64,000 nucleotides of DNA from Bradyrhizobium ontarionense (GTDB lineage: Bacteria; Pseudomonadota; Alphaproteobacteria; Rhizobiales; Xanthobacteraceae): positions 5,766,001-5,830,000 of the forward strand of contig NZ_CP088156.1 of NCBI RefSeq assembly GCF_021088345.1. The letters are read 5' to 3'. Shown one piece after another: positions 1 through 64,000 of the stretch (position 1 is the stretch's first letter; every line of letters starts with the position of its first letter). A program made the translations under genes and the position numbers. The notes under the pieces are model-generated. The model was not told where the DNA came from. It ran no database searches and worked only from the letters and a program-made list of their open reading frames with translations.

Positions 1-1
1 G

Positions 2-349
2 GTCCTGAATGCCGGCGTCGGGATCGGCTGGGCATTTTTGGCCGGCCTCACCGCGGCGGCCCTCACCCTGACGGGCGGCCGACTTCTGTTTGCAACTTCG
101 CGATCCCTGCTGATGCGCGCCTTCGTGGCAGCTTCCTTCCTCGTCCCGGCGGCGATGGCCGGCCGCTACACGGCGTTGGGAGTTGCATTGCTCGCCGAGC
201 CGTCGTCGTTCTGGCGTGGGATCATCGGATGGTCGGGGGCACTCCTGGTCGCCGGATGCGCTCTGCACCAGTTGCTGAGTCACGATCGGCTCCGCCCGTT
301 ACAGTCCGAGCAGGACGGCGCTCGGTCTCTCCACTCCTCGCGACTTTGA
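2..349 (+). CDS. small integral membrane protein, 5' end outside window
   Basis: The reading frame is open from the first bases and runs to a stop at 347-349. The 115 visible residues are mostly hydrophobic helices with small residues and end in a polar tail. It is a close paralogue of the complete protein at 7414-7878, sharing the VLNAGVGIG stretch and the SFLVPAAMAGR segment, so the missing part is about 39 residues. The family is unknown to me. In both copies a DUF736 gene follows downstream on the same strand, as in rhizobial conjugative elements. No function can be assigned. Confidence 0.75.
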   Translation, partial: VLNAGVGIGWAFLAGLTAAALTLTGGRLLFATSRSLLMRAFVAASFLVPAAMAGRYTALGVALLAEPSSFWRGIIGWSGALLVAGCALHQLLSHDRLRPLQSEQDGARSLHSSRL

Positions 350-900
350 ACCTGGACTGAGCAGCCCAGCCACCTGCGCCTCGAACGGTCGGCGACGATG
401 GAGTTCGGGAGCAGGGATGCGCTCGTGCTGGGCGAAAGCGAGCTACGACGTTCTGGAGCTTGCGACCCACTGCGGAACGATCTTTCAAGCGCAAGGCATT
501 GGCTGACCAGTTTACGGCAGGTTCGCTGACACAGGACTGAGATCAACACGCGCTTTTCTTGTCGGCGGTTTCTGATCGTACGCCTGGTTCATCGGACGTC
601 TTGTGCGGACGAAGCCCGCCATGTCTCTCCTGGAAGCTGATCGGGGCGGCGACGCACCTTGCCTCGTGATGGCTCGATCTGGCCGAAGACCGGCTACGCC
701 TCGCTCGCCTGATCGCAACGCCGCCGGCCAACTTTCTTCCCCTGGGCGGAGCCGCCCATTCCTCGCGGGACAAGAAAGTTGTCCGGCGCCGTCCTCCGCT
801 GCCGCTTCAGCCCTTCGGGTGCGCCGTCGATCGCCGTTCGCCCGAGATGCGCCATCGAGGCCACGGTGGTCGCGGCCCGAACCAGCCAAGGAGAGACAAC

Positions 901-1221
901 ATGGCTTCCATCGGTTCCTTCAAGAAGGTCGGCGACGATTTCCAGGGCGAGATCATCACCCTGAGCCTCAAGGCCAAGGGCGTGCGCATCGTCCCCGAAG
1001 CGACCCGCTCCAGCGAGAACGCGCCCAGCCACCGCGTCTACGCGGGCCAAGTGGAGATCGGAGCCGCCTGGGCGCGCCGCTCCGAGGAGGGACGCGACTA
1101 TCTCTCGCTCAAGCTTGACGACCCCTCATTCAACGCCCCGATCTACGCCAACCTGTTCGACGACGAGGGCGGCGAGGGCTACACGCTTCTCTGGTCACGG
1201 CCGCGCAAGACGGCGGAGTGA
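901..1221 (+). CDS. DUF736 family protein (left copy)
   Basis: A 106-residue protein starting at ATG 901 after a good AGGAGA ribosome site; the frame is open upstream but the duplicate uses the same ATG. It begins MASIGSFKKVGDDFQGEI and has the DYLSLKLDDPSFNAPIYANL core typical of DUF736, a small protein carried by alphaproteobacterial plasmids and conjugative elements. Its biochemical role is unknown. It is nearly identical to the copy at 8427-8747. Confidence 0.9.
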   Translation: MASIGSFKKVGDDFQGEIITLSLKAKGVRIVPEATRSSENAPSHRVYAGQVEIGAAWARRSEEGRDYLSLKLDDPSFNAPIYANLFDDEGGEGYTLLWSRPRKTAE

Positions 1222-1414
1222 GGAGACAATCGGCTCCGCCCGGATTCTCCTGGCGGATCCCATTGACCCGGGTCACGCGGACCGGGGCTGTTCGTCCAGC
1301 CCCGAAGGCGAACGCCAGAAAGTCCTTAGGTCTGAGCCGAGTGACAAGCGGACTTGAGTAGTGCACAACGGCAAGAACGTATAGGACGCGACGGGACAGT
1401 TTGCGACACGGGCT

Positions 1415-1783
1415 ATGAAAGTTTTCCGAAGTTATCGCTGTGACCAGGGTCATCATTGGGAAGTGCAACGGCGTGATAGCGAAAAAGAGCAGCCTTCGGA
1501 CTGCATCTGCCCGGAGGGGCACCCTGCAATCACTTGCCGCGTCGAGCTGCCCGTCGAGGATGTGCAGATATTGATCAGTCCTGCAGCAAGAGTTACTGAC
1601 CAAATAACGCGTCAGCGTGTCCTCGATGGGCGATACTATCTTTCTCTGCTCGACAGGGCCGGAATCGAACTCTGCGCATCTAGCGGTCACTATGACTGGA
1701 ATACAGCCGTGAAGCTGTCCGCCTTCTTCAAGGATAAGTCAGTCGAGCAAGCGCTTGCCTGGTGGGAAAAGCGCAAGCTGTGA
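1415..1783 (+). CDS. hypothetical protein with N-terminal Cys/His pairs
   Basis: A 122-residue frame. The N-terminus has a CDQGHHWE element followed by CICPEGHP, a spacing that could hold a zinc ion like a small zinc ribbon. The C-terminal half is helical and acidic/basic, ending in EQALAWWEKRKL. No convincing ribosome site precedes the ATG. I do not recognise the family; it may be cargo between the repeat copies. Existence as a gene is likely from the coherent composition but not certain. Confidence 0.5.
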   Translation: MKVFRSYRCDQGHHWEVQRRDSEKEQPSDCICPEGHPAITCRVELPVEDVQILISPAARVTDQITRQRVLDGRYYLSLLDRAGIELCASSGHYDWNTAVKLSAFFKDKSVEQALAWWEKRKL

Positions 1784-1885
1784 CCGCGGCGTATTCTTCT
1801 TTGGCGCATAACCTGCGGTTTGGCGCTCATCCGTCATAGCTCGCTTCCGGTAAGACGGAAGACGATGATAGTTAAATGCCAAGCA

Positions 1886-1912
1886 GCCGCTTCCTTATCA
1901 TTGCGAAGCGGC
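1886..1912 (-). terminator. candidate stem-loop downstream of the metal-uptake operon
   Basis: GCCGCTTC (1886-1893) and GAAGCGGC (1905-1912) form a perfect 8-bp stem with an 11-base loop, about 40 bases past the stop of the PfpI gene on the minus strand. No long T tract follows, so the role as a terminator is tentative. Confidence 0.35.
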
Positions 1913-1951
1913 CTTGAGATAACCTGTGCGCCAAAGCGCAAGCGTCAGATG

Positions 1952-2731
1952 TCACCTGGACCTCAGTGCTGTACCGGCGGCTTCCACGACTATCGCGGCT
2001 TCAGCAAGAAGCTGTTTGCGCCGCGCCAGCACATCGTCGACTAGCGTTGTTCCTGCATGCTCGGGTGATCCTGCCTCAAATGGCGGCTTCGGGTCGTACT
2101 CGATGAGCAATTGAATGCGCTTGGCGGCTTCTTCGCCCGCCATCCTCGCGGCGATTGTCAAGCCGAAGTCGATGCCTGCCGTGACGCCGCCACCGGTGAT
2201 ACGATTGCGGTCAACTACGACACGATCCTTTCGGACGATTGCTCCCATCTGCGCCAGCAGGTCGCGGACGTACCAATGCGACGTCGCGTGGTAGCCGCTC
2301 AGGAGACCGGCAGCGCCCAGAAGTAGCGAGCCGGTACAGACGCTGGTCACGAGCCCCGCTGTCGCGCCACGCTCCTTGACGAAGCTGATCGTCTTGTCGT
2401 CCCTGATTGCGTCGAGTGTGCCCTTGAGACCGCCGGGGACAAACAGAACGTCCAGGCTCGTAGGCGAGGTTTCGAACGTGTCGGTCGGCGCGATAGGAAT
2501 CCGCACGTCTGGAATGATCGGCTGCATGCTTCTTGCGATCAGCCGCACATCAGCCTGCAGCATGTTGAACGCGGTCAGCGGTCCGACCAGATCGAGTAGG
2601 ATCATGTCGTTGTAAACCAGCATGCCGATCTTGGGGCGGTTCGTCGAACCCGATTGCGCTCGTAGGGATGAAGTCAGCAATGGGAGTAAAGGAGCGGCTA
2701 GTGCGACAGCCGAAAAATCACGTCTGTTCAT
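1952..2731 (-). CDS. exported DJ-1/PfpI family protein (isonitrile-hydratase-like)
   Basis: A 259-residue protein. The start is placed at ATG 2731 because MNRRDFSAVALAAPLLPLL is a twin-arginine-type signal peptide ending near LRAQ; the longer upstream frame has no such logic. The mature part begins with KIGMLVYNDMILLDLVGPL, the usual first strand of DJ-1/PfpI proteins, and carries the nucleophile elbow SVCTGSLLLGAAGLL with the predicted catalytic cysteine. Closest families by eye are GlxA/isonitrile-hydratase-like proteins, which are normally cytoplasmic, so export is unusual. It lies 14 bases after the PepSY gene as last member of the operon DUF2946 - TonB receptor - PepSY - PfpI. The substrate is unknown. 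Confidence 0.85.
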   Translation of the reverse strand: MNRRDFSAVALAAPLLPLLTSSLRAQSGSTNRPKIGMLVYNDMILLDLVGPLTAFNMLQADVRLIARSMQPIIPDVRIPIAPTDTFETSPTSLDVLFVPGGLKGTLDAIRDDKTISFVKERGATAGLVTSVCTGSLLLGAAGLLSGYHATSHWYVRDLLAQMGAIVRKDRVVVDRNRITGGGVTAGIDFGLTIAARMAGEEAAKRIQLLIEYDPKPPFEAGSPEHAGTTLVDDVLARRKQLLAEAAIVVEAAGTALRSR

Positions 2732-2745
2732 TGTGGGCTCACTGA

Positions 2746-4140
2746 TCAATTTGCGGTCGTGGGACGGTAAAGCAACCGACGAAAGGAACTCACCCCGGCA
2801 ATTGTGACGAGCGAAAGCCCGAAAATGGGAAGCACGATGCCAGCAACCCACAAGGATCCGACCAAACCCACTGGCCAGTGTTCTGGGCGCGGTGGAGGGA
2901 TGCCTATTCGCCCCTGCGGGCGCCGCATCCACCATGAAATCAGGCCAGTGACGCTGATCCAGATGAGGGCTACCGCGAGCGACGTGTTGAGCCAAAGATT
3001 TATGGGGCCGAAATCCCCTTGATGGACATGGATTCCTACCGCAACCATCCTGGGAATGGTTGGCAGATCGGCATTTCGCACGTCTGTGCTAATCTGTCCC
3101 GTTTCAGGGGCCGCATTCAAAGTTCGATCGTCACCCAGGGATGACGTCCGGTTGGCAACGAACAAGGGCGCGCCCTGCCAAGGCGACATTTGAACTGTGA
3201 TCGTACCCTTCACGTCCCGTTGACGTGCGGATTGCACGACCGCGTCGATTGAGGTTCTCACGGCCATCATCTGCGCAGCCGAGGCGCCGCCAATCGAGAA
3301 TCCGGCAGGACTGGTTTGATCCAGCATTGATTGCACACGCGACAGGACTTGTCCGCCCCAAAAGCTTGTCCAGGGCAAAGCGCTGATCAGGAAGAATAGG
3401 AGCACCGCTGAAAACGCAACTGCGACGATCGCATGAGCGTCGCGCAGCAACACGCGCGGGCCGGAACGAAAACGAGGCCACAGCGCCCTCCAAATGTTCC
3501 GGCTGCGAGGCCACCAGAGATACAGACCCGTGATGAGCATCACGATCGCCCAGCAATTGCCGAGTTCGAGAAGCCAGTTTCCAGGCTTGCCGAGTGGCCA
3601 GCCCCCGTGCAAGGCGCGCGTGATGCCTGGAATCCATTGCCCGGAGGTTAGTTGGCCCAATACATGGCCATCGTGAGGGTTGACGAACACCGGGTAGGGC
3701 AGGCCGTCTGCCCCAAGCAAGAGCACCTCGGTACTTCGGTTGAGATCGTCAGAAAGTACGATCTGCTGTACCGGAAGCTGGTTGTCGGTGTGCAGGTCTG
3801 CACCACCCTCATGTCCGGCGTGCTCTGCCGTGGCGGTGCTGCCGGTCCCATCGGCGCTCGAACTCGCCGCCGCAATAGCCGCGGCCAATTGGACGCTCGG
3901 TGCGATGTTGGCTTCGGATGCCGGCACAAATCGCAGCTCTGGATAGCGGAGATCCATCCACCATTCGGACCAGAGATACGCCGTCCCCGTCGTGCTTTGC
4001 CAAAGCACGAACGGGATCACAATGAACGCGGCCAGGAAATGCCATCGCCAAAACACTGGATAGAGGCTGCTCGGCCCAGCGGCCGCCCCGACCCCGTCGG
4101 ACTCTCGTCGGTTCACAGTCGCGTCCCCTGACCGTGTCAC
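2746..4140 (-). CDS. PepSY-associated membrane protein
   Basis: A 464-residue inner-membrane protein starting at GTG 4140, which overlaps the receptor stop (GTGA). A first membrane helix (about residues 33-50) is followed by a periplasmic PepSY-type region, then helices ending in LYLWWPR (about 195-215), further helices near 240-260 and 385-405 with the conserved HVHQGDFG motif, and a last one near 430-450. A His-rich insert (HAGHEGGADLH, about 106-116) could bind metal. Such proteins accompany TonB receptors and are thought to act in reductive release or passage of metal chelates. The coupling to the receptor gene supports that role here. Confidence 0.85.
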   Translation of the reverse strand: MTRSGDATVNRRESDGVGAAAGPSSLYPVFWRWHFLAAFIVIPFVLWQSTTGTAYLWSEWWMDLRYPELRFVPASEANIAPSVQLAAAIAAASSSADGTGSTATAEHAGHEGGADLHTDNQLPVQQIVLSDDLNRSTEVLLLGADGLPYPVFVNPHDGHVLGQLTSGQWIPGITRALHGGWPLGKPGNWLLELGNCWAIVMLITGLYLWWPRSRNIWRALWPRFRSGPRVLLRDAHAIVAVAFSAVLLFFLISALPWTSFWGGQVLSRVQSMLDQTSPAGFSIGGASAAQMMAVRTSIDAVVQSARQRDVKGTITVQMSPWQGAPLFVANRTSSLGDDRTLNAAPETGQISTDVRNADLPTIPRMVAVGIHVHQGDFGPINLWLNTSLAVALIWISVTGLISWWMRRPQGRIGIPPPRPEHWPVGLVGSLWVAGIVLPIFGLSLVTIAGVSSFRRLLYRPTTAN

Positions 4141-6335
4141 ATCCGGTACCGAATTCCGCCGTAGATCGAACGACCCGTGCCAGGATTGAACAACTGCATC
4201 GTGGGGTTCGCCGTTCCCACGGTGACAGTGCTCGAAATATAGCGAGTGTCGAGCAGGTTGCGCCCCTCGACGTATCCGGACCAGCCGGCACCGCCCTTGT
4301 CATAGCCGACCTTGAAGTTCAGCAGAGCGTAGGGATCGACGGTGAGCGTGTTGGCATTGTCCGCGAAGTAGGATTGCGGCACCCATTCGACGTTCGGCCC
4401 CGCATAGAACCCGTTCGGGTTCTTGTAGAGCACTTCTGCGCGCAGCGAATGCGGCGGCGCGCCGGGCAGGCGGTTGTTGCCCCAGATCGCATCCCGATCG
4501 AAACGGAAATCACTGTAAGTGTAGGCAACGTTGAACCACACGCGGTCGTCCTGTTGGGCGACCGATTTCAGGAACGCGACTCCGAACCCGGCTTCAATCC
4601 CCTGATGGATGGTGCGACCAGCATTGGTCTGGACGCAAGGATTTGTGAAGAACGGATTGACGACGACCGTCAGACACTGCAGTTCGTTTCTGATGTTGGC
4701 GCGATAAAGGGAAACGTCCCAGGTGAGATCGGGCCTGCGCCCACGCGTCCCGATCTCGTAAGTGGTCGCGGTCTGGGCATCGACGTTCGAGCTTGCCGGC
4801 GTGGCAAACGTGTTCACGTCGAACGTCGGCACTTCGGCGCTGCGCGAGATGTTGCCGAATACCTGCCACGCAGGGTCGACGTCCCAGAGCATGCCGACCT
4901 TGGGGCTGAAGATATCCCAGGTCCGGCGGCCTGACTGGTCGCCATCGGCGAGGAAGCGGTCCTGCTGATCGCGGACGGCATGCATGAACTGTCCGCCAGT
5001 CACGAGTGCGACCGTCGGCAAGAAGAAGAACGAGTTCTCTCCGTAGGCGGACACGTTCTCCGATTTCCACAAATTGGACGAGGCCAGGGTCCCCTTCACC
5101 GCGCCCGGCAGGTTTATGTACTGATTGATGTCGATCGTGCCATTTTGAAGATTAACGCCAGTGATCAGGCGGTTGCGGAAGCCGCCAATCAGCCGGTCGT
5201 CAGTCGCTCGGACGAAGCCGCCGTAGTCACGCGCGGTGAAGTCGAGGTACTGGAAAATCGGATGATCGACGTGCCGGTCCAGCCCGAAGAGACCGAAATC
5301 GACCGTCGTATTGTCAAACCGGAGCGTCGTCTTGTTGGCGAGACGAACCGTATCGATGTTGCGCTGCTCGTTCAGCTGCACGAATTCGGGGTTGGCGGCC
5401 TTCGGCGTCGTAAGCGCTGCCGTCTTGGTAACCTCGCCGGGGATTTCCGCGCGCCACCGGCCGGCATTGATGTAGAAGCGTGTCTCGGCATCCGGTGAGA
5501 ATTGATAGCCGAAGTTCGCGTTGAGGCGTTCCGTGTCGGTTCGGCTATGCTCGCGATAGCCGTCCTCGCGCTGGGCCGACATCGTGACGAAGTAGTCCGC
5601 CGGACCGTGGGCGCCGCCGGTGCTGGTCTGCGTCTTCAGATAGCCGAAGCTGCCGGCGTCGAACCGCGCTTCGAAGGGAGAAGCGTCGCGGCCGGTCGGC
5701 ATCACGAAATTGATGGCGCCGCCGAGCGAGTTCGATCCGTAGCGGAGCGCATTGGCTCCCTTGTAGACCTCCACGTAGCGATAGGCGGTCGGATCGATCT
5801 CGAAAAGGTCGAACAGTCCGTCGGCAGTATTGATGGGAATGCCATCCATGTACGGATTGATGCCGCGATTGCCGTAGCTGCGCGACAGGCCGGAACCGCG
5901 GATCGAGATTCGGCCGTCGGGCCCCCATCGCGTCTGAATCAGCACGCCCGGAACCCAGCCGAGGATGTCTTTGACCGTGTTGGCGGGGCCGTCCTTGAAG
6001 GCGGTGTCCGGCACCACCTCAACGCCGCCGGGTGTGCGTTGAATTTCTGCTGTTGCTTTTGCGCCGTTCGGCACCGTCAAGGTGCCGGAGCCCGCGGCCG
6101 GAGATTGAGCCGTCGAAATCGAGGCAGAAGCCGGCACGCGCGCTGCTCGATTGGTTCGTTTCGCCTGGCTTTGCTGGCGAGACGGAGCGACTGCGGGCTG
6201 ACGCTTCTGCTGGGGCGCATCCACAGTGACGGGTGGAAGATTACTCGGCGCAGATCGAGCAAATGCGGGTAGCGTAAAGACGAGCGCTGTGCCGGCAAGC
6301 AAATAGCTGCGCATGCGCCATGTGGGGAATGACAT
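4137..6335 (-). CDS. TonB-dependent outer-membrane receptor
   Basis: A 732-residue receptor started at ATG 6335, which is preceded by AGAGG and followed by a signal peptide (RSYLLAGTALVFTLPAFA). After the signal comes the short motif NLPPVTVDAP, shared in form with the two other receptors in this window and probably serving as TonB box. A basic/Pro/Ala linker leads to the plug (EVVPDTAFKDGPANTVKDIL; VEVYKGANALRYGSNSLGGAINFV) and a large beta barrel ending in YGGIRYRM with aromatic character. It should import a metal chelate across the outer membrane; the ligand is not readable. PepSY, DUF2946 and PfpI neighbours suggest iron or copper chelates. Confidence 0.92.
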   Translation of the reverse strand: MSFPTWRMRSYLLAGTALVFTLPAFARSAPSNLPPVTVDAPQQKRQPAVAPSRQQSQAKRTNRAARVPASASISTAQSPAAGSGTLTVPNGAKATAEIQRTPGGVEVVPDTAFKDGPANTVKDILGWVPGVLIQTRWGPDGRISIRGSGLSRSYGNRGINPYMDGIPINTADGLFDLFEIDPTAYRYVEVYKGANALRYGSNSLGGAINFVMPTGRDASPFEARFDAGSFGYLKTQTSTGGAHGPADYFVTMSAQREDGYREHSRTDTERLNANFGYQFSPDAETRFYINAGRWRAEIPGEVTKTAALTTPKAANPEFVQLNEQRNIDTVRLANKTTLRFDNTTVDFGLFGLDRHVDHPIFQYLDFTARDYGGFVRATDDRLIGGFRNRLITGVNLQNGTIDINQYINLPGAVKGTLASSNLWKSENVSAYGENSFFFLPTVALVTGGQFMHAVRDQQDRFLADGDQSGRRTWDIFSPKVGMLWDVDPAWQVFGNISRSAEVPTFDVNTFATPASSNVDAQTATTYEIGTRGRRPDLTWDVSLYRANIRNELQCLTVVVNPFFTNPCVQTNAGRTIHQGIEAGFGVAFLKSVAQQDDRVWFNVAYTYSDFRFDRDAIWGNNRLPGAPPHSLRAEVLYKNPNGFYAGPNVEWVPQSYFADNANTLTVDPYALLNFKVGYDKGGAGWSGYVEGRNLLDTRYISSTVTVGTANPTMQLFNPGTGRSIYGGIRYRM

Positions 6336-6382
6336 GATCGACCTCTGAACTGAATATGAGCGAAGCGCCAAGGGGCGCACGA

Positions 6383-6760
6383 TCAGATCAGCTCAGGAGG
6401 CCCTCGCGAGAGGTGAGCGAATGAGCGGGCGCGCGCAAAGATGCGAGCCTTGAACGAATGGACGGCCGCTGTGCGCAGCGCGACACGTTCAGTTAGATGG
6501 GCAGGGGGGCGCGGCACGTCAGCAGCGACGTGTTGACCGACACACAGCGGGCAATGGACTGCGGTCTTGCCGGTGCTCTTGTCCACGTCGGCAGGAGCGC
6601 TGATTGCACCCAAGCCGCTGAGACAAAGCTCGTGTGTCTCTACGGCGGCAAGGGGGGAAGCGCTGGCGATCCCGGAAAGGATGACATTGAAAACGAGAGC
6701 ATACGCAGCAACGAACGCAGCGCTCCAGCCGATCCGCCGCTTGCGAGTCACCCCTGTCAT
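6383..6760 (-). CDS. DUF2946-type exported small protein
   Basis: A 125-residue protein, first gene of the operon, 47 bases before the receptor. An N-terminal hydrophobic signal or anchor (WSAAFVAAYALVFNVILSG) is followed by a short region with the conserved HCPLCVGQH motif, a Cys-x-x-Cys/His cluster that could bind metal. This fits DUF2946, a family I know from metal (often copper) gene clusters and from beside TonB receptors; its function is not established. The C-terminus is basic (ARARSFAHLSRGPP). Confidence 0.75.
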   Translation of the reverse strand: MTGVTRKRRIGWSAAFVAAYALVFNVILSGIASASPLAAVETHELCLSGLGAISAPADVDKSTGKTAVHCPLCVGQHVAADVPRPPAHLTERVALRTAAVHSFKARIFARARSFAHLSRGPPELI

Positions 6761-7413
6761 AGACTCCTACCCATGTGGCATGAGTACCACAGTGACGGAT
6801 TGATCGAAACCCGCGTCTTAGGTACTCAGAGCGATACCATGTTGGTGTTGCCAGCGGGCCACGTTGAGGCGCCGCCTTCGCTACTGGCGACGCCCTTGCG
6901 TCAGGAGTAGTCCCCAGTGCTTGGGCCACGACGTTGGTGCGCTGCAAAATAACGCCGCGCGAACAACGATTTTGGTCTGCAAGGCGGAATTGGTGCCGGG
7001 AGCGAGCTTGGGAATTCGCCGATGTGGGGCGCGCTCCTCTAGTTTCAATGGCCTATCCCGCTGATGCGGAAAATGCGTGCACAGGATCTTTGCGAGAAGA
7101 ACTTGGCTTGATCAGGATGCGGGCTTGTCTTGCTTGGCTGTGCCGTGCGCGACGATCTGGCGAGCGACATCGGCCAATGGCCGTAACAACACCTTGGGTT
7201 TGTACCCGTCGCCTCGGCATTCCCGTCTGGATCTTCGGCAACGGCAGCGCTTGAGCGCCGTCAACTCCTCAATCCTCGGCTGATCTCACAACGCGTCGGA
7301 CGTCGGCTCGACTCTCCGCAACTTTGTCCAGATCAGGACGCATATCATTTGGATCGCGCCGCGGTGGTGGTGGAAGGCGCATCCCGTCATAGCTTTGCAC
7401 GGAGGCCACCGCC
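6761..7413. other. intergenic region between the metal operon and the right repeat copy
   Basis: About 650 bases with only weak, low-quality reading frames on both strands. It must hold the promoter of the minus-strand operon near 6760-6860, but I see no clear operator. The ribosome site GGAGG at 7401-7405 belongs to the next gene. Confidence 0.5.
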
Positions 7414-7878
7414 ATGCTTGCGATTGCCCTCATTCTTGGACTGGTCAGCGTCGGACTGTTGTGCCGTGCGCTGTTGAAGCTTGCCGTTCACGCCCTCCCG
7501 TTCTTCGTTGCGGTCAGCACCGGCATGGCGGTCCTGAATGCCGGCGTTGGGATCGGCGGGGTATTCTTGGCCGCGATCACCGCGGCGGCGTTCACCCTGA
7601 CCATCGGCCGGGTTCTGTTTGCAACTTCGCGGTCCGTGCTGATGCGCGCCTTAGTGGCAGCTTCCTTCCTCGTTCCGGCGGCGATGGCCGGCCGACACAC
7701 GGCCTTGGGAGTGGCCTTGCTCGCCGGGCCTCGGCCGTTCTGGCGCGAGATCATCGGATGGTCGGGTGCGCTCCTGATCGGCGGGTGCGCTCTGCACCAA
7801 TTGCTCCGCCACGATCTGCCTCGCCCGTTTCGATCCGAGCAGGACGTTGATCGGCCTCTTCGGCCATCGCGGCCGTAA
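7414..7878 (+). CDS. small integral membrane protein (right copy)
   Basis: A 154-residue protein with ATG 7414 after GGAGG at 7401. It has roughly four hydrophobic segments (residues 2-25, 28-50, 52-75, 78-105 and a further one near 110-130) and a polar Arg/Asp-rich tail. It is the complete paralogue of the truncated gene at 2-349. Function unknown; position upstream of DUF736 matches the gene order of rhizobial conjugative elements. Confidence 0.75.
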   Translation: MLAIALILGLVSVGLLCRALLKLAVHALPFFVAVSTGMAVLNAGVGIGGVFLAAITAAAFTLTIGRVLFATSRSVLMRALVAASFLVPAAMAGRHTALGVALLAGPRPFWREIIGWSGALLIGGCALHQLLRHDLPRPFRSEQDVDRPLRPSRP

Positions 7879-8747
7879 ACCTTGATTGGGCAGCCAAGCG
7901 GCCTGCGCCCTCGAACCGTCGACGATGTTGTTCGGGGACAGGGATGCACTTGGCTGATCGACGGCCGGCCACGTCGCGCGGGAGCCTACGACCAAATGCG
8001 GAACGATCTTTTCCAGCGCAAGGCAGTTGGCTGCATGCGTATGGCACATCTCCGGACACGGTACTGAATTTGGCACGCACTTTTGCTGGCTGCGGTTTCT
8101 GATCGTACGCTTGGCTTATCGCCGTCTTGTGCGCCCGCGGCTCACCATGTCTCTCCTGGAAGCTGATCGGGGCGGCGACGCACCTTGCCTCGTGATGGCT
8201 TGATCTGACCGAAGACCGGCTGCGCCTCGATCGCCTGAGCGCAACGCCGCCAGCCAACTTTCTTCCCCTGGGCGAAGCCGCCCATTCCTCGCGGGACAAG
8301 AAAGTTGTCCGGCGCCGTCCTCCGCTGTCGCTCCAGCCCTTCGGGTGCGCCGTCGCTCGCCATTCGCCCGAGATGCGCCATCGAGGCCGCGGTGGTCGCG
8401 GCCCGAACCAGCCAAGGAGAAACGACATGGCTTCCATCGGTTCCTTCAAGAAGGTCGGCGACGATTTCCAGGGCGAGATCATCACCCTGAGCCTCAAAGC
8501 CAAGGGCGTGCGCATTGTCCCCGAGGCCAACCGCTCCAGCGAGAACGCGCCAAGCCATCGCGTCTACGCAGGCCGAGTGGAGATCGGAGCCGCATGGGCG
8601 CGGCGCTCCGAAGAGGGACGCGACTATCTTTCGCTCAAGCTCGATGACCCCTCGTTCAACGCCCCGATCTACGCGAACCTGTTCGACGACGAGGGCGGCG
8701 ACGGCTACACGCTCCTCTGGTCGCGGCCGCGCAAGACCGCCGATTGA
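7530..8747 (+). repeat. right copy of the diverged direct repeat
   Basis: It matches 1-1221 over both genes and the intervening roughly 550-base spacer. The match can be traced left to the window edge, so the true left boundary is unknown; the visible right boundary is just past the DUF736 stop. Confidence 0.85.
8427..8747 (+). CDS. DUF736 family protein (right copy)
   Basis: A 106-residue protein from ATG 8427 after AAGGAGAAACGAC. It is nearly identical to the protein at 901-1221 (differences such as EANRSS for EATRSS and GDGYT for GEGYT), which shows that selection has kept the protein while the spacer diverged. Same family comments apply: a small conserved accessory protein of conjugative elements, function unknown. 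Confidence 0.9.
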   Translation: MASIGSFKKVGDDFQGEIITLSLKAKGVRIVPEANRSSENAPSHRVYAGRVEIGAAWARRSEEGRDYLSLKLDDPSFNAPIYANLFDDEGGDGYTLLWSRPRKTAD

Positions 8748-8980
8748 GGCCGAGAGGTCATGGAGTTCCGCCCGACCGGTCTCGGGCGGAACTCCACTCG
8801 GCTCTTGGCCAGCCTATCATGTCCTCGCGCAGTCCGGCACCTGACCTTGTCTCGACTGAACTGCCGACGGTCAGCAGCACGTCTGTGCTGCAATCACCGC
8901 GCGCCCTTCGCGCTCGGCAAAGAGTCGAGAAGCGCGGCCTTTCTATCATCCAGGATAAAGTTGAAATCGTCGGCCGGTAG

Positions 8981-9448
8981 CTACTTGGTCTCGTACGGCT
9001 TCGACGTGCGGACCAGATCGCAGACAGACTCGATAAATAGACGGACAGCTTTGGCATCCCAATTGATTTGATCGATTGGTGCTTCCCAGTACTCTGAAAC
9101 AACATAGGCAACGTGAAGCGCTTTCACGCCGAGGCCCGCGATGGAAAGCGCAGGTGCTGCGATGATTGCCCGCTCGATGGGGTCTAGACGTCGTAACAAA
9201 GCATCGATCTGCTCGCAATCGTCGGATGGTGCCTTTTGCAGAACATGCAGCTCGGCAGCGATCTCCTCGAACTGACGGCCTAACTCGATCAGAACTGAGT
9301 CGTTGCCGGCCCCGTCAGTACTTGAACGAGTTGGGGCTGTGATCGCGGGCTGAGAATTGGTGGGGCTTTGGCGGCTGCCGGGGCAATCGGCGGTGGAACG
9401 ATGTTGGAGGTGAAATTCATTTGGGGCTTGGACCGAATGGACTTTCAT
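8981..9448 (-). CDS. hypothetical protein, divergent from an XRE regulator
   Basis: A 155-residue frame placed at ATG 9448 (the frame extends upstream to 9520 without support). The first 45 residues are Ser/Thr/Pro-rich; the rest is helical with an acidic stretch (EQIDALLRRLDPIERAI) and a C-terminal helix (KAVRLFIESVCDLVRTSKPYETK). I do not recognise it. It faces the XRE gene at 9616 across a region with a large operator dyad, so the regulator may control it. Confidence 0.55.
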   Translation of the reverse strand: MKVHSVQAPNEFHLQHRSTADCPGSRQSPTNSQPAITAPTRSSTDGAGNDSVLIELGRQFEEIAAELHVLQKAPSDDCEQIDALLRRLDPIERAIIAAPALSIAGLGVKALHVAYVVSEYWEAPIDQINWDAKAVRLFIESVCDLVRTSKPYETK

Positions 9449-9534
9449 GGCTGGCCAATGTCCTCTCGACTTCCGGTCGCCAGCTCGGAAAGACAGGTCG
9501 CCCCAAGCCGCGCTATCCACACCGGATTACTTCA

Positions 9535-9578
9535 ATAAGGTGTAAAATAACTCTTTTAAGGGTTGTTTTCAACCTTAT
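9535..9578. promoter_or_regulatory. 44-bp imperfect dyad, likely operator of the XRE gene
   Basis: Left arm from ATAAGGT (9535) and right arm to ACCTTAT (9578) pair over 19 positions with about four mismatches around a TTTTAA centre. The region is AT-rich against a GC-rich background and lies 38 bases before the XRE start, between two divergent genes. Confidence 0.6.
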
Positions 9579-9615
9579 AGTGGCATATCTACAAGAGGCG
9601 TCGAAGGTGGTCGGC

Positions 9616-9852
9616 ATGATCACCTCTCGACAAATCCGAGCCGCAAGAGCGTTGCTGGGCTGGTCCCAACAGCAGCTCGCAGATAGTGCAATCGTGTCTT
9701 TGAACGCTGTTGCGAGGCTCGAAAACGGCGTTGTCGACTCTCGGATCAGTACGGTGCAGTCAGTTCAGAAAGCGCTGGTCAAGGCCGGGATAGAATTTCT
9801 TGATGCCGACCAAAAGGGCGAGGGAGTAAGGCTCAAAAGCCCGAGATCCTAG
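9616..9852 (+). CDS. XRE-family helix-turn-helix regulator
   Basis: A 78-residue protein starting at ATG 9616. The frame is open upstream but the conserved protein begins MITSRQIRAARALLGWSQQQLA, the first two helices of the Cro/C1 fold, followed by the recognition helix (VSLNAVARLENG). The C-terminal part (KALVKAGIEFLDADQKGEGVRL) is the usual tail of this short rhizobial XRE type. It probably represses itself and the divergent gene through the dyad at 9535-9578. Confidence 0.88.
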   Translation: MITSRQIRAARALLGWSQQQLADSAIVSLNAVARLENGVVDSRISTVQSVQKALVKAGIEFLDADQKGEGVRLKSPRS

Positions 9853-10795
9853 TGATTCTGCAGGTCCGTCCGGCACACGTGGTGAACCAGGAAATCCTGG
9901 CCGTCGTCACCGTCGTCCAATTCCGGTTTCCCTGCGCAGCATCGCAGCGATCCCTTTCGTTCCCGTCACGACCATCAATGCGTCGAAGGCCCGTCGATGC
10001 GCTCCGAATCGTTACCCAGCCCAAGGCCGAGTTTTTCGGCGCCGCTTCGGCGTTCACCGCGGGTGGCATCCCCCGTGTCCCACGCGTAGCAATGCGGACG
10101 GTGCCCACAAAATCCGATGGCGGTCACCCCAGGGTCCAAGACTGTCCACGACTCTGGATGTTGGCGCGCTCGAGCGCTGGTCGGCCGACCATGCCGGCGC
10201 TCCTTGTCGTCGTTGGCGTTCAGGGTATTGCAATCACTACGTGTGAGAAGAAGGGCGGGAGCAGTCGGTCGTACTTTGTGCCCATTGATTTGTGAGCGTA
10301 GCGTGTAGCCGAGAGTAGTTTGCCCAATTTTCGGCTTGCTTGGCGGTTAACTTGTTTGACAGTTAAAAGGTATTTGAGATTTGGGCTTTCTCCTCTGTTG
10401 CACTCGATTGGCGCATAAGAAGATGGGTGTTTGCGCCATTGAGCGGGCGAGAAACACGATTGGATATGTCGATGCTGGCAGCGCCTACCGTCCGCGCGAA
10501 TGAACCGATGTGAATACGCTCGATTTTGCTGGGATCGCGAGTCCCTCCCGAGAAGTCTTTGTGTGGGCCGTAGCTCTTTCAAGCTGACCGCCGGAACGTC
10601 TCGGAGCTGATCTCCAACGAGTGCACGATAGCCGACCTTGCCATGATGTAGCTCGTTGGGTCGTTGAGCGGGCGTATTGGGAGTTGCTCCATAAGCTTCC
10701 GAAGCAGTCGATGAGTTGCCAGGCGGAGTGTTTGTGCTGGAGGCGGTGTGAAATACGTCTAATCTTTGATTCGAACAACTTTGGAAACAAGTGTC
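9853..10795. other. stretch without a gene I can support
   Basis: Frames of up to 147 codons (plus) and 275 codons (minus) cross this region, but their translations are Arg/Ser/Pro-rich shadows without domains. The part from 10300 to 10470 is visibly lower in GC than its surroundings. It may be decayed foreign DNA. Confidence 0.5.
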
Positions 10796-11071
10796 ATGCC
10801 GTCCCATCCGCCGGATCCAGATGTAGATGATCTCGCGCCTACCGAGGACAGGCTGACGGCGTATGACGACGAGCACATTTCCACGTATCTGCGCATGCTC
10901 GATGCCGCGGCAGAGGGAGCTGACTGGCGCGAGGTGGCTCGCATCGTTCTTCATATCGACCCCGATCGTGAACCCGAGCGCGCCCGCCGCGCCTACGACA
11001 GTCATCTTGCTCGAGCCAAATGGATGTCGAGCACAGGCTATCGTCATCTCTTGCGGCGTGGGGACGATTGA
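10796..11071 (+). CDS. short DUF2285-like (RovC-type) DNA-binding protein
   Basis: A 91-residue protein; ATG 10796 follows GGAAACAAGTGTC, and an in-frame TTG at 10766 is an alternative start. The core reads YDDEHISTYLRMLDAAAEGADWREVARIVLHIDP and ends with the WMSSTGYRHLL motif. This is the short regulator found just upstream of the longer DUF2285 protein in alphaproteobacterial conjugative elements; I relate it to DUF2285 (RovC-like DNA-binding domain) from memory. Likely a regulator of element genes. Confidence 0.75.
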   Translation: MPSHPPDPDVDDLAPTEDRLTAYDDEHISTYLRMLDAAAEGADWREVARIVLHIDPDREPERARRAYDSHLARAKWMSSTGYRHLLRRGDD

Positions 11072-11241
11072 TACGGACAGCCTTCGGGGCGCTGATCGCT
11101 ATGGTTGAAGAAAGTGTTTAGCTTTCGTTAGGGTATTGCCGTATCAAGATACCTGCTATGCGGTCTCCCGGCGTCTACAACCACAAAGAATCCCAATTGT
11201 TTGGTTGCGATCTTGGCGCGGCTGCAAATGAGGATTGCGTA

Positions 11242-12001
11242 ATGTCGAAATTCGAGTGGCGTTCGTCCGAGGCCTACGATCTGGACCATGCCGCAGATCC
11301 AAATCTTGCCTGGGAGTGCCTACGCCGCAATCCAGACTATCAGCAGGACTACCAATCGCTGGGTGATCCTGAAGCTTGCGCTCCGTCCGAATTCCGTAAC
11401 GATTGGGGGCTCGTCTTTCGCGGCTGATCCCAGCCGCGCGTTCGATGCCCAACCGATTTTTTGGGCGCCAGAGACGCTGCCAACAGTCTTGTCGATGGAC
11501 CAGATGGCGCGGCCGACGTCCGCCGCGTCGTTGGATCTGACTGAGCTTTCGCGAGACCGATTGCGCGCGGCTTCGGATGGCTGGCATGTCGTGTTGTCGC
11601 TTGGCGGCGGAACGCACCGTCTATGGTTGCCGACCGAGCCCGTCAAGCGCATCACGTACAGCGTCAAGCTGCCGCTCGACGAGCACTTCGAAGCACGCGC
11701 CCGTGCCGCCCAGAGGCTCTGGCGGGCGCTGAACGATAAGTCGTTAGGGCCGACTCTGGACGGCCTTACGCCGCCGCAACGTGCGCGTCTTGCGCTGGCG
11801 CTTCGTGCGCTTGACGGTCACCTCGAGGGCGCTTCGTATCGCACTATCGCCGAAGTGATGTTCGGACCCGCACGCGTCCCCGGGCGAACCTGGAAGACGC
11901 ACGACCTTCGCAGTCGAACCATTCGCCTGGTGCAATTGGGTCTGCGGATGATGCGAGGTGGCTATCGCGATCTGCTGCGTCCGCGCCGCAGGGGAAAATA
12001 G
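11242..12001 (+). pseudogene. transcriptional-regulator-like domain + DUF2285 protein, split by a frameshift
   Basis: Frame one starts at ATG 11242 and encodes FEWRSSEAYDLDHAADPNLAWECLRR, the N-terminal regulator-like domain, up to WGLVFRG and a stop at 11425-11427. The expected continuation ADPSRAFDAQPIFWAPE is in the next frame, running to 12001. It contains the DUF2285 core ARLALALRALDGHLEGASYRTIAEVMFG and the tail MMRGGYRDLLRP. Joining the two needs a one-base insertion or two-base deletion near 11415-11425. Family members are normally one protein of about 250 residues. A translational start inside the second frame (ATG 11494) could still give a DUF2285-only product. Sequencing error cannot be excluded. 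Confidence 0.8.
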
Positions 12002-12279
12002 ATAGCACTTGGTCCCGGCTGTCCAAGACCAGCCCGTCCGCGCGCGCGGAATATCAACGATTTCCTAAGCCGTACCGTCCGCTCGATTCGGCTCCCCCGT
12101 CGCACGTGGATGATATTGCGATCCGGGACATTCAAGGAGGTCGATAGCAGGGGATGCTAGGGGGTGCCGAAAACGCGCCTCTGATCTTCGGCATCCCTCC
12201 TTTTGGCACTGCTCCTCCACTGTGACCGTCGACGCGCAACGCTTTTCGTTGCTGCGCCCTGCAGTCCAGGAGTTGCCCC
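12002..12279. other. spacer upstream of the AlpA-like gene
   Basis: About 280 bases without a supported gene. It probably contains the promoter of the HTH-repA unit; no clear operator is seen. CCAGGAG at 12266-12272 is the ribosome site of the next gene. Confidence 0.4.
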
Positions 12280-12582
12280 ATGTCCGATCCGATGGCCGGT
12301 CTGCCGCCACGCTTTCTTAGAACGCCTGAGGCTGCACGCTACCTCGGCCTGTCCGGCCGCACATTGGAAAAGCACCGGACCTATGGCACCGGTCCGACCT
12401 ATCGCAAGATCGGCGGCCGCGTCGTCTACGCGCTCGATGACCTCAAAACCTGGGCTGACCGTGGCACCAAGACGTCGACGGCCGATCCCGGGCAGGGCAC
12501 GGTTCTGCCGGCCAAGAAGCATCCCGGTCTCATTCCCTATGCCGGCAAGGAGCGTCGTGCCGCGCGGACGGGGCGCGCTTGA
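12280..12582 (+). CDS. AlpA/MerR-like helix-turn-helix DNA-binding protein
   Basis: A 100-residue protein from ATG 12280. Residues 9-60 (PRFLRTPEAARYLGLSGRTLEKHRTYG, then GPTYRKIGGRVVYALDDLKTW) form the winged helix-turn-helix typical of excisionase-like proteins. The tail is basic. It lies directly before repA and overlaps it if repA uses the upstream TTG. In this gene order it is a fixed partner of RepA, probably acting in excision, replication or regulation of the element. Confidence 0.88.
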   Translation: MSDPMAGLPPRFLRTPEAARYLGLSGRTLEKHRTYGTGPTYRKIGGRVVYALDDLKTWADRGTKTSTADPGQGTVLPAKKHPGLIPYAGKERRAARTGRA

Positions 12583-12584
12583 GC

Positions 12585-13466
12585 ATGCGGCATTTGCGCA
12601 AATCCGAGCGCGCGCAGCTCGATCTGTTTCGCGCCCTGCCTGGTGATCTGGCGCCGCGTGATGCGCAGGATCTGATGGCCTATCCGTTCTTCTCACTCGC
12701 AAAGAGCAAGCGCGTGGTGCCGATCGATTTCCGCGCGGGATCTGTCGCAATCCGCGTCGAGGCAGTCCCCGAGCACGGCATGGCGACCATCTGGGATGCG
12801 GACGTTCTGATCTGGGCGGCGTCGCAGATCGTCGAAGCGCGTGACGCCGGACTGAAGACGTCGCGCCTGATGGCAGCCACGCCCTACGAGATTCTGACGT
12901 TCGTCGGTCGTGGCACCGGCCTGCGCGACTATGACCGTCTGAAAGCAGGTCTCGACCGTCTGCAGTCGACGACCGTGCTGACCTCGATCCGCCAGCCGAC
13001 GGAGCGCCGGCGGCATCGCTTCTCCTGGATCAACGAGTGGAAAGAGACGGCAGACGCACACGGAAAGCCGTCCGGTCTGCAGCTGATCCTGCCGGATTGG
13101 TTCTATTCGGGCGTGATTGACGATGCGCTCGTGCTGACGATCGACCGCCAATATTTCGCGCTGACGGGCGGTTTGGAGCGCTGGCTTTATCGTCTCGTGC
13201 GCAAGCATGGCGGTCACCAGGACGGCGGCTGGAGCTTCGACCTCGGTTATCTCCATGCCAAGTCCGGCAGCCTCTCGCCGCTCAAGCATTTCGCCTACGA
13301 CCTCCGCGAGATCGTCCGCCGCCAGACATTGCCGGGCTACGAGCTCGTGCTCACGCGCGATCCGGACGGAACCGAGCGGCTGAACTTCGCGGCCGCCGTC
13401 ACGGACCCCATCGCTCGGCGCTTCGCCAAGCATCATCGCTCGAGCCCTGTGGTGGACAAGCTGTGA
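12585..13466 (+). CDS. repA: replication initiator protein A (RepA/RPA family)
   Basis: A 293-residue protein; ATG 12585 chosen, with TTG 12579 overlapping the previous stop as an alternative. The N-terminus (RAQLDLFRALPGDLAPRDAQDLMAYPFFSLAKSKR) and the central winged-helix part (TPYEILTFVGRGTGLRDYDRLKAGLDRL; LTIDRQYFALTGGLERWLYRLVRKHGG) match the RPA initiator family of alphaproteobacterial plasmids and conjugative elements. Three iterons lie just after the gene, where it should bind to start replication of the excised circle. The protein appears intact. Confidence 0.92.
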   Translation: MRHLRKSERAQLDLFRALPGDLAPRDAQDLMAYPFFSLAKSKRVVPIDFRAGSVAIRVEAVPEHGMATIWDADVLIWAASQIVEARDAGLKTSRLMAATPYEILTFVGRGTGLRDYDRLKAGLDRLQSTTVLTSIRQPTERRRHRFSWINEWKETADAHGKPSGLQLILPDWFYSGVIDDALVLTIDRQYFALTGGLERWLYRLVRKHGGHQDGGWSFDLGYLHAKSGSLSPLKHFAYDLREIVRRQTLPGYELVLTRDPDGTERLNFAAAVTDPIARRFAKHHRSSPVVDKL

Positions 13467-13473
13467 ATAGTCT

Positions 13474-13536
13474 CGTGCTATCGGGGACCGGAAGACTCGT
13501 GCCATCGGGGACCGGATCCTCATGCTATCGGGGACC
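13474..13536 (+). repeat. three iteron-like direct repeats downstream of repA
   Basis: Copies at 13474-13489, 13498-13513 and 13521-13536 share the core (T/C)ATCGGGGACC with the lead CGTGC or CATGC. The 23-24 base period places them on one face of the helix after allowing for DNA bending. They begin eight bases after the repA stop. This is the arrangement of a theta-type origin recognised by the adjacent initiator. Confidence 0.75.
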
Positions 13537-13596
13537 AAAATCGGGCTTAAGCCTCTGGCTTGTCGCGCGATTTCGGCCCTCTAACTTACCTAACTG

Positions 13597-13615
13597 CAAA
13601 ATCCTTCGGATTTTG
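13597..13615. promoter_or_regulatory. perfect hairpin in the presumed origin region
   Basis: CAAAATCC (13597-13604) and GGATTTTG (13608-13615) form a perfect 8-bp stem with a TTC loop. It sits between the iterons and the DUF2840 gene and may be a terminator for repA or a structural part of the origin. AT-rich stem bases are unusual in this GC-rich region. Confidence 0.5.
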
Positions 13616-13758
13616 TCTAACGGGCTCCGTCTGTGCCGCAGCTATGGGAGCTTGATGCCCTCGCGCTGGTGGCCATCGGGAACGTTTGAGACGCCCCTTG
13701 TGGGCCCGTGCCGTGCGCTCAGCGCCATCCAGACCCCGTTCAAGCGAGAGATGATCCG

Positions 13759-14223
13759 ATGAGCGAGCTGACGCGCGTCCAGCTGCTATGGCTGCAAGGG
13801 AAGATCGAGAACCGCATCCGCTTCGGCCGAACCGTGCAGGAGCTGCGGCTCGATCACTATCGCCGAGAATTCTCGTTCATACCTGGTAGTGTCTTTGCGT
13901 TCGTCCACTGGTCGTCGAACGACTACGGCACCGTGCTGTCGCGGATCGACATTCTGCAGGCCGTGCGGGCCGGCGAGGCATGCGCGACCGTGCCATTCGT
14001 CGATCCTGGTGCGGCCATTCTGCTGCAGGCGTTCGGCTGGCCGAAGGTCGAGCGGGTGCTGCAGCACATCGACGCGATCGAGGCGCTCGGCATCGATCCA
14101 GTGGACGTCGCACCGGATCACTGGCGGCACGTTCAGAACCGCCTGGCGAGCAACGAGCCGCCGCGTCCGTACACGCCACTGCGGAACCGCGCGTGGCTCC
14201 ATCGTCGGAGCGTCATGCCATGA
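13759..14223 (+). CDS. DUF2840 protein
   Basis: A 154-residue protein from ATG 13759. It contains the sequence FGRTVQELRLDHYRREFSFIPGSVFAFVHWSSNDYGTVLSRIDILQA and a C-terminal helix-rich part, matching the DUF2840 family that always sits between repA and traF in this type of element. Its stop overlaps the traF start (ATGA), so the two are translationally coupled. Function unknown; an accessory of plasmid maintenance or transfer is likely. Confidence 0.85.
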   Translation: MSELTRVQLLWLQGKIENRIRFGRTVQELRLDHYRREFSFIPGSVFAFVHWSSNDYGTVLSRIDILQAVRAGEACATVPFVDPGAAILLQAFGWPKVERVLQHIDAIEALGIDPVDVAPDHWRHVQNRLASNEPPRPYTPLRNRAWLHRRSVMP

Positions 14224-14735
14224 CAAGGCGGCTCCAGATCCTCGTCGCCATGTTTGCCGGCGCTTCGCTATTGGTCGGAGCTGGGCAGCCCCGACCACGT
14301 CCGCTGTTGATCTGGAACGCATCCGAAAGCGTCCCGATAGGGCTCTACACGGTGCAGCCGCTCCGCGAATGGTACGTCACCGAACTCGTCGTCGTCCGCC
14401 CGCAGGATGCGCTGGCCGAATGGCTCGCTGACGGCAGATACCTGCCCAAGGGAGTGCCGATGTTGAAGCGTGTTCTCGCTCTTCCCGGCCAGACCGTTTG
14501 CCGCCGCGACCATGCAATCGCGGTCGATGACGTCGAGGTCGGTGTCGCGCTGCAGAGCGACAGCCGTGGCCGGCCGCTGCCGGACTGGCACGGCTGTCGG
14601 ATCATTGGCGATGATCAGCTCTTCCTTATGAATTGGCAGTCGGACAGTTCGCTGGACGGCCGCTATTTTGGTCTGACTGCGAGGTCGGATGTCATCGGAC
14701 GTGCAGTTCCCCTGTGGACCAGGGAGCCATCATGA
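14220..14735 (+). CDS. traF: TraF-type S26 signal peptidase of conjugation
   Basis: A 171-residue inner-membrane protease. An N-terminal hydrophobic segment (QILVAMFAGASLLVGAG) is followed by the nucleophile motif SESVPIGLY and the general-base lysine motif MLKRVLALPGQ, then the Gly/Asp-rich beta domain (GDDQLFLMN). In IncP-like systems TraF trims and cyclises the TrbC pilin precursor, which fits the trbC gene at 33082. Genes that normally follow traF here (a lytic transglycosylase and relaxase) are absent. Confidence 0.9.
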   Translation: MTRRLQILVAMFAGASLLVGAGQPRPRPLLIWNASESVPIGLYTVQPLREWYVTELVVVRPQDALAEWLADGRYLPKGVPMLKRVLALPGQTVCRRDHAIAVDDVEVGVALQSDSRGRPLPDWHGCRIIGDDQLFLMNWQSDSSLDGRYFGLTARSDVIGRAVPLWTREPS

Positions 14736-15826
14736 TACACTCGGCATGCAAATGAACTGTTCGATCTGGAGTGTCGCCGCCGTGGTTCGGAACGCTTGCG
14801 CAATGCACCTCGCCTGCGCATTTTGCGCCGGGCGGGCCTGCAAAGCTGGTCGTTACCTGAACGAGAAAATCGCGGAGTTGCGAACCATGGCAGTCATGCA
14901 GATGGCGCCGGAATTGCCGCGAGTCGCACGCCTGTTCCGCCTACTCGTTTGTAGCGATTTCTGCATGTACTCTGCTCAGTTTGGGCTCCGACAGGGTACC
15001 GAAGACGGACATCTGATTTACAGCGGCCCGGCAAAAAGTCAGTAGGAGCGCCGAGGTCACCACGTGCTAGAAGCAGACTCAACCTTGACTTTGGTGGCGC
15101 TGCAGCGTCGTAACCCCACGTTAGGGGATGACGATCCTCAGCCTCGACTTGCGCCCTGAGCCGCAATCGGTTTGCGCGAGGCAACCAAGACATTCACATT
15201 CTCGTGCAGCGGCGCCACCGGCGCTCTCGCGGAGCCTTCTGCAATGAGGCTGCACGAATTGCGCACTCGGAAAGCCTGTTTGTTGCAGCGTGATCGCGAC
15301 CTTATCAACGCATCTATTGCAACAGCTGTATGTTCTCGCCGGCTCGGACTGGGCTACTTCAGAAGCGGGGAAAGGCAATGAAAAGGTTCAGGGAAGAGAA
15401 GGAAGAAGTTTTCACACCCTATGCACCTCCGGTGCTGACGCTTCGCGGGCCGCATGCGGCTATCTCATTGGGGTGAAATAAAAAGTTCTCTTCGGTCGAT
15501 GTTTACACAACCAGGCCCGAGTGAATACGGCAGTCTTGCCGGAGGATCGACAAATCAAGGTTCGTCAATCACTTGCCGGCGTTTCGGCGCGTTTACGAAC
15601 GGAATTGCTGGTCTCGCTCTCGATGCATGGAGAGTTTGCCTCGGTTTAGCGCCCCCAAAACTGTCGGCTCTAGCGATCTGCAGTGAAGTTCGCAGATCGC
15701 TTCCTGAGTGCTGCAGATCGATCGCGATGCGCGCAGGGGGTTCGCGGGCCGGCAATCCCGCTTGCGCGATCCGGCAGCCGCTGCAGGCCCGAGAGGCAAC
15801 GTCCAATTTGTCTTCCCGGCTCTCGG
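14736..15826. other. 1.1-kb stretch without a supportable gene
   Basis: Frames on both strands are short and of shadow quality. In related elements transfer genes follow traF on the same strand; here none is recognisable, so backbone genes may have been lost between traF and the minus-strand mobilization module. GC content around 15380-15560 is lower than in flanking genes. Confidence 0.5.
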
Positions 15827-16957
15827 TCAATCCCGCTCGTGCCCGCGGTAGCGGAGCTTGATCCTGACGCCAGACATGCCGGCCGGCTGATCCAACGTGC
15901 GCAGGACCTGGCCGAGGCGGGAGCCGAGTTGAGCGGCGCTGTGGTGCTGGGTTGGCTGACCTGCTGCCAAAGCTGTCGGCGGCGATGGTTGAGCGATCGG
16001 CGAGTGAGCCCGGGCTCGCCCTCCTGGGAGGTCTGCGTGAGAACGGCCGCTGGTGGTGGCGTGCATGTGATCAAGGCTCCTGCCGAGATCAAAGCCCAGC
16101 GCCTTGGCCTCGGCTTGCCAATGGCCGATGAGTTCGCTGAGCTTGGCGTCCTGCTTGGGGCGGCGCGTGCGTAGGGTCGCCAGCTCCATGCCCTTTGGCG
16201 TGCTGTAGCCATGGGCCTTCGCGGCTTCCTCGATCGCCTGCCGCCGCTTGGAGAAGGTACGCTCGACATGGCGCGGGATGGCCGCCACGCGGAACGTGTC
16301 CTTCTGCCGCTCCAGCCGGATGCCTTGCCGTTCGAGCTCTGAAGCCATGGCTTGGCGGTAGGTTGCGCCGGCCTGCTTCTGGGCCTTGTAGAGCTCGCGG
16401 CTGACGATGGCGCCCCAACTGCCGTCGCGGCGCGGGGCGAGGTTGAAAATGAATGTGTGGGTGTGCAGCTGCGGGTCGGATTCGCGGCTAGTGTGGTGAT
16501 CGAACTGCGCCATCAGCAGCCCCGCGGTTCGCTCTCGTATGGCTCCAGCCCGGCCACGCCTGGCCCAGCCGGCGGTGGCTTCCAGCTGAGCGGATGCCGC
16601 CAGCACGGCCGACCGATGAGCCTGCGCGATCATCTGGCGCTCGGGAGCCTCGGAGAGCGCCCAGAGCACCGAGACCGATTTGGGGGCGCTGAAGGTCATG
16701 TCCCAGCCGGCCGCGTGCTCGCGGCCGCGGCCGCCGAGCTGCGCCAGCCGCTCGCCGGTCTTGGGATCGATCCCCCGCAGCGCGGTGTCGAACTCTGTCT
16801 GTGTGACCGGCCCGTCGAGGCTGAGCCGTTCGGCCGCTTTGCCGGTCCAGCGGCCGGGTGGCTCGCCATCACGGCTGTAATAGTCGTCGCGCTGCAGATG
16901 GCTGTAGTAGCGGGAGGCTGAAGCGGCGTTTCCGCGGGCAGAGATCGACGCCACCAT
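15827..16957 (-). CDS. MobF (TrwC-type) relaxase without helicase domain
   Basis: A 376-residue protein starting at ATG 16957. The N-terminus carries the paired tyrosines of MobF relaxases (Y17-Y18 and Y26-Y27 in RYYSHLQRDDYYSRDG), the conserved WDMTFSAPKSVSVLWAL segment and the metal-binding His triad around HTSRESDPQLHTH. All catalytic elements for nicking and strand transfer are therefore present. Full MobF proteins are 900 or more residues with a C-terminal SF1 helicase. This one stops after the relaxase domain plus about 80 residues, ending with a coherent tail (GVRIKLRYRGHERD). It may be a natural short form or an old truncation. It ends the three-gene mobilization unit with the coupling protein and accessory gene. 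Confidence 0.85.
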   Translation of the reverse strand: MVASISARGNAASASRYYSHLQRDDYYSRDGEPPGRWTGKAAERLSLDGPVTQTEFDTALRGIDPKTGERLAQLGGRGREHAAGWDMTFSAPKSVSVLWALSEAPERQMIAQAHRSAVLAASAQLEATAGWARRGRAGAIRERTAGLLMAQFDHHTSRESDPQLHTHTFIFNLAPRRDGSWGAIVSRELYKAQKQAGATYRQAMASELERQGIRLERQKDTFRVAAIPRHVERTFSKRRQAIEEAAKAHGYSTPKGMELATLRTRRPKQDAKLSELIGHWQAEAKALGFDLGRSLDHMHATTSGRSHADLPGGRARAHSPIAQPSPPTALAAGQPTQHHSAAQLGSRLGQVLRTLDQPAGMSGVRIKLRYRGHERD

Positions 16958-16960
16958 GGC

Positions 16961-18772
16961 TTACTCCCGCCGCTTGAGGATTTGTGCCGCCAAGTCCTTC
17001 GTGAGGCGGGCAGGTGCCGGCGTTGGATCTGGATCAGCTTCATCATTGGCTGCTTCCGATAGCCTCACTCTAGAGAACGGGCGGGTCCAATCCGCGGGCA
17101 TGATCGGCTCCCGCAGTTGTCGCAGCTTGAGATAGGGCAGCTCCAACTCGTAGACGTCCTCGCCAAGTCCGATGAACAGGATCCGCACGCCGTCCTTGGT
17201 GGGGCCGAGACGCGAGCCAAGCTCGGATGCCGTGATCACCCGGCGCATCTCGCGCTGGGTGCTCTCGGTGACGCTGGTCTTGCCGCCGGCGTGGGTTGAG
17301 CTCTTCGTGCGGCGCTCGACCTCCTGCTCACCGATGAGGCGGCTGATGTCCTCCGCCGCTTCGCTGGCATTGATCCGGGTAATGATCTTGGTGCCGGTCA
17401 TGCCGAACCAGGACTTCGCTTGGTCCTGACCGTAGACGGCGCGGATCTGAGCGGTGTCCTGGGCGCCGATGACGACGGCAACACCCTTGGAGCGGCCGAG
17501 CTCGAGGAAGGTTGGAAACTGCTTGATCGGCGGCAGCTGCGGGAATTCATCGAGGAACAGCCAAACCCGCCGTTCGCGGCTTTCGGCCAGGGTGGGACTT
17601 CCAACGGCTGATGCCAGCAGGCCGAGCATGCTGCCGATCCAGATCCGCGATAGCTCGGGATACCCGGGGTCGTGTTGTAGGATCAATGGACGAAACGGCG
17701 TTGGGTGATGCAGCCAGTTGCGGATCGAAAACCGCCCGGCCGTTGGGTCGGACCATGCTTCTGCCAGGACCGAGACAATCTGCATGTGGGTCTGGAAGGT
17801 GGTCAGGATGCTGAGCGTGGTCTTGCTTTCCGGCTGGTCGAGCAGTCGCAGCGCATTGGGATTGTGATCCTTGGCGTACGCTGCGAGCTTGCCCACATCA
17901 GCGGTCACGACTCGTTGCAGATCAGCCCACCCCCACTCTTTGCCCCTGGTCGCCTGGAGATAGACGATACAAGCGACGAAGATCTCCTGTGCAGCCTGCG
18001 ACCACATCGGATCGGAACTTGGCGGAATGAAGCGGGCGGCGAGCTCGCGGGCGTCTTGCTTGATGCTGCAGTCGGCTGCGACGTCCCAGACCAGCGACCT
18101 TCGGTCGTGGGGGGCGACGAGGAGGGGGTCTCCATCAGCGGGAAGCCCGCCCATCATGTCGCCCTTGGTGTCGAGCACGAGGAGGCCATCCCCGCGCGAA
18201 AGGGCTTCACTGATCAGGTGCAGCATGGTCTGGGTCTTGCCGCCGCCGACGCTGCCCACGATCAGGAAGTGCCGCGCCTCCCGCTCTCGCCCCAGCGGAA
18301 TGGATGGCACCAGTGCAACGCCCTTGCCGTGGACCTGGCACTCGGCGGCTGCGGCCTTGCCAAAGGCCCTCAGGCCGCCGCTGCCGGCTTGCAGTCGTGC
18401 GCCGCGAAGGACCTCAAGCGAGACTGAATCCAGCCGAAGGCTGAGTGCAAAGCCGAACAGCGCCACCAGCCCCGCAAGACTGGTACCGATGACGCTCCAG
18501 AAACGAAACTCGAAGCCGGTCAAAGCTTGATATCGCGTGAGCCAGTCTCGGCAAGCCTGCCAATATGCCTCGCCGGAGCTGTCTCCCAGCCAGGCCAGGC
18601 CACGCCCTCTGATGCAGATTTGGATGTCTGCTGGCTTGAATTCAGCGCTGTGGCTGTCTGCCAGCGTGGCGCTTGGCGGCCAGACCTCAAACCCGAGATA
18701 CGATATGGTCGCCCCAATCGCAAAGCAGCCCATCGCAGCGAGGAAGCTGATGATCCGTAAACGCCGGGTCAT
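16961..18772 (-). CDS. type IV coupling protein (TrwB/TraD family)
   Basis: A 603-residue hexameric ATPase that connects the relaxase-DNA complex to the secretion channel. Two N-terminal membrane helices (about 8-26 and 93-110) precede the motor domain with Walker A GSVGGGKT (residues 173-180) and Walker B VWLFLDEFPQL (about 400). TrwB/TraD features such as LLVLDTKGD, ADLQRVVTADVGKLAAY and VVIGAQDTAQI are present. It overlaps the accessory gene by ATGA and is followed three bases later by the relaxase. It is not the TraG-type coupling protein usually paired with the Trb pore. Confidence 0.92.
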   Translation of the reverse strand: MTRRLRIISFLAAMGCFAIGATISYLGFEVWPPSATLADSHSAEFKPADIQICIRGRGLAWLGDSSGEAYWQACRDWLTRYQALTGFEFRFWSVIGTSLAGLVALFGFALSLRLDSVSLEVLRGARLQAGSGGLRAFGKAAAAECQVHGKGVALVPSIPLGREREARHFLIVGSVGGGKTQTMLHLISEALSRGDGLLVLDTKGDMMGGLPADGDPLLVAPHDRRSLVWDVAADCSIKQDARELAARFIPPSSDPMWSQAAQEIFVACIVYLQATRGKEWGWADLQRVVTADVGKLAAYAKDHNPNALRLLDQPESKTTLSILTTFQTHMQIVSVLAEAWSDPTAGRFSIRNWLHHPTPFRPLILQHDPGYPELSRIWIGSMLGLLASAVGSPTLAESRERRVWLFLDEFPQLPPIKQFPTFLELGRSKGVAVVIGAQDTAQIRAVYGQDQAKSWFGMTGTKIITRINASEAAEDISRLIGEQEVERRTKSSTHAGGKTSVTESTQREMRRVITASELGSRLGPTKDGVRILFIGLGEDVYELELPYLKLRQLREPIMPADWTRPFSRVRLSEAANDEADPDPTPAPARLTKDLAAQILKRRE

Positions 18773-19089
18773 GCTGCCCTCCCGGAGCTTTCGCCGCTCA
18801 GGGCTTTCAATAGAGCCTCAAACATCGCAAGCAGGTCACGCGCAGCCTTGTCGACCGACTGGATCCGGGCGTGCGTCTCTAGAGCTTGCTGTTCGAGAGC
18901 GACGATTTGCCGCTCGATCCGCATCAAGCGACCGGCGAGCGCCTTGTTGTCGCCGCCAGCAAGCCCGGTGCGGATCAGGTCGCGGGCGACGCCGCTGATG
19001 TTGGCTGAAAGCCTGTGAGCGCGTGCACGAATCCGTTCTATCTCGCTCGCTGCGAGACGGATCGAGATTGGTCTTGTCTTGACTATCAT
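18769..19089 (-). CDS. relaxosome accessory/mobilization protein
   Basis: A 106-residue protein: KTRPISIRLAASEIERIRARAHRLSANISGVARDLIRTGLAGG is a ribbon-helix-helix DNA-binding start, followed by a long heptad-rich helix (RLMRIERQIVALEQQALETHARIQSVDKAARDLLAMFEALL) for oligomerisation. This is the architecture of TrwA- or MobC-like accessory proteins that bind near oriT. First gene of the mobilization unit; oriT should lie just upstream (19090-19250). Confidence 0.8.
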   Translation of the reverse strand: MIVKTRPISIRLAASEIERIRARAHRLSANISGVARDLIRTGLAGGDNKALAGRLMRIERQIVALEQQALETHARIQSVDKAARDLLAMFEALLKALSGESSGRAA

Positions 19090-19871
19090 GAGAATGCCTC
19101 AATAGAGTTGCCGAGGCGATCGATCACGAACCCAACCAGAGGCGCCGCTTGATACCGGCCGTTATCCTGCAACGTACTAGCAGCATGCTCATGCTATGAC
19201 GGTTTGAAGCAAAGAGCGGCAGAGCTCACCGGCCGAAGGTCTGAATCAGCGAGCAACATCGATCGGGTTCGGTTGTCGCCCCGGACGGGATGTCGTTCAA
19301 GCAATACGTTATTTCTGTATCGCAGGGCTGAGGATCGTACGATCGGCGGGAAACACTCGGGTTCGCAAGAACTACGTCGTTTCCGCGCCAATCTCGCATC
19401 GCGTATGCTGATGCTCTCTGCTGTACGATAGCGATGCTCTTGCATTCACCATCAAATGATCAGAATCGCGGCGACGGCCAATGCTGCCAATCAGAACGCG
19501 CCCACATGAACAATACGTGGGAGCGCCGAGCCGCAGATGCTCGGCTTCGATGCCGGAGGGAAGTCCTGCCGCCAAGTTGTCGCGATAGCTCGAATGACAA
19601 ATGCAGAGAGCGCAAGAGAGCCGAGGCCCGCGTCCAGCTTTTCCCACGACATCGATCATTTGGTCGGTTGAAATCCAAGCGAGAGGTTCTCGGAAGCCTC
19701 GTCGGCGAACAATTCTCGCACGTCCCGGATCGCCGAAAGTCGCTCATATCCATTGACGCAACGAATCTGCCGTGATTCGATTCTTGGCACTGGCCGAGAC
19801 AGGCCAGGCAAGCGGCCCGCACAGGTGCTGGTAACACCTGCACGAGCCTAACCCTCAACATGGAGTAGACC
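19090..19871. other. long intergenic region, probable location of oriT
   Basis: About 780 bases with no supported gene between the divergent mobilization unit and the next plus-strand gene. TATCCTGC at 19163-19170 agrees with the nic core YATCCTGY of IncP-type origins and is followed by a small imperfect dyad (TAGCAGCATG / TCATGCTA, 19178-19196). The match is short and could be chance, and IncP-type sites are normally cut by MobP rather than MobF relaxases. Confidence 0.35.
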
Positions 19872-20420
19872 ATGTCTCAGGCTGATTCTGCCTATACCAC
19901 AAGTTGTTTAATCTTTCCTGGCGGCCCGGCCGTTCGGCGGCGGCAGTTCGTCACCGCCGCGGGCGCCGCCATCCTGACCAGGGTCATCACCGCCTCACGG
20001 GCCGAAGGCGTTCTTGTTTCAAATGCGCCCGACCCGATCCTCGAAGCCATCGAGGGTCACCGTCGGGCCTTCGAGGAACTGGGGCGCTTGCTCGCCGAGC
20101 AGGACGCCACTGAGCGCGAGCTGCGGAGTGCGCCCAGTGGCCGCCGGGCCGAGCTGGAGGCCAAATTGGCGAGCCTCTGCGAGGCCGAAGGAGCTCTCGG
20201 TCGTGCTGAGATGAAGGCCTCGCGCCGGCTCGCGATCACCGTGCCGGAAAGCCTGAAAGGAGCGGCCGCAGCACTACAGTATGTGCGCCAGTGCTACGAA
20301 GTTGGTCAGTATCCCCTTTACGAGGAGGATGGCTACCGGCTCCTGCTGCTCTCGACTGAACGCGCGATTTGTGCGGCCACGGGACTCACCACTCCGTGTC
20401 GTGCTGTGGATTTGCGATAA
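19872..20420 (+). CDS. hypothetical protein with twin-arginine-like N-terminus
   Basis: A 182-residue frame from ATG 19872, with GGAGTAGACC before it. Residues 20-45 (GPAVRRRQFVTAAGAAILTRVITASRA) look like a Tat signal. The remainder is helical and charged (AIEGHRRAFEELGRLLAEQDATERELR) with a C-terminal part rich in Tyr and Leu. The charged segment suggests a coiled coil. I do not recognise the family; it is probably cargo of the element. Confidence 0.65.
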   Translation: MSQADSAYTTSCLIFPGGPAVRRRQFVTAAGAAILTRVITASRAEGVLVSNAPDPILEAIEGHRRAFEELGRLLAEQDATERELRSAPSGRRAELEAKLASLCEAEGALGRAEMKASRRLAITVPESLKGAAAALQYVRQCYEVGQYPLYEEDGYRLLLLSTERAICAATGLTTPCRAVDLR

Positions 20421-20593
20421 CGCGTTGCGCGCTTTCCGATGAGTGAGATGTGGAAACGAAGTCTTGGTTAAACCAATCGAGACACCGCTGAACGAAACGG
20501 CGGGGCGGATATCGCGTAAGCCCCCGGTGAGGGCCGCCTTGCGCCAAAGCTAGCGCTTGGAGAAGCCATAGGACTAGTCCTGGAGCTAGTCCT

Positions 20594-20959
20594 ATGACCA
20601 AAGCGGAAGTGGAAGTGATCACGTCGGAGCAGCGCCGGCGGCATTGGTCACGGGCGGATAAGGAGCGCGTCGTCGCTGCGGCGCTGCAGCCGGGAGCGAC
20701 GATCCTTGGAGTGGCGCGGGCGTTCGGTGTGCATTCCAGCCAGGTGTTTCGCTGGCGCCAGCAGCTGTGCGGAAAGGAGGCTGCCGCGCCCGGCTTCGCC
20801 GCCGTGACGATCGTAGCCGATCCTCACGCAGCGGCAGCTCCGACGCAGGGGCTGATCGAAGTCGAGCTCGGGGCGGATACGAAGATCCGGATCAGCGGCG
20901 CGGCCGATGCCGCGACGGTGACGGCGGTGATCGCGGCGCTTCGGGCGGGTTCGCGATGA
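20594..20959 (+). CDS. tnpA: IS66 TnpA (accessory orf1)
   Basis: A 121-residue protein with the helix-turn-helix part HWSRADKERVVAAALQPGATILGVARAFGVHSSQVFRWRQQL, the standard first reading frame of IS66 elements. Its stop overlaps the tnpB start (ATGA), implying translational coupling. Required with TnpB and TnpC for transposition. Confidence 0.93.
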   Translation: MTKAEVEVITSEQRRRHWSRADKERVVAAALQPGATILGVARAFGVHSSQVFRWRQQLCGKEAAAPGFAAVTIVADPHAAAAPTQGLIEVELGADTKIRISGAADAATVTAVIAALRAGSR

Positions 20960-21264
20960 CGATCCCGATTCCCTCCGGCACTCAGGTCTGGCTTGCGACC
21001 GGCCATACCGACATGCGCAAGGGCTTCGACGGTCTGGCGCTACTGGTCCAGGAGACGCTGAAGCGCGATCCGCATGGCGGCCATCTGTTCGTGTTCCGCG
21101 GCCGCAGCGGCGGGCTGATCAAGGTGCTGTGGCATGACGGCCAAGGCATGTGCCTGTTCGCCAAGCGCCTGGAGCGCGGCCGATTCATCTGGCCGCAAGC
21201 TGCGGACGGAGCGGTGACGATCACGCCGGCGCAGCTTGCATATCTGCTCGAGGGCTGTTGTTGA
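20956..21264 (+). pseudogene. tnpB: IS66 TnpB, 5' part, interrupted
   Basis: Starts at ATG 20956 and gives the usual TnpB sequence (VWLATGHTDMRKGFDGLALLVQ; GRSGGLIKVLWHDGQGMCLF; GRFIWP) up to AYLLEG. After the codon for Gly at 21253-21255 the frame enters foreign DNA and stops two codons later. The missing C-terminus is found at 23756-23806, 2.5 kb downstream. Confidence 0.93.
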
Positions 21265-21269
21265 TGCCC

Positions 21270-23339
21270 CTACTTTTCATGATGATGCTCCCTCAAATCG
21301 ATCTTCTCGACACGGTGGTTTCGCAATTGGCGAACCGCTTTCAGAGCGTCCCTGCTGTCCGGGAACAGGAAGCGGCCGGAGTGTTCACGCGTGGTCACAA
21401 TACGTCCACAGCGAAGCTGGACGTAGATCCACTTGGCAGGAATCTGCATGCGATCTGCCAATTTAGTAACGGTGAGATTACCAGGGATTGCAGGCCAACG
21501 TGTCTGGCGACGCTGGATCTTTATACGGTTCTTGAGGCGAATGCCTTGCACCGTGGCCGGGATAACTTTGTCCGTTTCCCACGGTGAGTGATGTCCTTCC
21601 GTTGTCAGTATGAGCGCGATCTCGTCGTCGGACCGCCCCTCGTTGGCGAGCGTGCAGATGCGCTCGATCATTTCCCGATATCGGGGCAAGGCTGTAACAG
21701 CATTGACGGGCAGCGTCACCACGAGCTCTGTCGTTGCACCGCCGCGCCACACGATACGGACCGTAGCCTTGTCGCGCTCGCATCGCCGCAACACAACCTT
21801 ATCGATGAGACACCGCAAAAGCGCTTTGCGCTGGTCTCTGCGCGTCGCCGGATCGTTCCACAGCGCTGGAAGGCGATTTCCGAGGGCTACGACTTTGGCG
21901 CGAAGATCAGGAGGAACACCTGCGGGCTCGTTGGATTTGAGACTCTTGCGTTGTGCTAACCCATCCTCGGCTCGGCGCAAATCCAACAAGGCCGCTTCCC
22001 AGCGTCGCTCCAATTCGCCGGTCACCAATCGATTGTCGGGATCGGCACGATTGAACTGACGTTCCGCAAGGGATGCCTGATACCGAAGCCTCTCGATCTG
22101 CTGTTCTTCTGCAAGGCGGAGGGCTCTTTCAGAGTGTTGATGCGCTTTCCGGGCTTTCGATAACGCGTCGATCTCTGCCGGCGCCACTGCTTCCAGGAAT
22201 GCTGCAGCAACCTGGGTATCGATTGGAGCTGCACGCAGATTCTGGCATTCCGGAGCACCACGCTGGATCTTCAGGTGGTTGCAGACGTACTGACTGCCGC
22301 CCTTGTAGCGCACGGCCATCTTGTGTCCACACTCGCCGCAATAGGTGATGCCGTGCAGGAGGGCAGCTCCATCCCGTGGAATGCCGCGGCTCTTGATGTG
22401 CTGGTACTCAGCACGGTTGTCGCACAGCATGGCCTGGATCTTCTCGAAGGTCTCCCAATCGATATAGGCAGGGTACTTGTCCTTCACCATGATCCTCCAG
22501 TCCTTCCCACGACGCGGAGACTTCTGTGGACGTTCCCCTGGTACTCTGGACGGCTTCTGCCAAGTCCTTCCATAGACGAAGGCCCCTGCATAGGCCGGAT
22601 TCCTGAGAATCGCCGTCACGGCCGATACCGTCGCGGGCTGCCAGCGCAGATCCCCATGGCGATCGTGACGAGGCAGCGCCAGCCCGCGGCCTACGAGGAC
22701 CCGCATAACCTGCGCAGACGTCCGTACCTTCAGGAACGTCTCGAAGAGCAACAGCAAGCGCTGTTGCACCTCGATATTCGGATCTTTTGTGACCACGCCG
22801 GACGGATCCCGCGCGAGTCCCGCCGGCAGCTGCAAAGCCAATTCGCCGCGTTCCGCTTTTGCCAGAAGCCCTGTCGTCATCCGGCTCCTGATCGTGTGTA
22901 ACTCCAGCTCGGAGATCGTGCCCTTCAATCCGAGCAGAAGACGGCCATTCGGCGTTCCGGGATCGTAGATCCCATCACGGTCAGCGATCAGGCAGCGACG
23001 ATGTCCGCACACGTCGAGTAACGGGTACCAATCCGAACAGTTGCGCGCCAAGCGCGTCACGTCGATGGATAGAATAAGGCCGATCTCACCAAGGGTGACG
23101 CGAGCGACGAGATCATTGAAGCCCTTTCTGTGAGCTGCCCCGGCGCCGCTCTGTCCAAGGTCACTATCGATCACATCGATGTCGGCCTCGCGCCATCCGA
23201 GGTCGCGGGCGCGCTGTGAGAGAGCGTATTGAAGCCTCAGGCTCTCTTGATTTGTGATCACCTGGTGCGGCGTCGATTGCCGGACATACACCACTGCTCT
23301 GCGGTCCAAGTGATCCGGTTTGACGAGTTCGGAGCCCAT
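21270..23339 (-). CDS. large serine recombinase
   Basis: A 689-residue site-specific recombinase from ATG 23339. The resolvase/invertase domain begins RRAVVYVRQSTPHQV with the catalytic serine in RQS, then LGQSGAGAAHRKGFNDLV and the DVTRLARN segment. The recombinase domain (NPAYAGAFVYGRTW), a zinc ribbon with CGECGHKM and a partner cysteine in YVCN, and a long coiled coil (SKARKAHQHSERALRLAEEQQIERLRYQ) follow. The order is that of large serine integrases. It is the likely mover of the element at 21246-23755 and lies directly after the DUF5372-like gene. Confidence 0.93.
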   Translation of the reverse strand: MGSELVKPDHLDRRAVVYVRQSTPHQVITNQESLRLQYALSQRARDLGWREADIDVIDSDLGQSGAGAAHRKGFNDLVARVTLGEIGLILSIDVTRLARNCSDWYPLLDVCGHRRCLIADRDGIYDPGTPNGRLLLGLKGTISELELHTIRSRMTTGLLAKAERGELALQLPAGLARDPSGVVTKDPNIEVQQRLLLLFETFLKVRTSAQVMRVLVGRGLALPRHDRHGDLRWQPATVSAVTAILRNPAYAGAFVYGRTWQKPSRVPGERPQKSPRRGKDWRIMVKDKYPAYIDWETFEKIQAMLCDNRAEYQHIKSRGIPRDGAALLHGITYCGECGHKMAVRYKGGSQYVCNHLKIQRGAPECQNLRAAPIDTQVAAAFLEAVAPAEIDALSKARKAHQHSERALRLAEEQQIERLRYQASLAERQFNRADPDNRLVTGELERRWEAALLDLRRAEDGLAQRKSLKSNEPAGVPPDLRAKVVALGNRLPALWNDPATRRDQRKALLRCLIDKVVLRRCERDKATVRIVWRGGATTELVVTLPVNAVTALPRYREMIERICTLANEGRSDDEIALILTTEGHHSPWETDKVIPATVQGIRLKNRIKIQRRQTRWPAIPGNLTVTKLADRMQIPAKWIYVQLRCGRIVTTREHSGRFLFPDSRDALKAVRQLRNHRVEKIDLREHHHEK

Positions 23340-23342
23340 CGC

Positions 23343-23708
23343 TCACCTCCCGCATGACTTGGCCGAGATCTTCCGCGATCGCTTGCCGGAGCGCTTGCGG
23401 CAAGCTCCGCCAGACCTGTCGAGGTTCGATGGGCATGTGCCCTCGCTCTCTTCGGCCAACGCGATGAGATCCTGCAGCGCGTCGAGGTCCAGCTTGGTCG
23501 GCGCGGCGCGCGACAAGGTATTCCGCTCAAGATTTGTCACCCCGAGCGGCAAAAGAAGCGTGAGACCGAATCGATAATGTACACGCGCGAAAGGCTCCTT
23601 GCACGCTCCGCGCGTGGTCGATTCCTTGCCGACCGAGATCAGGCGATAGCGTCGTCCGTAGAGCGGATGGCGAGGGTCGACGACCTCGACCTCATCGCAA
23701 ACGGCCAC
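23343..23708 (-). CDS. DUF5372-like small protein, partner of the recombinase
   Basis: About 121 residues from a GTG at 23708 (AGGAG ten bases before); no ATG fits. The sequence starts VAVCDEVEVVDPRHPLYGRRYRLISVGKE, which resembles the VTHPFHPLFGREFELV opening of DUF5372 proteins that I associate with serine-recombinase genes. It is followed by a Leu-rich middle and a basic tail (RKRSGKRSRKISAKSCGR). It ends three bases before the recombinase start, so the two are an operon. Role unknown; a recombination directionality or target factor is a guess. Confidence 0.65.
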   Translation of the reverse strand: MAVCDEVEVVDPRHPLYGRRYRLISVGKESTTRGACKEPFARVHYRFGLTLLLPLGVTNLERNTLSRAAPTKLDLDALQDLIALAEESEGTCPSNLDRSGGACRKRSGKRSRKISAKSCGR

Positions 23709-23746
23709 GTCATCGTGGCTCCTATGGGTACCTTTAATTGCCCTCG

Positions 23747-23806
23747 CTCGAAGGCATCGACTGGCGGCATCCGCAGCGGACGTGGCGGCCGGAAGCTGTT
23801 GGTTGA
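23747..23806 (+). pseudogene. tnpB: IS66 TnpB, 3' remainder
   Basis: The codons LEGIDWRHPQRTWRPEAVG and a stop at 23804-23806 are the natural end of TnpB, in frame with the 5' part once one copy of the 10-bp core is removed. They lie about 60 bases before tnpC, as in intact IS66. Confidence 0.9.
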
Positions 23807-23865
23807 GCGCTTGAACGTGACGTAGCTGATGCGCGCGTGCCGGAGCTGTGATTCCATCTTGGTTG

Positions 23866-25494
23866 ATGATCACAGCCGATTCGCTCCCCGATGATGTCAC
23901 GACGCTGAAGGCGCTGGTGCTCGCCGGCCAGGCGGCGCTCACCAAGGCGACGGCAGCCCAGCTCGCGGCAGAAGCCAAGGCGCGCAATCTCGAAGCCGAG
24001 GTCCGTGCCCGCACGCTGCTGATCGAGCAGATGAAGTTCACGATCGCCAAGCTCAAGCATGAGCAGTACGGACCGTCGTCGGAGCGCGCGTCGGTGCTCG
24101 AGCAGCTCGAGCTCGAACTGGCCGACCTCGAGGAGGACGCCGCCGAGGCCGAAGCTGCGGCGCAGATGGCAGCTGAGCAGGCCAAGGCCGAGAAGATCGA
24201 CGTGCGTCCGTTCGAGCGCCGGCGCCCGGCACGGCGGCGGTTGCCCGAGCACCTGCCGCGCGAGCGCGTCGTGCATCCCGCGCCGGCCACCTGTTCCTGC
24301 TGCGGCGGCGACAGGCTGCGCAAGATCGGCGAGGACGTGACCGAGACGCTGGAGCTCGTGCCACGGCAGTGGAAGGTGATCCAGCATGTGCGTGAGAAGT
24401 TCTCCTGCCGCGCCTGCGAGGCGATCACGCAGCCGCCGGCACCGTTCCATCCGATCTCACGTGGACGCGCCGGGCCGCGCCTGCTGGCGCATATCCTGTT
24501 CGCCAAATACGGGCTGCACCTGCCGCTCACCCGGCAGAGCACGACCTATGCGCATGAGGGCGTGGCGCTCGACGTCTCGACGCTCGCCGACTGGGTCGGC
24601 GCCGCAGCAGCGACATTGATGCCGCTGGTCGAGGCGATCAAGGCGCACGTGCTCGCAGGCGAGCGCATCCACGCCGACGACACCACAGTGCCGGTTCTGG
24701 CCAAGGGCAAGACGCGCACGGGGCGCGTGTGGACCTATGTCCGCGACGATCGTCCCTTCGCCGGGCACGCGCCGCCTGCAGCCTTGTTCTTCTACTCGCC
24801 CGATCGCAGCGGCGTACATCCCGAGACGCATCTTGCCGGTTATGCCGGGCTGATGCAGGCGGACGCCTATGCCGGCTTCAACCGGCTCTACGAGGCCTCG
24901 CGCAAGCCGGGCCCGATCATCGAGGTCGGCTGCTGGGCCCACGCACGACGCAAGTTCTTCGAGATCGCACGGCTGAAGAAGGCGCCGATCGCAACCGAAG
25001 CGGTCGCGCAGATCGATGAGCTGTTCGCGATCGAGCGCGAGATCAATGGCCTGGCGGCCGACCAGCGCAAGGCCGTGCGCAACGAGCGCAGCCGCCCGCT
25101 GGTCGAAGCGCTGCACGCATTCCTGCACGAGCGCCGCGCCAAGCTCTCCGGCAAGAGCGAGACCGCCAAGGCGATCGACTACAGCCTCAAGCGCTGGCAG
25201 GTGTTCACACGCTTCCTCGATGATGGCCGCCTTTGCATGACCAACAATGCCGCCGAACGCGAACTGCGCGCCGTTGCCGTCGGCCGCAAGAACTGGACCT
25301 TCGCCGGCTCCGACGATGGCGGCCGTCGTGCCGCCGCAATCTACACGCTGATCCAGGCCGCGAAGCTCAACAACGTCGACCCGCAGGCGTGGCTTGCCGA
25401 CGTCCTCGCCAGGCTGCCCGATCATCCGGCCAGCAAGGTCGCCGACCTGCTTCCCTGGACCTGGAAGGCCACAGCCGTCGCCGCCACTGCCTGA
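23866..25494 (+). CDS. tnpC: IS66 TnpC transposase
   Basis: A 542-residue DDE transposase from ATG 23866 (upstream in-frame ATG 23848 also possible). A coiled-coil N-terminus (LTKATAAQLAAEAKARNLEAEVRAR) with the KLKHEQYGPSSER motif is followed by a zinc-binding segment (CSCCGGDRLRKIGEDVTE; CRACE). The catalytic domain has HADDTTVPVL, GLMQADAYAGFN, CWAHARRKFFE and NNAAERELR. It looks intact. Confidence 0.94.
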   Translation: MITADSLPDDVTTLKALVLAGQAALTKATAAQLAAEAKARNLEAEVRARTLLIEQMKFTIAKLKHEQYGPSSERASVLEQLELELADLEEDAAEAEAAAQMAAEQAKAEKIDVRPFERRRPARRRLPEHLPRERVVHPAPATCSCCGGDRLRKIGEDVTETLELVPRQWKVIQHVREKFSCRACEAITQPPAPFHPISRGRAGPRLLAHILFAKYGLHLPLTRQSTTYAHEGVALDVSTLADWVGAAAATLMPLVEAIKAHVLAGERIHADDTTVPVLAKGKTRTGRVWTYVRDDRPFAGHAPPAALFFYSPDRSGVHPETHLAGYAGLMQADAYAGFNRLYEASRKPGPIIEVGCWAHARRKFFEIARLKKAPIATEAVAQIDELFAIEREINGLAADQRKAVRNERSRPLVEALHAFLHERRAKLSGKSETAKAIDYSLKRWQVFTRFLDDGRLCMTNNAAERELRAVAVGRKNWTFAGSDDGGRRAAAIYTLIQAAKLNNVDPQAWLADVLARLPDHPASKVADLLPWTWKATAVAATA

Positions 25495-25934
25495 TCGGCT
25501 ATGATCACCCCACCAGACCGCCCAGCTCTGACCAACCTGCGGCCTTCACCGGATGCGTACGATATCGCCGACTTGCGACCACGATCAACGGACCACATCT
25601 CCGCTCCCCCAGAGGCCGAAGAACTCGCAGCAGCCATCACTAGTACCTCGACACAGAGGTTTGAATCTTCGTTTCTTCGCTGCCCTGGCTAATATTTCGG
25701 GATAGGCGCGGCCTAATTTGGCGCGCGCCTATTCGGTAGTGAACATCCGGTTGATCCGGGCGCGGTCCGCGTTGCGACGTTTTTCTCATGCAGCCGTCTC
25801 TCTGACGAGGCGGGCATAGCTGTGGGACGAGCAGACGATGCAACAATGCCTCGCACTCCTGAGACGCCGTTCTGGGAAGCGTTAGCGCAGGATCTCGCAG
25901 AGTACGAATTGGTGTGAGGTTCAATAACCTGTGA

Positions 25935-26387
25935 AATCTTTTTTCAACGATCGTTGAACAGTTAGAGATGGCGATGGCGGAGATCGCCATCGATCGACCG
26001 ATCAATATTCGTTTGGCACTGATCCTGATCGATAACGCCACAGAGCTACTCATTCACTGTCGTGCGACCAATATGCTGCTCGTGGTGCTGGAAAAGACAA
26101 GCCTCCACTTAGTCCCAAGATGCGTCGTGAGGCGGTAAGCGATCACTTCGAGCCGAAGCTGGCCGTAATGAGACAAGTGGGTGCAATCACCGAGAAGACA
26201 GTTTATCACGATAGCACATGCTTATCGTAGTGAGCTGTATCACGTCGGGCTGCGTCACGAGGCAATTCTCAGGCCTATCGCTCAACACTACTTTCAACTC
26301 GCTTGCGCGTTCCTTTCAAGCATCGAAGCGCTTTCTGACTTTGACGGCTGGGTGCAACAGCAGATCGACCGGGCGTGGGGCAAGTGA
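25935..26387 (+). pseudogene. frameshifted remnant of a hypothetical gene
   Basis: Coherent peptides continue from frame to frame: VEQLEMAMAEIAIDRPINIRLALILIDNATELLIH (around 25953-26060), then KMRREAVSDHFEPKLAVMRQVGAITEKTVYH (around 26117-26210), then SELYHVGLRHEAILRPIAQHYFQLACAFLSSIEALSDFDGWVQQQ to the stop at 26387. At least two frameshifts separate them. Together they look like one helical protein of about 150 residues. Family unknown to me. Confidence 0.6.
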
Positions 26388-26525
26388 GCTGTCGGATCAG
26401 TCCCATGCCAGGCGTTGGAAGCGTCACCCCGGTCCGGGTTCGGCGCTCATTCCACTGGCGTGCAGCGGTAGGCTCGGGTGTCTCGGGTCGTTCAGCGCGG
26501 CTTCTGAAAACTAGGCAGGAGCACA

Positions 26526-26644
26526 AAATGATGCGTTTACGGATCATTTTCACTATAAAAGATCTGTAAACGATTCTTCTTGACCTGTTGAAATGATCTG
26601 TTTAGGTATCATTTGTTCCGAAATGATCCGAGAACGTATCATGT
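26526..26644. promoter_or_regulatory. four operator palindromes upstream of hipB
   Basis: Copies of AAATGAT-N10-ATCATTT occur at 26526-26549, 26591-26614 and 26621-26644 (last one ending ATCATGT), with a weaker copy near 26557-26580. Centres are about 30-34 bases apart, three helical turns, so bound dimers face the same side. The last copy overlaps the hipB start codon at 26641. This mirrors the multi-operator autoregulation of hipBA in E. coli, with a different sequence. Confidence 0.8.
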
Positions 26645-26955
26645 CCCATGATCCAGATTCACTGCTCAAGGAACTCGGCTTGCGCTTTCGAAAAGCACGA
26701 ATGGCTGCTGGCTTGTCCCAAGAGCAAATCGCCCTTCGGGCGAACATCAGCAGACCCCGCTACCGCGACATTGAAACGGGTGCCGCCGCCGCCCGTGCAA
26801 CGACACTCGTCAACGTCGCCCGGGCCCTTGGCATGGAAATGATGTTGATCCCGCAGGCGCTGGTGCCCGCCATTCAGTCGATGCTGCAGCCCGCGGCCGA
26901 CGATGATGATCGTCCTGCGTTCACGTCAGACGTCGAAGAGGAAGAACGGTCATGA
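26641..26955 (+). CDS. hipB: HipB-type XRE antitoxin
   Basis: A 104-residue protein from ATG 26641; the frame extends to 26593 but that start lies inside operators. It contains a Cro/C1 helix-turn-helix (LGLRFRKARMAAGLSQEQIALRANISRPRYRDIETG) and an acidic C-terminal tail (DDDDRPAFTSDVEEEE). It should bind the four palindromes and neutralise HipA. The hipA start overlaps its stop (ATGA). Confidence 0.88.
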   Translation: MSHDPDSLLKELGLRFRKARMAAGLSQEQIALRANISRPRYRDIETGAAAARATTLVNVARALGMEMMLIPQALVPAIQSMLQPAADDDDRPAFTSDVEEEERS

Positions 26956-28196
26956 ATCAGGCTGTCCTCGCGGCTGCACGTATCCAATCGCTCGATATCT
27001 CATTGAGCAATCTTCCCGTCGGCACCCTCGTCCGGACGCCGGGCGACTACAACGCGTTCAACCTCTTGCCCGCTTATCGAGGCATGAACAATCCGCCGAT
27101 CTTCAGCCTGTCACTTCGCTCGGCGGACGGCGGCCTCCGGCGGGATCCCAAACCTATACGCGGGGCGCTGCCTCCGTTCTTCGCGAACCTGCTGCCCGAA
27201 GAGAAACTCCGTGAGGCTATGGAAAAGCACCACGCGGCGTCAGTCAGACCGGGAAACGACTTCGATCTCCTGGCTGCGCTCGGAACCAACCTGCCCGGAG
27301 CGGTACGCGCCCTGCCAAGTGACGGTATCCCCGTTCCAGTCGGCCCGGAGGCCGACGGCAAGAAGAAAGCACGCTTTTCGCTCGCCGGTGTTCAGATGAA
27401 GCTTTCCGTGATGAAGAACACCGGAAAAGAGGGGGGGATCACGCTCGCCGTCGACGACGAGCAAGGGCAATACATCGCGAAATTTCCTTCCCTCACGCAC
27501 ATTGGACTCTCGGAAAACGAATTCGCGATCCTGGCCTTGGCGGAAGCGTTGGGAATGGAAGTGCCGGCCCGCGAACTCGTCGAGAAGACCGAGTTCGCCG
27601 GCATTCCGGAAGAGTTCAACACCATGTCCACGGGCAAGGTGCTGCTTGTCCGCCGCTTCGACCGCGGCACTGATGGCGCGCGCGTGCATATGGAGGACTT
27701 CGCGCAGGTCTTCGGCCGCTATCCGTCCGAGAAATATACTGGCGCAGCGTATCACAATATCGCTGCAGCGCTCACCAGCGGCGTTTCCTTCGATTCCGCA
27801 ATCGAGTTTGTGCGGCGTCTCGCATTCACCGCCATCACTGGAAACGGCGATATGCATCTCAAGAATTGGTCGCTGCTCTATCCTGGAGATGGCCGGACGC
27901 CAACGCTGTCGCCTGTCTACGATGTGCTTTCAACAATTCCCTACCTTCCGAAGGACGGGCTGGCCCTTAGCCTCGCCGGCGAAAAGTCGTTCAAGGCGCT
28001 GACTCCAGAACGCTGGCGCAATTTCGCCAACCGCGGCCGTCTTCCGGAAGGGGCTGTGGTGACGGCTGTAGCCGAAACCGCGGCGGCTGTGCGGGACAAG
28101 TGGTCAGTTCTTCCAGAGCGCGACGTCGTGCCTGCGCAGGTCCTCGCGCGGATCGATGCACATATAGAAGAAATGGCACTTATCCTTGATCCCTAA
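26952..28196 (+). CDS. hipA: HipA-family serine/threonine kinase toxin
   Basis: A 414-residue kinase. The HipA N-terminal domain (VGTLVRTPGDYNAFNLLPAYR; PPFFANLLPEEKLRE) precedes the kinase core with the nucleotide loop SLAGVQMKLSV and the catalytic/metal motif TGNGDMHLKNWSLLY (Asp and Asn present), then SPVYDVLST. E. coli HipA phosphorylates glutamyl-tRNA synthetase; the target of this one is not known. All key residues look intact, so the module is probably active and may stabilise the element. Confidence 0.92.
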   Translation: MNQAVLAAARIQSLDISLSNLPVGTLVRTPGDYNAFNLLPAYRGMNNPPIFSLSLRSADGGLRRDPKPIRGALPPFFANLLPEEKLREAMEKHHAASVRPGNDFDLLAALGTNLPGAVRALPSDGIPVPVGPEADGKKKARFSLAGVQMKLSVMKNTGKEGGITLAVDDEQGQYIAKFPSLTHIGLSENEFAILALAEALGMEVPARELVEKTEFAGIPEEFNTMSTGKVLLVRRFDRGTDGARVHMEDFAQVFGRYPSEKYTGAAYHNIAAALTSGVSFDSAIEFVRRLAFTAITGNGDMHLKNWSLLYPGDGRTPTLSPVYDVLSTIPYLPKDGLALSLAGEKSFKALTPERWRNFANRGRLPEGAVVTAVAETAAAVRDKWSVLPERDVVPAQVLARIDAHIEEMALILDP

Positions 28197-28370
28197 GGTT
28201 CGCTGATCGCGAAATGTGCATCACCCGATCCCGCCATCGTTTGACGAATGCGCTCCCTCACGGATTTCCTAGCCAGCCTTCCGGGCTGAGCTGGTCCCGG
28301 AAATCTGGACAGTACGATAAGTGGAGTTTCTGCCTGACAACGGCGATAGTCGCCGCGACCAGGAGAGATC

Positions 28371-28664
28371 ATGAAGAGACGACCCCGCCGGAACCACTCG
28401 CCGGCCTTCAAGGCGAAGGTGGCTCTGGCAGCCATCAAGGGCGATCGGACGATCGTCCAGTTGGCCGAGCATTTTGACGTTCACCCAAATCAAATCACAG
28501 CGTGGAAATCGCAGCTTGAGGGCCGCGCCTCCGAGGTTTTCGGGTCGGGAGGCGGAGCGTCGGCCATCCCCGCGATCGATGTGAAGTCGCTCCATGCCAA
28601 GATCGGGGAGCTGACGCTGGAGAACGATTTTTTAGAAGGCGCGCTCACAAGGCGGGATTGCTGA
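28371..28664 (+). CDS. IS3-family OrfA
   Basis: A 97-residue protein after AGGAGAGATC, with the helix-turn-helix HSPAFKAKVALAAIKGDRTIVQLAEHFDVHPNQITAWK and a leucine-zipper-like end (SLHAKIGELTLENDFLEGAL). The end TRRDC in place of the usual TKAGLL suggests a base lost near 28645. In active elements OrfA is fused to OrfB by frameshifting. Confidence 0.85.
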   Translation: MKRRPRRNHSPAFKAKVALAAIKGDRTIVQLAEHFDVHPNQITAWKSQLEGRASEVFGSGGGASAIPAIDVKSLHAKIGELTLENDFLEGALTRRDC

Positions 28665-28673
28665 GCGCAAGCG

Positions 28674-29481
28674 ATGATCGACCGTTATCACGAACTGTCG
28701 ATCACCAAGCAGGCAAAGCTTCTGAAGATCAGCCGGGGCAGCGTTTATTATCTACCGCGCCCGGTCTCTTCAACTGACCTCGAGGTCATGCAGCGAATTG
28801 ATCGGATGCATCTGGAGTACCCCTTCGCCGGTTCGCGTATGCTGCGAGGCCTGCTGGCTTTGCGGGGGTGCAAGGTCGGCCGCCGTCATGTCAAGACGCT
28901 GATGCGGCGGATGGGGATAGAGGCGCTCTATCGCCGTCCGCGCACCACGAAGCCCGAGCCCGGCCATAAGATCTATCCGTATCTGCTGCGCGATATGGAG
29001 ATCTCGCGACCGAACCAGGTTTGGGCCATGGACATCACGCATGTCCCGATGGCCCACGGCTTCGTCTACCTCGCCGCGGTGCTGGACTGGGCGACCCGTC
29101 GTGCTCTGTCCTGCGGCTGTCGATCACGATGGAGGCAGCCCTCTGCGTCGAGACATTGGAGGATGCTCTCGCGCGTCACGGAAAACCGGAGATCTTCAAC
29201 ATCGACCAGGGCTCGCAGTTCACCGGCGCAACCTTCACCGGCGTGCTGGCCGACAACGGCATCGCCATCGGCATGGACGGCAAAGGGGCCTTGCGGGACA
29301 ACGTGTTCGTCGGCAGGCTGTGGAAGAGCGTCAAATACGAGGAGGTCTACCTGCAAGCCTACGAGACCGTCGGCGAGGCGCGAAGATTGATTGGCCGGTA
29401 TCCCGACTTCTACAACGGCCACCGTCCGCATTCGAGCCTTGACGACCGCCGCCCACGATCAAGCCTACTTCGATCTTTCCG
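28674..29481 (+). pseudogene. IS3-family OrfB transposase, frameshifted
   Basis: The integrase reads from KQAKLLKISRGSVYYLPRP through NQVWAMDITHVPMAHGFVYLAAVLDWATRR, then shifts frame near 29114 (one G missing) to LSITMEAALCVETLEDALARHGKPEIFNIDQGSQFTG, and shifts again near 29445 to DQAYFDL. In addition, the third catalytic residue is lost: 35 residues after the second Asp, where FVERLW is expected, it reads FVGRLW. The enzyme is dead on several counts. Confidence 0.88.
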
Positions 29482-29560
29482 CTCCGCGCGGCAGCCTAAC
29501 CTCGGCAGGGGCTCCACTTATCGACGCGGAAAATCTGTTCAGGCATCCGGGACCACCTCA

Positions 29561-29723
29561 CGCCGAGCCTCTCGCGCTGTTTGTCCGCTTCTGGCTGACT
29601 GTGACGCCGCCGCTGCCGAACGAGGCGCAGTCCGCAGCGCAGATCAAGGGACGCGAACGGTTCGAAGGCTCCGTGGAGGCGCTCGGGCGGCGCCTGCAAA
29701 AGGCACAGAGCTCTTTGGGGTAG
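29561..29723 (+). pseudogene. 3' fragment of an unknown gene cut by the IS3 element
   Basis: Immediately right of the IS end the frame encodes AEPLALFVRFWLTVTPPLPNEAQSAAQIKGRERFEGSVEALGRRLQKAQSSLG, a well-composed C-terminus lacking any start. It precedes the CopG gene on the same strand, where an upstream transfer gene would be expected. The family is not recognised. Confidence 0.45.
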
Positions 29724-29908
29724 ATTCCGGAGGATCCTTGCGAAGGAGACACCGGAGGAGCCAGGCCATTGAGAGACGGTTTCGGACAGCGCCGAAACAG
29801 GAGTCTACGCTAGAGCTTCTTTTCCCGCGCCTTAATGCGAGCGCTCGATCGCCTCAGGTGCCATTCAGGAAACAGCGGACTATCGACGGACCAAATGGGG
29901 TCCGAACG

Positions 29909-30436
29909 ATGAAGAAAAAGATCACTCTGCAGCTCTCCGACGACATTCTTGAACGCCTCAAGGGCGCCGCTGGCGAGCGATGCGTGAACCGCGCGATCCT
30001 CGTCGAGAAGGCGCTGGACCGCTTCCTCGCCGAACCGATGAATGTCGGAGCGCCGCCGCAGGACCGTCTTGCCGGCTTCGAACAGCAGCTTGAGGGAATT
30101 CAGCGCGATCTGAGAGCGCTCAATGACACGGTCGCCCTTCACGCCCGCTATCATCTGGCGTTGACGACACTGGTGCGCGACGGAGGTGCTCCGGCTTCGG
30201 CGGATCGTGTTGGGGAGGCACCTCATGCCCGGCACGCTGAAGGGGAGGCTCGGGAGCATGTAAAGGTTGTGCGTTCTTCGGAGCAGGACGACGAGGACTT
30301 GCCGTTCGGAGCTCCGACCCGTCGCGCAAGCCACGCTCGGACGGCCGCTCCGGTCGCCGAGGTGTCGTGGGGCATGCCTGCCGCCGGGGAGGGCGGCGAG
30401 GATCCCTTTCGCGTTGCGCAGGAATCAATGCGCTGA
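29909..30436 (+). CDS. CopG-like ribbon-helix-helix regulator of the trb operon
   Basis: A 175-residue protein from ATG 29909. The N-terminal MKKKITLQLSDDILERLKGAAGERCVNRAILVEKALDRFL is a ribbon-helix-helix fold; a helix (RLAGFEQQLEGIQRDLRALNDTVALHARYHLAL) and a disordered charged tail follow. This gene normally lies between traG and trbB in such elements and is thought to regulate transfer genes. Here traG is absent and an MFS gene separates it from trbB. Confidence 0.85.
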   Translation: MKKKITLQLSDDILERLKGAAGERCVNRAILVEKALDRFLAEPMNVGAPPQDRLAGFEQQLEGIQRDLRALNDTVALHARYHLALTTLVRDGGAPASADRVGEAPHARHAEGEAREHVKVVRSSEQDDEDLPFGAPTRRASHARTAAPVAEVSWGMPAAGEGGEDPFRVAQESMR

Positions 30437-30479
30437 GGACCAGCACGGAAGAGAGCCCCGGGAGTTTGAACCGGACTAC

Positions 30480-31844
30480 ATGTTCGGCAGGAGGGTCGTT
30501 GACGCCAAGGTCGGTGGTGCCGCAATTCCCGGCTGGGCTGTTGTGGCTCTGGTGTTCATGCCATTCGCAGCCGGCTATTTCCTGTCGTACCTGTTCCGGA
30601 CGATCAATGGCGTGGTCTCCGACCGCCTCGCCTCTGAGCTTGGGCTGAACGCGGCCGACCTCGGTTTGGTCACTGCGGTCTACTTCCTTGTGCTTGCAGC
30701 TGCCCAGATTCCTGTCGGGGTCATGCTTGATCGCTACGGGCCGCGACGGGTTCAGAGCACTTTGCTTCTGGTAGCTGCAGTGGGCGCAGCCGCGTTCGCG
30801 CGGTCGACCGGACCGCTCTCTCTGCTCATGTCGCGCGCCGTCATCGGGTTGGGTGTGGCTGCGGCTCTTACGGCAGGCCTGAAGGCGATCGTTCTCTGGT
30901 TCCCGCGCGAACGTGTGGCGCTCGTGAACGGGTACATGGTCATGCTCGGCGCGCTCGGCGCCGTCGCCGCCACGCTGCCCGCGGAAGCCGTTTTGGCTCG
31001 GACCGGATGGCGGGATCTGTTCGATATCCTGGCGGTGACCACAGCGGGCACGGCAATCCTGATTTTCTTTCTCGTCCCGGAGCGCGGCGCCGAAGGTCCC
31101 TCTGCCACCGCTGCAGGTGGTCTGCGCGATATTCTGACCGATAAACGGTTCTGGAAGATCGCGCCGCTGTCGGGGGCCTGCATCGGATCTGCGTGGTCGA
31201 TGCAGGGTCTCTGGGCGCCTGCCTGGCTGAAGGACGTGGAGGGCATGACACGGACGGACGTGGTGACGGCGCTCTGTGCGACCGCCATCGCGCTCAGTCT
31301 CGGTGCCTGGCTGCTTGGTATGGTCGCGAGTTGGACGCGCCGGCAGGGCATCAGGCCGGAGACATTGCTGGCGTTCGTGGCGGTCCTCTTCATCCTGGCT
31401 CAATTGGCCTTGGTCTTGCGGCTACCGCTTCCTTCAATTGGTCCGTGGCTGATGATCGCGATCGTTGGTTCGGCGACCGTACTGAGCTTTGCGATCATCT
31501 CGGATTACTTTCCGAAGGAGCTGGCCGGGCGTGCCAACGGCGTTTTGAACGTCGTGCATTTTGGGTGGGGGTTCCTCGCTCAATTCGGGACCGGCTTGTT
31601 GGTGGCACAGTGGTCTCAGCAAAGTGGCCACTACCCCGTCGTCGCCTATCAGGTCGCGTTCGGTGTGAATGTTGCTCTACAGGCAGCGGCACTCCTTTGG
31701 TTCACGATTCCGTCCAGAATTAGGGAGCTGGAGTCGTCAGTTGATCCACAAAGCTTTGTATTTGACGAGGATCTGGGCGAATCAGCATCGGCTTTCGAAT
31801 TACCTGTTCTGATCGAGGATCCGGCAACTCATGGCAGGTGGTGA
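30480..31844 (+). CDS. MFS transporter, insertion in the conjugation operon
   Basis: A 454-residue, about 12-helix permease. ATG 30480 is chosen because it begins the conserved part (GWAVVALVFMPFAAGYFLSYLFRTINGVV); the longer upstream frame overlaps copG. The loop GVMLDRYGPRRVQ matches the MFS signature between helices 2 and 3, and FPRERVALVNGY and FPKELAGRANGVLN are typical. The substrate cannot be read. It separates copG from trbB, which are normally adjacent, so it is probably an acquired cargo gene. Confidence 0.85.
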   Translation: MFGRRVVDAKVGGAAIPGWAVVALVFMPFAAGYFLSYLFRTINGVVSDRLASELGLNAADLGLVTAVYFLVLAAAQIPVGVMLDRYGPRRVQSTLLLVAAVGAAAFARSTGPLSLLMSRAVIGLGVAAALTAGLKAIVLWFPRERVALVNGYMVMLGALGAVAATLPAEAVLARTGWRDLFDILAVTTAGTAILIFFLVPERGAEGPSATAAGGLRDILTDKRFWKIAPLSGACIGSAWSMQGLWAPAWLKDVEGMTRTDVVTALCATAIALSLGAWLLGMVASWTRRQGIRPETLLAFVAVLFILAQLALVLRLPLPSIGPWLMIAIVGSATVLSFAIISDYFPKELAGRANGVLNVVHFGWGFLAQFGTGLLVAQWSQQSGHYPVVAYQVAFGVNVALQAAALLWFTIPSRIRELESSVDPQSFVFDEDLGESASAFELPVLIEDPATHGRW

Positions 31845-32113
31845 AGACCACCGGTTGGAATTCGTCGTCAGCACCTCTGAAGGCTAGATCGCATCAAACT
31901 CCGATTGCACAAGCGTCCTGTTCTCCATGGGGACGGAATGCGGCGGCGGCAAGCACGGAGCAACGCGCGCGTCTGTTGGGCACTCGGTGGCCTGATCTAC
32001 GCTTTTCTTCGCCAGGATACGCAGATGGCAGACACGGCCTTGCTCGGTCGGAGGTCCTGCATTCTTTGATCGTCCCGTTCGCGCGGTGTCGCGTCACGGG
32101 TTGGAGATCAGGG

Positions 32114-33079
32114 GTGGCCAACATCGTTCAAACGCAGCTCGCTTCGCGTGGCGCCCGCATGCTGCGGACCGCCTTGGGCCCCGCGATCGAGCTTCTTCTC
32201 GACGACGTAGCCGTTGTCGAGGTGATGCTCAATCCGGATGGACGGCTTTGGATTGATCGCCTTACATCTGGTTTGGCCGATACGGGCGAGACTGTTTCTG
32301 CCGCCGACGGTGAGCGGATCATCCGTCTCGTGGCTCACCATGTCGGGCTCGAGGTCCATGCCGGATCGCCCCGTGTGTCGGCGGAATTGCCGGAGACAGG
32401 CGAGCGGTTCGAGGGGCTGCTTCCGCCTGTTGTCGCTGCACCGACCTTCGCCATTCGCAAGCCGGCCGTGGCGGTCTTTACCCTCGGCCATTACGTCGCT
32501 GATGGGATCATGAGCGTGGTTCAGGCGAGAGGATTGCGGAAAGCTGTCCTCGATCGCCGCAACATTCTCGTCGCCGGCGGTACGTCGACAGGCAAGACGA
32601 CGCTGACGAATGCGCTGTTGGACGTGGTCGCCGGCACCTCAGATCGCGTTGTGCTGATCGAGGATACCCGTGAGCTGCAGTGCCGCGCGCCCAATCTGGT
32701 TGCGCTTCGGACCAAGGACGGCGTGGCGTCGCTATCCGATCTGGTCCGCTCGTCATTGCGCCTGCGTCCTGATCGCATTCCGATCGGAGAGGTGCGCGGT
32801 CCTGAGGCACTCGACCTGCTGAAGGCCTGGGGCACCGGGCACCCCGGCGGCATCGGGACGATTCACGCAGGATCTGCGCTGGGCGCACTCCGGCGGATGG
32901 AGCAGCTCATCCAAGAGGCCGTGGTGACCGTGCCGCGCGCCCTGATCGCCGAGACCATCGACGTCATTGCTGTGCTCACAGGCCGTGGTCCGGAGCGGCG
33001 GCTGAGCGAGCTCGTGCGCGTCGAGGGGCTCTCTGAATCCGGAGACTACGTTCTCGCACCCTTGGGAGATCACTGGTGA
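32114..33079 (+). CDS. trbB: TrbB conjugation ATPase (VirB11-like)
   Basis: A 321-residue secretion ATPase. The GTG at 32114 (GGAG seven bases upstream) is chosen since family members begin [16 protein letters not shown]; the frame further upstream is junk left between the MFS gene and trbB. Walker A is GGTSTGKT (residues 155-162), followed by [12 protein letters not shown] and the His box region [14 protein letters not shown]. It energises assembly of the Trb channel. It overlaps trbC. Confidence 0.95.
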
Positions 33080-33081
33080 CG

Positions 33082-33399
33082 ATGCAGATGAAATCTCTAT
33101 CGGCTGGCTTAGCTGCCGCGGCGGCGCTTGCGCTGCTGATCGACGCTCCCGCTCACGCGGCAGGATCGAACATGCCGTGGGAGCAGCCGCTCAATCAGAT
33201 CCTGCTCTCGGTCGAGGGGCCGGTCGCCAAGATCGTCGCCGTGATCATCATCATCACGACAGGTCTGTCGCTGGCGTTTGGCGAGACGTCGGGCGGCTTC
33301 CGGCGGCTGATCCAGATCGTGTTCGGGCTTTCGATCGCGTTCGCCGCGTCAAGCTTCTTCCTGTCGTTCTTCTCCTTTGGCGGCGGGGTGGTGATCTGA
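33082..33399 (+). CDS. trbC: TrbC pilin precursor
   Basis: About 105 residues; ATG 33082 is preferred, with GTG 33076 overlapping the trbB stop also possible. A signal peptide (SLSAGLAAAAALALLIDAPAHA) precedes a small protein with two membrane helices (VAKIVAVIIIITTGLSLAFG; LIQIVFGLSIAFAASSFFLSFF). It is the VirB2-like pilin, probably processed with the help of TraF (14220). Confidence 0.93.
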   Translation: MQMKSLSAGLAAAAALALLIDAPAHAAGSNMPWEQPLNQILLSVEGPVAKIVAVIIIITTGLSLAFGETSGGFRRLIQIVFGLSIAFAASSFFLSFFSFGGGVVI

Positions 33400-33662
33400 T
33401 GGATGAGGATGTCAAAGGCTTCGCAGCTCCCGTCCATCGCTCCCTGACCGAGCCGGTCCTGCTCGGTGGTGCGCCGCGCTCGGTGGCGATCGTCAACGGC
33501 ACGCTGTCGGCCGCGCTCGGCCTGGGGCTGCGTCTCTGGTTCATCGGCCTGCTGCTCTGGTTCGTCGGTCACATGATTGCCGTGTGGGCCACGAGGCGCG
33601 ATCCCTCCTTCGTCGAAGTCGTCCGCCGTCACCTGCGCATCCCCGGTCATCTCGGTCAGTGA
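33399..33662 (+). CDS. trbD: TrbD (VirB3-like) channel protein
   Basis: An 87-residue inner-membrane protein overlapping the trbC stop (TGATG). N-terminal FAAPVHRSLTEPVLLGGAPR is the VirB3 signature, followed by two hydrophobic stretches (NGTLSAALGLGLRLWFIGLLLWFVGHMIAVWA) and DPSFVEVVRRHLR. A fixed partner of TrbE. Confidence 0.93.
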   Translation: MDEDVKGFAAPVHRSLTEPVLLGGAPRSVAIVNGTLSAALGLGLRLWFIGLLLWFVGHMIAVWATRRDPSFVEVVRRHLRIPGHLGQ

Positions 33663-33670
33663 GGCCCGCC

Positions 33671-36112
33671 ATGTTCAATCTCGCCGAATATCGCCGTACC
33701 AATATCCGCCTTGCGGATTTCCTGCCCTGGGCCGCGCTGGTCGATGAGGGTGTCGTTCTCAACAAGGATGGCTCGCTGCAGCGGACGGCGCGCTTCCGGG
33801 GGCCCGATCTGGAAAGCTCGGTCGAGTCCGAGTTGGTCGCCGTCGCTGCTCGTCTCAACAACACGCTACGCCGGCTTGGATCGGGTTGGGCCATCTTCGT
33901 CGAGGCGCAGCGGCATTCGGCGGGACCCTATTCGCCGTGCGTGTTCCCGGATGCTGCCTCAGCCCTGGTCGATGCGGAGCGCAAGGCGCAGTTCGAGGAG
34001 GAGGGCGCCCATTACGAGTCGAGCTATTATCTGACGTTTCTTTATCTGCCTCCGCGCGAGGACGTGGCTCGTTCCGAACGCATGCTGTACGATGGCCGGC
34101 CGCAATCCGATGGCGTCAATGGCCGGGAGATCCTGCGCAGCTTCATCGACCGGACCGATCGCATCCTGCAGCTGATCGCAGGTTTTATGCCGGAATGCAG
34201 CTGGCTCGGCGACGAGGCCGTGCTGAGCTATCTGCATTCGACCATCTCGACCCAGCGGCAGCGCGTCCGCGTTCCAGAAATCCCGATGCATCTGGATGGG
34301 CTGCTTGCCGACCAGCCATTGACCTGCGGGCTCGAGCCGATGCTGGGATCGGTTCATCTCCGTGTCCTGACCATCGTCGGTTTTCCCTCCGCCACCACGC
34401 CGGGGATTCTGGACGAATTGAACAGGCTTGCCTTCGCTTACCGCTGGTCGACGCGCGCGATCATGCTGGACAAGCAGGATGCCGTGAAGCTGATCACGCG
34501 CATTCGCCGGCAATGGTTCGCAAAGCGCAAATCCTTGGCCGCGATCCTGAAGGAAGTGATGACCAACGAGGCCGCGAGCCTCGTGGATACCGACGCCCAC
34601 AACAAGGCCGTCGATGCCGACGAGGCGCTGCAGGATCTCGGCTCCGACGAGATCGGGCAGGCCTACGTCACCGCAACGGTGACGGTCTGGGATGCCGAGC
34701 CGGCAAGGGCGGCCGAGAAGCTGCGGCAGGTCGAGAAGGTCATCCAGGGCCGCGACTTCACCTGCATGGCGGAGAGGGTGAATGCCGTCGAGGCCTGGCT
34801 CGGCGGCCTGCCGGGGCATGTCTATGCCAACGTCCGGCAGCCGCCGCTTTCGACGTTGAATCTCGCGCACATGATCCCGCTGTCGGCGGTCTGGGCCGGC
34901 GAGACGCGCGATCATCATCTGAAGGCGCCACCGCTGTTGTTTGGCCGCACCGAGGGTGCAACTCCGTTCCGGTTCTCGCTACACGTTGGCGATGTCGGCC
35001 ATACCCTGGTGGTCGGACCGACCGGTGCCGGCAAGTCGGTGCTGCTGGCGCTGATAGCGTTGCAGTTCCGCCGTTATCCAGGCGCGCAAATCTTCGCCTT
35101 CGACTTTGGCGGCTCCATGCGGGTCGCGGCGCTCGCGATGGGCGGCGACTGGCACGATCTCGGCGGCGCGCTGTCGGCCGAGACGGAGGCTGCCGTGGCG
35201 CTGCAGCCCTTGGCCGGCATTGACGACGTGGGGGAGCGCGCCTGGGCGGCCGATTGGATCGCGGGCCTCCTGGTGCGCGAGAAGATCGTGGTGACGCCCG
35301 AAGCCAAGGAACATCTGTGGTCCGCTCTGACCTCGCTGGCGTCGGCGCCGATGGCGGAGCGGACCTTGACCGGTCTGTCGGTCCTGCTGCAGTCGAACAG
35401 TCTGAAGCGGGCGCTCAAGCCCTATTGCCTCGATGGCGCGCATGGCCGCCTGTTGGATGCCGATCATGAGGCGCTTGGCGACGGATCGGTCCAGGCGTTC
35501 GAAACCGAGGGGCTGATCGGGACTGCGGCTGCGCCGGCGGTCCTTGCCTATTTCTTTCATCGGATCGCGCGGCGGCTGGATGGCCGCCCGACGCTTCTGA
35601 TCATTGATGAGGGCTGGCTGGCGCTCGATGATGCCGACTTCGCCGGACAGTTGCGGGAGTGGCTGAAGACGCTGCGCAAGAAGAACGCCTCCGTCGTCTT
35701 CGCCACCCAGTCGCTCTCCGACATCGACGGCTCGCCGATCGCGCCCGCCATCATCGAGAGCTGCCCGACCCGGATCATGCTGCCGAATGAGCGGGCGATC
35801 GAGCCGCAGATCACCGCGATCTATCGCCGCTTCGGTATGAACGATCGCCAGATCGAGCTCGTCAGCCGTGCAGTGTCGAAGCGCGATTACTACTGCCAAT
35901 CACGCCGGGGCAACCGGATGTTCGAGCTTGGCCTTGGCGAGGTCGCGCTGGCCTTCGTAGCTGCATCGGCCAAGGCCGATCAGGCAGCCATCTCGGAGGT
36001 TTGCGCGACAGCCGGGAAGGAGGAGTTCGCGGCCGCCTGGCTCCGGCACCGCAATGTGGGCTGGGCTGCGGACCTCATTCCGAGCCTCGACAACCTGGAG
36101 GTCCGCTCATGA
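33671..36112 (+). CDS. trbE: TrbE conjugation ATPase (VirB4-like)
   Basis: An 813-residue ATPase from ATG 33671. The N-terminal CagE/TrbE domain (MFNLAEYRRTNIRLADFLPW) leads to the motor with Walker A GPTGAGKS (near residue 450) and Walker B LLIIDEGWLALDD, then VFATQSLSDI. It should drive pilus biogenesis and substrate transfer. The stop overlaps trbJ (ATGA). Length is normal for the family. Confidence 0.95.
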   Translation: MFNLAEYRRTNIRLADFLPWAALVDEGVVLNKDGSLQRTARFRGPDLESSVESELVAVAARLNNTLRRLGSGWAIFVEAQRHSAGPYSPCVFPDAASALVDAERKAQFEEEGAHYESSYYLTFLYLPPREDVARSERMLYDGRPQSDGVNGREILRSFIDRTDRILQLIAGFMPECSWLGDEAVLSYLHSTISTQRQRVRVPEIPMHLDGLLADQPLTCGLEPMLGSVHLRVLTIVGFPSATTPGILDELNRLAFAYRWSTRAIMLDKQDAVKLITRIRRQWFAKRKSLAAILKEVMTNEAASLVDTDAHNKAVDADEALQDLGSDEIGQAYVTATVTVWDAEPARAAEKLRQVEKVIQGRDFTCMAERVNAVEAWLGGLPGHVYANVRQPPLSTLNLAHMIPLSAVWAGETRDHHLKAPPLLFGRTEGATPFRFSLHVGDVGHTLVVGPTGAGKSVLLALIALQFRRYPGAQIFAFDFGGSMRVAALAMGGDWHDLGGALSAETEAAVALQPLAGIDDVGERAWAADWIAGLLVREKIVVTPEAKEHLWSALTSLASAPMAERTLTGLSVLLQSNSLKRALKPYCLDGAHGRLLDADHEALGDGSVQAFETEGLIGTAAAPAVLAYFFHRIARRLDGRPTLLIIDEGWLALDDADFAGQLREWLKTLRKKNASVVFATQSLSDIDGSPIAPAIIESCPTRIMLPNERAIEPQITAIYRRFGMNDRQIELVSRAVSKRDYYCQSRRGNRMFELGLGEVALAFVAASAKADQAAISEVCATAGKEEFAAAWLRHRNVGWAADLIPSLDNLEVRS

Positions 36113-36837
36113 TCCGGCCCGTCAGATGGGCGGCATCCGCCGCGGTGGTGCTCCTCGTCTCGGCCACGCCGTTGCAGGCGCAGCTGGTCGTGTTCGACCC
36201 CAACAATTATGCGCAGAACGTGCTGACCGCGGCGCGTGAGCTGCAGCAGATCAACAACCAGATCCTGTCGCTGCAGAACCAGGCGCAGATGCTGATCAAC
36301 CAGGCGAAGAACCTCGCCAGCCTGCCATATTCCTCGCTGGCGCAGCTGCAGCAGTCGATCCAGCGCACGCAGGATCTGCTCAAACAGGCGCAGCGGCTGG
36401 CCTACGACGTGCAGCAGATCGATCGCGCGTTTGCGACGACCTATGCGCCGGCGACCGGCAATGCGACCGCCCAGGATCTCGTCAACAATGCCCAGTCGCG
36501 CTGGCAGACCTCGGTGGCTGCGCTGCAGGATGCGCTGAAGGTGCAGGCAGGCGTTGTCGGGAATCTCGATGCGGTCAGGAGCCAGTCAGCGGCGCTGGTG
36601 ACGGCGAGCCAAGGCGCGACCGGTGCGCTGCAGGTGACCCAGGCCGGCAACCAGATTTTGGCATTGCAGGCGCAGCAGCTCGCAGACCTTACGGCTGCGG
36701 TGGCCGCACAGGGAAGGGCTCAGAGCCTGGATACGGCGCAGCGCGCGGCCGCCCAGGATCAGGGCCGCGAGCAGCTCCGGCGCTTCCTGGCGCCAGGGCA
36801 GGGCTACCTGCCTTCCAACGTGCAGATGTTTCACTGA
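36109..36837 (+). CDS. trbJ: TrbJ (VirB5-like) pilus-tip/periplasmic protein
   Basis: A 242-residue exported protein: signal peptide to TPLQAQ, then a Gln/Ala-rich helical body (ARELQQINNQILSLQNQAQMLINQAKNLA) typical of TrbJ. C-terminus PGQGYLPSNVQMFH. It starts inside the trbE stop and ends overlapping trbK. Confidence 0.93.
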   Translation: MIRPVRWAASAAVVLLVSATPLQAQLVVFDPNNYAQNVLTAARELQQINNQILSLQNQAQMLINQAKNLASLPYSSLAQLQQSIQRTQDLLKQAQRLAYDVQQIDRAFATTYAPATGNATAQDLVNNAQSRWQTSVAALQDALKVQAGVVGNLDAVRSQSAALVTASQGATGALQVTQAGNQILALQAQQLADLTAAVAAQGRAQSLDTAQRAAAQDQGREQLRRFLAPGQGYLPSNVQMFH

Positions 36838-37052
36838 TGGCAGAGCTTCGACGCTCATGGATGGTGGCGGCCGTGCTCGCCGCTGGCGCTTCGATCAGTC
36901 TCGCATCTTGCGTCATCCCGCTCCGGGGAGACGGCGGTGCGCACGGCGCGCCGAGACGGCACAACGCTGCGCTCGTGCAGGAGAACCAGCATCGCTCCTT
37001 TGATGAAGCGCAGCGGCTCTCTCTGCCACAGGTCGGGGAGAGCGGGCGATGA
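36837..37052 (+). CDS. trbK: TrbK-type entry-exclusion protein (short alternative form)
   Basis: A 71-residue protein overlapping trbJ at TGATG. A hydrophobic N-terminus ends in SLASC, a lipobox-like site, so it may be a lipoprotein; the remainder is polar. Position between trbJ and trbL fits the short TrbK variant that blocks redundant entry of the same element. Confidence 0.7.
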   Translation: MAELRRSWMVAAVLAAGASISLASCVIPLRGDGGAHGAPRRHNAALVQENQHRSFDEAQRLSLPQVGESGR

Positions 37053-38272
37053 CCGGGACGGGGGTGATCGACCAGTTTCTGGAGACCTTTACTCGAGCGA
37101 TCGATTCCGGCTTCGGCCTGCTCGGCGGCGAGGTCGGCTATCTCGCGACCACGCTGGTTGCGATCGATATCACCTTGGCGGCGCTGTTCTGGGCCTGGGC
37201 TGGTGAGGACGACGTCATCGCCCGCCTGGTGAAGAAGACCCTGTTCGTCGGCGTCTTCGCCTATCTCATCGGCAACTGGAATAGCCTTGCCCGCATTGTC
37301 TTCGAGAGCTTCGCTGCGCTCGGCCTGAAGGCGTCCGGCTCGACGCTTTCGACGGCCGAGTTCCTGCGGCCGGGCAAGATCGCGCAAGTCGGCCTCGATG
37401 CCGGGCGACCGCTGCTGCAGGCGATCTCGAGCCTGATGGGCTATGTCAGCTTCTTCGAGAACTTCGTCCAGATCGCGGTCCTCCTGTTTGCCTGGATGGT
37501 GGTGCTGCTCGCCTTCTTCATCCTGGCGATCCAGCTCTTCGTCACCCTGATCGAGTTCAAGCTGACGACGCTCGCTGGTTTCGTGCTGATCCCGTTCGGC
37601 CTATTCGGCAAGACCGCGTTTGCGGCCGAGCGCGTGCTCGGCAACGTGATGTCCTCGGGCATCAAGGTCCTGGTGCTCGCAGTCATCTCAGGGATCGGCT
37701 CGACTCTGTTCGCCCAGATCACGCAAGGAGCGGCGGGTGATCAGCCGACGATCGAGAGTGCCATGACCCTGGTGCTTGCGTCGCTGTCACTGCTTGGACT
37801 CGGGCTGTTCGGGCCCGGCATCGCCAATGGTCTCGTCTCCGGCGGACCGCAGCTTGGAGCAGGGAGCGCCGCCGGCACGTCACTGGCCACGGGTGGCCTC
37901 GTCGTTGCGGCGGCCGGTGCCGCAGCGGGGACCGTTGGACTCGCTGGCGGCGCCATCGCGGGCTCTGGCCGCGCCGCGACTGCTCTCCGCTCTGGAGCGT
38001 CCGCCTTGCGCGGAGGAAGTGCAGGCGGAGCTGAGGAGGCGGCGTCTGTTGCGAGCCCGCTCCGTCAGCGGACAGCAGCCGAGAGCGCCGGCACCGCCAT
38101 CTCTGGCCAGGCCGAGAGCCACGGCACGAGCGATACATCGCCGCGTTGGGCGCAGCGCGTGAAGGCCGCGCGCGCCATTCATCAGGGCGCGTCCACGACG
38201 ACGCAGGCCGTACGCAACGCCGAGCAAGGCGGACAGGGCGGCTCGGTCGATCTCTCCGATGGGAAATCCTGA
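37049..38272 (+). CDS. trbL: TrbL (VirB6-like) membrane channel protein
   Basis: A 407-residue polytopic protein with about six helices in residues 25-270 (for example YLATTLVAIDITLAALFWAWAG and LFAWMVVLLAFFILAIQLFVTLIEFKLTTLAGFVLIPFG). A Gly/Ala-rich segment and a polar, repetitive C-terminus follow. It is the VirB6-like inner-membrane core. Overlaps trbK by ATGA. Confidence 0.94.
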   Translation: MTGTGVIDQFLETFTRAIDSGFGLLGGEVGYLATTLVAIDITLAALFWAWAGEDDVIARLVKKTLFVGVFAYLIGNWNSLARIVFESFAALGLKASGSTLSTAEFLRPGKIAQVGLDAGRPLLQAISSLMGYVSFFENFVQIAVLLFAWMVVLLAFFILAIQLFVTLIEFKLTTLAGFVLIPFGLFGKTAFAAERVLGNVMSSGIKVLVLAVISGIGSTLFAQITQGAAGDQPTIESAMTLVLASLSLLGLGLFGPGIANGLVSGGPQLGAGSAAGTSLATGGLVVAAAGAAAGTVGLAGGAIAGSGRAATALRSGASALRGGSAGGAEEAASVASPLRQRTAAESAGTAISGQAESHGTSDTSPRWAQRVKAARAIHQGASTTTQAVRNAEQGGQGGSVDLSDGKS

Positions 38273-38273
38273 C

Positions 38274-38957
38274 ATGTTCAAGCGTCCCTCCGTCCACTAT
38301 GGCCGTACGCCCGAGCCGGTCACGCCCTATCAGAAAGCCGCGCAAGTGTGGGACGAGCGCATCGGCTCGGCGCGCGTGCAGGCCAAGAATTGGCGGCTGA
38401 TGGCGTTCGGTTGCCTGGGGCTCGCCGCGGGCTTTGCGTCCGCTTTGATCTGGCAGTCGACCCGCGGCACGGTGACGCCGTGGGTGGTCGAGGTCGGGCA
38501 TCTTGGCGAGGTCCAGCGCGTGGCGCCTGCCATCGCCGACTACAAGCCGACCGATCCGCAGGTCGCTTTTCATCTCGCCCGCTTCATCGAGGATGTCCGA
38601 GGCCTCCCGGCCGACGGCATCGTGCTGCGCCAGAACTGGCTGCGCGCTTATGATTTCACGACGGACCGTGGCGCGGCCGCGCTCAACGATTATGCCCGCT
38701 CCAACGATCCGTTCACGAGGCTCGGCAAGATCCAGGTCTCGGTCGAGGTCTCCAGCGTGATCCGCGCCTCGCCGAACAGCTTCCGGGTCGCCTGGGTCGA
38801 GCGGCGCTACGAGAACGGCGCGCAGAGCGCGACCGAGCGCTGGACCGCGATCCTGACCATCGTGCTCGCCATGCCCGACAATGCCGACCGCCTGCGCAAG
38901 AACCCGCTCGGCGTCTACGTCCACGCCATCAACTGGTCCAAGGAGCTGTCGCAATGA
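38274..38957 (+). CDS. trbF: TrbF (VirB8-like) assembly factor
   Basis: A 227-residue protein from ATG 38274 (in-frame ATG 38259 lies inside trbL). A cytoplasmic N-terminus (YGRTPEPVTPYQKAAQVWDERIGSARVQAKNW) is followed by one membrane helix and a VirB8-type periplasmic domain (NDPFTRLGKIQVSVEVSSVIRASPNSFRVAWVERRYENG). It nucleates channel assembly. Confidence 0.94.
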   Translation: MFKRPSVHYGRTPEPVTPYQKAAQVWDERIGSARVQAKNWRLMAFGCLGLAAGFASALIWQSTRGTVTPWVVEVGHLGEVQRVAPAIADYKPTDPQVAFHLARFIEDVRGLPADGIVLRQNWLRAYDFTTDRGAAALNDYARSNDPFTRLGKIQVSVEVSSVIRASPNSFRVAWVERRYENGAQSATERWTAILTIVLAMPDNADRLRKNPLGVYVHAINWSKELSQ

Positions 38958-39922
38958 CCAAGCCGCTTGCCGGATCGTCACGCGCGCGCTGGATGACTGC
39001 GGTCGCGATCATCATTCCGCTCACTGGTTGCGCGACGACCTCGCCGCCCAAGATCAGCTACGACAGCGATGTTCCCGCATTGCCGGCACCGCCTGCTGTC
39101 GTGGACGACAGGATCAAGCCTCTACATCTGCCGCCGCCGTGGAAAGTATCCCTGGGCGGCAAGAGCGACGCCAAGGAGGAGGCGGATCCGCTGGATCGGG
39201 TCGAGATGGCGAATGGCGCAGCACGGGTCGAACCCCGGAAGAAGGGGTATTTCAACGCGGCGCAGATCTACGCCTACAGTCCCGGCGCGCTCTACCAGGT
39301 CTATGCGGCGCCAGGGCAGATCACCGACATCATGCTCGAGGAGGGCGAGCAGCTCACGGGCTCCGGTCCGGTCTCCGCCGGTGACACGGTACGCTGGGTC
39401 GTTGGCGATACCGAGAGTGGTGCAGGCGACACGCGCCGCGTTCATATTCTGGTCAAGCCGAAGCGTGCGGCCATCGAGACCAATCTCGTCGTCAACACCG
39501 ACCGGCGAACCTATCTGATCGAGTTGCGGTCCCGTGAAAAGCCCTACATGCCAGCCGTCGCCTGGTACTATCCGCAGAATGCGGAGACCAGGGCACGGCA
39601 GGCGATGCTGAGGCCAGAGCTGCCCGATCCGGCGCAACGGCGTTTCCGATATCGGATCGAGGGCGACGATCCGCCTTGGAAGCCGGTCAATGCCTATGAC
39701 GACGGCCGTAAGGTCTATATCGAATTTGCCCGCGGAATCGTGCAAGGCGAGTTGCCGCCGTTGTTCATCGTTGGTGCTGACGGATCGCCCGAGCTCGTCA
39801 ACTACCGGACGTTCCGCAACGTGATCATCGTCGATCGGCTATTCGCCGCGGCTGAACTGCGGCTCGGTGGTGAGACGCAGCAGAAGGTCAGGATTGTCCG
39901 GACTGATGGAGCGTCGCGGTGA
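38954..39922 (+). CDS. trbG: TrbG (VirB9-like) outer-membrane complex protein
   Basis: A 322-residue protein, start overlapping the trbF stop. The signal ends in a lipobox-like LTGC, so it may be lipid-anchored. The body has VYAAPGQITDIMLEEGEQLTG and HILVKPKRAAIETNLVVNTDRRTYLIELRS, hallmarks of TrbG/VirB9. It forms the core complex with TrbI. Confidence 0.94.
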   Translation: MTKPLAGSSRARWMTAVAIIIPLTGCATTSPPKISYDSDVPALPAPPAVVDDRIKPLHLPPPWKVSLGGKSDAKEEADPLDRVEMANGAARVEPRKKGYFNAAQIYAYSPGALYQVYAAPGQITDIMLEEGEQLTGSGPVSAGDTVRWVVGDTESGAGDTRRVHILVKPKRAAIETNLVVNTDRRTYLIELRSREKPYMPAVAWYYPQNAETRARQAMLRPELPDPAQRRFRYRIEGDDPPWKPVNAYDDGRKVYIEFARGIVQGELPPLFIVGADGSPELVNYRTFRNVIIVDRLFAAAELRLGGETQQKVRIVRTDGASR

Positions 39923-41121
39923 CGGACGAGAACGAGACAGCGCCAGCTTCGCCCGGGACGCCCGCGATGGGCGAAGCGGGGCAACGCGCAACGGCGATGC
40001 GCCTGAAGGGAGATCCGCCTCCGATCACGCGTCTGTCGCGCAAGGTTCTGGCAAGCGGCAGCGCGCTGGCCCTGCTGTTGATTGCGGGGGCCGTGATCTG
40101 GGGTCTGAAGGCCAACAAGCCGCGTCAGCCCGGGACGGACGAGCTTTACAACACCGATCATCACGACGTGGCCGACGGCCTCTCGGGTTTGCCGCGTGAC
40201 TACGCCAGTCTGCCAAAAGATGTTCCCGCCTTGGGACCGCCGCTGCCCGGCGATCTCGGCCGGCCAATTCTTGCTGCGCAAGGGCAGGCACCGGCTGCGA
40301 TCCCGGATCAGGATCAACAGCGTCGCGAGCAGGAAACGGAAGCGGCACGCGTCAGCCGGCTGTTTGCAACGACCAATGTACGCGAGACGCAGCCGCCGGC
40401 GAATACGACGCAGGTTAATGATCGGGCGAGTGTTCCGTCTATGGATGATCCGTTTGCGCAGAACGGGCAGGATCGCAAGCTCGCCTTCGTCAATGCGCTG
40501 GTCGATCGCCGGACGACAAGTCCGGACCGCGTCACGCGGCAGGCTTCGCCTTACGTGATCCAGGCGGGCACAGTCATTCCCGGAGCTTTGATCACGGGAG
40601 TTCGCTCCGATCTGCCTGGGCAGATCACGGCGCAGGTCACCGAGAATATCTTCGATACTCCGTCGGGGCGTTTCCTACTAGTTCCACAGGGAGCAAGACT
40701 GATAGGGGTCTACGATAGCCAGGTGACGGCTGGGCAATCGCGTGTGCTTCTGGTCTGGACCAGGCTGATCATGCCTAATGGCCGCTCGATCGTCCTCGAA
40801 CGGCAGCAGGGGGCTGACGCCAGCGGCTACTCAGGTCTATCGGACGAGGTCGACAATCATTGGAAGCAACTGGTTGGTGCTGCGCTGCTGTCGACGTTGT
40901 TTTCAGTCGGGAGCGAGGTGAATGCAGGCGCAAACCCGAACACGAATAACGCCACAATCATTCAGGCGCTGCGCCAGGGCTTTGGCAACGCCATGAGTCA
41001 GACTGGGCAGCAACTCGTGCGGCAGCAGATGAACATTCAACCGACATTGACGGTGCGACCGGGATTTCCCGTGCGCGTCATTGTCAACCGGGATCTCGTG
41101 CTTGAGCCGTATCGCGGATAG
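39919..41121 (+). CDS. trbI: TrbI (VirB10-like) core-complex protein
   Basis: A 400-residue protein starting at GTG 39919 inside the trbG stop. One membrane helix (ALALLLIAGAVIWGLKA), a Pro/Gln-rich periplasmic stretch and the C-terminal TrbI domain (SPYVIQAGTVIPGALITGVRSDLPGQITAQVTENIFDTPSG; LLVPQGARLIGVYDSQV; VRVIVNRDLVLEPY) are present. It spans the envelope and links TrbG to the inner-membrane ATPases. Confidence 0.95.
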   Translation: MTDENETAPASPGTPAMGEAGQRATAMRLKGDPPPITRLSRKVLASGSALALLLIAGAVIWGLKANKPRQPGTDELYNTDHHDVADGLSGLPRDYASLPKDVPALGPPLPGDLGRPILAAQGQAPAAIPDQDQQRREQETEAARVSRLFATTNVRETQPPANTTQVNDRASVPSMDDPFAQNGQDRKLAFVNALVDRRTTSPDRVTRQASPYVIQAGTVIPGALITGVRSDLPGQITAQVTENIFDTPSGRFLLVPQGARLIGVYDSQVTAGQSRVLLVWTRLIMPNGRSIVLERQQGADASGYSGLSDEVDNHWKQLVGAALLSTLFSVGSEVNAGANPNTNNATIIQALRQGFGNAMSQTGQQLVRQQMNIQPTLTVRPGFPVRVIVNRDLVLEPYRG

Positions 41122-41132
41122 GAAGACAGCGC

Positions 41133-41369
41133 ATGAAGCTGAAGATATCCACGTTGCCAGACGAAAAGCCGGTAAAAATCTCCGTTGAGATGCCCGCGGC
41201 AGTACATCGCGACCTTCTAACGTACATTGAGCTCATAGCATCGCAGTCCGGCCAAGAGGCCGTTGATCCTGGCCGGCTGGTGGCCGCCATGGTCAAGAGC
41301 TTTATGGGAGGAGATCGTACATTCTTGAAATTGAAGGGTAGGGCGTCAGGGCCTCCCCTCAAAAAATGA
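41133..41369 (+). CDS. DUF2274 protein at the end of the trb operon
   Basis: A 78-residue protein (MKLKISTLPDEKPVKISVEMPAAVHRDLLTYIELIASQSG; LVAAMVKSFMGGDRTFLK) matching DUF2274, the usual last member of alphaproteobacterial trb operons. The beta-helix-helix look suggests a ribbon-helix-helix fold. Function unknown. It is the last backbone gene I can recognise in the window. Confidence 0.87.
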   Translation: MKLKISTLPDEKPVKISVEMPAAVHRDLLTYIELIASQSGQEAVDPGRLVAAMVKSFMGGDRTFLKLKGRASGPPLKK

Positions 41370-41641
41370 TCCCTCCTTTAATTAAGTGAGTTGCACGTGA
41401 AGCTTTTTTGAGCGCGACGCGCAACGCGGAAGAGGCGCCGACGCAAGTGATGTCGAGTTCTCATGCGCTATTGCCGAAAGACGATCGGCCTGGTTCGCCC
41501 GCATCACTTCCGCCAAGAGCCCCACGCACTCCCAAATCGCAGTCCTGTAGTAGAGACTTTGGGGAGCCCTTTATTGATCTTGCTCGACGTCTTCCCTGAG
41601 TCGAGAAAGTTGGGTTAGGGCTGCCCCTGTTTTCTGAACGA
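41370..41641. other. boundary between the trb operon and the nickel operon
   Basis: About 270 bases without a supported gene, between convergent operons. No tRNA, integrase or attachment-site duplication is visible here. Confidence 0.4.
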
Positions 41642-42433
41642 TCAAGCCGTGTCCGGCTTCTGCGCCGACACGATGAAGTAGTGCCAATACCAATATCCCA
41701 GGCTCAGCCGATCCTTGAACGACATCGTCTTGACTTGCTCCTTCCAGATGCTTTCCAATCCGCCGTGCCTGATGTTCTCGAAGCCGGCTTTTGTGAGCAT
41801 GGCACACAGCCGGTCGCGCCGTAGTCCATCCCGGAAGTACACTTGGGACAGGAATCGCTGGTGAGTGTCCTCGTCTGACTGGGGCTTCGTTCCGTCTAAT
41901 TTGTCGAGCCATCCGACGATCCGCCGCGCAATCCATGCAGAGGGGCGCTTCGGCGCAGTCACCCAGTCGCCGTCGACGATCACCACCCTGCCGCCCGGCC
42001 GGAGGACGCGCAGCCAATCGGCGAAGGCGGCATCGGGGTCGGGCAGGGTCCAGACGAGATGGCGTGACACCACGGCGTCGAAGCGTTGATCCGGCATCAT
42101 CGTATTTTCAGCATCGCCCAGATGGAAGCTGACCCGCTTGTGCGCCTTCACGTGTTTGGCCGCAGCTTTGGCGATCATCGGCTCGCACAGATCGATCGCC
42201 GTCACGGCGAGGCCCATCGACAGCAGAACTGCCGTCATCTCCCCGGTCCCCGATGCGAGCTCCAGAACCTCGGACACGTCGGAGCCTTCGAAGTGTCCCC
42301 GAAGCAACCTCGCCCAGGCATCCCGCTCCCCGATCGAGCGAATGCCGTGCCCCGGCGAATTGTCGAACGTCTCCGCACGGGCCGACCAATAGGATCTGAT
42401 CTCATCTTTGAGCGTGTAGTTCTTCAGGGACAT
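41642..42433 (-). CDS. class I SAM-dependent methyltransferase (last gene of nickel operon)
   Basis: A 263-residue protein from ATG 42433 (an upstream ATG at 42445 is in frame inside the ATPase gene). Residues 1-16 (MSLKNYTLKDEIRSYW) parallel the start of the methyltransferase at 47127. The SAM-binding motif is VLELASGTGEMTAVLLSMGLAVTAIDLCEPM, then HLGDAENTMMPDQRFDAVVSRHLVWTLPDP and LRPGGRVVIVDGD. The family resembles UbiE/MenG-type small-molecule methyltransferases. Seven bases separate it from the ATPase start-side partner, so it is in the operon. Substrate unknown; methylation of a metal chelator is my inference. Confidence 0.88.
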   Translation of the reverse strand: MSLKNYTLKDEIRSYWSARAETFDNSPGHGIRSIGERDAWARLLRGHFEGSDVSEVLELASGTGEMTAVLLSMGLAVTAIDLCEPMIAKAAAKHVKAHKRVSFHLGDAENTMMPDQRFDAVVSRHLVWTLPDPDAAFADWLRVLRPGGRVVIVDGDWVTAPKRPSAWIARRIVGWLDKLDGTKPQSDEDTHQRFLSQVYFRDGLRRDRLCAMLTKAGFENIRHGGLESIWKEQVKTMSFKDRLSLGYWYWHYFIVSAQKPDTA

Positions 42434-42438
42434 GACCC

Positions 42439-43902
42439 TCACCACATGGATCGAGGAGCTTGCGGGACGCCGAGCGGAGCCGGCCGATCGAGAGGATGAA
42501 TCGTGATCGACCGCTCGGTCATGCGGTCGATCAGGTCGGCGTCATGACTGACCAGCACGACCGCGATCTTCCGCTCGATCGCGACATCGGCGAGCAGATC
42601 CATGATTTTCCGTTGCGTCACGACGTCGAGCCGAGACGTGGGTTCGTCCGCGAAGATGAAGGCGGGAGAGCACAGCAGGGCTCTGACGAGCGAGATGCGC
42701 TGCAATTCGCCGCCCGAAACCTGGTGAGGCCGCCGCTCCAGAATGCTCGCCGCCACACCGACGCTGTGCAGCAGTTGGGAGAGCGAAGGCCCGCGGTCAT
42801 TCGCGTGATCGAGAGCATCGCGAACGGTCGCGCCGATCGTTCGCCATGGCGCGAAGGCCGCGCCCGGGTTTTGATAGATCTTCTGATATCGCCGGCTGTC
42901 CGACAGCGACCATGTCACCTGTCCCGCAGCCGGCACGGCGAGCTTCAGCAGCACGTTTCCCAATGTCGTCTTGCCGCAGCCGGATGGTCCGCAGAGACCA
43001 ACAATCTCTCCCGCACGGGCGGCTAGCGACAGGTCGGTGATCAGCGGACGACGATCGTCGCCGACGCTGATCGTGCCGCGATCCAGCTCCAGGATCGTCT
43101 GCGACGGAGCGTAGCGGCGGTGCGGCCAGCGCGACGGCTCCGCATTGACCAGATCGCGCAGATAGGCCGATCGCGGCGCCTGCAACACGTCCGCCGTCGG
43201 ACCTGTTTCGACCACGCCGCCGTCCCGCAGCACCGAGAGCGTGCCGCCGAGCATCCGGGCGAACGACAGATCATGGGTGACCGCGATGATCGAGCGGCCC
43301 TCCGAAGCCAGCACCAGCAGCGCTTCGGCGATTTCCTCTCTGCAGGCCGCGTCGAGCCCTTTGGTGGGTTCGTCGACCAGGATCAGGCGCGCCGGTGACG
43401 CCAGCGCCGTCGCAATACTGGCGCGCTGCGCCATTCCGCCGGAAATGTCACAGGGCAGCTTCGATCCATCCATGACGGGCGACAGGCCGAAGCGTTGCAG
43501 AAGTCCTTGCGCCACGAGGCCTGCACGCCTGCGGTCGGCTCCGTCGAACAGACGAGGCATATCGGCAATTTGCCGCTGCAGAGTCCGGGTCTGGGCCAGC
43601 GCGTTCCACGGCTCCTGTGGCAGCAGAAACAGATCGCGAGACCAGAGCGCACGGCGCTGGCGTCCGGTCAGGCGGGTCAGCTCGCGTCCGCCAAGAACGA
43701 CCGAGCCGGATGTTGCGAGTTCGGCCGGGAGCGTGCCGGCGATGGCCGCGCACACGATGCTCTTGCCGGCGCCTGTTTCACCCAGGATGACGTGAACTGC
43801 TCCCTCCCCCAGATGCAGGTCGAAGTTCGAGATCAGCGTCCTGCCGTCCCGATCGGTCACGCTCAACCGCTCGACGATCAGCAGGTCGGTCTCCCGGGTC
43901 AT
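42439..43902 (-). CDS. ABC transporter ATP-binding protein, two ATPase domains fused
   Basis: A 487-residue protein from ATG 43902, overlapping the permease stop. Domain 1 has Walker A GETGAGKS (about 41-48), signature ISGGMAQR and Walker B LILVDEPTKGLD; domain 2 has Walker A GPSGCGKT (about 310), signature VSGGELQR and Walker B IFADEPTSRLD. It is equivalent to NikD plus NikE or OppD plus OppF in one chain. Both catalytic sites look intact. It powers nickel/peptide-type import with the two permeases upstream. Confidence 0.93.
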   Translation of the reverse strand: MTRETDLLIVERLSVTDRDGRTLISNFDLHLGEGAVHVILGETGAGKSIVCAAIAGTLPAELATSGSVVLGGRELTRLTGRQRRALWSRDLFLLPQEPWNALAQTRTLQRQIADMPRLFDGADRRRAGLVAQGLLQRFGLSPVMDGSKLPCDISGGMAQRASIATALASPARLILVDEPTKGLDAACREEIAEALLVLASEGRSIIAVTHDLSFARMLGGTLSVLRDGGVVETGPTADVLQAPRSAYLRDLVNAEPSRWPHRRYAPSQTILELDRGTISVGDDRRPLITDLSLAARAGEIVGLCGPSGCGKTTLGNVLLKLAVPAAGQVTWSLSDSRRYQKIYQNPGAAFAPWRTIGATVRDALDHANDRGPSLSQLLHSVGVAASILERRPHQVSGGELQRISLVRALLCSPAFIFADEPTSRLDVVTQRKIMDLLADVAIERKIAVVLVSHDADLIDRMTERSITIHPLDRPAPLGVPQAPRSMW

Positions 43903-44672
43903 GCTTTGGCCCGATCGGCCAGGAGCAGCATGCCGCCGACGCTGGCCATGATGGCGGCCGATGGCGCGATCAGCAGATACGGTGCATCCGCGATGTAAGG
44001 CAGCGCCTCCGCGATCATGGTGCCCCATTCCGGCGCCGGCGGATTGAGTCCGAGCCCGAGAAAGCCGAGCGCAGCAACCTGAAGGATGGCCTGGCCGAAC
44101 AGCATCGCGCCGAGCGCGGCGAGCGGATCGGCAAGACGCGGCAGCACCAGCTTCAGCGCAATCGACAGACGCGGCAGCCTCACGAGCGCAGCGGCTTCGA
44201 CCGCCGTGCTCCGCATCGCGGATTCCGCAGCGAGCAGCGCGACCCGGCACGGCTCCGGCCACGACACCAGCGCGATATTGACCGCGATCGTGAGCGGCGT
44301 GGGTGGGAAGATGCCGGACAGAAGCAGGATGCCGACGAACGATGGAAAGGCCTGGAAGATGTCGAGCAGCCAGCGGATCGGACCCCGAAAGCGAGGCACG
44401 AGAGCTGCGGCGAGCGCCAGGCCGGTGCTCAAGACGAGAGCGATCGTCATGGAGGTCACAGCGATCAAAAGCGAGGTCCGCGCTCCGGTTGCGAGCCGCG
44501 CGGCGACGCTCCGGCCGAGGCCGTCCGTGCCGAGCAGGGAGTCTAAGGAAGGTGCCTGCAACGCGCTTGCCAGATCCAGCTCGTTCGGCGACGGCGTGAT
44601 CGCCGGCCCGATCGCGGCCAGCGTCACGATCGCCAGGATCAGCATGAGCCCGACCAGCTGCAGGCGCGTCAT
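43899..44672 (-). CDS. ABC transporter permease (NikC/DppC type)
   Basis: A 257-residue inner-membrane permease, about six helices. The ATPase-contact loop (EAAALVRLPRLSIALKLVLPRLADPL) is in the usual place, and the N-terminal segment GTDGLGRSVAARLATGARTSLLIA is typical of NikC/DppC/OppC. Its start overlaps the other permease (ATGA). Confidence 0.92.
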   Translation of the reverse strand: MTRLQLVGLMLILAIVTLAAIGPAITPSPNELDLASALQAPSLDSLLGTDGLGRSVAARLATGARTSLLIAVTSMTIALVLSTGLALAAALVPRFRGPIRWLLDIFQAFPSFVGILLLSGIFPPTPLTIAVNIALVSWPEPCRVALLAAESAMRSTAVEAAALVRLPRLSIALKLVLPRLADPLAALGAMLFGQAILQVAALGFLGLGLNPPAPEWGTMIAEALPYIADAPYLLIAPSAAIMASVGGMLLLADRAKA

Positions 44673-45607
44673 GTTCTTGTCCTGCGGTCGAACAGCCGAA
44701 CACTGAGCTCGGCGAGCGTGTTGCAGACGACGATCAGCATGCCCACCACGAGGGCGCAGGCCTGCATCACCGCGACATCCCGAGCCAGCACCGCATCCAC
44801 CAGCAATTTGCCCAGGCCCGGAAAGGCGAACAACTGCTCGACGACGGCCGTGCCCTTGAGGTGGCCCGCGAGGATCCCAAAGACGAAAGCGATGATCGGC
44901 GTCGATGACATCGGCAGTGCATGCCCGACCATCACGGCGGTTTCACCGAGCCCCTTCATGCGGGCGAAGCCGATGCTGGGATGCTGCAACGCGTCGGCGA
45001 TGCAGACCGCGGTAAAGAGCGCGATGCGGACCATTCCTCGCAGAGCGAGGGTTGCCGCCGGTAGAACGAGAAAGGCGGCGCCGCCATATCCGGCGGATGG
45101 CAGCACGTTCAATTTGATCGAGACGATCAGGATGAGGAGAAGGCCGATCACGTAGGTCGGCGTCCCCGACACCAACGCGCCCGACAGTTTGGCGAGCGTC
45201 AGCCCGGAAGACGTCCGGCCGAGCCACAGGCCGAGGGGGACGCCGAATGCCACGGAGATAGGGACGGACAGCGCCACCAGCAGCAGCGTGCGTCGCAGCG
45301 GTGCGTCCAGCATCGAAGCGACCGGCTGATGGGTGACCACGGATCGGCCGAGATCGCCGCGCGCGAGCGCCCCGAGCCATTTGCCGAAACGCACGACGGC
45401 CGGCTGATCCAGGCCCAGCTCGCGTCGAACCGCCGCCTCGACATCCGGAGTGACGTTGTCCACGTCGTACCGCGCGGCGGCCACCTGAAAGGCGATGTCG
45501 CCCGGAAGATATTCGACCATCGCGAAACTGAGCGACACCAGAACCAGCGTCACCCCGAACATTCGGAGCAGCAACCGGGCGACCATTCGTGCCGCGAGGT
45601 CGATCAT
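44669..45607 (-). CDS. ABC transporter permease (NikB/DppB type)
   Basis: A 312-residue permease. ATG 45607 overlaps the stop of the binding protein, so the long upstream frame is ignored. The N-terminal helix (LLLRMFGVTLVLVSLSFAMVEYLPGD), the LGLDQPAVVRFGKWLGALARGDLGRS block and the C-terminal LFAFPGLGKLLVDAVLARDVAVMQA are hallmarks of NikB/DppB/OppB. Confidence 0.93.
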   Translation of the reverse strand: MIDLAARMVARLLLRMFGVTLVLVSLSFAMVEYLPGDIAFQVAAARYDVDNVTPDVEAAVRRELGLDQPAVVRFGKWLGALARGDLGRSVVTHQPVASMLDAPLRRTLLLVALSVPISVAFGVPLGLWLGRTSSGLTLAKLSGALVSGTPTYVIGLLLILIVSIKLNVLPSAGYGGAAFLVLPAATLALRGMVRIALFTAVCIADALQHPSIGFARMKGLGETAVMVGHALPMSSTPIIAFVFGILAGHLKGTAVVEQLFAFPGLGKLLVDAVLARDVAVMQACALVVGMLIVVCNTLAELSVRLFDRRTRT

Positions 45608-47127
45608 GCCCATTGCATCCGGCTGATCCGGAAGCTGGCGTCGAACGGATCGCTGATCACGCCTGTGACCTGCCTGGTGTGGACGAGCACATTTTCGTAC
45701 CAGGAGTGGGGGATGATCGGCAACTCGTCGAGCAGGATGCGTGTGATGGTCTGTCGTGCCACTGCGCGAACCGCCTCGGAGGAGGTGGACTCGTAGCCGA
45801 GCAGCGCATCGTCGAGCTCGTGCGAGACCCATCCCACCGCGCCCCAGCCCCGGGCGGACGATGTCGAGAGGAAATCATCCGACAGCGTCGCGACCGGATC
45901 GGGCACGGCAAAATAGGATCGGGTCATCAGTCCGAGTTGGAGGCTGCCATGACGCGACTTCTGCAGAATCCACTCCGGCATCACCGTCTCGATCGTGACA
46001 TCGACGCCGATCTTGCGCCATTGTGCCTGCAGGACGGTCGCCAAAGGCGCCAATTCGGGGCGCATCGCATAGGTGCTGAGCGTGAATGCAAGGCGTTGCC
46101 CGCCGCGCCGGCGCGGGCCATCGGCCTGGCGCTCCCATCCGGCGTCCTGCAGCAACGCTTCGGCCTCTGCAAGATTGTACGTCAGCGTTGCGACGTCGGG
46201 CGATGGCCAGTCGGACAGGACCGGCGGCATCAGCCCCGTCGCTGCGGCGCCAGCGCTGCGCAGCACTGTCCGTGCGGCGCCTGCGCGGTCGAGCGCCAGC
46301 GACAATGCCCGGCGGACGCGGATGTCGGCCAGCCTCGCGTCAGCGGAATTGACCATCACGTAACGCAGGCGCGGGGCCGGAGTTCTGACGACGCTCAGAC
46401 TGGAATTGCGCGCCAACCGCTCGGCAGCGATCGGCGAGACGACATAGGCGATCTCCACGTCTTGGGATTCCACCATGCGGGCGCGCGTGTCGGCGTCCGT
46501 CACCGCCGAGTAACGCACGCGCGTGATGGACGCGGGCGAGACCTGGCGCCTCGCGGACGACAATTCGAGGGTGTTGTTGTCGACCAGAGTGTCGATCCTG
46601 AACGGCCCCGTGCCGACCGGAATCCCCACCTGACCCGCCGCCGAATAGGATGACGGAGCCAGGATGATCGAAGAGGCCGCAGCCAACAATGCAGGCAGAA
46701 CCGCCAAGGGCTTGCCAAGACGGACGACGACGGTGTCGTCCTGTGCGGCGATCGATACGATCGGGGCGCGATACAATGCCGATGCCGGGGTCTGCCTCGC
46801 ACGACTGATGCTGGACATCACGATTTCGGACGACACCATCGTTCCATCGTGAAACCGCGCGGACGGATCGAGCGAAAACCGCCACGTCAATCCGTCGTCC
46901 GACGTCTCGCTCGCGATCGCCAGGCAGGGCTCGATCCGGCCGAGGGGACCGACCTTGAACAGACCCTCACCGACCTCGAGGTTCTGAACGAGATAAGGAG
47001 AGACGGTTGCGTCCTGGCCGGCCAGACCGGTGGCTCCGACGACGCGAAGGGGGCGGTCGCTGGCACGCGCGGCCGCGATCGTCACAGATGCAGGAATCGC
47101 AGCGAGAACATGTCGGCGCGTCAGCAT
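45604..47127 (-). CDS. extracytoplasmic solute-binding protein (NikA/OppA family)
   Basis: A 507-residue periplasmic protein. The N-terminus MLTRRHVLAAIPASVTIAAARA is a Tat-type signal, as in E. coli family relatives that bind metals. The body shows SBP family 5 features (LTWRFSLDPSARFHDGTMVSSEIV; VGTGPFRIDTLVDNNTLEL; DIRVRRALSLALDRAG). The operator found upstream of the operon points to nickel or a nickel chelate as ligand; sequence alone cannot separate this from peptide binding. Confidence 0.9.
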   Translation of the reverse strand: MLTRRHVLAAIPASVTIAAARASDRPLRVVGATGLAGQDATVSPYLVQNLEVGEGLFKVGPLGRIEPCLAIASETSDDGLTWRFSLDPSARFHDGTMVSSEIVMSSISRARQTPASALYRAPIVSIAAQDDTVVVRLGKPLAVLPALLAAASSIILAPSSYSAAGQVGIPVGTGPFRIDTLVDNNTLELSSARRQVSPASITRVRYSAVTDADTRARMVESQDVEIAYVVSPIAAERLARNSSLSVVRTPAPRLRYVMVNSADARLADIRVRRALSLALDRAGAARTVLRSAGAAATGLMPPVLSDWPSPDVATLTYNLAEAEALLQDAGWERQADGPRRRGGQRLAFTLSTYAMRPELAPLATVLQAQWRKIGVDVTIETVMPEWILQKSRHGSLQLGLMTRSYFAVPDPVATLSDDFLSTSSARGWGAVGWVSHELDDALLGYESTSSEAVRAVARQTITRILLDELPIIPHSWYENVLVHTRQVTGVISDPFDASFRISRMQWA

Positions 47128-47981
47128 CAGCGCGATCGTTCGACAGGAGGCGCAGCGCGGTCGCCCTGCCGCTGAACAGCCGAACGAGCGAACATGTCGG
47201 GCATCAGCGGCTTCGCGCAGGACAGAATGAAGCTGTCCGACAGACCAACCCTCAGACGCGTCGCCAGCCTGGCTCCGCGGCGCTGAGCCTTTCGAACGGG
47301 TTCGAGGTCCTCGATCCGGAAATCGCCGAAGCCGGCCTCAGCCAGCATCTGCTGGAGCGCGAGTGGCTTCAGGCCGCGGCTGAAATAGATCTGTCTCATA
47401 ATGGCTTCATGCGCCGCCCAGTCGATAACCGGCGCCTCCGTCCCCTCCCATCGCTCGATCCATTGCGCGAGCTTTCGGCGCCAGCGCTTGAGCAGGGAGA
47501 TCTCCGCGAAGTCGCCGTCGATGATAACGATCCGGCCGCCGGGGCGGACGACCCGGTACCAATCGCGAAAAGCCGCCATCGGGTCGACCAACGTCCAGAC
47601 CAGATGCCGCATCACGATGGCGTCATGGCTCTCGTCGTCTTCGCGCGTGTCCTCCGCATCACCCAGAAACAGCGACAGATCAGAGGCTCCGGCGTGTTTC
47701 GCCTTCGCCTTCTGAAGCATCGCTTCGGTCAGGTCCAGTCCAGTGACGCGGAAGCCGAGCGCGAGCAGCACCGAGGTGATCTCGCCGGTGCCGAAGGCGA
47801 GCTCCAGCACGTCGGCCCCGGCAGGCTGAGCGACATGGCTTCCGATCAGATCGAGCCATGCGGCCTTCTCGCCCGGGGCCTGCATGCCGTGCAGCGGCGA
47901 CTGATCGAAGGTCTCGGCCCTGCGACTCCAATACTCGCGGATCTCCTCCTTCAACGCGAAGTTGGGTCGATACTGAGACAC
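47127..47981 (-). CDS. class I SAM-dependent methyltransferase (second gene of nickel operon)
   Basis: A 284-residue protein. GTG 47981 is chosen for its GGAGAAAGCC ribosome site and because the resulting N-terminus (SQYRPNFALKEEIREYWSRRAETFDQSP) lines up with the paralogue at 41642. The SAM motif is VLELAFGTGEITSVLLALGFRVTGLDLTEAML, followed by LFLGDAEDTREDDESHDAIVMRHLVWTL and VRPGGRIVIIDGDF. The C-terminus adds an Arg-rich tail. The stop overlaps the binding-protein start (TGATG). Substrate unknown. Confidence 0.88.
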   Translation of the reverse strand: MSQYRPNFALKEEIREYWSRRAETFDQSPLHGMQAPGEKAAWLDLIGSHVAQPAGADVLELAFGTGEITSVLLALGFRVTGLDLTEAMLQKAKAKHAGASDLSLFLGDAEDTREDDESHDAIVMRHLVWTLVDPMAAFRDWYRVVRPGGRIVIIDGDFAEISLLKRWRRKLAQWIERWEGTEAPVIDWAAHEAIMRQIYFSRGLKPLALQQMLAEAGFGDFRIEDLEPVRKAQRRGARLATRLRVGLSDSFILSCAKPLMPDMFARSAVQRQGDRAAPPVERSR

Positions 47982-48028
47982 GGCTTTCTCCACGGAAACG
48001 ATCGGGACATGGCGTCGCGAGCGCGTCC

Positions 48029-50263
48029 TCAGAATGTGCTCTTCACGGTGAGCCACACCGTGCGCGGCTGGCCGGGATAGACGTTGGTCGCAGAGCGGAC
48101 CTGGTCGTAATAGACGGTGTTGGCGATGTTGTAGACGTTCAGCGAGATCTTGGTCGTCTTGTTGAGGGTGTAGTAGGCCAGCGCGTCGAATTTGACGTAG
48201 CCCGGCACGGTGAATGTGCCGGTCGCGTCGCCCGCCCGCGAGCCCGCGGCCGAGACGCCGCCGCCCAGTCCGAGCCCTGCGAGTGGTCCCGACTGCCATT
48301 CGTACACCGCCATCATCGAGCCGCTGTTCAGCGGCACGTTCGGGAAACGCGCGCCGACTGGCAGCGTCACGTCCCTGGTGATCCTGGCGTCCGTGTAGGC
48401 GTAGCCGCCGATCAGGCGCAGTTCGCGCGTGACGTTACCGACGACGTTGATGTCGAAGCCAGTGCTGGTGACCTGCCCTGCGGTGGTATTGAAGCCGGGA
48501 TTGGCCGGGTCCGCGGTCAGCACGTTGTCCTTGACGATCTTGAACCCGGCCGCGGTCACGCTGAACCTGTTGTCGAGCAGATCCAACTTGACGCCGGCTT
48601 CGTAGCCGATGCCGGTTTCGGGCGCGAACGCCTGTCCGGATGCCGTTCCCACAAAGCCTGTATCGGAATCGAGATTCGGCCGGAATGATTTTGCAACGTC
48701 GGCAAACAGCGTGAAGTTCGGCACGATCTCGTAGGTTACGCCGGCCTTCGGAATCACCGGACTCGGGTTCTGGGTGATGCGCTGGCCGGTGATCAACTGC
48801 CGCGCATCCTGATCGTAATTGTCGTAGCGCACGCCGACCAACGTCTTGAGCTGCGAGGTCCATTCGGTCTGCAGCGACGAATACAGTCCCAGGGTGTCGA
48901 CACGATCCTTGAACAGCGACTTGACGGTGGCAGGCGGCTTGGCCTGACCATAGACCGGATTGAACACGTTGATGCTGTAGGGGAAGGCCGCAGTGTCGGA
49001 CCGACGAAAATCTTCAAGATCGGTATAGTGTTCGTACTCGATCCCGGCCAAAAGCGTATTCTTGAAACCGCCAATGCCGAAATGGCCGACGGTCTCCAAT
49101 TGGGAATTGGACGACGCCCAACTGTAGTCCCGGAACGTATTGCGTCGCGTCAGGACGCCGGCGGCATTGACCGAGACAGGTTCGGCCGTCCAGCCGTACA
49201 GACTTCCCTCCTTGTACTGAGTAGCGAACCTGACGAGCCAATCCTTGTTGATGTCGTGCTCGACCCGAAAACTCCCAAGTGCATACTGATTGCGGAGCGC
49301 GCCATCGTTGGGCTCGCCGAGGAAGCGGGATATCGGCAACGCGCCGACATTCTTGTTGACTGCCACCAGACCACGGTCGAACGGGCGATCGTCCTTCAGA
49401 TATTCGCCCTCGAACGTCACCCGCCAATCGGCGGACGGCGAATAGGACACTACGGGAGCGACGAAAACACGCTTGCTATCGTTGAAATCGCGGAAGCTGT
49501 CGCGCTGATCGAACGCCGCGTTGATGCGGCCGAGCCACGTCTTGTCGTCCGACAGCGCCTGGTTGCTATCGATGGTGGCGCGGCGCATGCCGTAGGAGCC
49601 GACCGTGCCCGTCAATGTGGTGAAGTTTCGGTCGAGCGGCTGCTTGATGATGACATTGTAGAAGCCGCTCGGATCGCTGCGACCATACAGCGCGCCGGAC
49701 GGCCCCATCATCACTTCGACGCGCTCGACATTGGCGGCGTCGTCCGGCTCGTAGCGGCGAACCGCCGAGATACCGTTCTTGGCGGCGTTGCGGGTCGGAA
49801 AGCCGCGGATGTTGAACTCGTAGTTGTTGAGGCCGCCGAAATTGTTGCCTCGGGTCACACCGCCGACGACGTCCAGCGCGCCGGCGGCGGTGGTCGCATT
49901 CCGATCGTCGAGCACCTGCCGGGGCACGACCACGATTTCCTGCGGGATATCTTTCAGCGGAGTATCGGTCTTCGTGCCGCTGGTGGTGCGGGTGGCGCGA
50001 TAGCCGTCGACGGGACCATTGCCACGTTCGACCGCCGCCGGGCGCACATCGGAAACGGTCGGATTGGGCGCGGCGGACGGAGCGTTTTGACGCGGCGCTC
50101 GTGCCGTGCGCCGTTGGGTCGCCCTGGTCGACTGGGCAGAGCGTTGCGATTGGAGCTTCTGACGCGCCACGGGCGCATCGACGGTCACCTCCGGCAGACT
50201 CGTCTGCGCCGACGCGCCGCCCGCGCAACAGGTGCATAGAGCGGCAAGACAAACCGAAGCCAT
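48029..50263 (-). CDS. TonB-dependent siderophore-type receptor of the nickel operon
   Basis: About 744 residues from ATG 50263, whose product begins with a signal peptide (ASVCLAALCTCCAGGASA); the frame is open further upstream but without a good start. The probable TonB box is SLPEVTVDAP. The plug is of the siderophore-receptor type (PLKDIPQEIVVVPRQVLDDRNATTAAGALDVVGGVTRG; GPSGALYGRSDPSGFYNVI), and the barrel ends in RTVWLTVKSTF with the terminal Phe expected of porins. It is the first gene of the operon, 48 bases before the methyltransferase. Siderophore-type plug and NikR control suggest import of a nickel chelate. Confidence 0.92.
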   Translation of the reverse strand: MASVCLAALCTCCAGGASAQTSLPEVTVDAPVARQKLQSQRSAQSTRATQRRTARAPRQNAPSAAPNPTVSDVRPAAVERGNGPVDGYRATRTTSGTKTDTPLKDIPQEIVVVPRQVLDDRNATTAAGALDVVGGVTRGNNFGGLNNYEFNIRGFPTRNAAKNGISAVRRYEPDDAANVERVEVMMGPSGALYGRSDPSGFYNVIIKQPLDRNFTTLTGTVGSYGMRRATIDSNQALSDDKTWLGRINAAFDQRDSFRDFNDSKRVFVAPVVSYSPSADWRVTFEGEYLKDDRPFDRGLVAVNKNVGALPISRFLGEPNDGALRNQYALGSFRVEHDINKDWLVRFATQYKEGSLYGWTAEPVSVNAAGVLTRRNTFRDYSWASSNSQLETVGHFGIGGFKNTLLAGIEYEHYTDLEDFRRSDTAAFPYSINVFNPVYGQAKPPATVKSLFKDRVDTLGLYSSLQTEWTSQLKTLVGVRYDNYDQDARQLITGQRITQNPSPVIPKAGVTYEIVPNFTLFADVAKSFRPNLDSDTGFVGTASGQAFAPETGIGYEAGVKLDLLDNRFSVTAAGFKIVKDNVLTADPANPGFNTTAGQVTSTGFDINVVGNVTRELRLIGGYAYTDARITRDVTLPVGARFPNVPLNSGSMMAVYEWQSGPLAGLGLGGGVSAAGSRAGDATGTFTVPGYVKFDALAYYTLNKTTKISLNVYNIANTVYYDQVRSATNVYPGQPRTVWLTVKSTF

Positions 50264-50421
50264 TCCGACCGAGCGCAGCGGTCGCCCGAATCCAGTGCAT
50301 AGCGAAGGCTCAGCCTGCCCGAAACGGCTGCTCGCCGGATGCAAAGATCCACGACCACGCGATGCGCCACGTCCTACGATACGCCCCTCAGCTCCGCTCA
50401 ACTCACACCCCCATTCCAAAT

Positions 50422-50449
50422 GTATGACGTTTTTAACAAAAGATCATAC
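50422..50449. promoter_or_regulatory. NikR operator
   Basis: GTATGA (50422-50427), 16 intervening bases, TCATAC (50444-50449): an exact match, spacing included, to the established NikR operator. It lies about 160 bases before the receptor start of the seven-gene operon. The flanks are AT-rich, as in a promoter. NikR with Ni2+ represses nickel uptake genes. Confidence 0.9.
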
Positions 50450-50692
50450 GGAGTCGCAAGGTGGCTTAGCTCGAGCGGGTGCTCGGTTTTTCGCACTCAA
50501 GAAGCGAGATCAACACCTCGCTATCGGATGAGCTGTGCGGCCGATTGTCAGAGCGGGTCGGTTCGGCCGTGGCGGCAGGTGACGATCCGCATCCGGCCGC
50601 ATTTTTCAGAGCCGTGCTCACTCCACCACGCCCATGCCTCCACCACGACGACTGTCGCAGGCGGCAATCTGCAGCTCGGCGTTTGCTTACCT
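50450..50692. other. spacer between NikR box and gene remnants
   Basis: About 240 bases with no supported gene; the minus-strand frames crossing it are Arg-rich shadows. Confidence 0.35.
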
Positions 50693-50908
50693 TCACCAAA
50701 CCAACGCAAGCAGTACATCCAGGTCGAGGTCGCTTTCGCAATGATCCGCCAGCGCCTCGATCGCGTCGTTCGATGCAGCGTTCGAACCCAGGCCCGAGGT
50801 CGCGGCGCAGGCCTGCCACAACCAGGCCGACCGGAATTCGTCGCCCCGGAAGATGCCGTGCAGATCGCCGCCGACGATCCGGCCGTCGACAGTGACGGCG
50901 CCAGCAAA
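50693..50908 (-). pseudogene. cobQ: 3' remnant of cobyric acid synthase (cobQ)
   Basis: On the minus strand FAGAVTVDGRIVGGDLHGIFRGDEFRSAW, followed by the acidic helical end ALADHCESDLDLDVLLALVW, matches the C-terminus of CobQ (the xGRVxGTYVHGxF region and the terminal helix). A stop codon precedes it and no N-terminal part is present. It is a leftover of a cobalamin gene beside the B12-uptake operon. Confidence 0.6.
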
Positions 50909-50918
50909 CTATCAACGG

Positions 50919-51221
50919 TCATGCGTTCGACGTCGAGAAGTGTCTACGCAAGCAAATCAGCTTGCGAGAATACGAAGCGCTAGAATCCAGCAAATCTGGC
51001 TTCAGCAACTTCCAAACTTCGATCTTTAATGCCTTGGCGATCTTTTCGATGTTGTCGATCGACACATTCCGTTCACAGCGCTCTACCGAACTGACGTAGG
51101 TCCGGTTGATTTCAGCGTCGTTTCACAGCGTCTCCTGGCTAATACCCTGGGCCGCTCGCGACATTCGCATGTTACGGGCCAGGATCTCCCTCGCTCGGCG
51201 TCTATGGGCTCGCCTTTCCAC
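50919..51221 (-). pseudogene. XRE regulator with an in-frame stop codon
   Basis: From a GTG at 51221 the frame reads AREILARNMRMSRAAQGISQETL, then TGA, then NDAEINRTYVSSVERCERNVSIDNIEKIAKALKIEVWKLLKP, a Cro/C1 domain of the short rhizobial type. The stop replaces a residue at the start of the second helix of the HTH motif, so no full protein can be made. Confidence 0.75.
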
Positions 51222-51270
51222 GACGCATATCGAGCCGATTGACGCTTAACTGCAGTATTCGCCGAGCGTC

Positions 51271-51408
51271 GCACGGCGCGCAGTTCGCGTTCGGCAGCAT
51301 TGTTGGTCATGCACAGTCGGCCGTCGTCGATGAAGCGCGTGAACACCGCCCAGCGCTTGAGGCTGTAGTCCATCGCCTTGACGGTTTCGCTCTTGCCGGA
51401 CTTGGACT
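51271..51408 (-). pseudogene. fragment of an IS66 tnpC gene
   Basis: SGKSETVKAMDYSLKRWAVFTRFIDDGRLCMTNNAAERELRAV is nearly the same as residues in the intact TnpC at 23866-25494, but the surrounding sequence is unrelated. Only this 46-residue stretch is left. Confidence 0.88.
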
Positions 51409-51571
51409 CTAAACGGCGCTGGGTGAAATTTCGGTGGCAGGTCATTGCGTGTCGGAAGGGGCGTCGCTGGGTCGAGCGACGTTGAGGCAGACCACCGAGA
51501 TGCCGATCTGAGATTGATCGGCATCTGATGATTTCCGATGTCAAGGTTTGCGTATTGAGCCGAGTGTGGCG

Positions 51572-52153
51572 TTATTTCTGTATCAAAGCCCGGTTCGATT
51601 TGAACGGAGCGAGAAGACGGACGATCTCGCAGACGGCGACGAGTCCGACCAGCCAGGCGGCGCTGGTCAGCCCGAGGCGGGCGACGATCGCAAGCGTGAA
51701 GCTACCGGCGCCGCCGAGAACAGGGGTGACAGCGAGCAGTGCCAGCTCGTAGGTCGCGTAAGCGGCAAGAAGCATCAAGGGCAGTGCGGCCGGTAGCGGT
51801 AGAGCACGGGATCGTTGCAGGACGACGCGGGCCACGAAGGTGGCGGCCAGCGCGGCCACGCCGATCGCAACGCCCCAGGCGAGCGTATTCGCATCGACAG
51901 GATAATGAAGGGCGCCGAAGCCGATGCCCTGGTTGACCAGCCAGGCGCCGACCACGGCAGCCAGCGCTGATCGCAGCGGCAGCATGGCAGCGGCGATCAC
52001 TGCAAAGGCCGCGAACGGCGTGGCGCAGGCAAAGGCGAAGCTCGCCAGGGCGCAGGCGGCCACCAGCAGCAAGAAGCAGAAGGCGGCAGCATGCTGCCGC
52101 GGAACGGGCGTGAGGCGGGCCTCCGCCGGAGATGTCGTGATGTCGAGAGCCAT
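51572..52153 (-). CDS. membrane protein of the cobalamin-regulated operon
   Basis: A 193-residue protein from ATG 52153 (upstream frame to 52201 ignored). About five or six hydrophobic helices (AAAFCFLLLVAACALASFAFACA; AFAVIAAAMLPLRSALAAVVGAWLV; ALPLMLLAAYATYELALLAV). A GALHYP motif lies in a loop. I do not recognise the family; as third gene after a B12 riboswitch and btuB it is a candidate inner-membrane part of a B12 or cobalt uptake route. It ends the operon. Confidence 0.7.
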   Translation of the reverse strand: MALDITTSPAEARLTPVPRQHAAAFCFLLLVAACALASFAFACATPFAAFAVIAAAMLPLRSALAAVVGAWLVNQGIGFGALHYPVDANTLAWGVAIGVAALAATFVARVVLQRSRALPLPAALPLMLLAAYATYELALLAVTPVLGGAGSFTLAIVARLGLTSAAWLVGLVAVCEIVRLLAPFKSNRALIQK

Positions 52154-52216
52154 GGGTTGTCTCCTCTGGGGTTGATCGTAGTGTATTCGCGACGAGAGCA
52201 ACAGCCGTTTGGGCTG

Positions 52217-53215
52217 TCAGTGTGGAATCTCCGCGGTGTCGGCCTCCTCGCCATGATCGGGGCGGTCGAGCGCTCCCAGCCAGGCCCGCAGTGTTGCCGA
52301 TTCCACGCCGGAGGCCTGCAGCTGACGCAAGGTCACGCGCGCTGTCGCACGCGCGATGCGATCGCCGGGCGAGTCGGCTGCTGAGGGAGGCCGGTTCGCC
52401 ACCACATGCGCTGTGACGTCGCGCTTCAGCGCCAGAAGGCGCGGATCGCCGTAGCGATCCAGCAGGTGCTGGAAAGCGGCGAGATGACCGGCGACGAACG
52501 GCCGTGGTTGGCGGAGCGGGTCGCGCAGCGGATGCGGCGGATAGGCGTGGGCGCAGGGAATCCAGCCGTCCGGCAGCGGCTCGGTCGCGGCGTGGGTGCG
52601 GCGATGGGCGAGCAGCTTCGGCAGGATGTGGGTGTGCGGCCCGTCCGGGCTGCGGCCGCCCGGCGGCGGGATTGGCTGGAAGATCTCGGCCCGGCCGATG
52701 CGGCTGATGAAGACGCGGTGCGGGCTCGCCGCGAGCATCACCTGCATCAGCTCGTCGTCGGGGGCGAACAGCGATGCGCCGGCGTGCCGGCGCAGGGCGG
52801 CGATCACTTCCGGATCCCGGCTGCGGACACAGACGTCGACCTGCAGCGTCGACAGGCCGAGATCGAACAGGACGGCGTCCCTGTCCTCCGGACGCAGAGC
52901 ATCACGGTCAGGACCTAGATCGGTGATGCCGGTCCGCTGGCCCATGGCGCAGGCGTTGCGCGGCAGGCAAAGCGCCACGCGATGGCTCCAGTCGCTGCGC
53001 GTCGGCAGCTCCGATGCGATCAGACGAAGTTCGGCATGGGCGCGGAAGCAGATGCCGCCTCGCGCCGTCACCGCGCCGATCATGCCGGAATCATCGATAA
53101 GCTCGACCAGCTCCCCGGCATCGCGCGTGAACTCACCGATCGCACCGAAGGTTCCGAGGCTCCAGCCGGTCTCGACATCGGCGAGAAAGTCGCGAAGCTG
53201 ATCAATCGGCACCAT
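52217..53215 (-). CDS. uncharacterised 332-residue protein of the cobalamin-regulated operon
   Basis: A soluble-looking protein with no signal peptide, 30 bases after btuB. Two features stand out: a segment resembling a ligand-binding domain (VALCLPRNACAMGQRTGITDLGPDRDALRPEDRDAVLFDLG) and a His/Pro-rich middle (DGPHTHILPKLLAHRRTHA and CAHAYPPHPLRDP) that could bind metal or heme-like rings. The Cys/His positions invite a role in handling cobalamin or cobalt. It is not a family I can name with confidence; the link with btuB and the riboswitch is the only functional clue. Confidence 0.8.
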   Translation of the reverse strand: MVPIDQLRDFLADVETGWSLGTFGAIGEFTRDAGELVELIDDSGMIGAVTARGGICFRAHAELRLIASELPTRSDWSHRVALCLPRNACAMGQRTGITDLGPDRDALRPEDRDAVLFDLGLSTLQVDVCVRSRDPEVIAALRRHAGASLFAPDDELMQVMLAASPHRVFISRIGRAEIFQPIPPPGGRSPDGPHTHILPKLLAHRRTHAATEPLPDGWIPCAHAYPPHPLRDPLRQPRPFVAGHLAAFQHLLDRYGDPRLLALKRDVTAHVVANRPPSAADSPGDRIARATARVTLRQLQASGVESATLRAWLGALDRPDHGEEADTAEIPH

Positions 53216-53245
53216 GTCGTTGCTCTCCGTCGTTACGTCATTGTC

Positions 53246-55327
53246 CTATTGCGCCCCATAACTTGCCACCCGGATGCCGCCGAACACGCCAAGGCCCGGA
53301 GCCAGGAAGCCGGTCGGATTCTGGTAGTGCCGGTTGAAGAGGTTATCGATGCGGCCGAACAGCTTGATCTGGTCGGATAGCGCGTAGTCGCCGCGCAGGT
53401 TCACGAGGGTGTAGCCGGACGCGACGAGGCCTGAGGTCATGCCGTCGCGGCTGACGTCGAGCCAGTCGCTGACATGCAGCAGCGTGGCCGAGACGGTCAA
53501 CGCATCAAGCGGCGTCCAGACCGCCGTTGCGCTCCATTTCTCCTTCGGTCGTCGCAGCAGCTGCAGACCCGTCGTCGCGTCGACCGCGCGGGTGAACGTG
53601 TAGTCCGCACGCAGCGACAGCCGGTCCGTCAGCCTCGCCGCCACGAAGCTCTCGGTGCCCTCGGTGGTGGCGAGCCCGACATTGGCGTAGGAGGTGAACG
53701 TGTCGTTGAAGTTGATCAGGTTCGTGATGCTGTTGTGGAAGTAGGTCGTACCAAACCGGAAGCGTTCTTCGAACAGCGGCTGCTCGAATCCCGCATCATA
53801 GCCGGTGCTCTGCTCCGGCTTGAGGTTCGGGTTGGCGAAGAAGTTGAAGGCCGGGAAGTCCTGGTAGAGCTGGCTCAAGGTCGGCGCCTTGAAACCGGTG
53901 CCGTAGCTCGCCTTCAGCTTGGTCTCGGTGAACGGCAGGATGACGGCCGGCGCAATCCGATAGGTGCCGTGGCCGCCGAATTGATCGTTGACGTCGTTGC
54001 GCAGGCTCGCGACCACGAACACGCGCTTTGCGAACTCGCTCTGCAGCTCGATGAAACCGGCCTTGTTGCCGTTCTCGGCCGCAAGACCCGTCGTCCGCAG
54101 CCGGTCGGTCTGCTGCTCGAGACCGACGATGAAGTTGTTGTGCGGAGCGAGCTCGGTGACCGCGTGCCAGTCGTATTTGATACGCTCACCGGTCGAGATC
54201 GCGGCAATCGGATCGCCCGCCGTGAGGTCGGACGTCCGGTTGTTCACATAGTTGACGCCGAAATAGTTCCTGATCCGGCCGTCGAGCAGCGACCACACCG
54301 CTTCTTGGCGCGTCGCGAACTGGTGCACGGTATGGGTGCTCTGGGCCGCGTTCGGGACGCTGGGAAAGCCGCCATCGCCAGTGAACAGCAGGGTGGCGTC
54401 GGTGTAGCGGATCACCGAATTCAGCGTCCAGGCCTCGTTGAGGTCGATCCCGAATTTGGTCGAGGCGGTAACGTTGTCGTAGGCGTTGCCGATCGCCTTC
54501 TGTCCTGCCGGCAGCAGCTGCTGCGGCGTTACGGGGATGTCGCCGGCATGGAGATGCGCGACATTGACCGCGTAGTTCACATTGTCCTGCGAGCCGCTGA
54601 CGCCGGCCGACTGGTTGAAGGTCTGGAACGAGCCGGCCTCGATCGAGGCCGTCGCTCGCGCCGGGCCATCGCCCTTGCGCGTGACGACCGAGATCACGCC
54701 GCCGATCGCATCGGAGCCATAGAGGCCGCTCTGTGGGCCCCTGAGCACCTCGAACTGCTGGATGTCCGAGGTCAGCAAATGGGCGAAGTCGAAGGCGCCA
54801 TTGGCATTGGTGACGTCACCGACGTCGATGCCGTCGATCAGGATCGTGGTGTGATTGGAGTTGGTCCCGCGGGTGAAGACCGAGCTCTGGCCACCAGGGC
54901 CGCCGGTCTGCACGACGTTCAATCCGGGAATGGTGGCGAGGATGTCTGGCACGCTGCGTAACTGCTGCGTGGCGATGTCCTTCTCCGTGACCACCGAAAT
55001 CGCGTTCGCCACGTTGGCGGCCGGCGTCACGATGCCGGTCGGGCTGACGACGAGTTGTGCGTTAGCCGGTGCCGACGTGGCAACTGGGGCCTGTGAGGGC
55101 ATAGGCTGTGGCGGCCGTACCCGCGGCGTCTGCGTCGCGCGCTGCACGACGGGTTTTGGTCGTGGCGTCACCCGCGGCGGGTCGACCTCGACGGGCGGCA
55201 GCAGGTTGGGAGAGGCGGACTGCTGGGCATTCGCCGGGGCTGCCCCGAAAGCGGCGAGAGCGAAAAGAGCGGTCGACGACAACAGGCCGGCGCGTTCGCG
55301 CCGGGCGATAGACAGAAAAGAGAACAC
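53246..55327 (-). CDS. btuB: BtuB-like TonB-dependent cobalamin receptor
   Basis: A 693-residue receptor started at GTG 55327 (AGGG six bases before), giving a signal peptide (SIARRERAGLLSSTALFALAAFGAAPANA). The probable TonB box is NLLPPVEVDPP, then a Pro-rich linker. The plug (ISVVTEKDIATQQLRSVPDILATIPGLNVVQTGG; TTILIDGIDVGDVT; FEVLRGPQSGLYGSDAIGGVISVVT) is of the BtuB type, and the barrel ends in FGGIRVASYGAQ. Cobalamin as substrate is supported by the riboswitch 128 bases upstream. Confidence 0.93.
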   Translation of the reverse strand: MFSFLSIARRERAGLLSSTALFALAAFGAAPANAQQSASPNLLPPVEVDPPRVTPRPKPVVQRATQTPRVRPPQPMPSQAPVATSAPANAQLVVSPTGIVTPAANVANAISVVTEKDIATQQLRSVPDILATIPGLNVVQTGGPGGQSSVFTRGTNSNHTTILIDGIDVGDVTNANGAFDFAHLLTSDIQQFEVLRGPQSGLYGSDAIGGVISVVTRKGDGPARATASIEAGSFQTFNQSAGVSGSQDNVNYAVNVAHLHAGDIPVTPQQLLPAGQKAIGNAYDNVTASTKFGIDLNEAWTLNSVIRYTDATLLFTGDGGFPSVPNAAQSTHTVHQFATRQEAVWSLLDGRIRNYFGVNYVNNRTSDLTAGDPIAAISTGERIKYDWHAVTELAPHNNFIVGLEQQTDRLRTTGLAAENGNKAGFIELQSEFAKRVFVVASLRNDVNDQFGGHGTYRIAPAVILPFTETKLKASYGTGFKAPTLSQLYQDFPAFNFFANPNLKPEQSTGYDAGFEQPLFEERFRFGTTYFHNSITNLINFNDTFTSYANVGLATTEGTESFVAARLTDRLSLRADYTFTRAVDATTGLQLLRRPKEKWSATAVWTPLDALTVSATLLHVSDWLDVSRDGMTSGLVASGYTLVNLRGDYALSDQIKLFGRIDNLFNRHYQNPTGFLAPGLGVFGGIRVASYGAQ

Positions 55328-55454
55328 GAGGGACCCTGGGCATGACGTCAGTGGCACGTCACCGCGAACGAGGTCCCACACCAGATAATACTATCCGGCG
55401 CAGAAACGATGCCAATAAACGCCCCGACCGGCATCTTCGCGTGTGACCACGGCT

Positions 55455-55643
55455 GACGGCAGGTCTCCTGGCTCGCGGGTCGTCACCTCCACGCCGCCTT
55501 CCCGGGACCGAGATTTCCCAGTGGCATCTGGCGCGAGATTCGCCGCTTACAGTTGCGGGGGCAGCTGCGGCCTTCGATCATGTCTCCTGCGAGACTTGTC
55601 CGGCACCGCATTCCCTTTTGAGCCCCTGTTAGGGGGCACCGTC
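55455..55643 (-). promoter_or_regulatory. cobalamin (AdoCbl) riboswitch upstream of btuB
   Basis: On the minus strand the conserved parts occur in order: GGTGCC start of P1/P2, GGGAA followed by CGGTG, GCTGCCCCCGCAACTGT, GCCACTG, GGGAAGG, and the B12 box GCGAGCCAGGAGACCTGCC. Adenosylcobalamin binding should shut down the btuB operon, at the level of translation or transcription. Confidence 0.96.
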
Positions 55644-56233
55644 GCGTTCATGTTAAGAGTTTGTCAAAGTTCGAGTCAATCGGTCGATCGGGTATACGGA
55701 TGTCTAACCTGCACTGTTGCTCAAGCGTGACAACCATGTCGTCTCTCCGGCCGGGATGACTTCTGCGAGCGACTCGCGAAGCGAGGCACGGCGCAACGAG
55801 GCAACCCGCGTTCGGCTATCGATTTATCGACGATGCCCGGCCATAACGGCGGCGAATGCCGTCCGAGCAGTCCCGCCGTCAGTGTCCAGATCGAACGGAC
55901 GTTCCCGAGCCGGGGTGCAGCGCCCGGATCGCGGCCGACATTGCCGCGGACCCGGCATTTGCAACTCTGTGCTCCAACAGCAGCGGAGCATTCGGCAGCG
56001 GCGTGATCATCGAGCCGGAGTGGGCCGTGGCGCCTTTCCATGCGCCGACCATCCTGACCTGTCTCACCGTCCTCGTCCTCGCAGCCGGCAGTTGCTGGCT
56101 GCTGGTGAGAGGCCTGAAGACGCCGACAACGGCCGCTTATTTAGCGGTGATGGATCACTGGCTCATGCATGGATGCGACCGGCCGGGCCGGCCGCAACAT
56201 TGGTCTGATAGATCACTTGCTCTGCGTCGAATG
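55644..56233. other. intergenic region between the riboswitch and nrdB
   Basis: About 590 bases. A plus-strand frame (55856-56479) contains one hydrophobic stretch near 56040-56120, but it runs antisense into nrdB and has no good start. The btuB promoter should lie around 55650-55720 on the minus strand. Confidence 0.45.
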
Positions 56234-56260
56234 TGCCGGGATCCATTGCGGATCCCGGCA
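56234..56260 (-). terminator. stem-loop after nrdB
   Basis: TGCCGGGATCC (56234-56244) and GGATCCCGGCA (56250-56260) form a perfect 11-bp stem with a 5-base loop, 30 bases past the nrdB stop. Strong stem but no T tract, so factor-independent termination is not certain. Confidence 0.6.
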
Positions 56261-56290
56261 TCATGTCATCGACGTTCCTGGCGATGCGGT

Positions 56291-57451
56291 CTAGTCCCAG
56301 CTCAGCGCGCCGCCATTCTGGTACTCGATCACGCGCGTCTCGAAGAAGTTCTTCTCCTTCTTCAGATCCATCGCCTCCGACATCCATGGAAACGGGTTCT
56401 CTGCCTCCGCAAACACGGGCGGCAGTCCGATCTGGGCGCAGCGGCGATTGGTGATGAAGTGCATGTACTGCTCGCATAGCGCTGCATTCAGTCCCAGAAA
56501 GCCGCGGGGCATCGTATCACGCCCGTAGGCGGCCTCGAGCTCGGCTGCCTCCCGCAGCATGCCGCGCAGTTCCTCCTGGAAGTCAGGGGTCCACAGATGC
56601 GGATTTTCGATCTTGATCTGGTTGATGACGTCGATGCCGAAGTTCAAATGGATGCTCTCGTCGCGTAGGATGTACTGGTACTGCTCGGCGATGCCGACCA
56701 TTTTGTTGCGGCGGCCGAGCGACAGGATCTGCGCGAAGCCGGTGTAGAACCACATGCCTTCGAACACGACATAGAACGCGACGAGATCGCGCAGGAAGGC
56801 CTGGTCATGCTCCGGCGTTCCGGTCCTGAAGGTGGGGTCGTCGAGGTGCTGCGTGTGCTTCAGCGCCCAGGCCGCCTTGTCGGTGATCGATGGCACCTCG
56901 CGGTACATGTTGAAGAGCTCGCCTTCGTCGAGACCGAGGCTCTCGACGACGTACTGGAAGGTGTGGGTATGAACGGCCTCCTCAAAGGCCTGTCGCAGCA
57001 GATATTGCCGGCATTCCGGGTTGGTGAGGTGGCGGTAGATCGCCAGCACGATGTTGTTGGCTACCAGCGACTCGGAGGCTGCGAAGAAGCCGAGATTGCG
57101 CTTGATGGCGCGGCGCTCGTCGTCGGTGAGTCCGTCGCGCGACTTCCACAGCGCGATATCGGCCTGCATCGATACTTCGGTCGGCATCCAATGATTGTTG
57201 CAGGCGGAGAGATACTTCTCCCACGCCCAGCGGTACTTCAGCGGCAGCAGCTGATTGACGTCGGCGCGGCAGTTGATCATCCGCTTGTCGTCGACGGAGA
57301 CGCGGCCTCCGGCGCGATCGATCGCGCCGAGACCGCTCTGGTCTGCGGGCTCCTGTCTCGCCGGCTCGAGCCTCGCGAGGACGGCCTGCCGCCGAGGGGC
57401 GAGCGAACGGACCGTGGCGACCGCGGGCTCGGTATCTGACCAGTCTAGCAT
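56291..57451 (-). CDS. nrdB: ribonucleotide reductase small subunit, class Ic (Mn/Fe, Phe at radical-Tyr site)
   Basis: A 386-residue R2 protein from ATG 57451. Metal ligands are E127 (FFAASES), E158 and H161 (FEEAVH), E231 (VVFEGMWF), E265 and H268 (RDESIH). The radical tyrosine expected four residues after H161 is F165 (HTHTF), and the first ligand is Glu instead of the Asp of class Ia. All spacings (31, 3, 4, 73, 34, 3 with the Phe counted from H161) equal those of the Chlamydia class Ic protein (E89, E120, H123, F127, E193, E227, H230), including the following Tyr (Y167). It should use a manganese/iron cofactor as oxidant. Gap to nrdA is 29 bases. Confidence 0.93.
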
Positions 57452-57480
57452 CGTGGCTTCCCTTCTTATTCTTGCTGTTC

Positions 57481-60384
<2,904 letters not shown>

Positions 60385-60514
60385 CAAGGGCCCCGTGATG
60401 CGCAGTTTGCATTTGGACGGGGCAGACAGGGGCGCAGCAGCGCACCGCGCGGCGAAACGCCGAACGATGCCGTGCCAGCGACCGCCGGGACACCCCGCCC
60501 GTGGACGTTCAGGT

Positions 60515-60705
60515 TGTCGCGGCAGGTCTCCTGGCTCGCAGGTCATCGCTCGCCTCCCGCCTTCCCGGCGCGGTTGCGCCAGTGACGTCATTCGGAGGCA
60601 GCTCGCTGCTGACAGTTGCGGGGGCAGCGCCGGAATTCCACCTGTCAAAGTGGTTCACCGGCTTCCCTCTTAGCCACCACATCTTGCGAAGCAGTGGAAC
60701 CGTGA
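60515..60705 (-). promoter_or_regulatory. cobalamin (AdoCbl) riboswitch upstream of nrdAB
   Basis: On the minus strand: GGGAA and CGGTG, GCTGCCCCCGCAACTGT, GGGAAGG, and B12 box GCGAGCCAGGAGACCTGCC in the right order and spacing. The stem from GCCGGTG to the core differs from the btuB copy, so this is not a recent duplicate. Confidence 0.96.
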
Positions 60706-60748
60706 CGTCCATATGTGGTGATATTCGATGCGGAGTGTCAACGATTCG

Positions 60749-61279
60749 TTAGCGGCCCTGGAAAGATTCGCTGTGGAGGGGACGCGGTTCCGTGCCCGCA
60801 TCGGCGCGCCGCCACGCCGCGACCTGATCGGGGCGCGCGGCCAGGCTGCGGATGACCTCTGGGGCGTAGATGGGAAGGCTCACCTGCTTCTTGCCTTGAC
60901 TGAAGAAAGACTGCCCGGCGCTTGGCAAGCGACCGTCCTTCGACCAGCGCCGTCGTTCGGCCCCTGAAATCGAGAGAATCTGTTCCACGGTCTTGGCGGA
61001 CAGAGGCTGCTGCTGCAACAGGCCGAGCCGTTCCTCGACGACCGCGCAGAGCGACAGGATCTCGGCTTCTGTCGCACGCGGGCACGCGATCGAGACACCG
61101 GATGCAGTATCTTGCACCACGCAATCGAGCTTCTGTCGAAAGATCGAGCGCATCAGCCGCAGGGCTGTGTTCGCTTTCTTGGTGCTGCCCGAGGTCAGCT
61201 GCTGCGAGGGGGAGAACTCGACCGTGCGCAAGGACGCCACTTTGGACGTATCGAGGTAACGATCACGCTCTGCACTCAT
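60749..61279 (-). CDS. hypothetical protein behind the acyl-CoA regulator gene
   Basis: A 176-residue protein that starts 24 bases after the regulator stop. Residues 90-125 (SAKTVEQILSISGAERRRWSKDGRLPSAG) look like a small helix-turn-helix. The N-terminal half is Ser/Thr- and Lys-rich, then ERLGLLQQQPL. I do not recognise the family. It is read as an operon partner of the regulator; a DNA-binding function is a guess. Confidence 0.7.
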   Translation of the reverse strand: MSAERDRYLDTSKVASLRTVEFSPSQQLTSGSTKKANTALRLMRSIFRQKLDCVVQDTASGVSIACPRATEAEILSLCAVVEERLGLLQQQPLSAKTVEQILSISGAERRRWSKDGRLPSAGQSFFSQGKKQVSLPIYAPEVIRSLAARPDQVAAWRRADAGTEPRPLHSESFQGR

Positions 61280-61303
61280 GCACGTGTCATCGGGCTGACG
61301 ATG

Positions 61304-62725
61304 TCATCTGGCTGAACTTGCATATGGCGCAAAGGACGATTGCCTTTCGTCGATGACCAGCGGGCGCCCAAGCGGCGGAAAGGCGCGCTGTGGGCAGTTC
61401 GCACGTTCGCACACCTTGCATCCGGTGCCAATGGGAGTGGCTGACGCAGCATTGTCGACGTTCAATTCGCTTGCATAGACGATTTCGGGGGCGTGCCTGA
61501 CGTCGCATCCCAGGGCGACGGCGAACGTCTTGTTCAGCGAGCCATAGCCGCCCCTTCGGTGTGTGACCGTGCGCGCGATCCAGAGATAGGTTCGCTCGTC
61601 CGGCATCCGCGCGAGTTGCGTAAGAATGCGCCCCGGACTGGCGAACGCCTCGTAGACGTTCCACAACGGACAGGTTCCGCCGATTCGCGAGAAATGGAAG
61701 TCCGTCGCCGACTGGCGTTTCGAGATGTTACCGGCGCGATCGACCCTGATGAAGAAGAAGGGAACGCCGCGCGCCCCGCGACGCTGCAGCGTGCTCAGAC
61801 GATGGCAGATCGTCTCGAAGCCGACGCCGAACTCATCGCCGAGAAGCTCGATGTCATAGCGCAGTCTCCTCGCCTCGGCGAGGAAGCGGCCGTAGGGCAT
61901 GATCAATGCTCCTGCGAAATAGTTGGCGAGGCCGATGCGGGCGAGCACGCTCGTCTCGGCGTTCCTGAAACTGCCGCCTTCGACGAGCGCCATGAGCTCG
62001 CGGTCGAGCGACAGCATGGCGATCTGTGTTGCAAGCTGGAACGCCTGCTGCCCGGGCTCCAGCAGACGTGATAGATGCAGCGTCTTTGCTTTCGGATCGA
62101 AGCGGCGGTGCGACCCCGTCGATGATCCGTCGATCGCGACCGTGACGCCGTGACTGGCGCGCAGATGCTCGCTGAGAATGGCCGGCGTCACCATTCCCGT
62201 CGGGGTGAGGGCTTGCGCCATGTGCTCGGCGGCATCATCGAGCTCTGCGATGTGATTGTGCCGCGCATAGAAGAAGTCGCGGACCTCCTCGTAGGGCGTC
62301 GACGGCAGGATTACGGTCTCCGCTTGGCGGTCTTCACCCAGCCGCGCTGCCATCGCCGCTGCTCGTTCGATCGCTTGACGGTGCTTGCTGTTGAGGGTGA
62401 CGAGCGCGCGACCGATCGCCGGCATGTTTGCGGCCAGCTCCCGCAGCTCCGCCGTGGAGATCGTCTCGCCGATCTGCGGATCGGACAGGACCTCGCGCAG
62501 GTCGGCAATCAAGCGCGTCTCGTCATCTTCCGAGAACAGCTGAATATCGACGCCGAACGCTGCGTTCAGCTTGAGCAGAACCGGGATCGTCAGTGGACGC
62601 TGATTGTTCTCGAGTTGATTGAGATAGCTCAGCGAGATGCCGATGGCCGATGCAAGCGCCTGCTGGGTCAGCCGGCGCTCTTCGCGCAGCCGCTTCAAGC
62701 GTACTCCCATATAGGCTTTCTTCAT
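61304..62725 (-). CDS. XRE-type short-chain acyl-CoA regulator (PrpR/RamB family)
   Basis: A 473-residue regulator from ATG 62725. N-terminal helix-turn-helix (GVRLKRLREERRLTQQALASAIGISLSYLNQLENNQRPLT), a central IrrE-like/ligand domain (RRFDPKAKTLHLSRLLEPGQQAFQLATQIA) and a C-terminal DUF2083 domain with conserved cysteines (GGTCPLWNVYEAFASPGRI; CDVRHAPEIVYASEL; GCKVCERANCPQRAFPPLG). Relatives RamB and mycobacterial PrpR sense acetyl- or propionyl-CoA. The divergent prpD makes propionate metabolism the likely target. Confidence 0.9.
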   Translation of the reverse strand: MKKAYMGVRLKRLREERRLTQQALASAIGISLSYLNQLENNQRPLTIPVLLKLNAAFGVDIQLFSEDDETRLIADLREVLSDPQIGETISTAELRELAANMPAIGRALVTLNSKHRQAIERAAAMAARLGEDRQAETVILPSTPYEEVRDFFYARHNHIAELDDAAEHMAQALTPTGMVTPAILSEHLRASHGVTVAIDGSSTGSHRRFDPKAKTLHLSRLLEPGQQAFQLATQIAMLSLDRELMALVEGGSFRNAETSVLARIGLANYFAGALIMPYGRFLAEARRLRYDIELLGDEFGVGFETICHRLSTLQRRGARGVPFFFIRVDRAGNISKRQSATDFHFSRIGGTCPLWNVYEAFASPGRILTQLARMPDERTYLWIARTVTHRRGGYGSLNKTFAVALGCDVRHAPEIVYASELNVDNAASATPIGTGCKVCERANCPQRAFPPLGRPLVIDERQSSFAPYASSAR

Positions 62726-62885
62726 CGGGCTCTCCGCAAGTCTTATCGCAAGTCTCTTCGCAAGCTTCGCTGAATTGCGCGAGGAGCTTCGCAAAGCTTT
62801 GCCATTTCAGCACTAGGCGCGTGTCTCGCGTTGCAGATATTGCGAACACCGAACCAACTTGCAAGAGCACCCGGACGCCTCATCG
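62726..62885. promoter_or_regulatory. divergent promoter region with repeated TTGCGAA-type motifs
   Basis: Repeats of TTCGCAA/TTGCGAA-like cores occur near 62744-62772 and 62788-62855, and GCAAAGCTTTGC (62791-62802) is a perfect palindrome. RamB/PrpR proteins are known to bind TTTGCAAA-like sites, so these are the expected operators for the adjacent regulator acting on itself and on the thioesterase-prpD unit. Confidence 0.55.
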
Positions 62886-63317
62886 ATGCAAGTCCTTCTT
62901 CAGCCTACCTCCAGCGCGGCCGAACCGACCCGCTTCGTCGAGATCGTCTTTCCCGAGCAGGCCAATCACTACGGCACGCTGTTTGGTGGCGCGGCGCTGA
63001 GTCTGATGGGGAAGGCGGCGTTCGTTGCCGCGACCCGCCGGGCACGCCGTGCGGTGGTGATGGCTGCATCTGACCGTGTGCAATTCCATGAACCGGTTCG
63101 CGTGGGAGAGCTCGTCGAGCTGACTGCCCACGTCGAGCGCATCGGACGCTCGTCGATGACCGTCGTCGTTGAAGTCGTCGCGGAAACGCTGGTGACGGGC
63201 TCGCGGCGAGTCGCCATGCGCGGCTCCTTCGAGATGGTTGCCGTCGATGCCGCGGGACGTCCGACGCCCATCGATGTCCCAGCCCCAGACGAGATCGAAA
63301 GGAATTTGTCGTCGTGA
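62886..63317 (+). CDS. acyl-CoA thioesterase, hotdog fold (YciA-like)
   Basis: About 143 residues from ATG 62886; TTG 62859 is an alternative start. The hotdog signature [58 protein letters not shown] is that of acyl-CoA hydrolases. The stop overlaps the GTG start of prpD (GTGA), so the two are translationally coupled. It probably releases CoA from propionyl- or methylcitryl-pathway thioesters. Confidence 0.88.
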
Positions 63318-64000
63318 AGTCGCACAAGGTCAGGACCCACAAATCGTCAGAGAACTTGCCGCGCGCAGATCAGCTGGCCTGGAAGATTGCCGAGGTCGCG
63401 GCTGATCCGGTTGCAGTGGAACCCGCAATCATCGAGATGATCGGCAATCGCATCATCGACAATGCGGCCGTCGCTGCTGCGTCGCTGGCGCGCCGTCCGG
63501 TTGCGAGCGCGCGAGCGCAGTCCATCGCCCATCCTCTCAAGCCGGGCGCGACGGTTTTCGGTCTGCCCCAACGGCAGCGCCTCTCACCGGAGTGGGCGGC
63601 CTGGGCAAATGGTGTCGCCGTGCGCGAGCTGGATTTTCACGATACTTTCCTCGCCGCCGACTATTCGCATCCCGGCGACAACATTCCGCCGATCCTCGCC
63701 GTGGCGCAGCATTGCGGCCTTGACGGTGCGGCGCTCGTGCGCGGCGTGGCGACCGGCTATGAAATCCAGGTCGATCTCGTCAAGGGGATCTGCCTGCATG
63801 AGCACAAGATCGATCACATCGCCCATCTTGGCCCGTCGGCGGCGGCGGGAATCGGCGCGCTGCTCAGGCTCCCGGCCGAAACGATCTACCAAGCCGTGCA
63901 GCAGGCGCTTCACGTCACCACCACGACCCGGCAGTCGCGCAAGGGCGAGATATCGAGCTGGAAAGCCTATGCGCCCGCGTTCGCAGGCAAGATGGCGATC
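63314..64000 (+). CDS. prpD: 2-methylcitrate dehydratase (MmgE/PrpD family), 3' end outside window
   Basis: The first 229 residues from GTG 63314 are visible. PrpD landmarks are [59 protein letters not shown] and [23 protein letters not shown]. It dehydrates 2-methylcitrate in the propionyl-CoA detoxification cycle. The upstream regulator and thioesterase support this role. Confidence 0.92.

What the first reader, a model, noticed from the sequence alone, without database searches (positions are those of the whole stretch)
41642..50449. Seven-gene putative nickel-chelate import operon under an exact NikR operator
GTATGA-N16-TCATAC at 50422-50449 matches the established NikR operator base for base and in spacing. 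A chance 12-base match with fixed spacing is expected about 0.004 times in 64 kb. Downstream on the minus strand lie receptor, methyltransferase, NikA/OppA-type binding protein, two permeases, fused ATPase and methyltransferase, joined by overlaps. Known nickel systems (NikABCDE; NikR-controlled TonB receptors) do not include this set with two methyltransferases as far as I know. The siderophore-type plug suggests a chelated form of nickel.
Basis: partly seen in the sequence, partly recalled or inferred. Interest (0 to 1): 0.85.

Follow-up and report, generated by a model that had tools for sequence, protein, structure and literature searches.

The report
NikR-controlled nickel-chelate importer with methyltransferases
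A soil bacterium carries a seven-gene operon, apparently switched by the nickel sensor NikR, that pairs an iron-siderophore-style import chain with two methylating enzymes whose relatives accompany other metal-chelate importers, hinting at an undescribed chemical step in how cells take up or release scavenged metal.

Summary
GTATGA-N16-TCATAC lies exactly at 50422-50449, the only exact copy in the window, above seven tightly packed minus-strand genes. It behaves as a NikR operator: the complete genome has one nikR with its own exact box upstream; the exact pattern occurs in 71 of 98 Bradyrhizobium genomes, the reversed control in 1; 28 of 30 boxes examined sit by nikR, a related TonB receptor or a NicO nickel permease; and a box is kept at the same genes in Rhodopseudomonas and a Beijerinckiaceae MAG. 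As a family, the binding protein is nearer to NikA/CntA than to peptide binders, but has no histidine at NikA His416. Nickel-chelate import is well supported by sequence, untested at the bench. The new part is the methyltransferase family: in 34 of 36 sampled occurrences it adjoins an ABC importer, mostly siderophore-type. One subtype has an upstream cobalamin riboswitch in 11 of 11 loci scanned. Archaeal relatives adjoin Nik/Opp-type transporters. I read it as a ligand-handling enzyme shared by nickel, cobalt and perhaps zinc chelate importers. Its reaction is unknown. New variant of a known kind.

The parts
50422..50449 (.). NikR operator GTATGA-N16-TCATAC, about 160 bases upstream of the probable receptor start
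   Evidence: in the window/R. palustris alignment 16 contiguous bases (GTATGATCTTTTGTTA, read on the minus strand) and the TCATAC half are identical
48029..50263 (-). TonB-dependent siderophore-type outer-membrane receptor (open frame extends to 50419; start unsure)
47127..47981 (-). MT1, class I SAM-dependent methyltransferase, family with N-terminal signature LKEEIREYW..RAETFD.SP.HG
45604..47127 (-). extracytoplasmic solute-binding protein, family 5, NikA/CntA branch
44669..45613 (-). NikB/OppB-type permease
43899..44672 (-). NikC/OppC-type permease
42439..43902 (-). ATPase with two fused ABC domains, NikD-like then NikE-like
41642..42433 (-). MT2, paralogue of MT1 (47% identity); alternative GTG start at 42445

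Best explanation
A nickel-scavenging operon. When cytoplasmic nickel is scarce, NikR leaves the box at 50422-50449 and the seven genes are transcribed. The TonB receptor brings a nickel-chelate across the outer membrane, the NikA/CntA-type protein captures it in the periplasm, and two permeases with the fused ATPase import the chelate intact. MT1 and MT2 then act on the ligand in the cytoplasm: methylating a donor group lowers its affinity, so nickel is released and not re-bound. This would do for Ni(II) what reductases and esterases do for ferric siderophores (that comparison is from general knowledge). Shown by sequence: box, gene set, nikR gene, conservation of box and genes, methyltransferase fold, association of the methyltransferase family with importers. 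Inferred: nickel as the metal (about 0.85), intact-chelate import (about 0.75), MT action on the ligand in either direction (about 0.6), release rather than synthesis (about 0.4).
For: NikR control; box kept in R. palustris XCP and the Beijerinckiaceae MAG (alignment with R. palustris). Nickel demand: two strong urease matches, 190 and 162 bits, and a full-length [NiFe] hydrogenase match, 776 bits. Chelate import: siderophore-type receptor; in the MAG the receptor-MT1 pair is followed by ExbB-ExbD-TonB. Nickel branch: the best 12 PDB sequences for the SBP-family profile are labelled nickel-binding, and a relative of the transporter unit (33% SBP) lies beside nikR in another genome (L139). MT as ligand enzyme: adjoins an importer in 34 of 36 sampled cases; its tree follows transporter type, 7 label changes against a shuffled mean of 24.0, 0 of 200 as low (labels mine, near-copies contribute); no nicotianamine-synthase-like or opine-dehydrogenase match among the seven proteins; found also in archaea.
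Against: No binding, transcription or uptake data. The SBP is below every NCBIfam equivalog cut-off listed (TIGR02294 NikA 129 of 393 bits) and has no histidine at NikA His416. The 12 nickel-labelled best sequences are about four proteins, seven of them E. coli NikA variants. With the single sequence instead of the profile, YliB ranks second, and YliB also heads the fold comparison, tied with nickel proteins, so a peptide ligand is not excluded. Of 33 non-own SBP relatives in two samples only 1 has an MT beside it, so this transporter unit works without the MT elsewhere. L011, L083 and L084 have an MT without an importer nearby. The MT fold matches many unrelated small-molecule methyltransferases, so no substrate can be read from it. 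No sigma-70-like promoter was found by the simple scan.
Confidence: 0.55

Rival explanations
1. The methyltransferases make the nickelophore: MT1 and MT2 methylate (or transfer another group of SAM to) a common metabolite to form a secreted nickel ligand, which the rest of the operon takes back.
For: In L059 an EamA-family transporter gene, a possible exporter, lies inside an MT-SBP-EamA-permease-permease-ATPase cluster. L079 has a 29% tblastn match to such a gene beside its MT, though the frame called there matches no Pfam family. Known metallophore operons couple synthesis, export and uptake (Zrm/Cnt system, passages of PMC11481552).
Against: No exporter lies among the seven genes here. Two clusters with the same EamA gene lack the MT (L150, L151). 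I recognised no further ligand-synthesis gene beside the MT, but most neighbours were not named.
Confidence: 0.25
2. The cargo is a nickel or cobalt tetrapyrrole or corrinoid-like molecule, and the methyltransferases modify it after uptake.
For: Siderophore-type ABC clusters of one subtype have an upstream cobalamin riboswitch in 11 of 11 loci scanned; in Cereibacter the cluster lies by cbiM and cobyric-acid synthase genes.
Against: The riboswitch also fits plain cobalt supply (passages of PMC7689651). The other subtype had none in 16 of 16 clusters scanned. The transporter here is of the Nik/Opp class, whose solved relatives bind small chelates and peptides.
Confidence: 0.1
3. An ordinary peptide or opine importer that happens to be nickel-regulated.
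For: SBP family 5 includes peptide and opine binders; YliB ranks second by single-sequence search and first, tied, by fold.
Against: A siderophore-type TonB receptor and an exact conserved NikR box are not expected for this; the family profile ranks nickel-labelled proteins first.
Confidence: 0.1

Closest known systems
NikABCDE with NikR (Escherichia coli)
   Same: Same transporter class; same operator; nickel-branch binding protein
   Different: Here with an outer-membrane receptor and two methyltransferases; NikD- and NikE-like halves fused; all subunits below NCBIfam equivalog cut-offs; no histidine at NikA His416
Cnt/Zrm opine-metallophore systems (staphylopine, pseudopaline)
   Same: Metal-metallophore import through an Opp/Nik-class transporter (Cnt of Staphylococcus, recalled) or through a TonB receptor with an exporter (Zrm, passages of PMC11481552)
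   Different: No nicotianamine-synthase-like or opine-dehydrogenase match among the seven proteins; the methyltransferases match UbiE-type models best, below cut-off
NikR-box TonB receptors and NicO permeases of Bradyrhizobium
   Same: Same operator in the same genus; this genome also has one such receptor, divergent from nikR (L009)
   Different: Different receptor lineage; no match to the operon's MT genes or transporter at the 30 sites examined (3-kb loci), apart from a 22% SBP match in L177
PA2911-PA2914 of Pseudomonas aeruginosa (pyochelin-cobalt import; PMC11481552, passages seen)
   Same: Metal-controlled receptor plus ABC importer for a metal-metallophore complex
   Different: Described there as similar to siderophore and B12 importers, not Nik/Opp; Zur-controlled; the word methyltransferase occurs 0 times in that paper. 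I did not compare its sequences

Membership tests
NikR regulon | NikR regulator encoded in the genome | tested here: met
   one NikR_C match, 95.1 bits; TIGR02793 182.6 bits, cut-off 175.45
NikR regulon | operator GTATGA-N16-TCATAC upstream, conserved in relatives | tested here: met
   control
NikR regulon | nickel-dependent NikR binding and repression | not testable with these tools
   needs DNA-binding and transcript assays
NikABCDE nickel transporter (NCBIfam equivalogs) | scores over the curated cut-offs of NikA, NikB, NikC, NikD, NikE | tested here: not met
   129.1/393, 180/447, 137.6/358.45, 233.3/318.7, 228.3/332.55 bits
NikABCDE nickel transporter (NCBIfam equivalogs) | His416 of NikA, which the title of entry 3qim calls essential for nickel uptake in E. 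coli | tested here: not met
   profile alignment to NikA (position counted from the printed numbering) and 37 relatives: no conserved histidine there; 7 of 37 have one some ten columns further on
Opine-metallophore (Cnt) system | nicotianamine-synthase-like and opine-dehydrogenase genes in the operon | tested here: not met
   no such family listed for the seven proteins (NCBIfam lists capped at 25 rows for MT2 and the ATPase)
TonB-dependent siderophore receptor (TIGR01783) | score over subfamily cut-off | tested here: met
   296.5 bits, cut-off 223.5
UbiE/MenG methyltransferase (TIGR01934) | score over the subfamily cut-off | tested here: not met
   MT2 67.4 and MT1 54.4 bits, cut-off 158.35
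Class I SAM-dependent methyltransferase | methyltransferase domain and fold | tested here: met

The most novel reading that the evidence does not exclude
This methyltransferase family is a general metal-chelate release (or maturation) enzyme, an ancient partner of nickel, cobalt and perhaps zinc chelate importers of two unrelated ABC classes in bacteria and archaea. It would add methylation to reduction and hydrolysis as a further way of getting a metal out of its imported ligand, and would explain how cells handle chelates of metals that are not released by reduction. One concrete guess is ring-nitrogen methylation of a thiazolidine-type nickel ligand, the kind named in the title of S. aureus NikA entry 4xkr.
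Probability: 0.25. Interest if true: 0.85.

Novelty: new variant of a known kind. Interest (0 to 1): 0.6.

Why it matters
How nickel crosses the outer membrane, and how an imported nickel chelate gives up its metal, are to my knowledge largely open. This operon offers a complete chain under one operator, so the ligand can be sought with the binding protein as bait. If the methyltransferase family really handles the ligand, the same kind of enzyme would serve nickel, cobalt and perhaps zinc uptake in a range of Alphaproteobacteria, Sinorhizobium meliloti among them, and in some archaea, and one assay could test a step shared by all of them.

Tried and rejected
Rejected: that the box is chance (reversed control in 1 of 98 genomes). 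Rejected: that the operon typifies Bradyrhizobium (1 of 195 at E <= 1e-60). Rejected: that relatives of the transporter generally carry the MT; of 33 non-own SBP matches in the two samples only L059 does. EamA as proof of ligand synthesis: the same gene occurs without the MT (L150, L151), so I give it little weight. In L059 the CobW match is only a 46-position piece. Zur-type boxes upstream of the siderophore-type clusters, with a recalled motif: L057 and L058 match (1 and 0 mismatches); the others have 3-7, like the shuffles (3-6), so zinc control is a guess from neighbours (CobW, FUR-family and ABC-3 genes beside one cluster). Substrate from MT structure: too many mixed matches. NikR boxes at urea carboxylase in 8 other Bradyrhizobium genomes: none with 2 or fewer mismatches in the 1.5-kb flanks. 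The box at genome 6224482 (L008) lies between metallo-hydrolase-like and MATE genes; I saw no link to nickel and count it as probably chance.

Seen as passages only: PMC2667541 (its urea carboxylase passage is about yeast), PMC7689651, PMC11481552. One search (S. meliloti locus tags) gave 3 papers, listing only. Recalled and from no call: how ferric siderophores are released; the E. coli NikR operator (also in the finding); that YliB is the glutathione binder GsiB; the labels FecBCD, MT1 and MT2, FecB_12 and FecB_13 are mine.

Full report
WHAT IS THERE. The window is bases 5766001-5830000 of one complete 8.44-Mb chromosome. GTATGA-N16-TCATAC lies at 50422-50449 with no mismatch. On the minus strand below it lie a TonB-dependent receptor (open frame 48029-50419), methyltransferase MT1 (47127-47981), an SBP family 5 binding protein (45604-47127), NikB-like (44669-45613) and NikC-like (43899-44672) permeases, one ATPase with two ABC domains (42439-43902) and methyltransferase MT2 (41642-42433). 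The probable receptor start is the ATG at 50263: two of three relatives read begin near there, and the R. palustris frame aligns through it; my caller and the protein database chose later starts.

IS THE BOX REAL. The genome has five exact boxes; 0.12 would be expected at the window's GC content. One lies about 30 bases upstream of the genome's single nikR gene, between it and a divergent TonB receptor. Across 98 genomes of the genus the exact pattern occurs in 71 and the reversed control in 1; this genome has the most. Of 30 box loci (one each from 30 other genomes), 23 show nikR or a relative of the nikR-linked receptor by tblastn (one, L169, only at 28% identity) and five more a NicO nickel permease, so 28 of 30; L165 and L175 showed nothing. 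The same operon in Rhodopseudomonas palustris XCP (L010; proteins 88-93% identical) has an exact box in the same place. A Beijerinckiaceae MAG (L014; proteins 50-72% identical) has the genes as two divergent sets, receptor-MT1 and SBP-permeases-ATPase-MT2, with an exact box between them. In the alignment with L010, 16 contiguous bases and the far half-site are identical while the flanks vary.

THE METHYLTRANSFERASES. MT1 and MT2 (47% identity) share an N-terminal signature with their relatives. A profile of the family found 33 further genes in 31 of 396 other genomes of the order sample, and 3 more in the phylum sample (8 of 397 other genomes, 5 of them already counted). Of these 36, 34 lie beside an ABC importer: 33 siderophore-type (called FecBCD here), 1 Nik/Opp-type (L059); the two exceptions are a truncated copy (L083) and a weak match (L084). 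A named Pseudoroseomonas copy (L011) also lacks one. The FecBCD partners fall into two kinds. In the kind called FecB_13, 11 of 11 loci scanned have a cobalamin riboswitch: nine directly upstream of the binding-protein gene, one about 0.7 kb upstream (L058), one ahead of co-oriented ribonucleotide-reductase genes nrdA and nrdB that precede it (L057). They include Sinorhizobium meliloti pSymB (L093) and Cereibacter azotoformans, where a pseudoazurin gene and cobalt and cobalamin genes lie alongside. In the other kind (FecB_12), 0 of 16 clusters scanned have one. Archaeal relatives lie beside Nik/Opp-type genes in two Methanosarcinales MAGs (27-31% identity to MT1) and on a Haloterrigena plasmid. 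On a tree of 55 family members the transporter label, assigned by me, changes 7 times against a shuffled mean of 24.0 (near-copies contribute, several long branches are unsure, and the FecB_12-type L012 falls among FecB_13 rows). MT1 and MT2 of the three NikR-box gene sets form two separate supported clades, so the doubling is older than the split of these lineages.

READING. A NikR box in one branch and a cobalamin riboswitch in another point to a job on the ligand rather than on one metal. Position inside or beside importers, without a ligand-synthesis gene recognised in this operon, favours an action on what is imported. I therefore prefer ligand methylation for release, with synthesis as the main rival. 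Neither is shown.

COMPARISON. It works like a nickel-chelate importer but fails the tested membership features of NikABCDE (curated cut-offs, His416) and of the opine-metallophore systems. The literature searches listed under Tried and rejected did not turn it up.

NEIGHBOURHOOD. Cobalamin riboswitches lie at 55441-55658 (ahead of a second receptor) and 60504-60719 (ahead of nrdAB). About 25 kb further, urea carboxylase and allophanate hydrolase, a nickel-free urea route, start about 50 bases from an exact NikR box, while the genome also has two strong urease matches. The region looks like a store of metal-sparing genes.

Noticed in passing
L006 (genome 5830001-5848000), 6052-11560: Urea carboxylase and allophanate hydrolase genes begin about 50 bases from an exact NikR box, suggesting that a nickel-free urea route is switched on when nickel is short and urease cannot be filled. 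No such box (up to 2 mismatches) at 8 other Bradyrhizobium urea carboxylases.
   Followed up: partly
L007 (genome 5936000-5952000), 7048-11750: Another exact NikR box between a TonB receptor and a divergent ABC-2-type transporter pair; a possible further nickel-regulated unit.
   Followed up: no
L009 (genome 7459000-7475000), 4905-8570: nikR divergent from a TonB receptor, which is followed by a methyltransferase-domain gene that BLAST does not link to MT1/MT2.
   Followed up: no
window 55441-55658 and 60504-60719: Two cobalamin riboswitches, ahead of a TonB receptor gene (53246-55327) and of ribonucleotide reductase nrdAB (56291-60291).
   Followed up: partly
L089 and L090: A pseudoazurin gene sits between the siderophore-type ATPase gene and the methyltransferase gene in Roseomonas and Cereibacter clusters; its role there is unexplained.
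   Followed up: no
L057 and L058: A palindrome like GTTATGTTATAACATAAC, resembling a Zur box as recalled, lies 70-85 bases upstream of binding-protein genes whose loci also have an upstream cobalamin riboswitch.
   Followed up: partly
L015 50-16990: A Methanosarcinaceae MAG has three family members among three Nik/Opp-type transporter sets, the first cut by the locus end.
   Followed up: no
window 32114-41121: Conjugation genes (T2SSE ATPase, TraG P-loop, TrbL, TrbI matches) end about 500 bases from MT2, so the operon abuts a probable mobile element.
   Followed up: no
window 901-1221 and 8427-8747: Two 107-codon frames about 7.5 kb apart whose first 40 printed residues differ at one position.
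   Followed up: no
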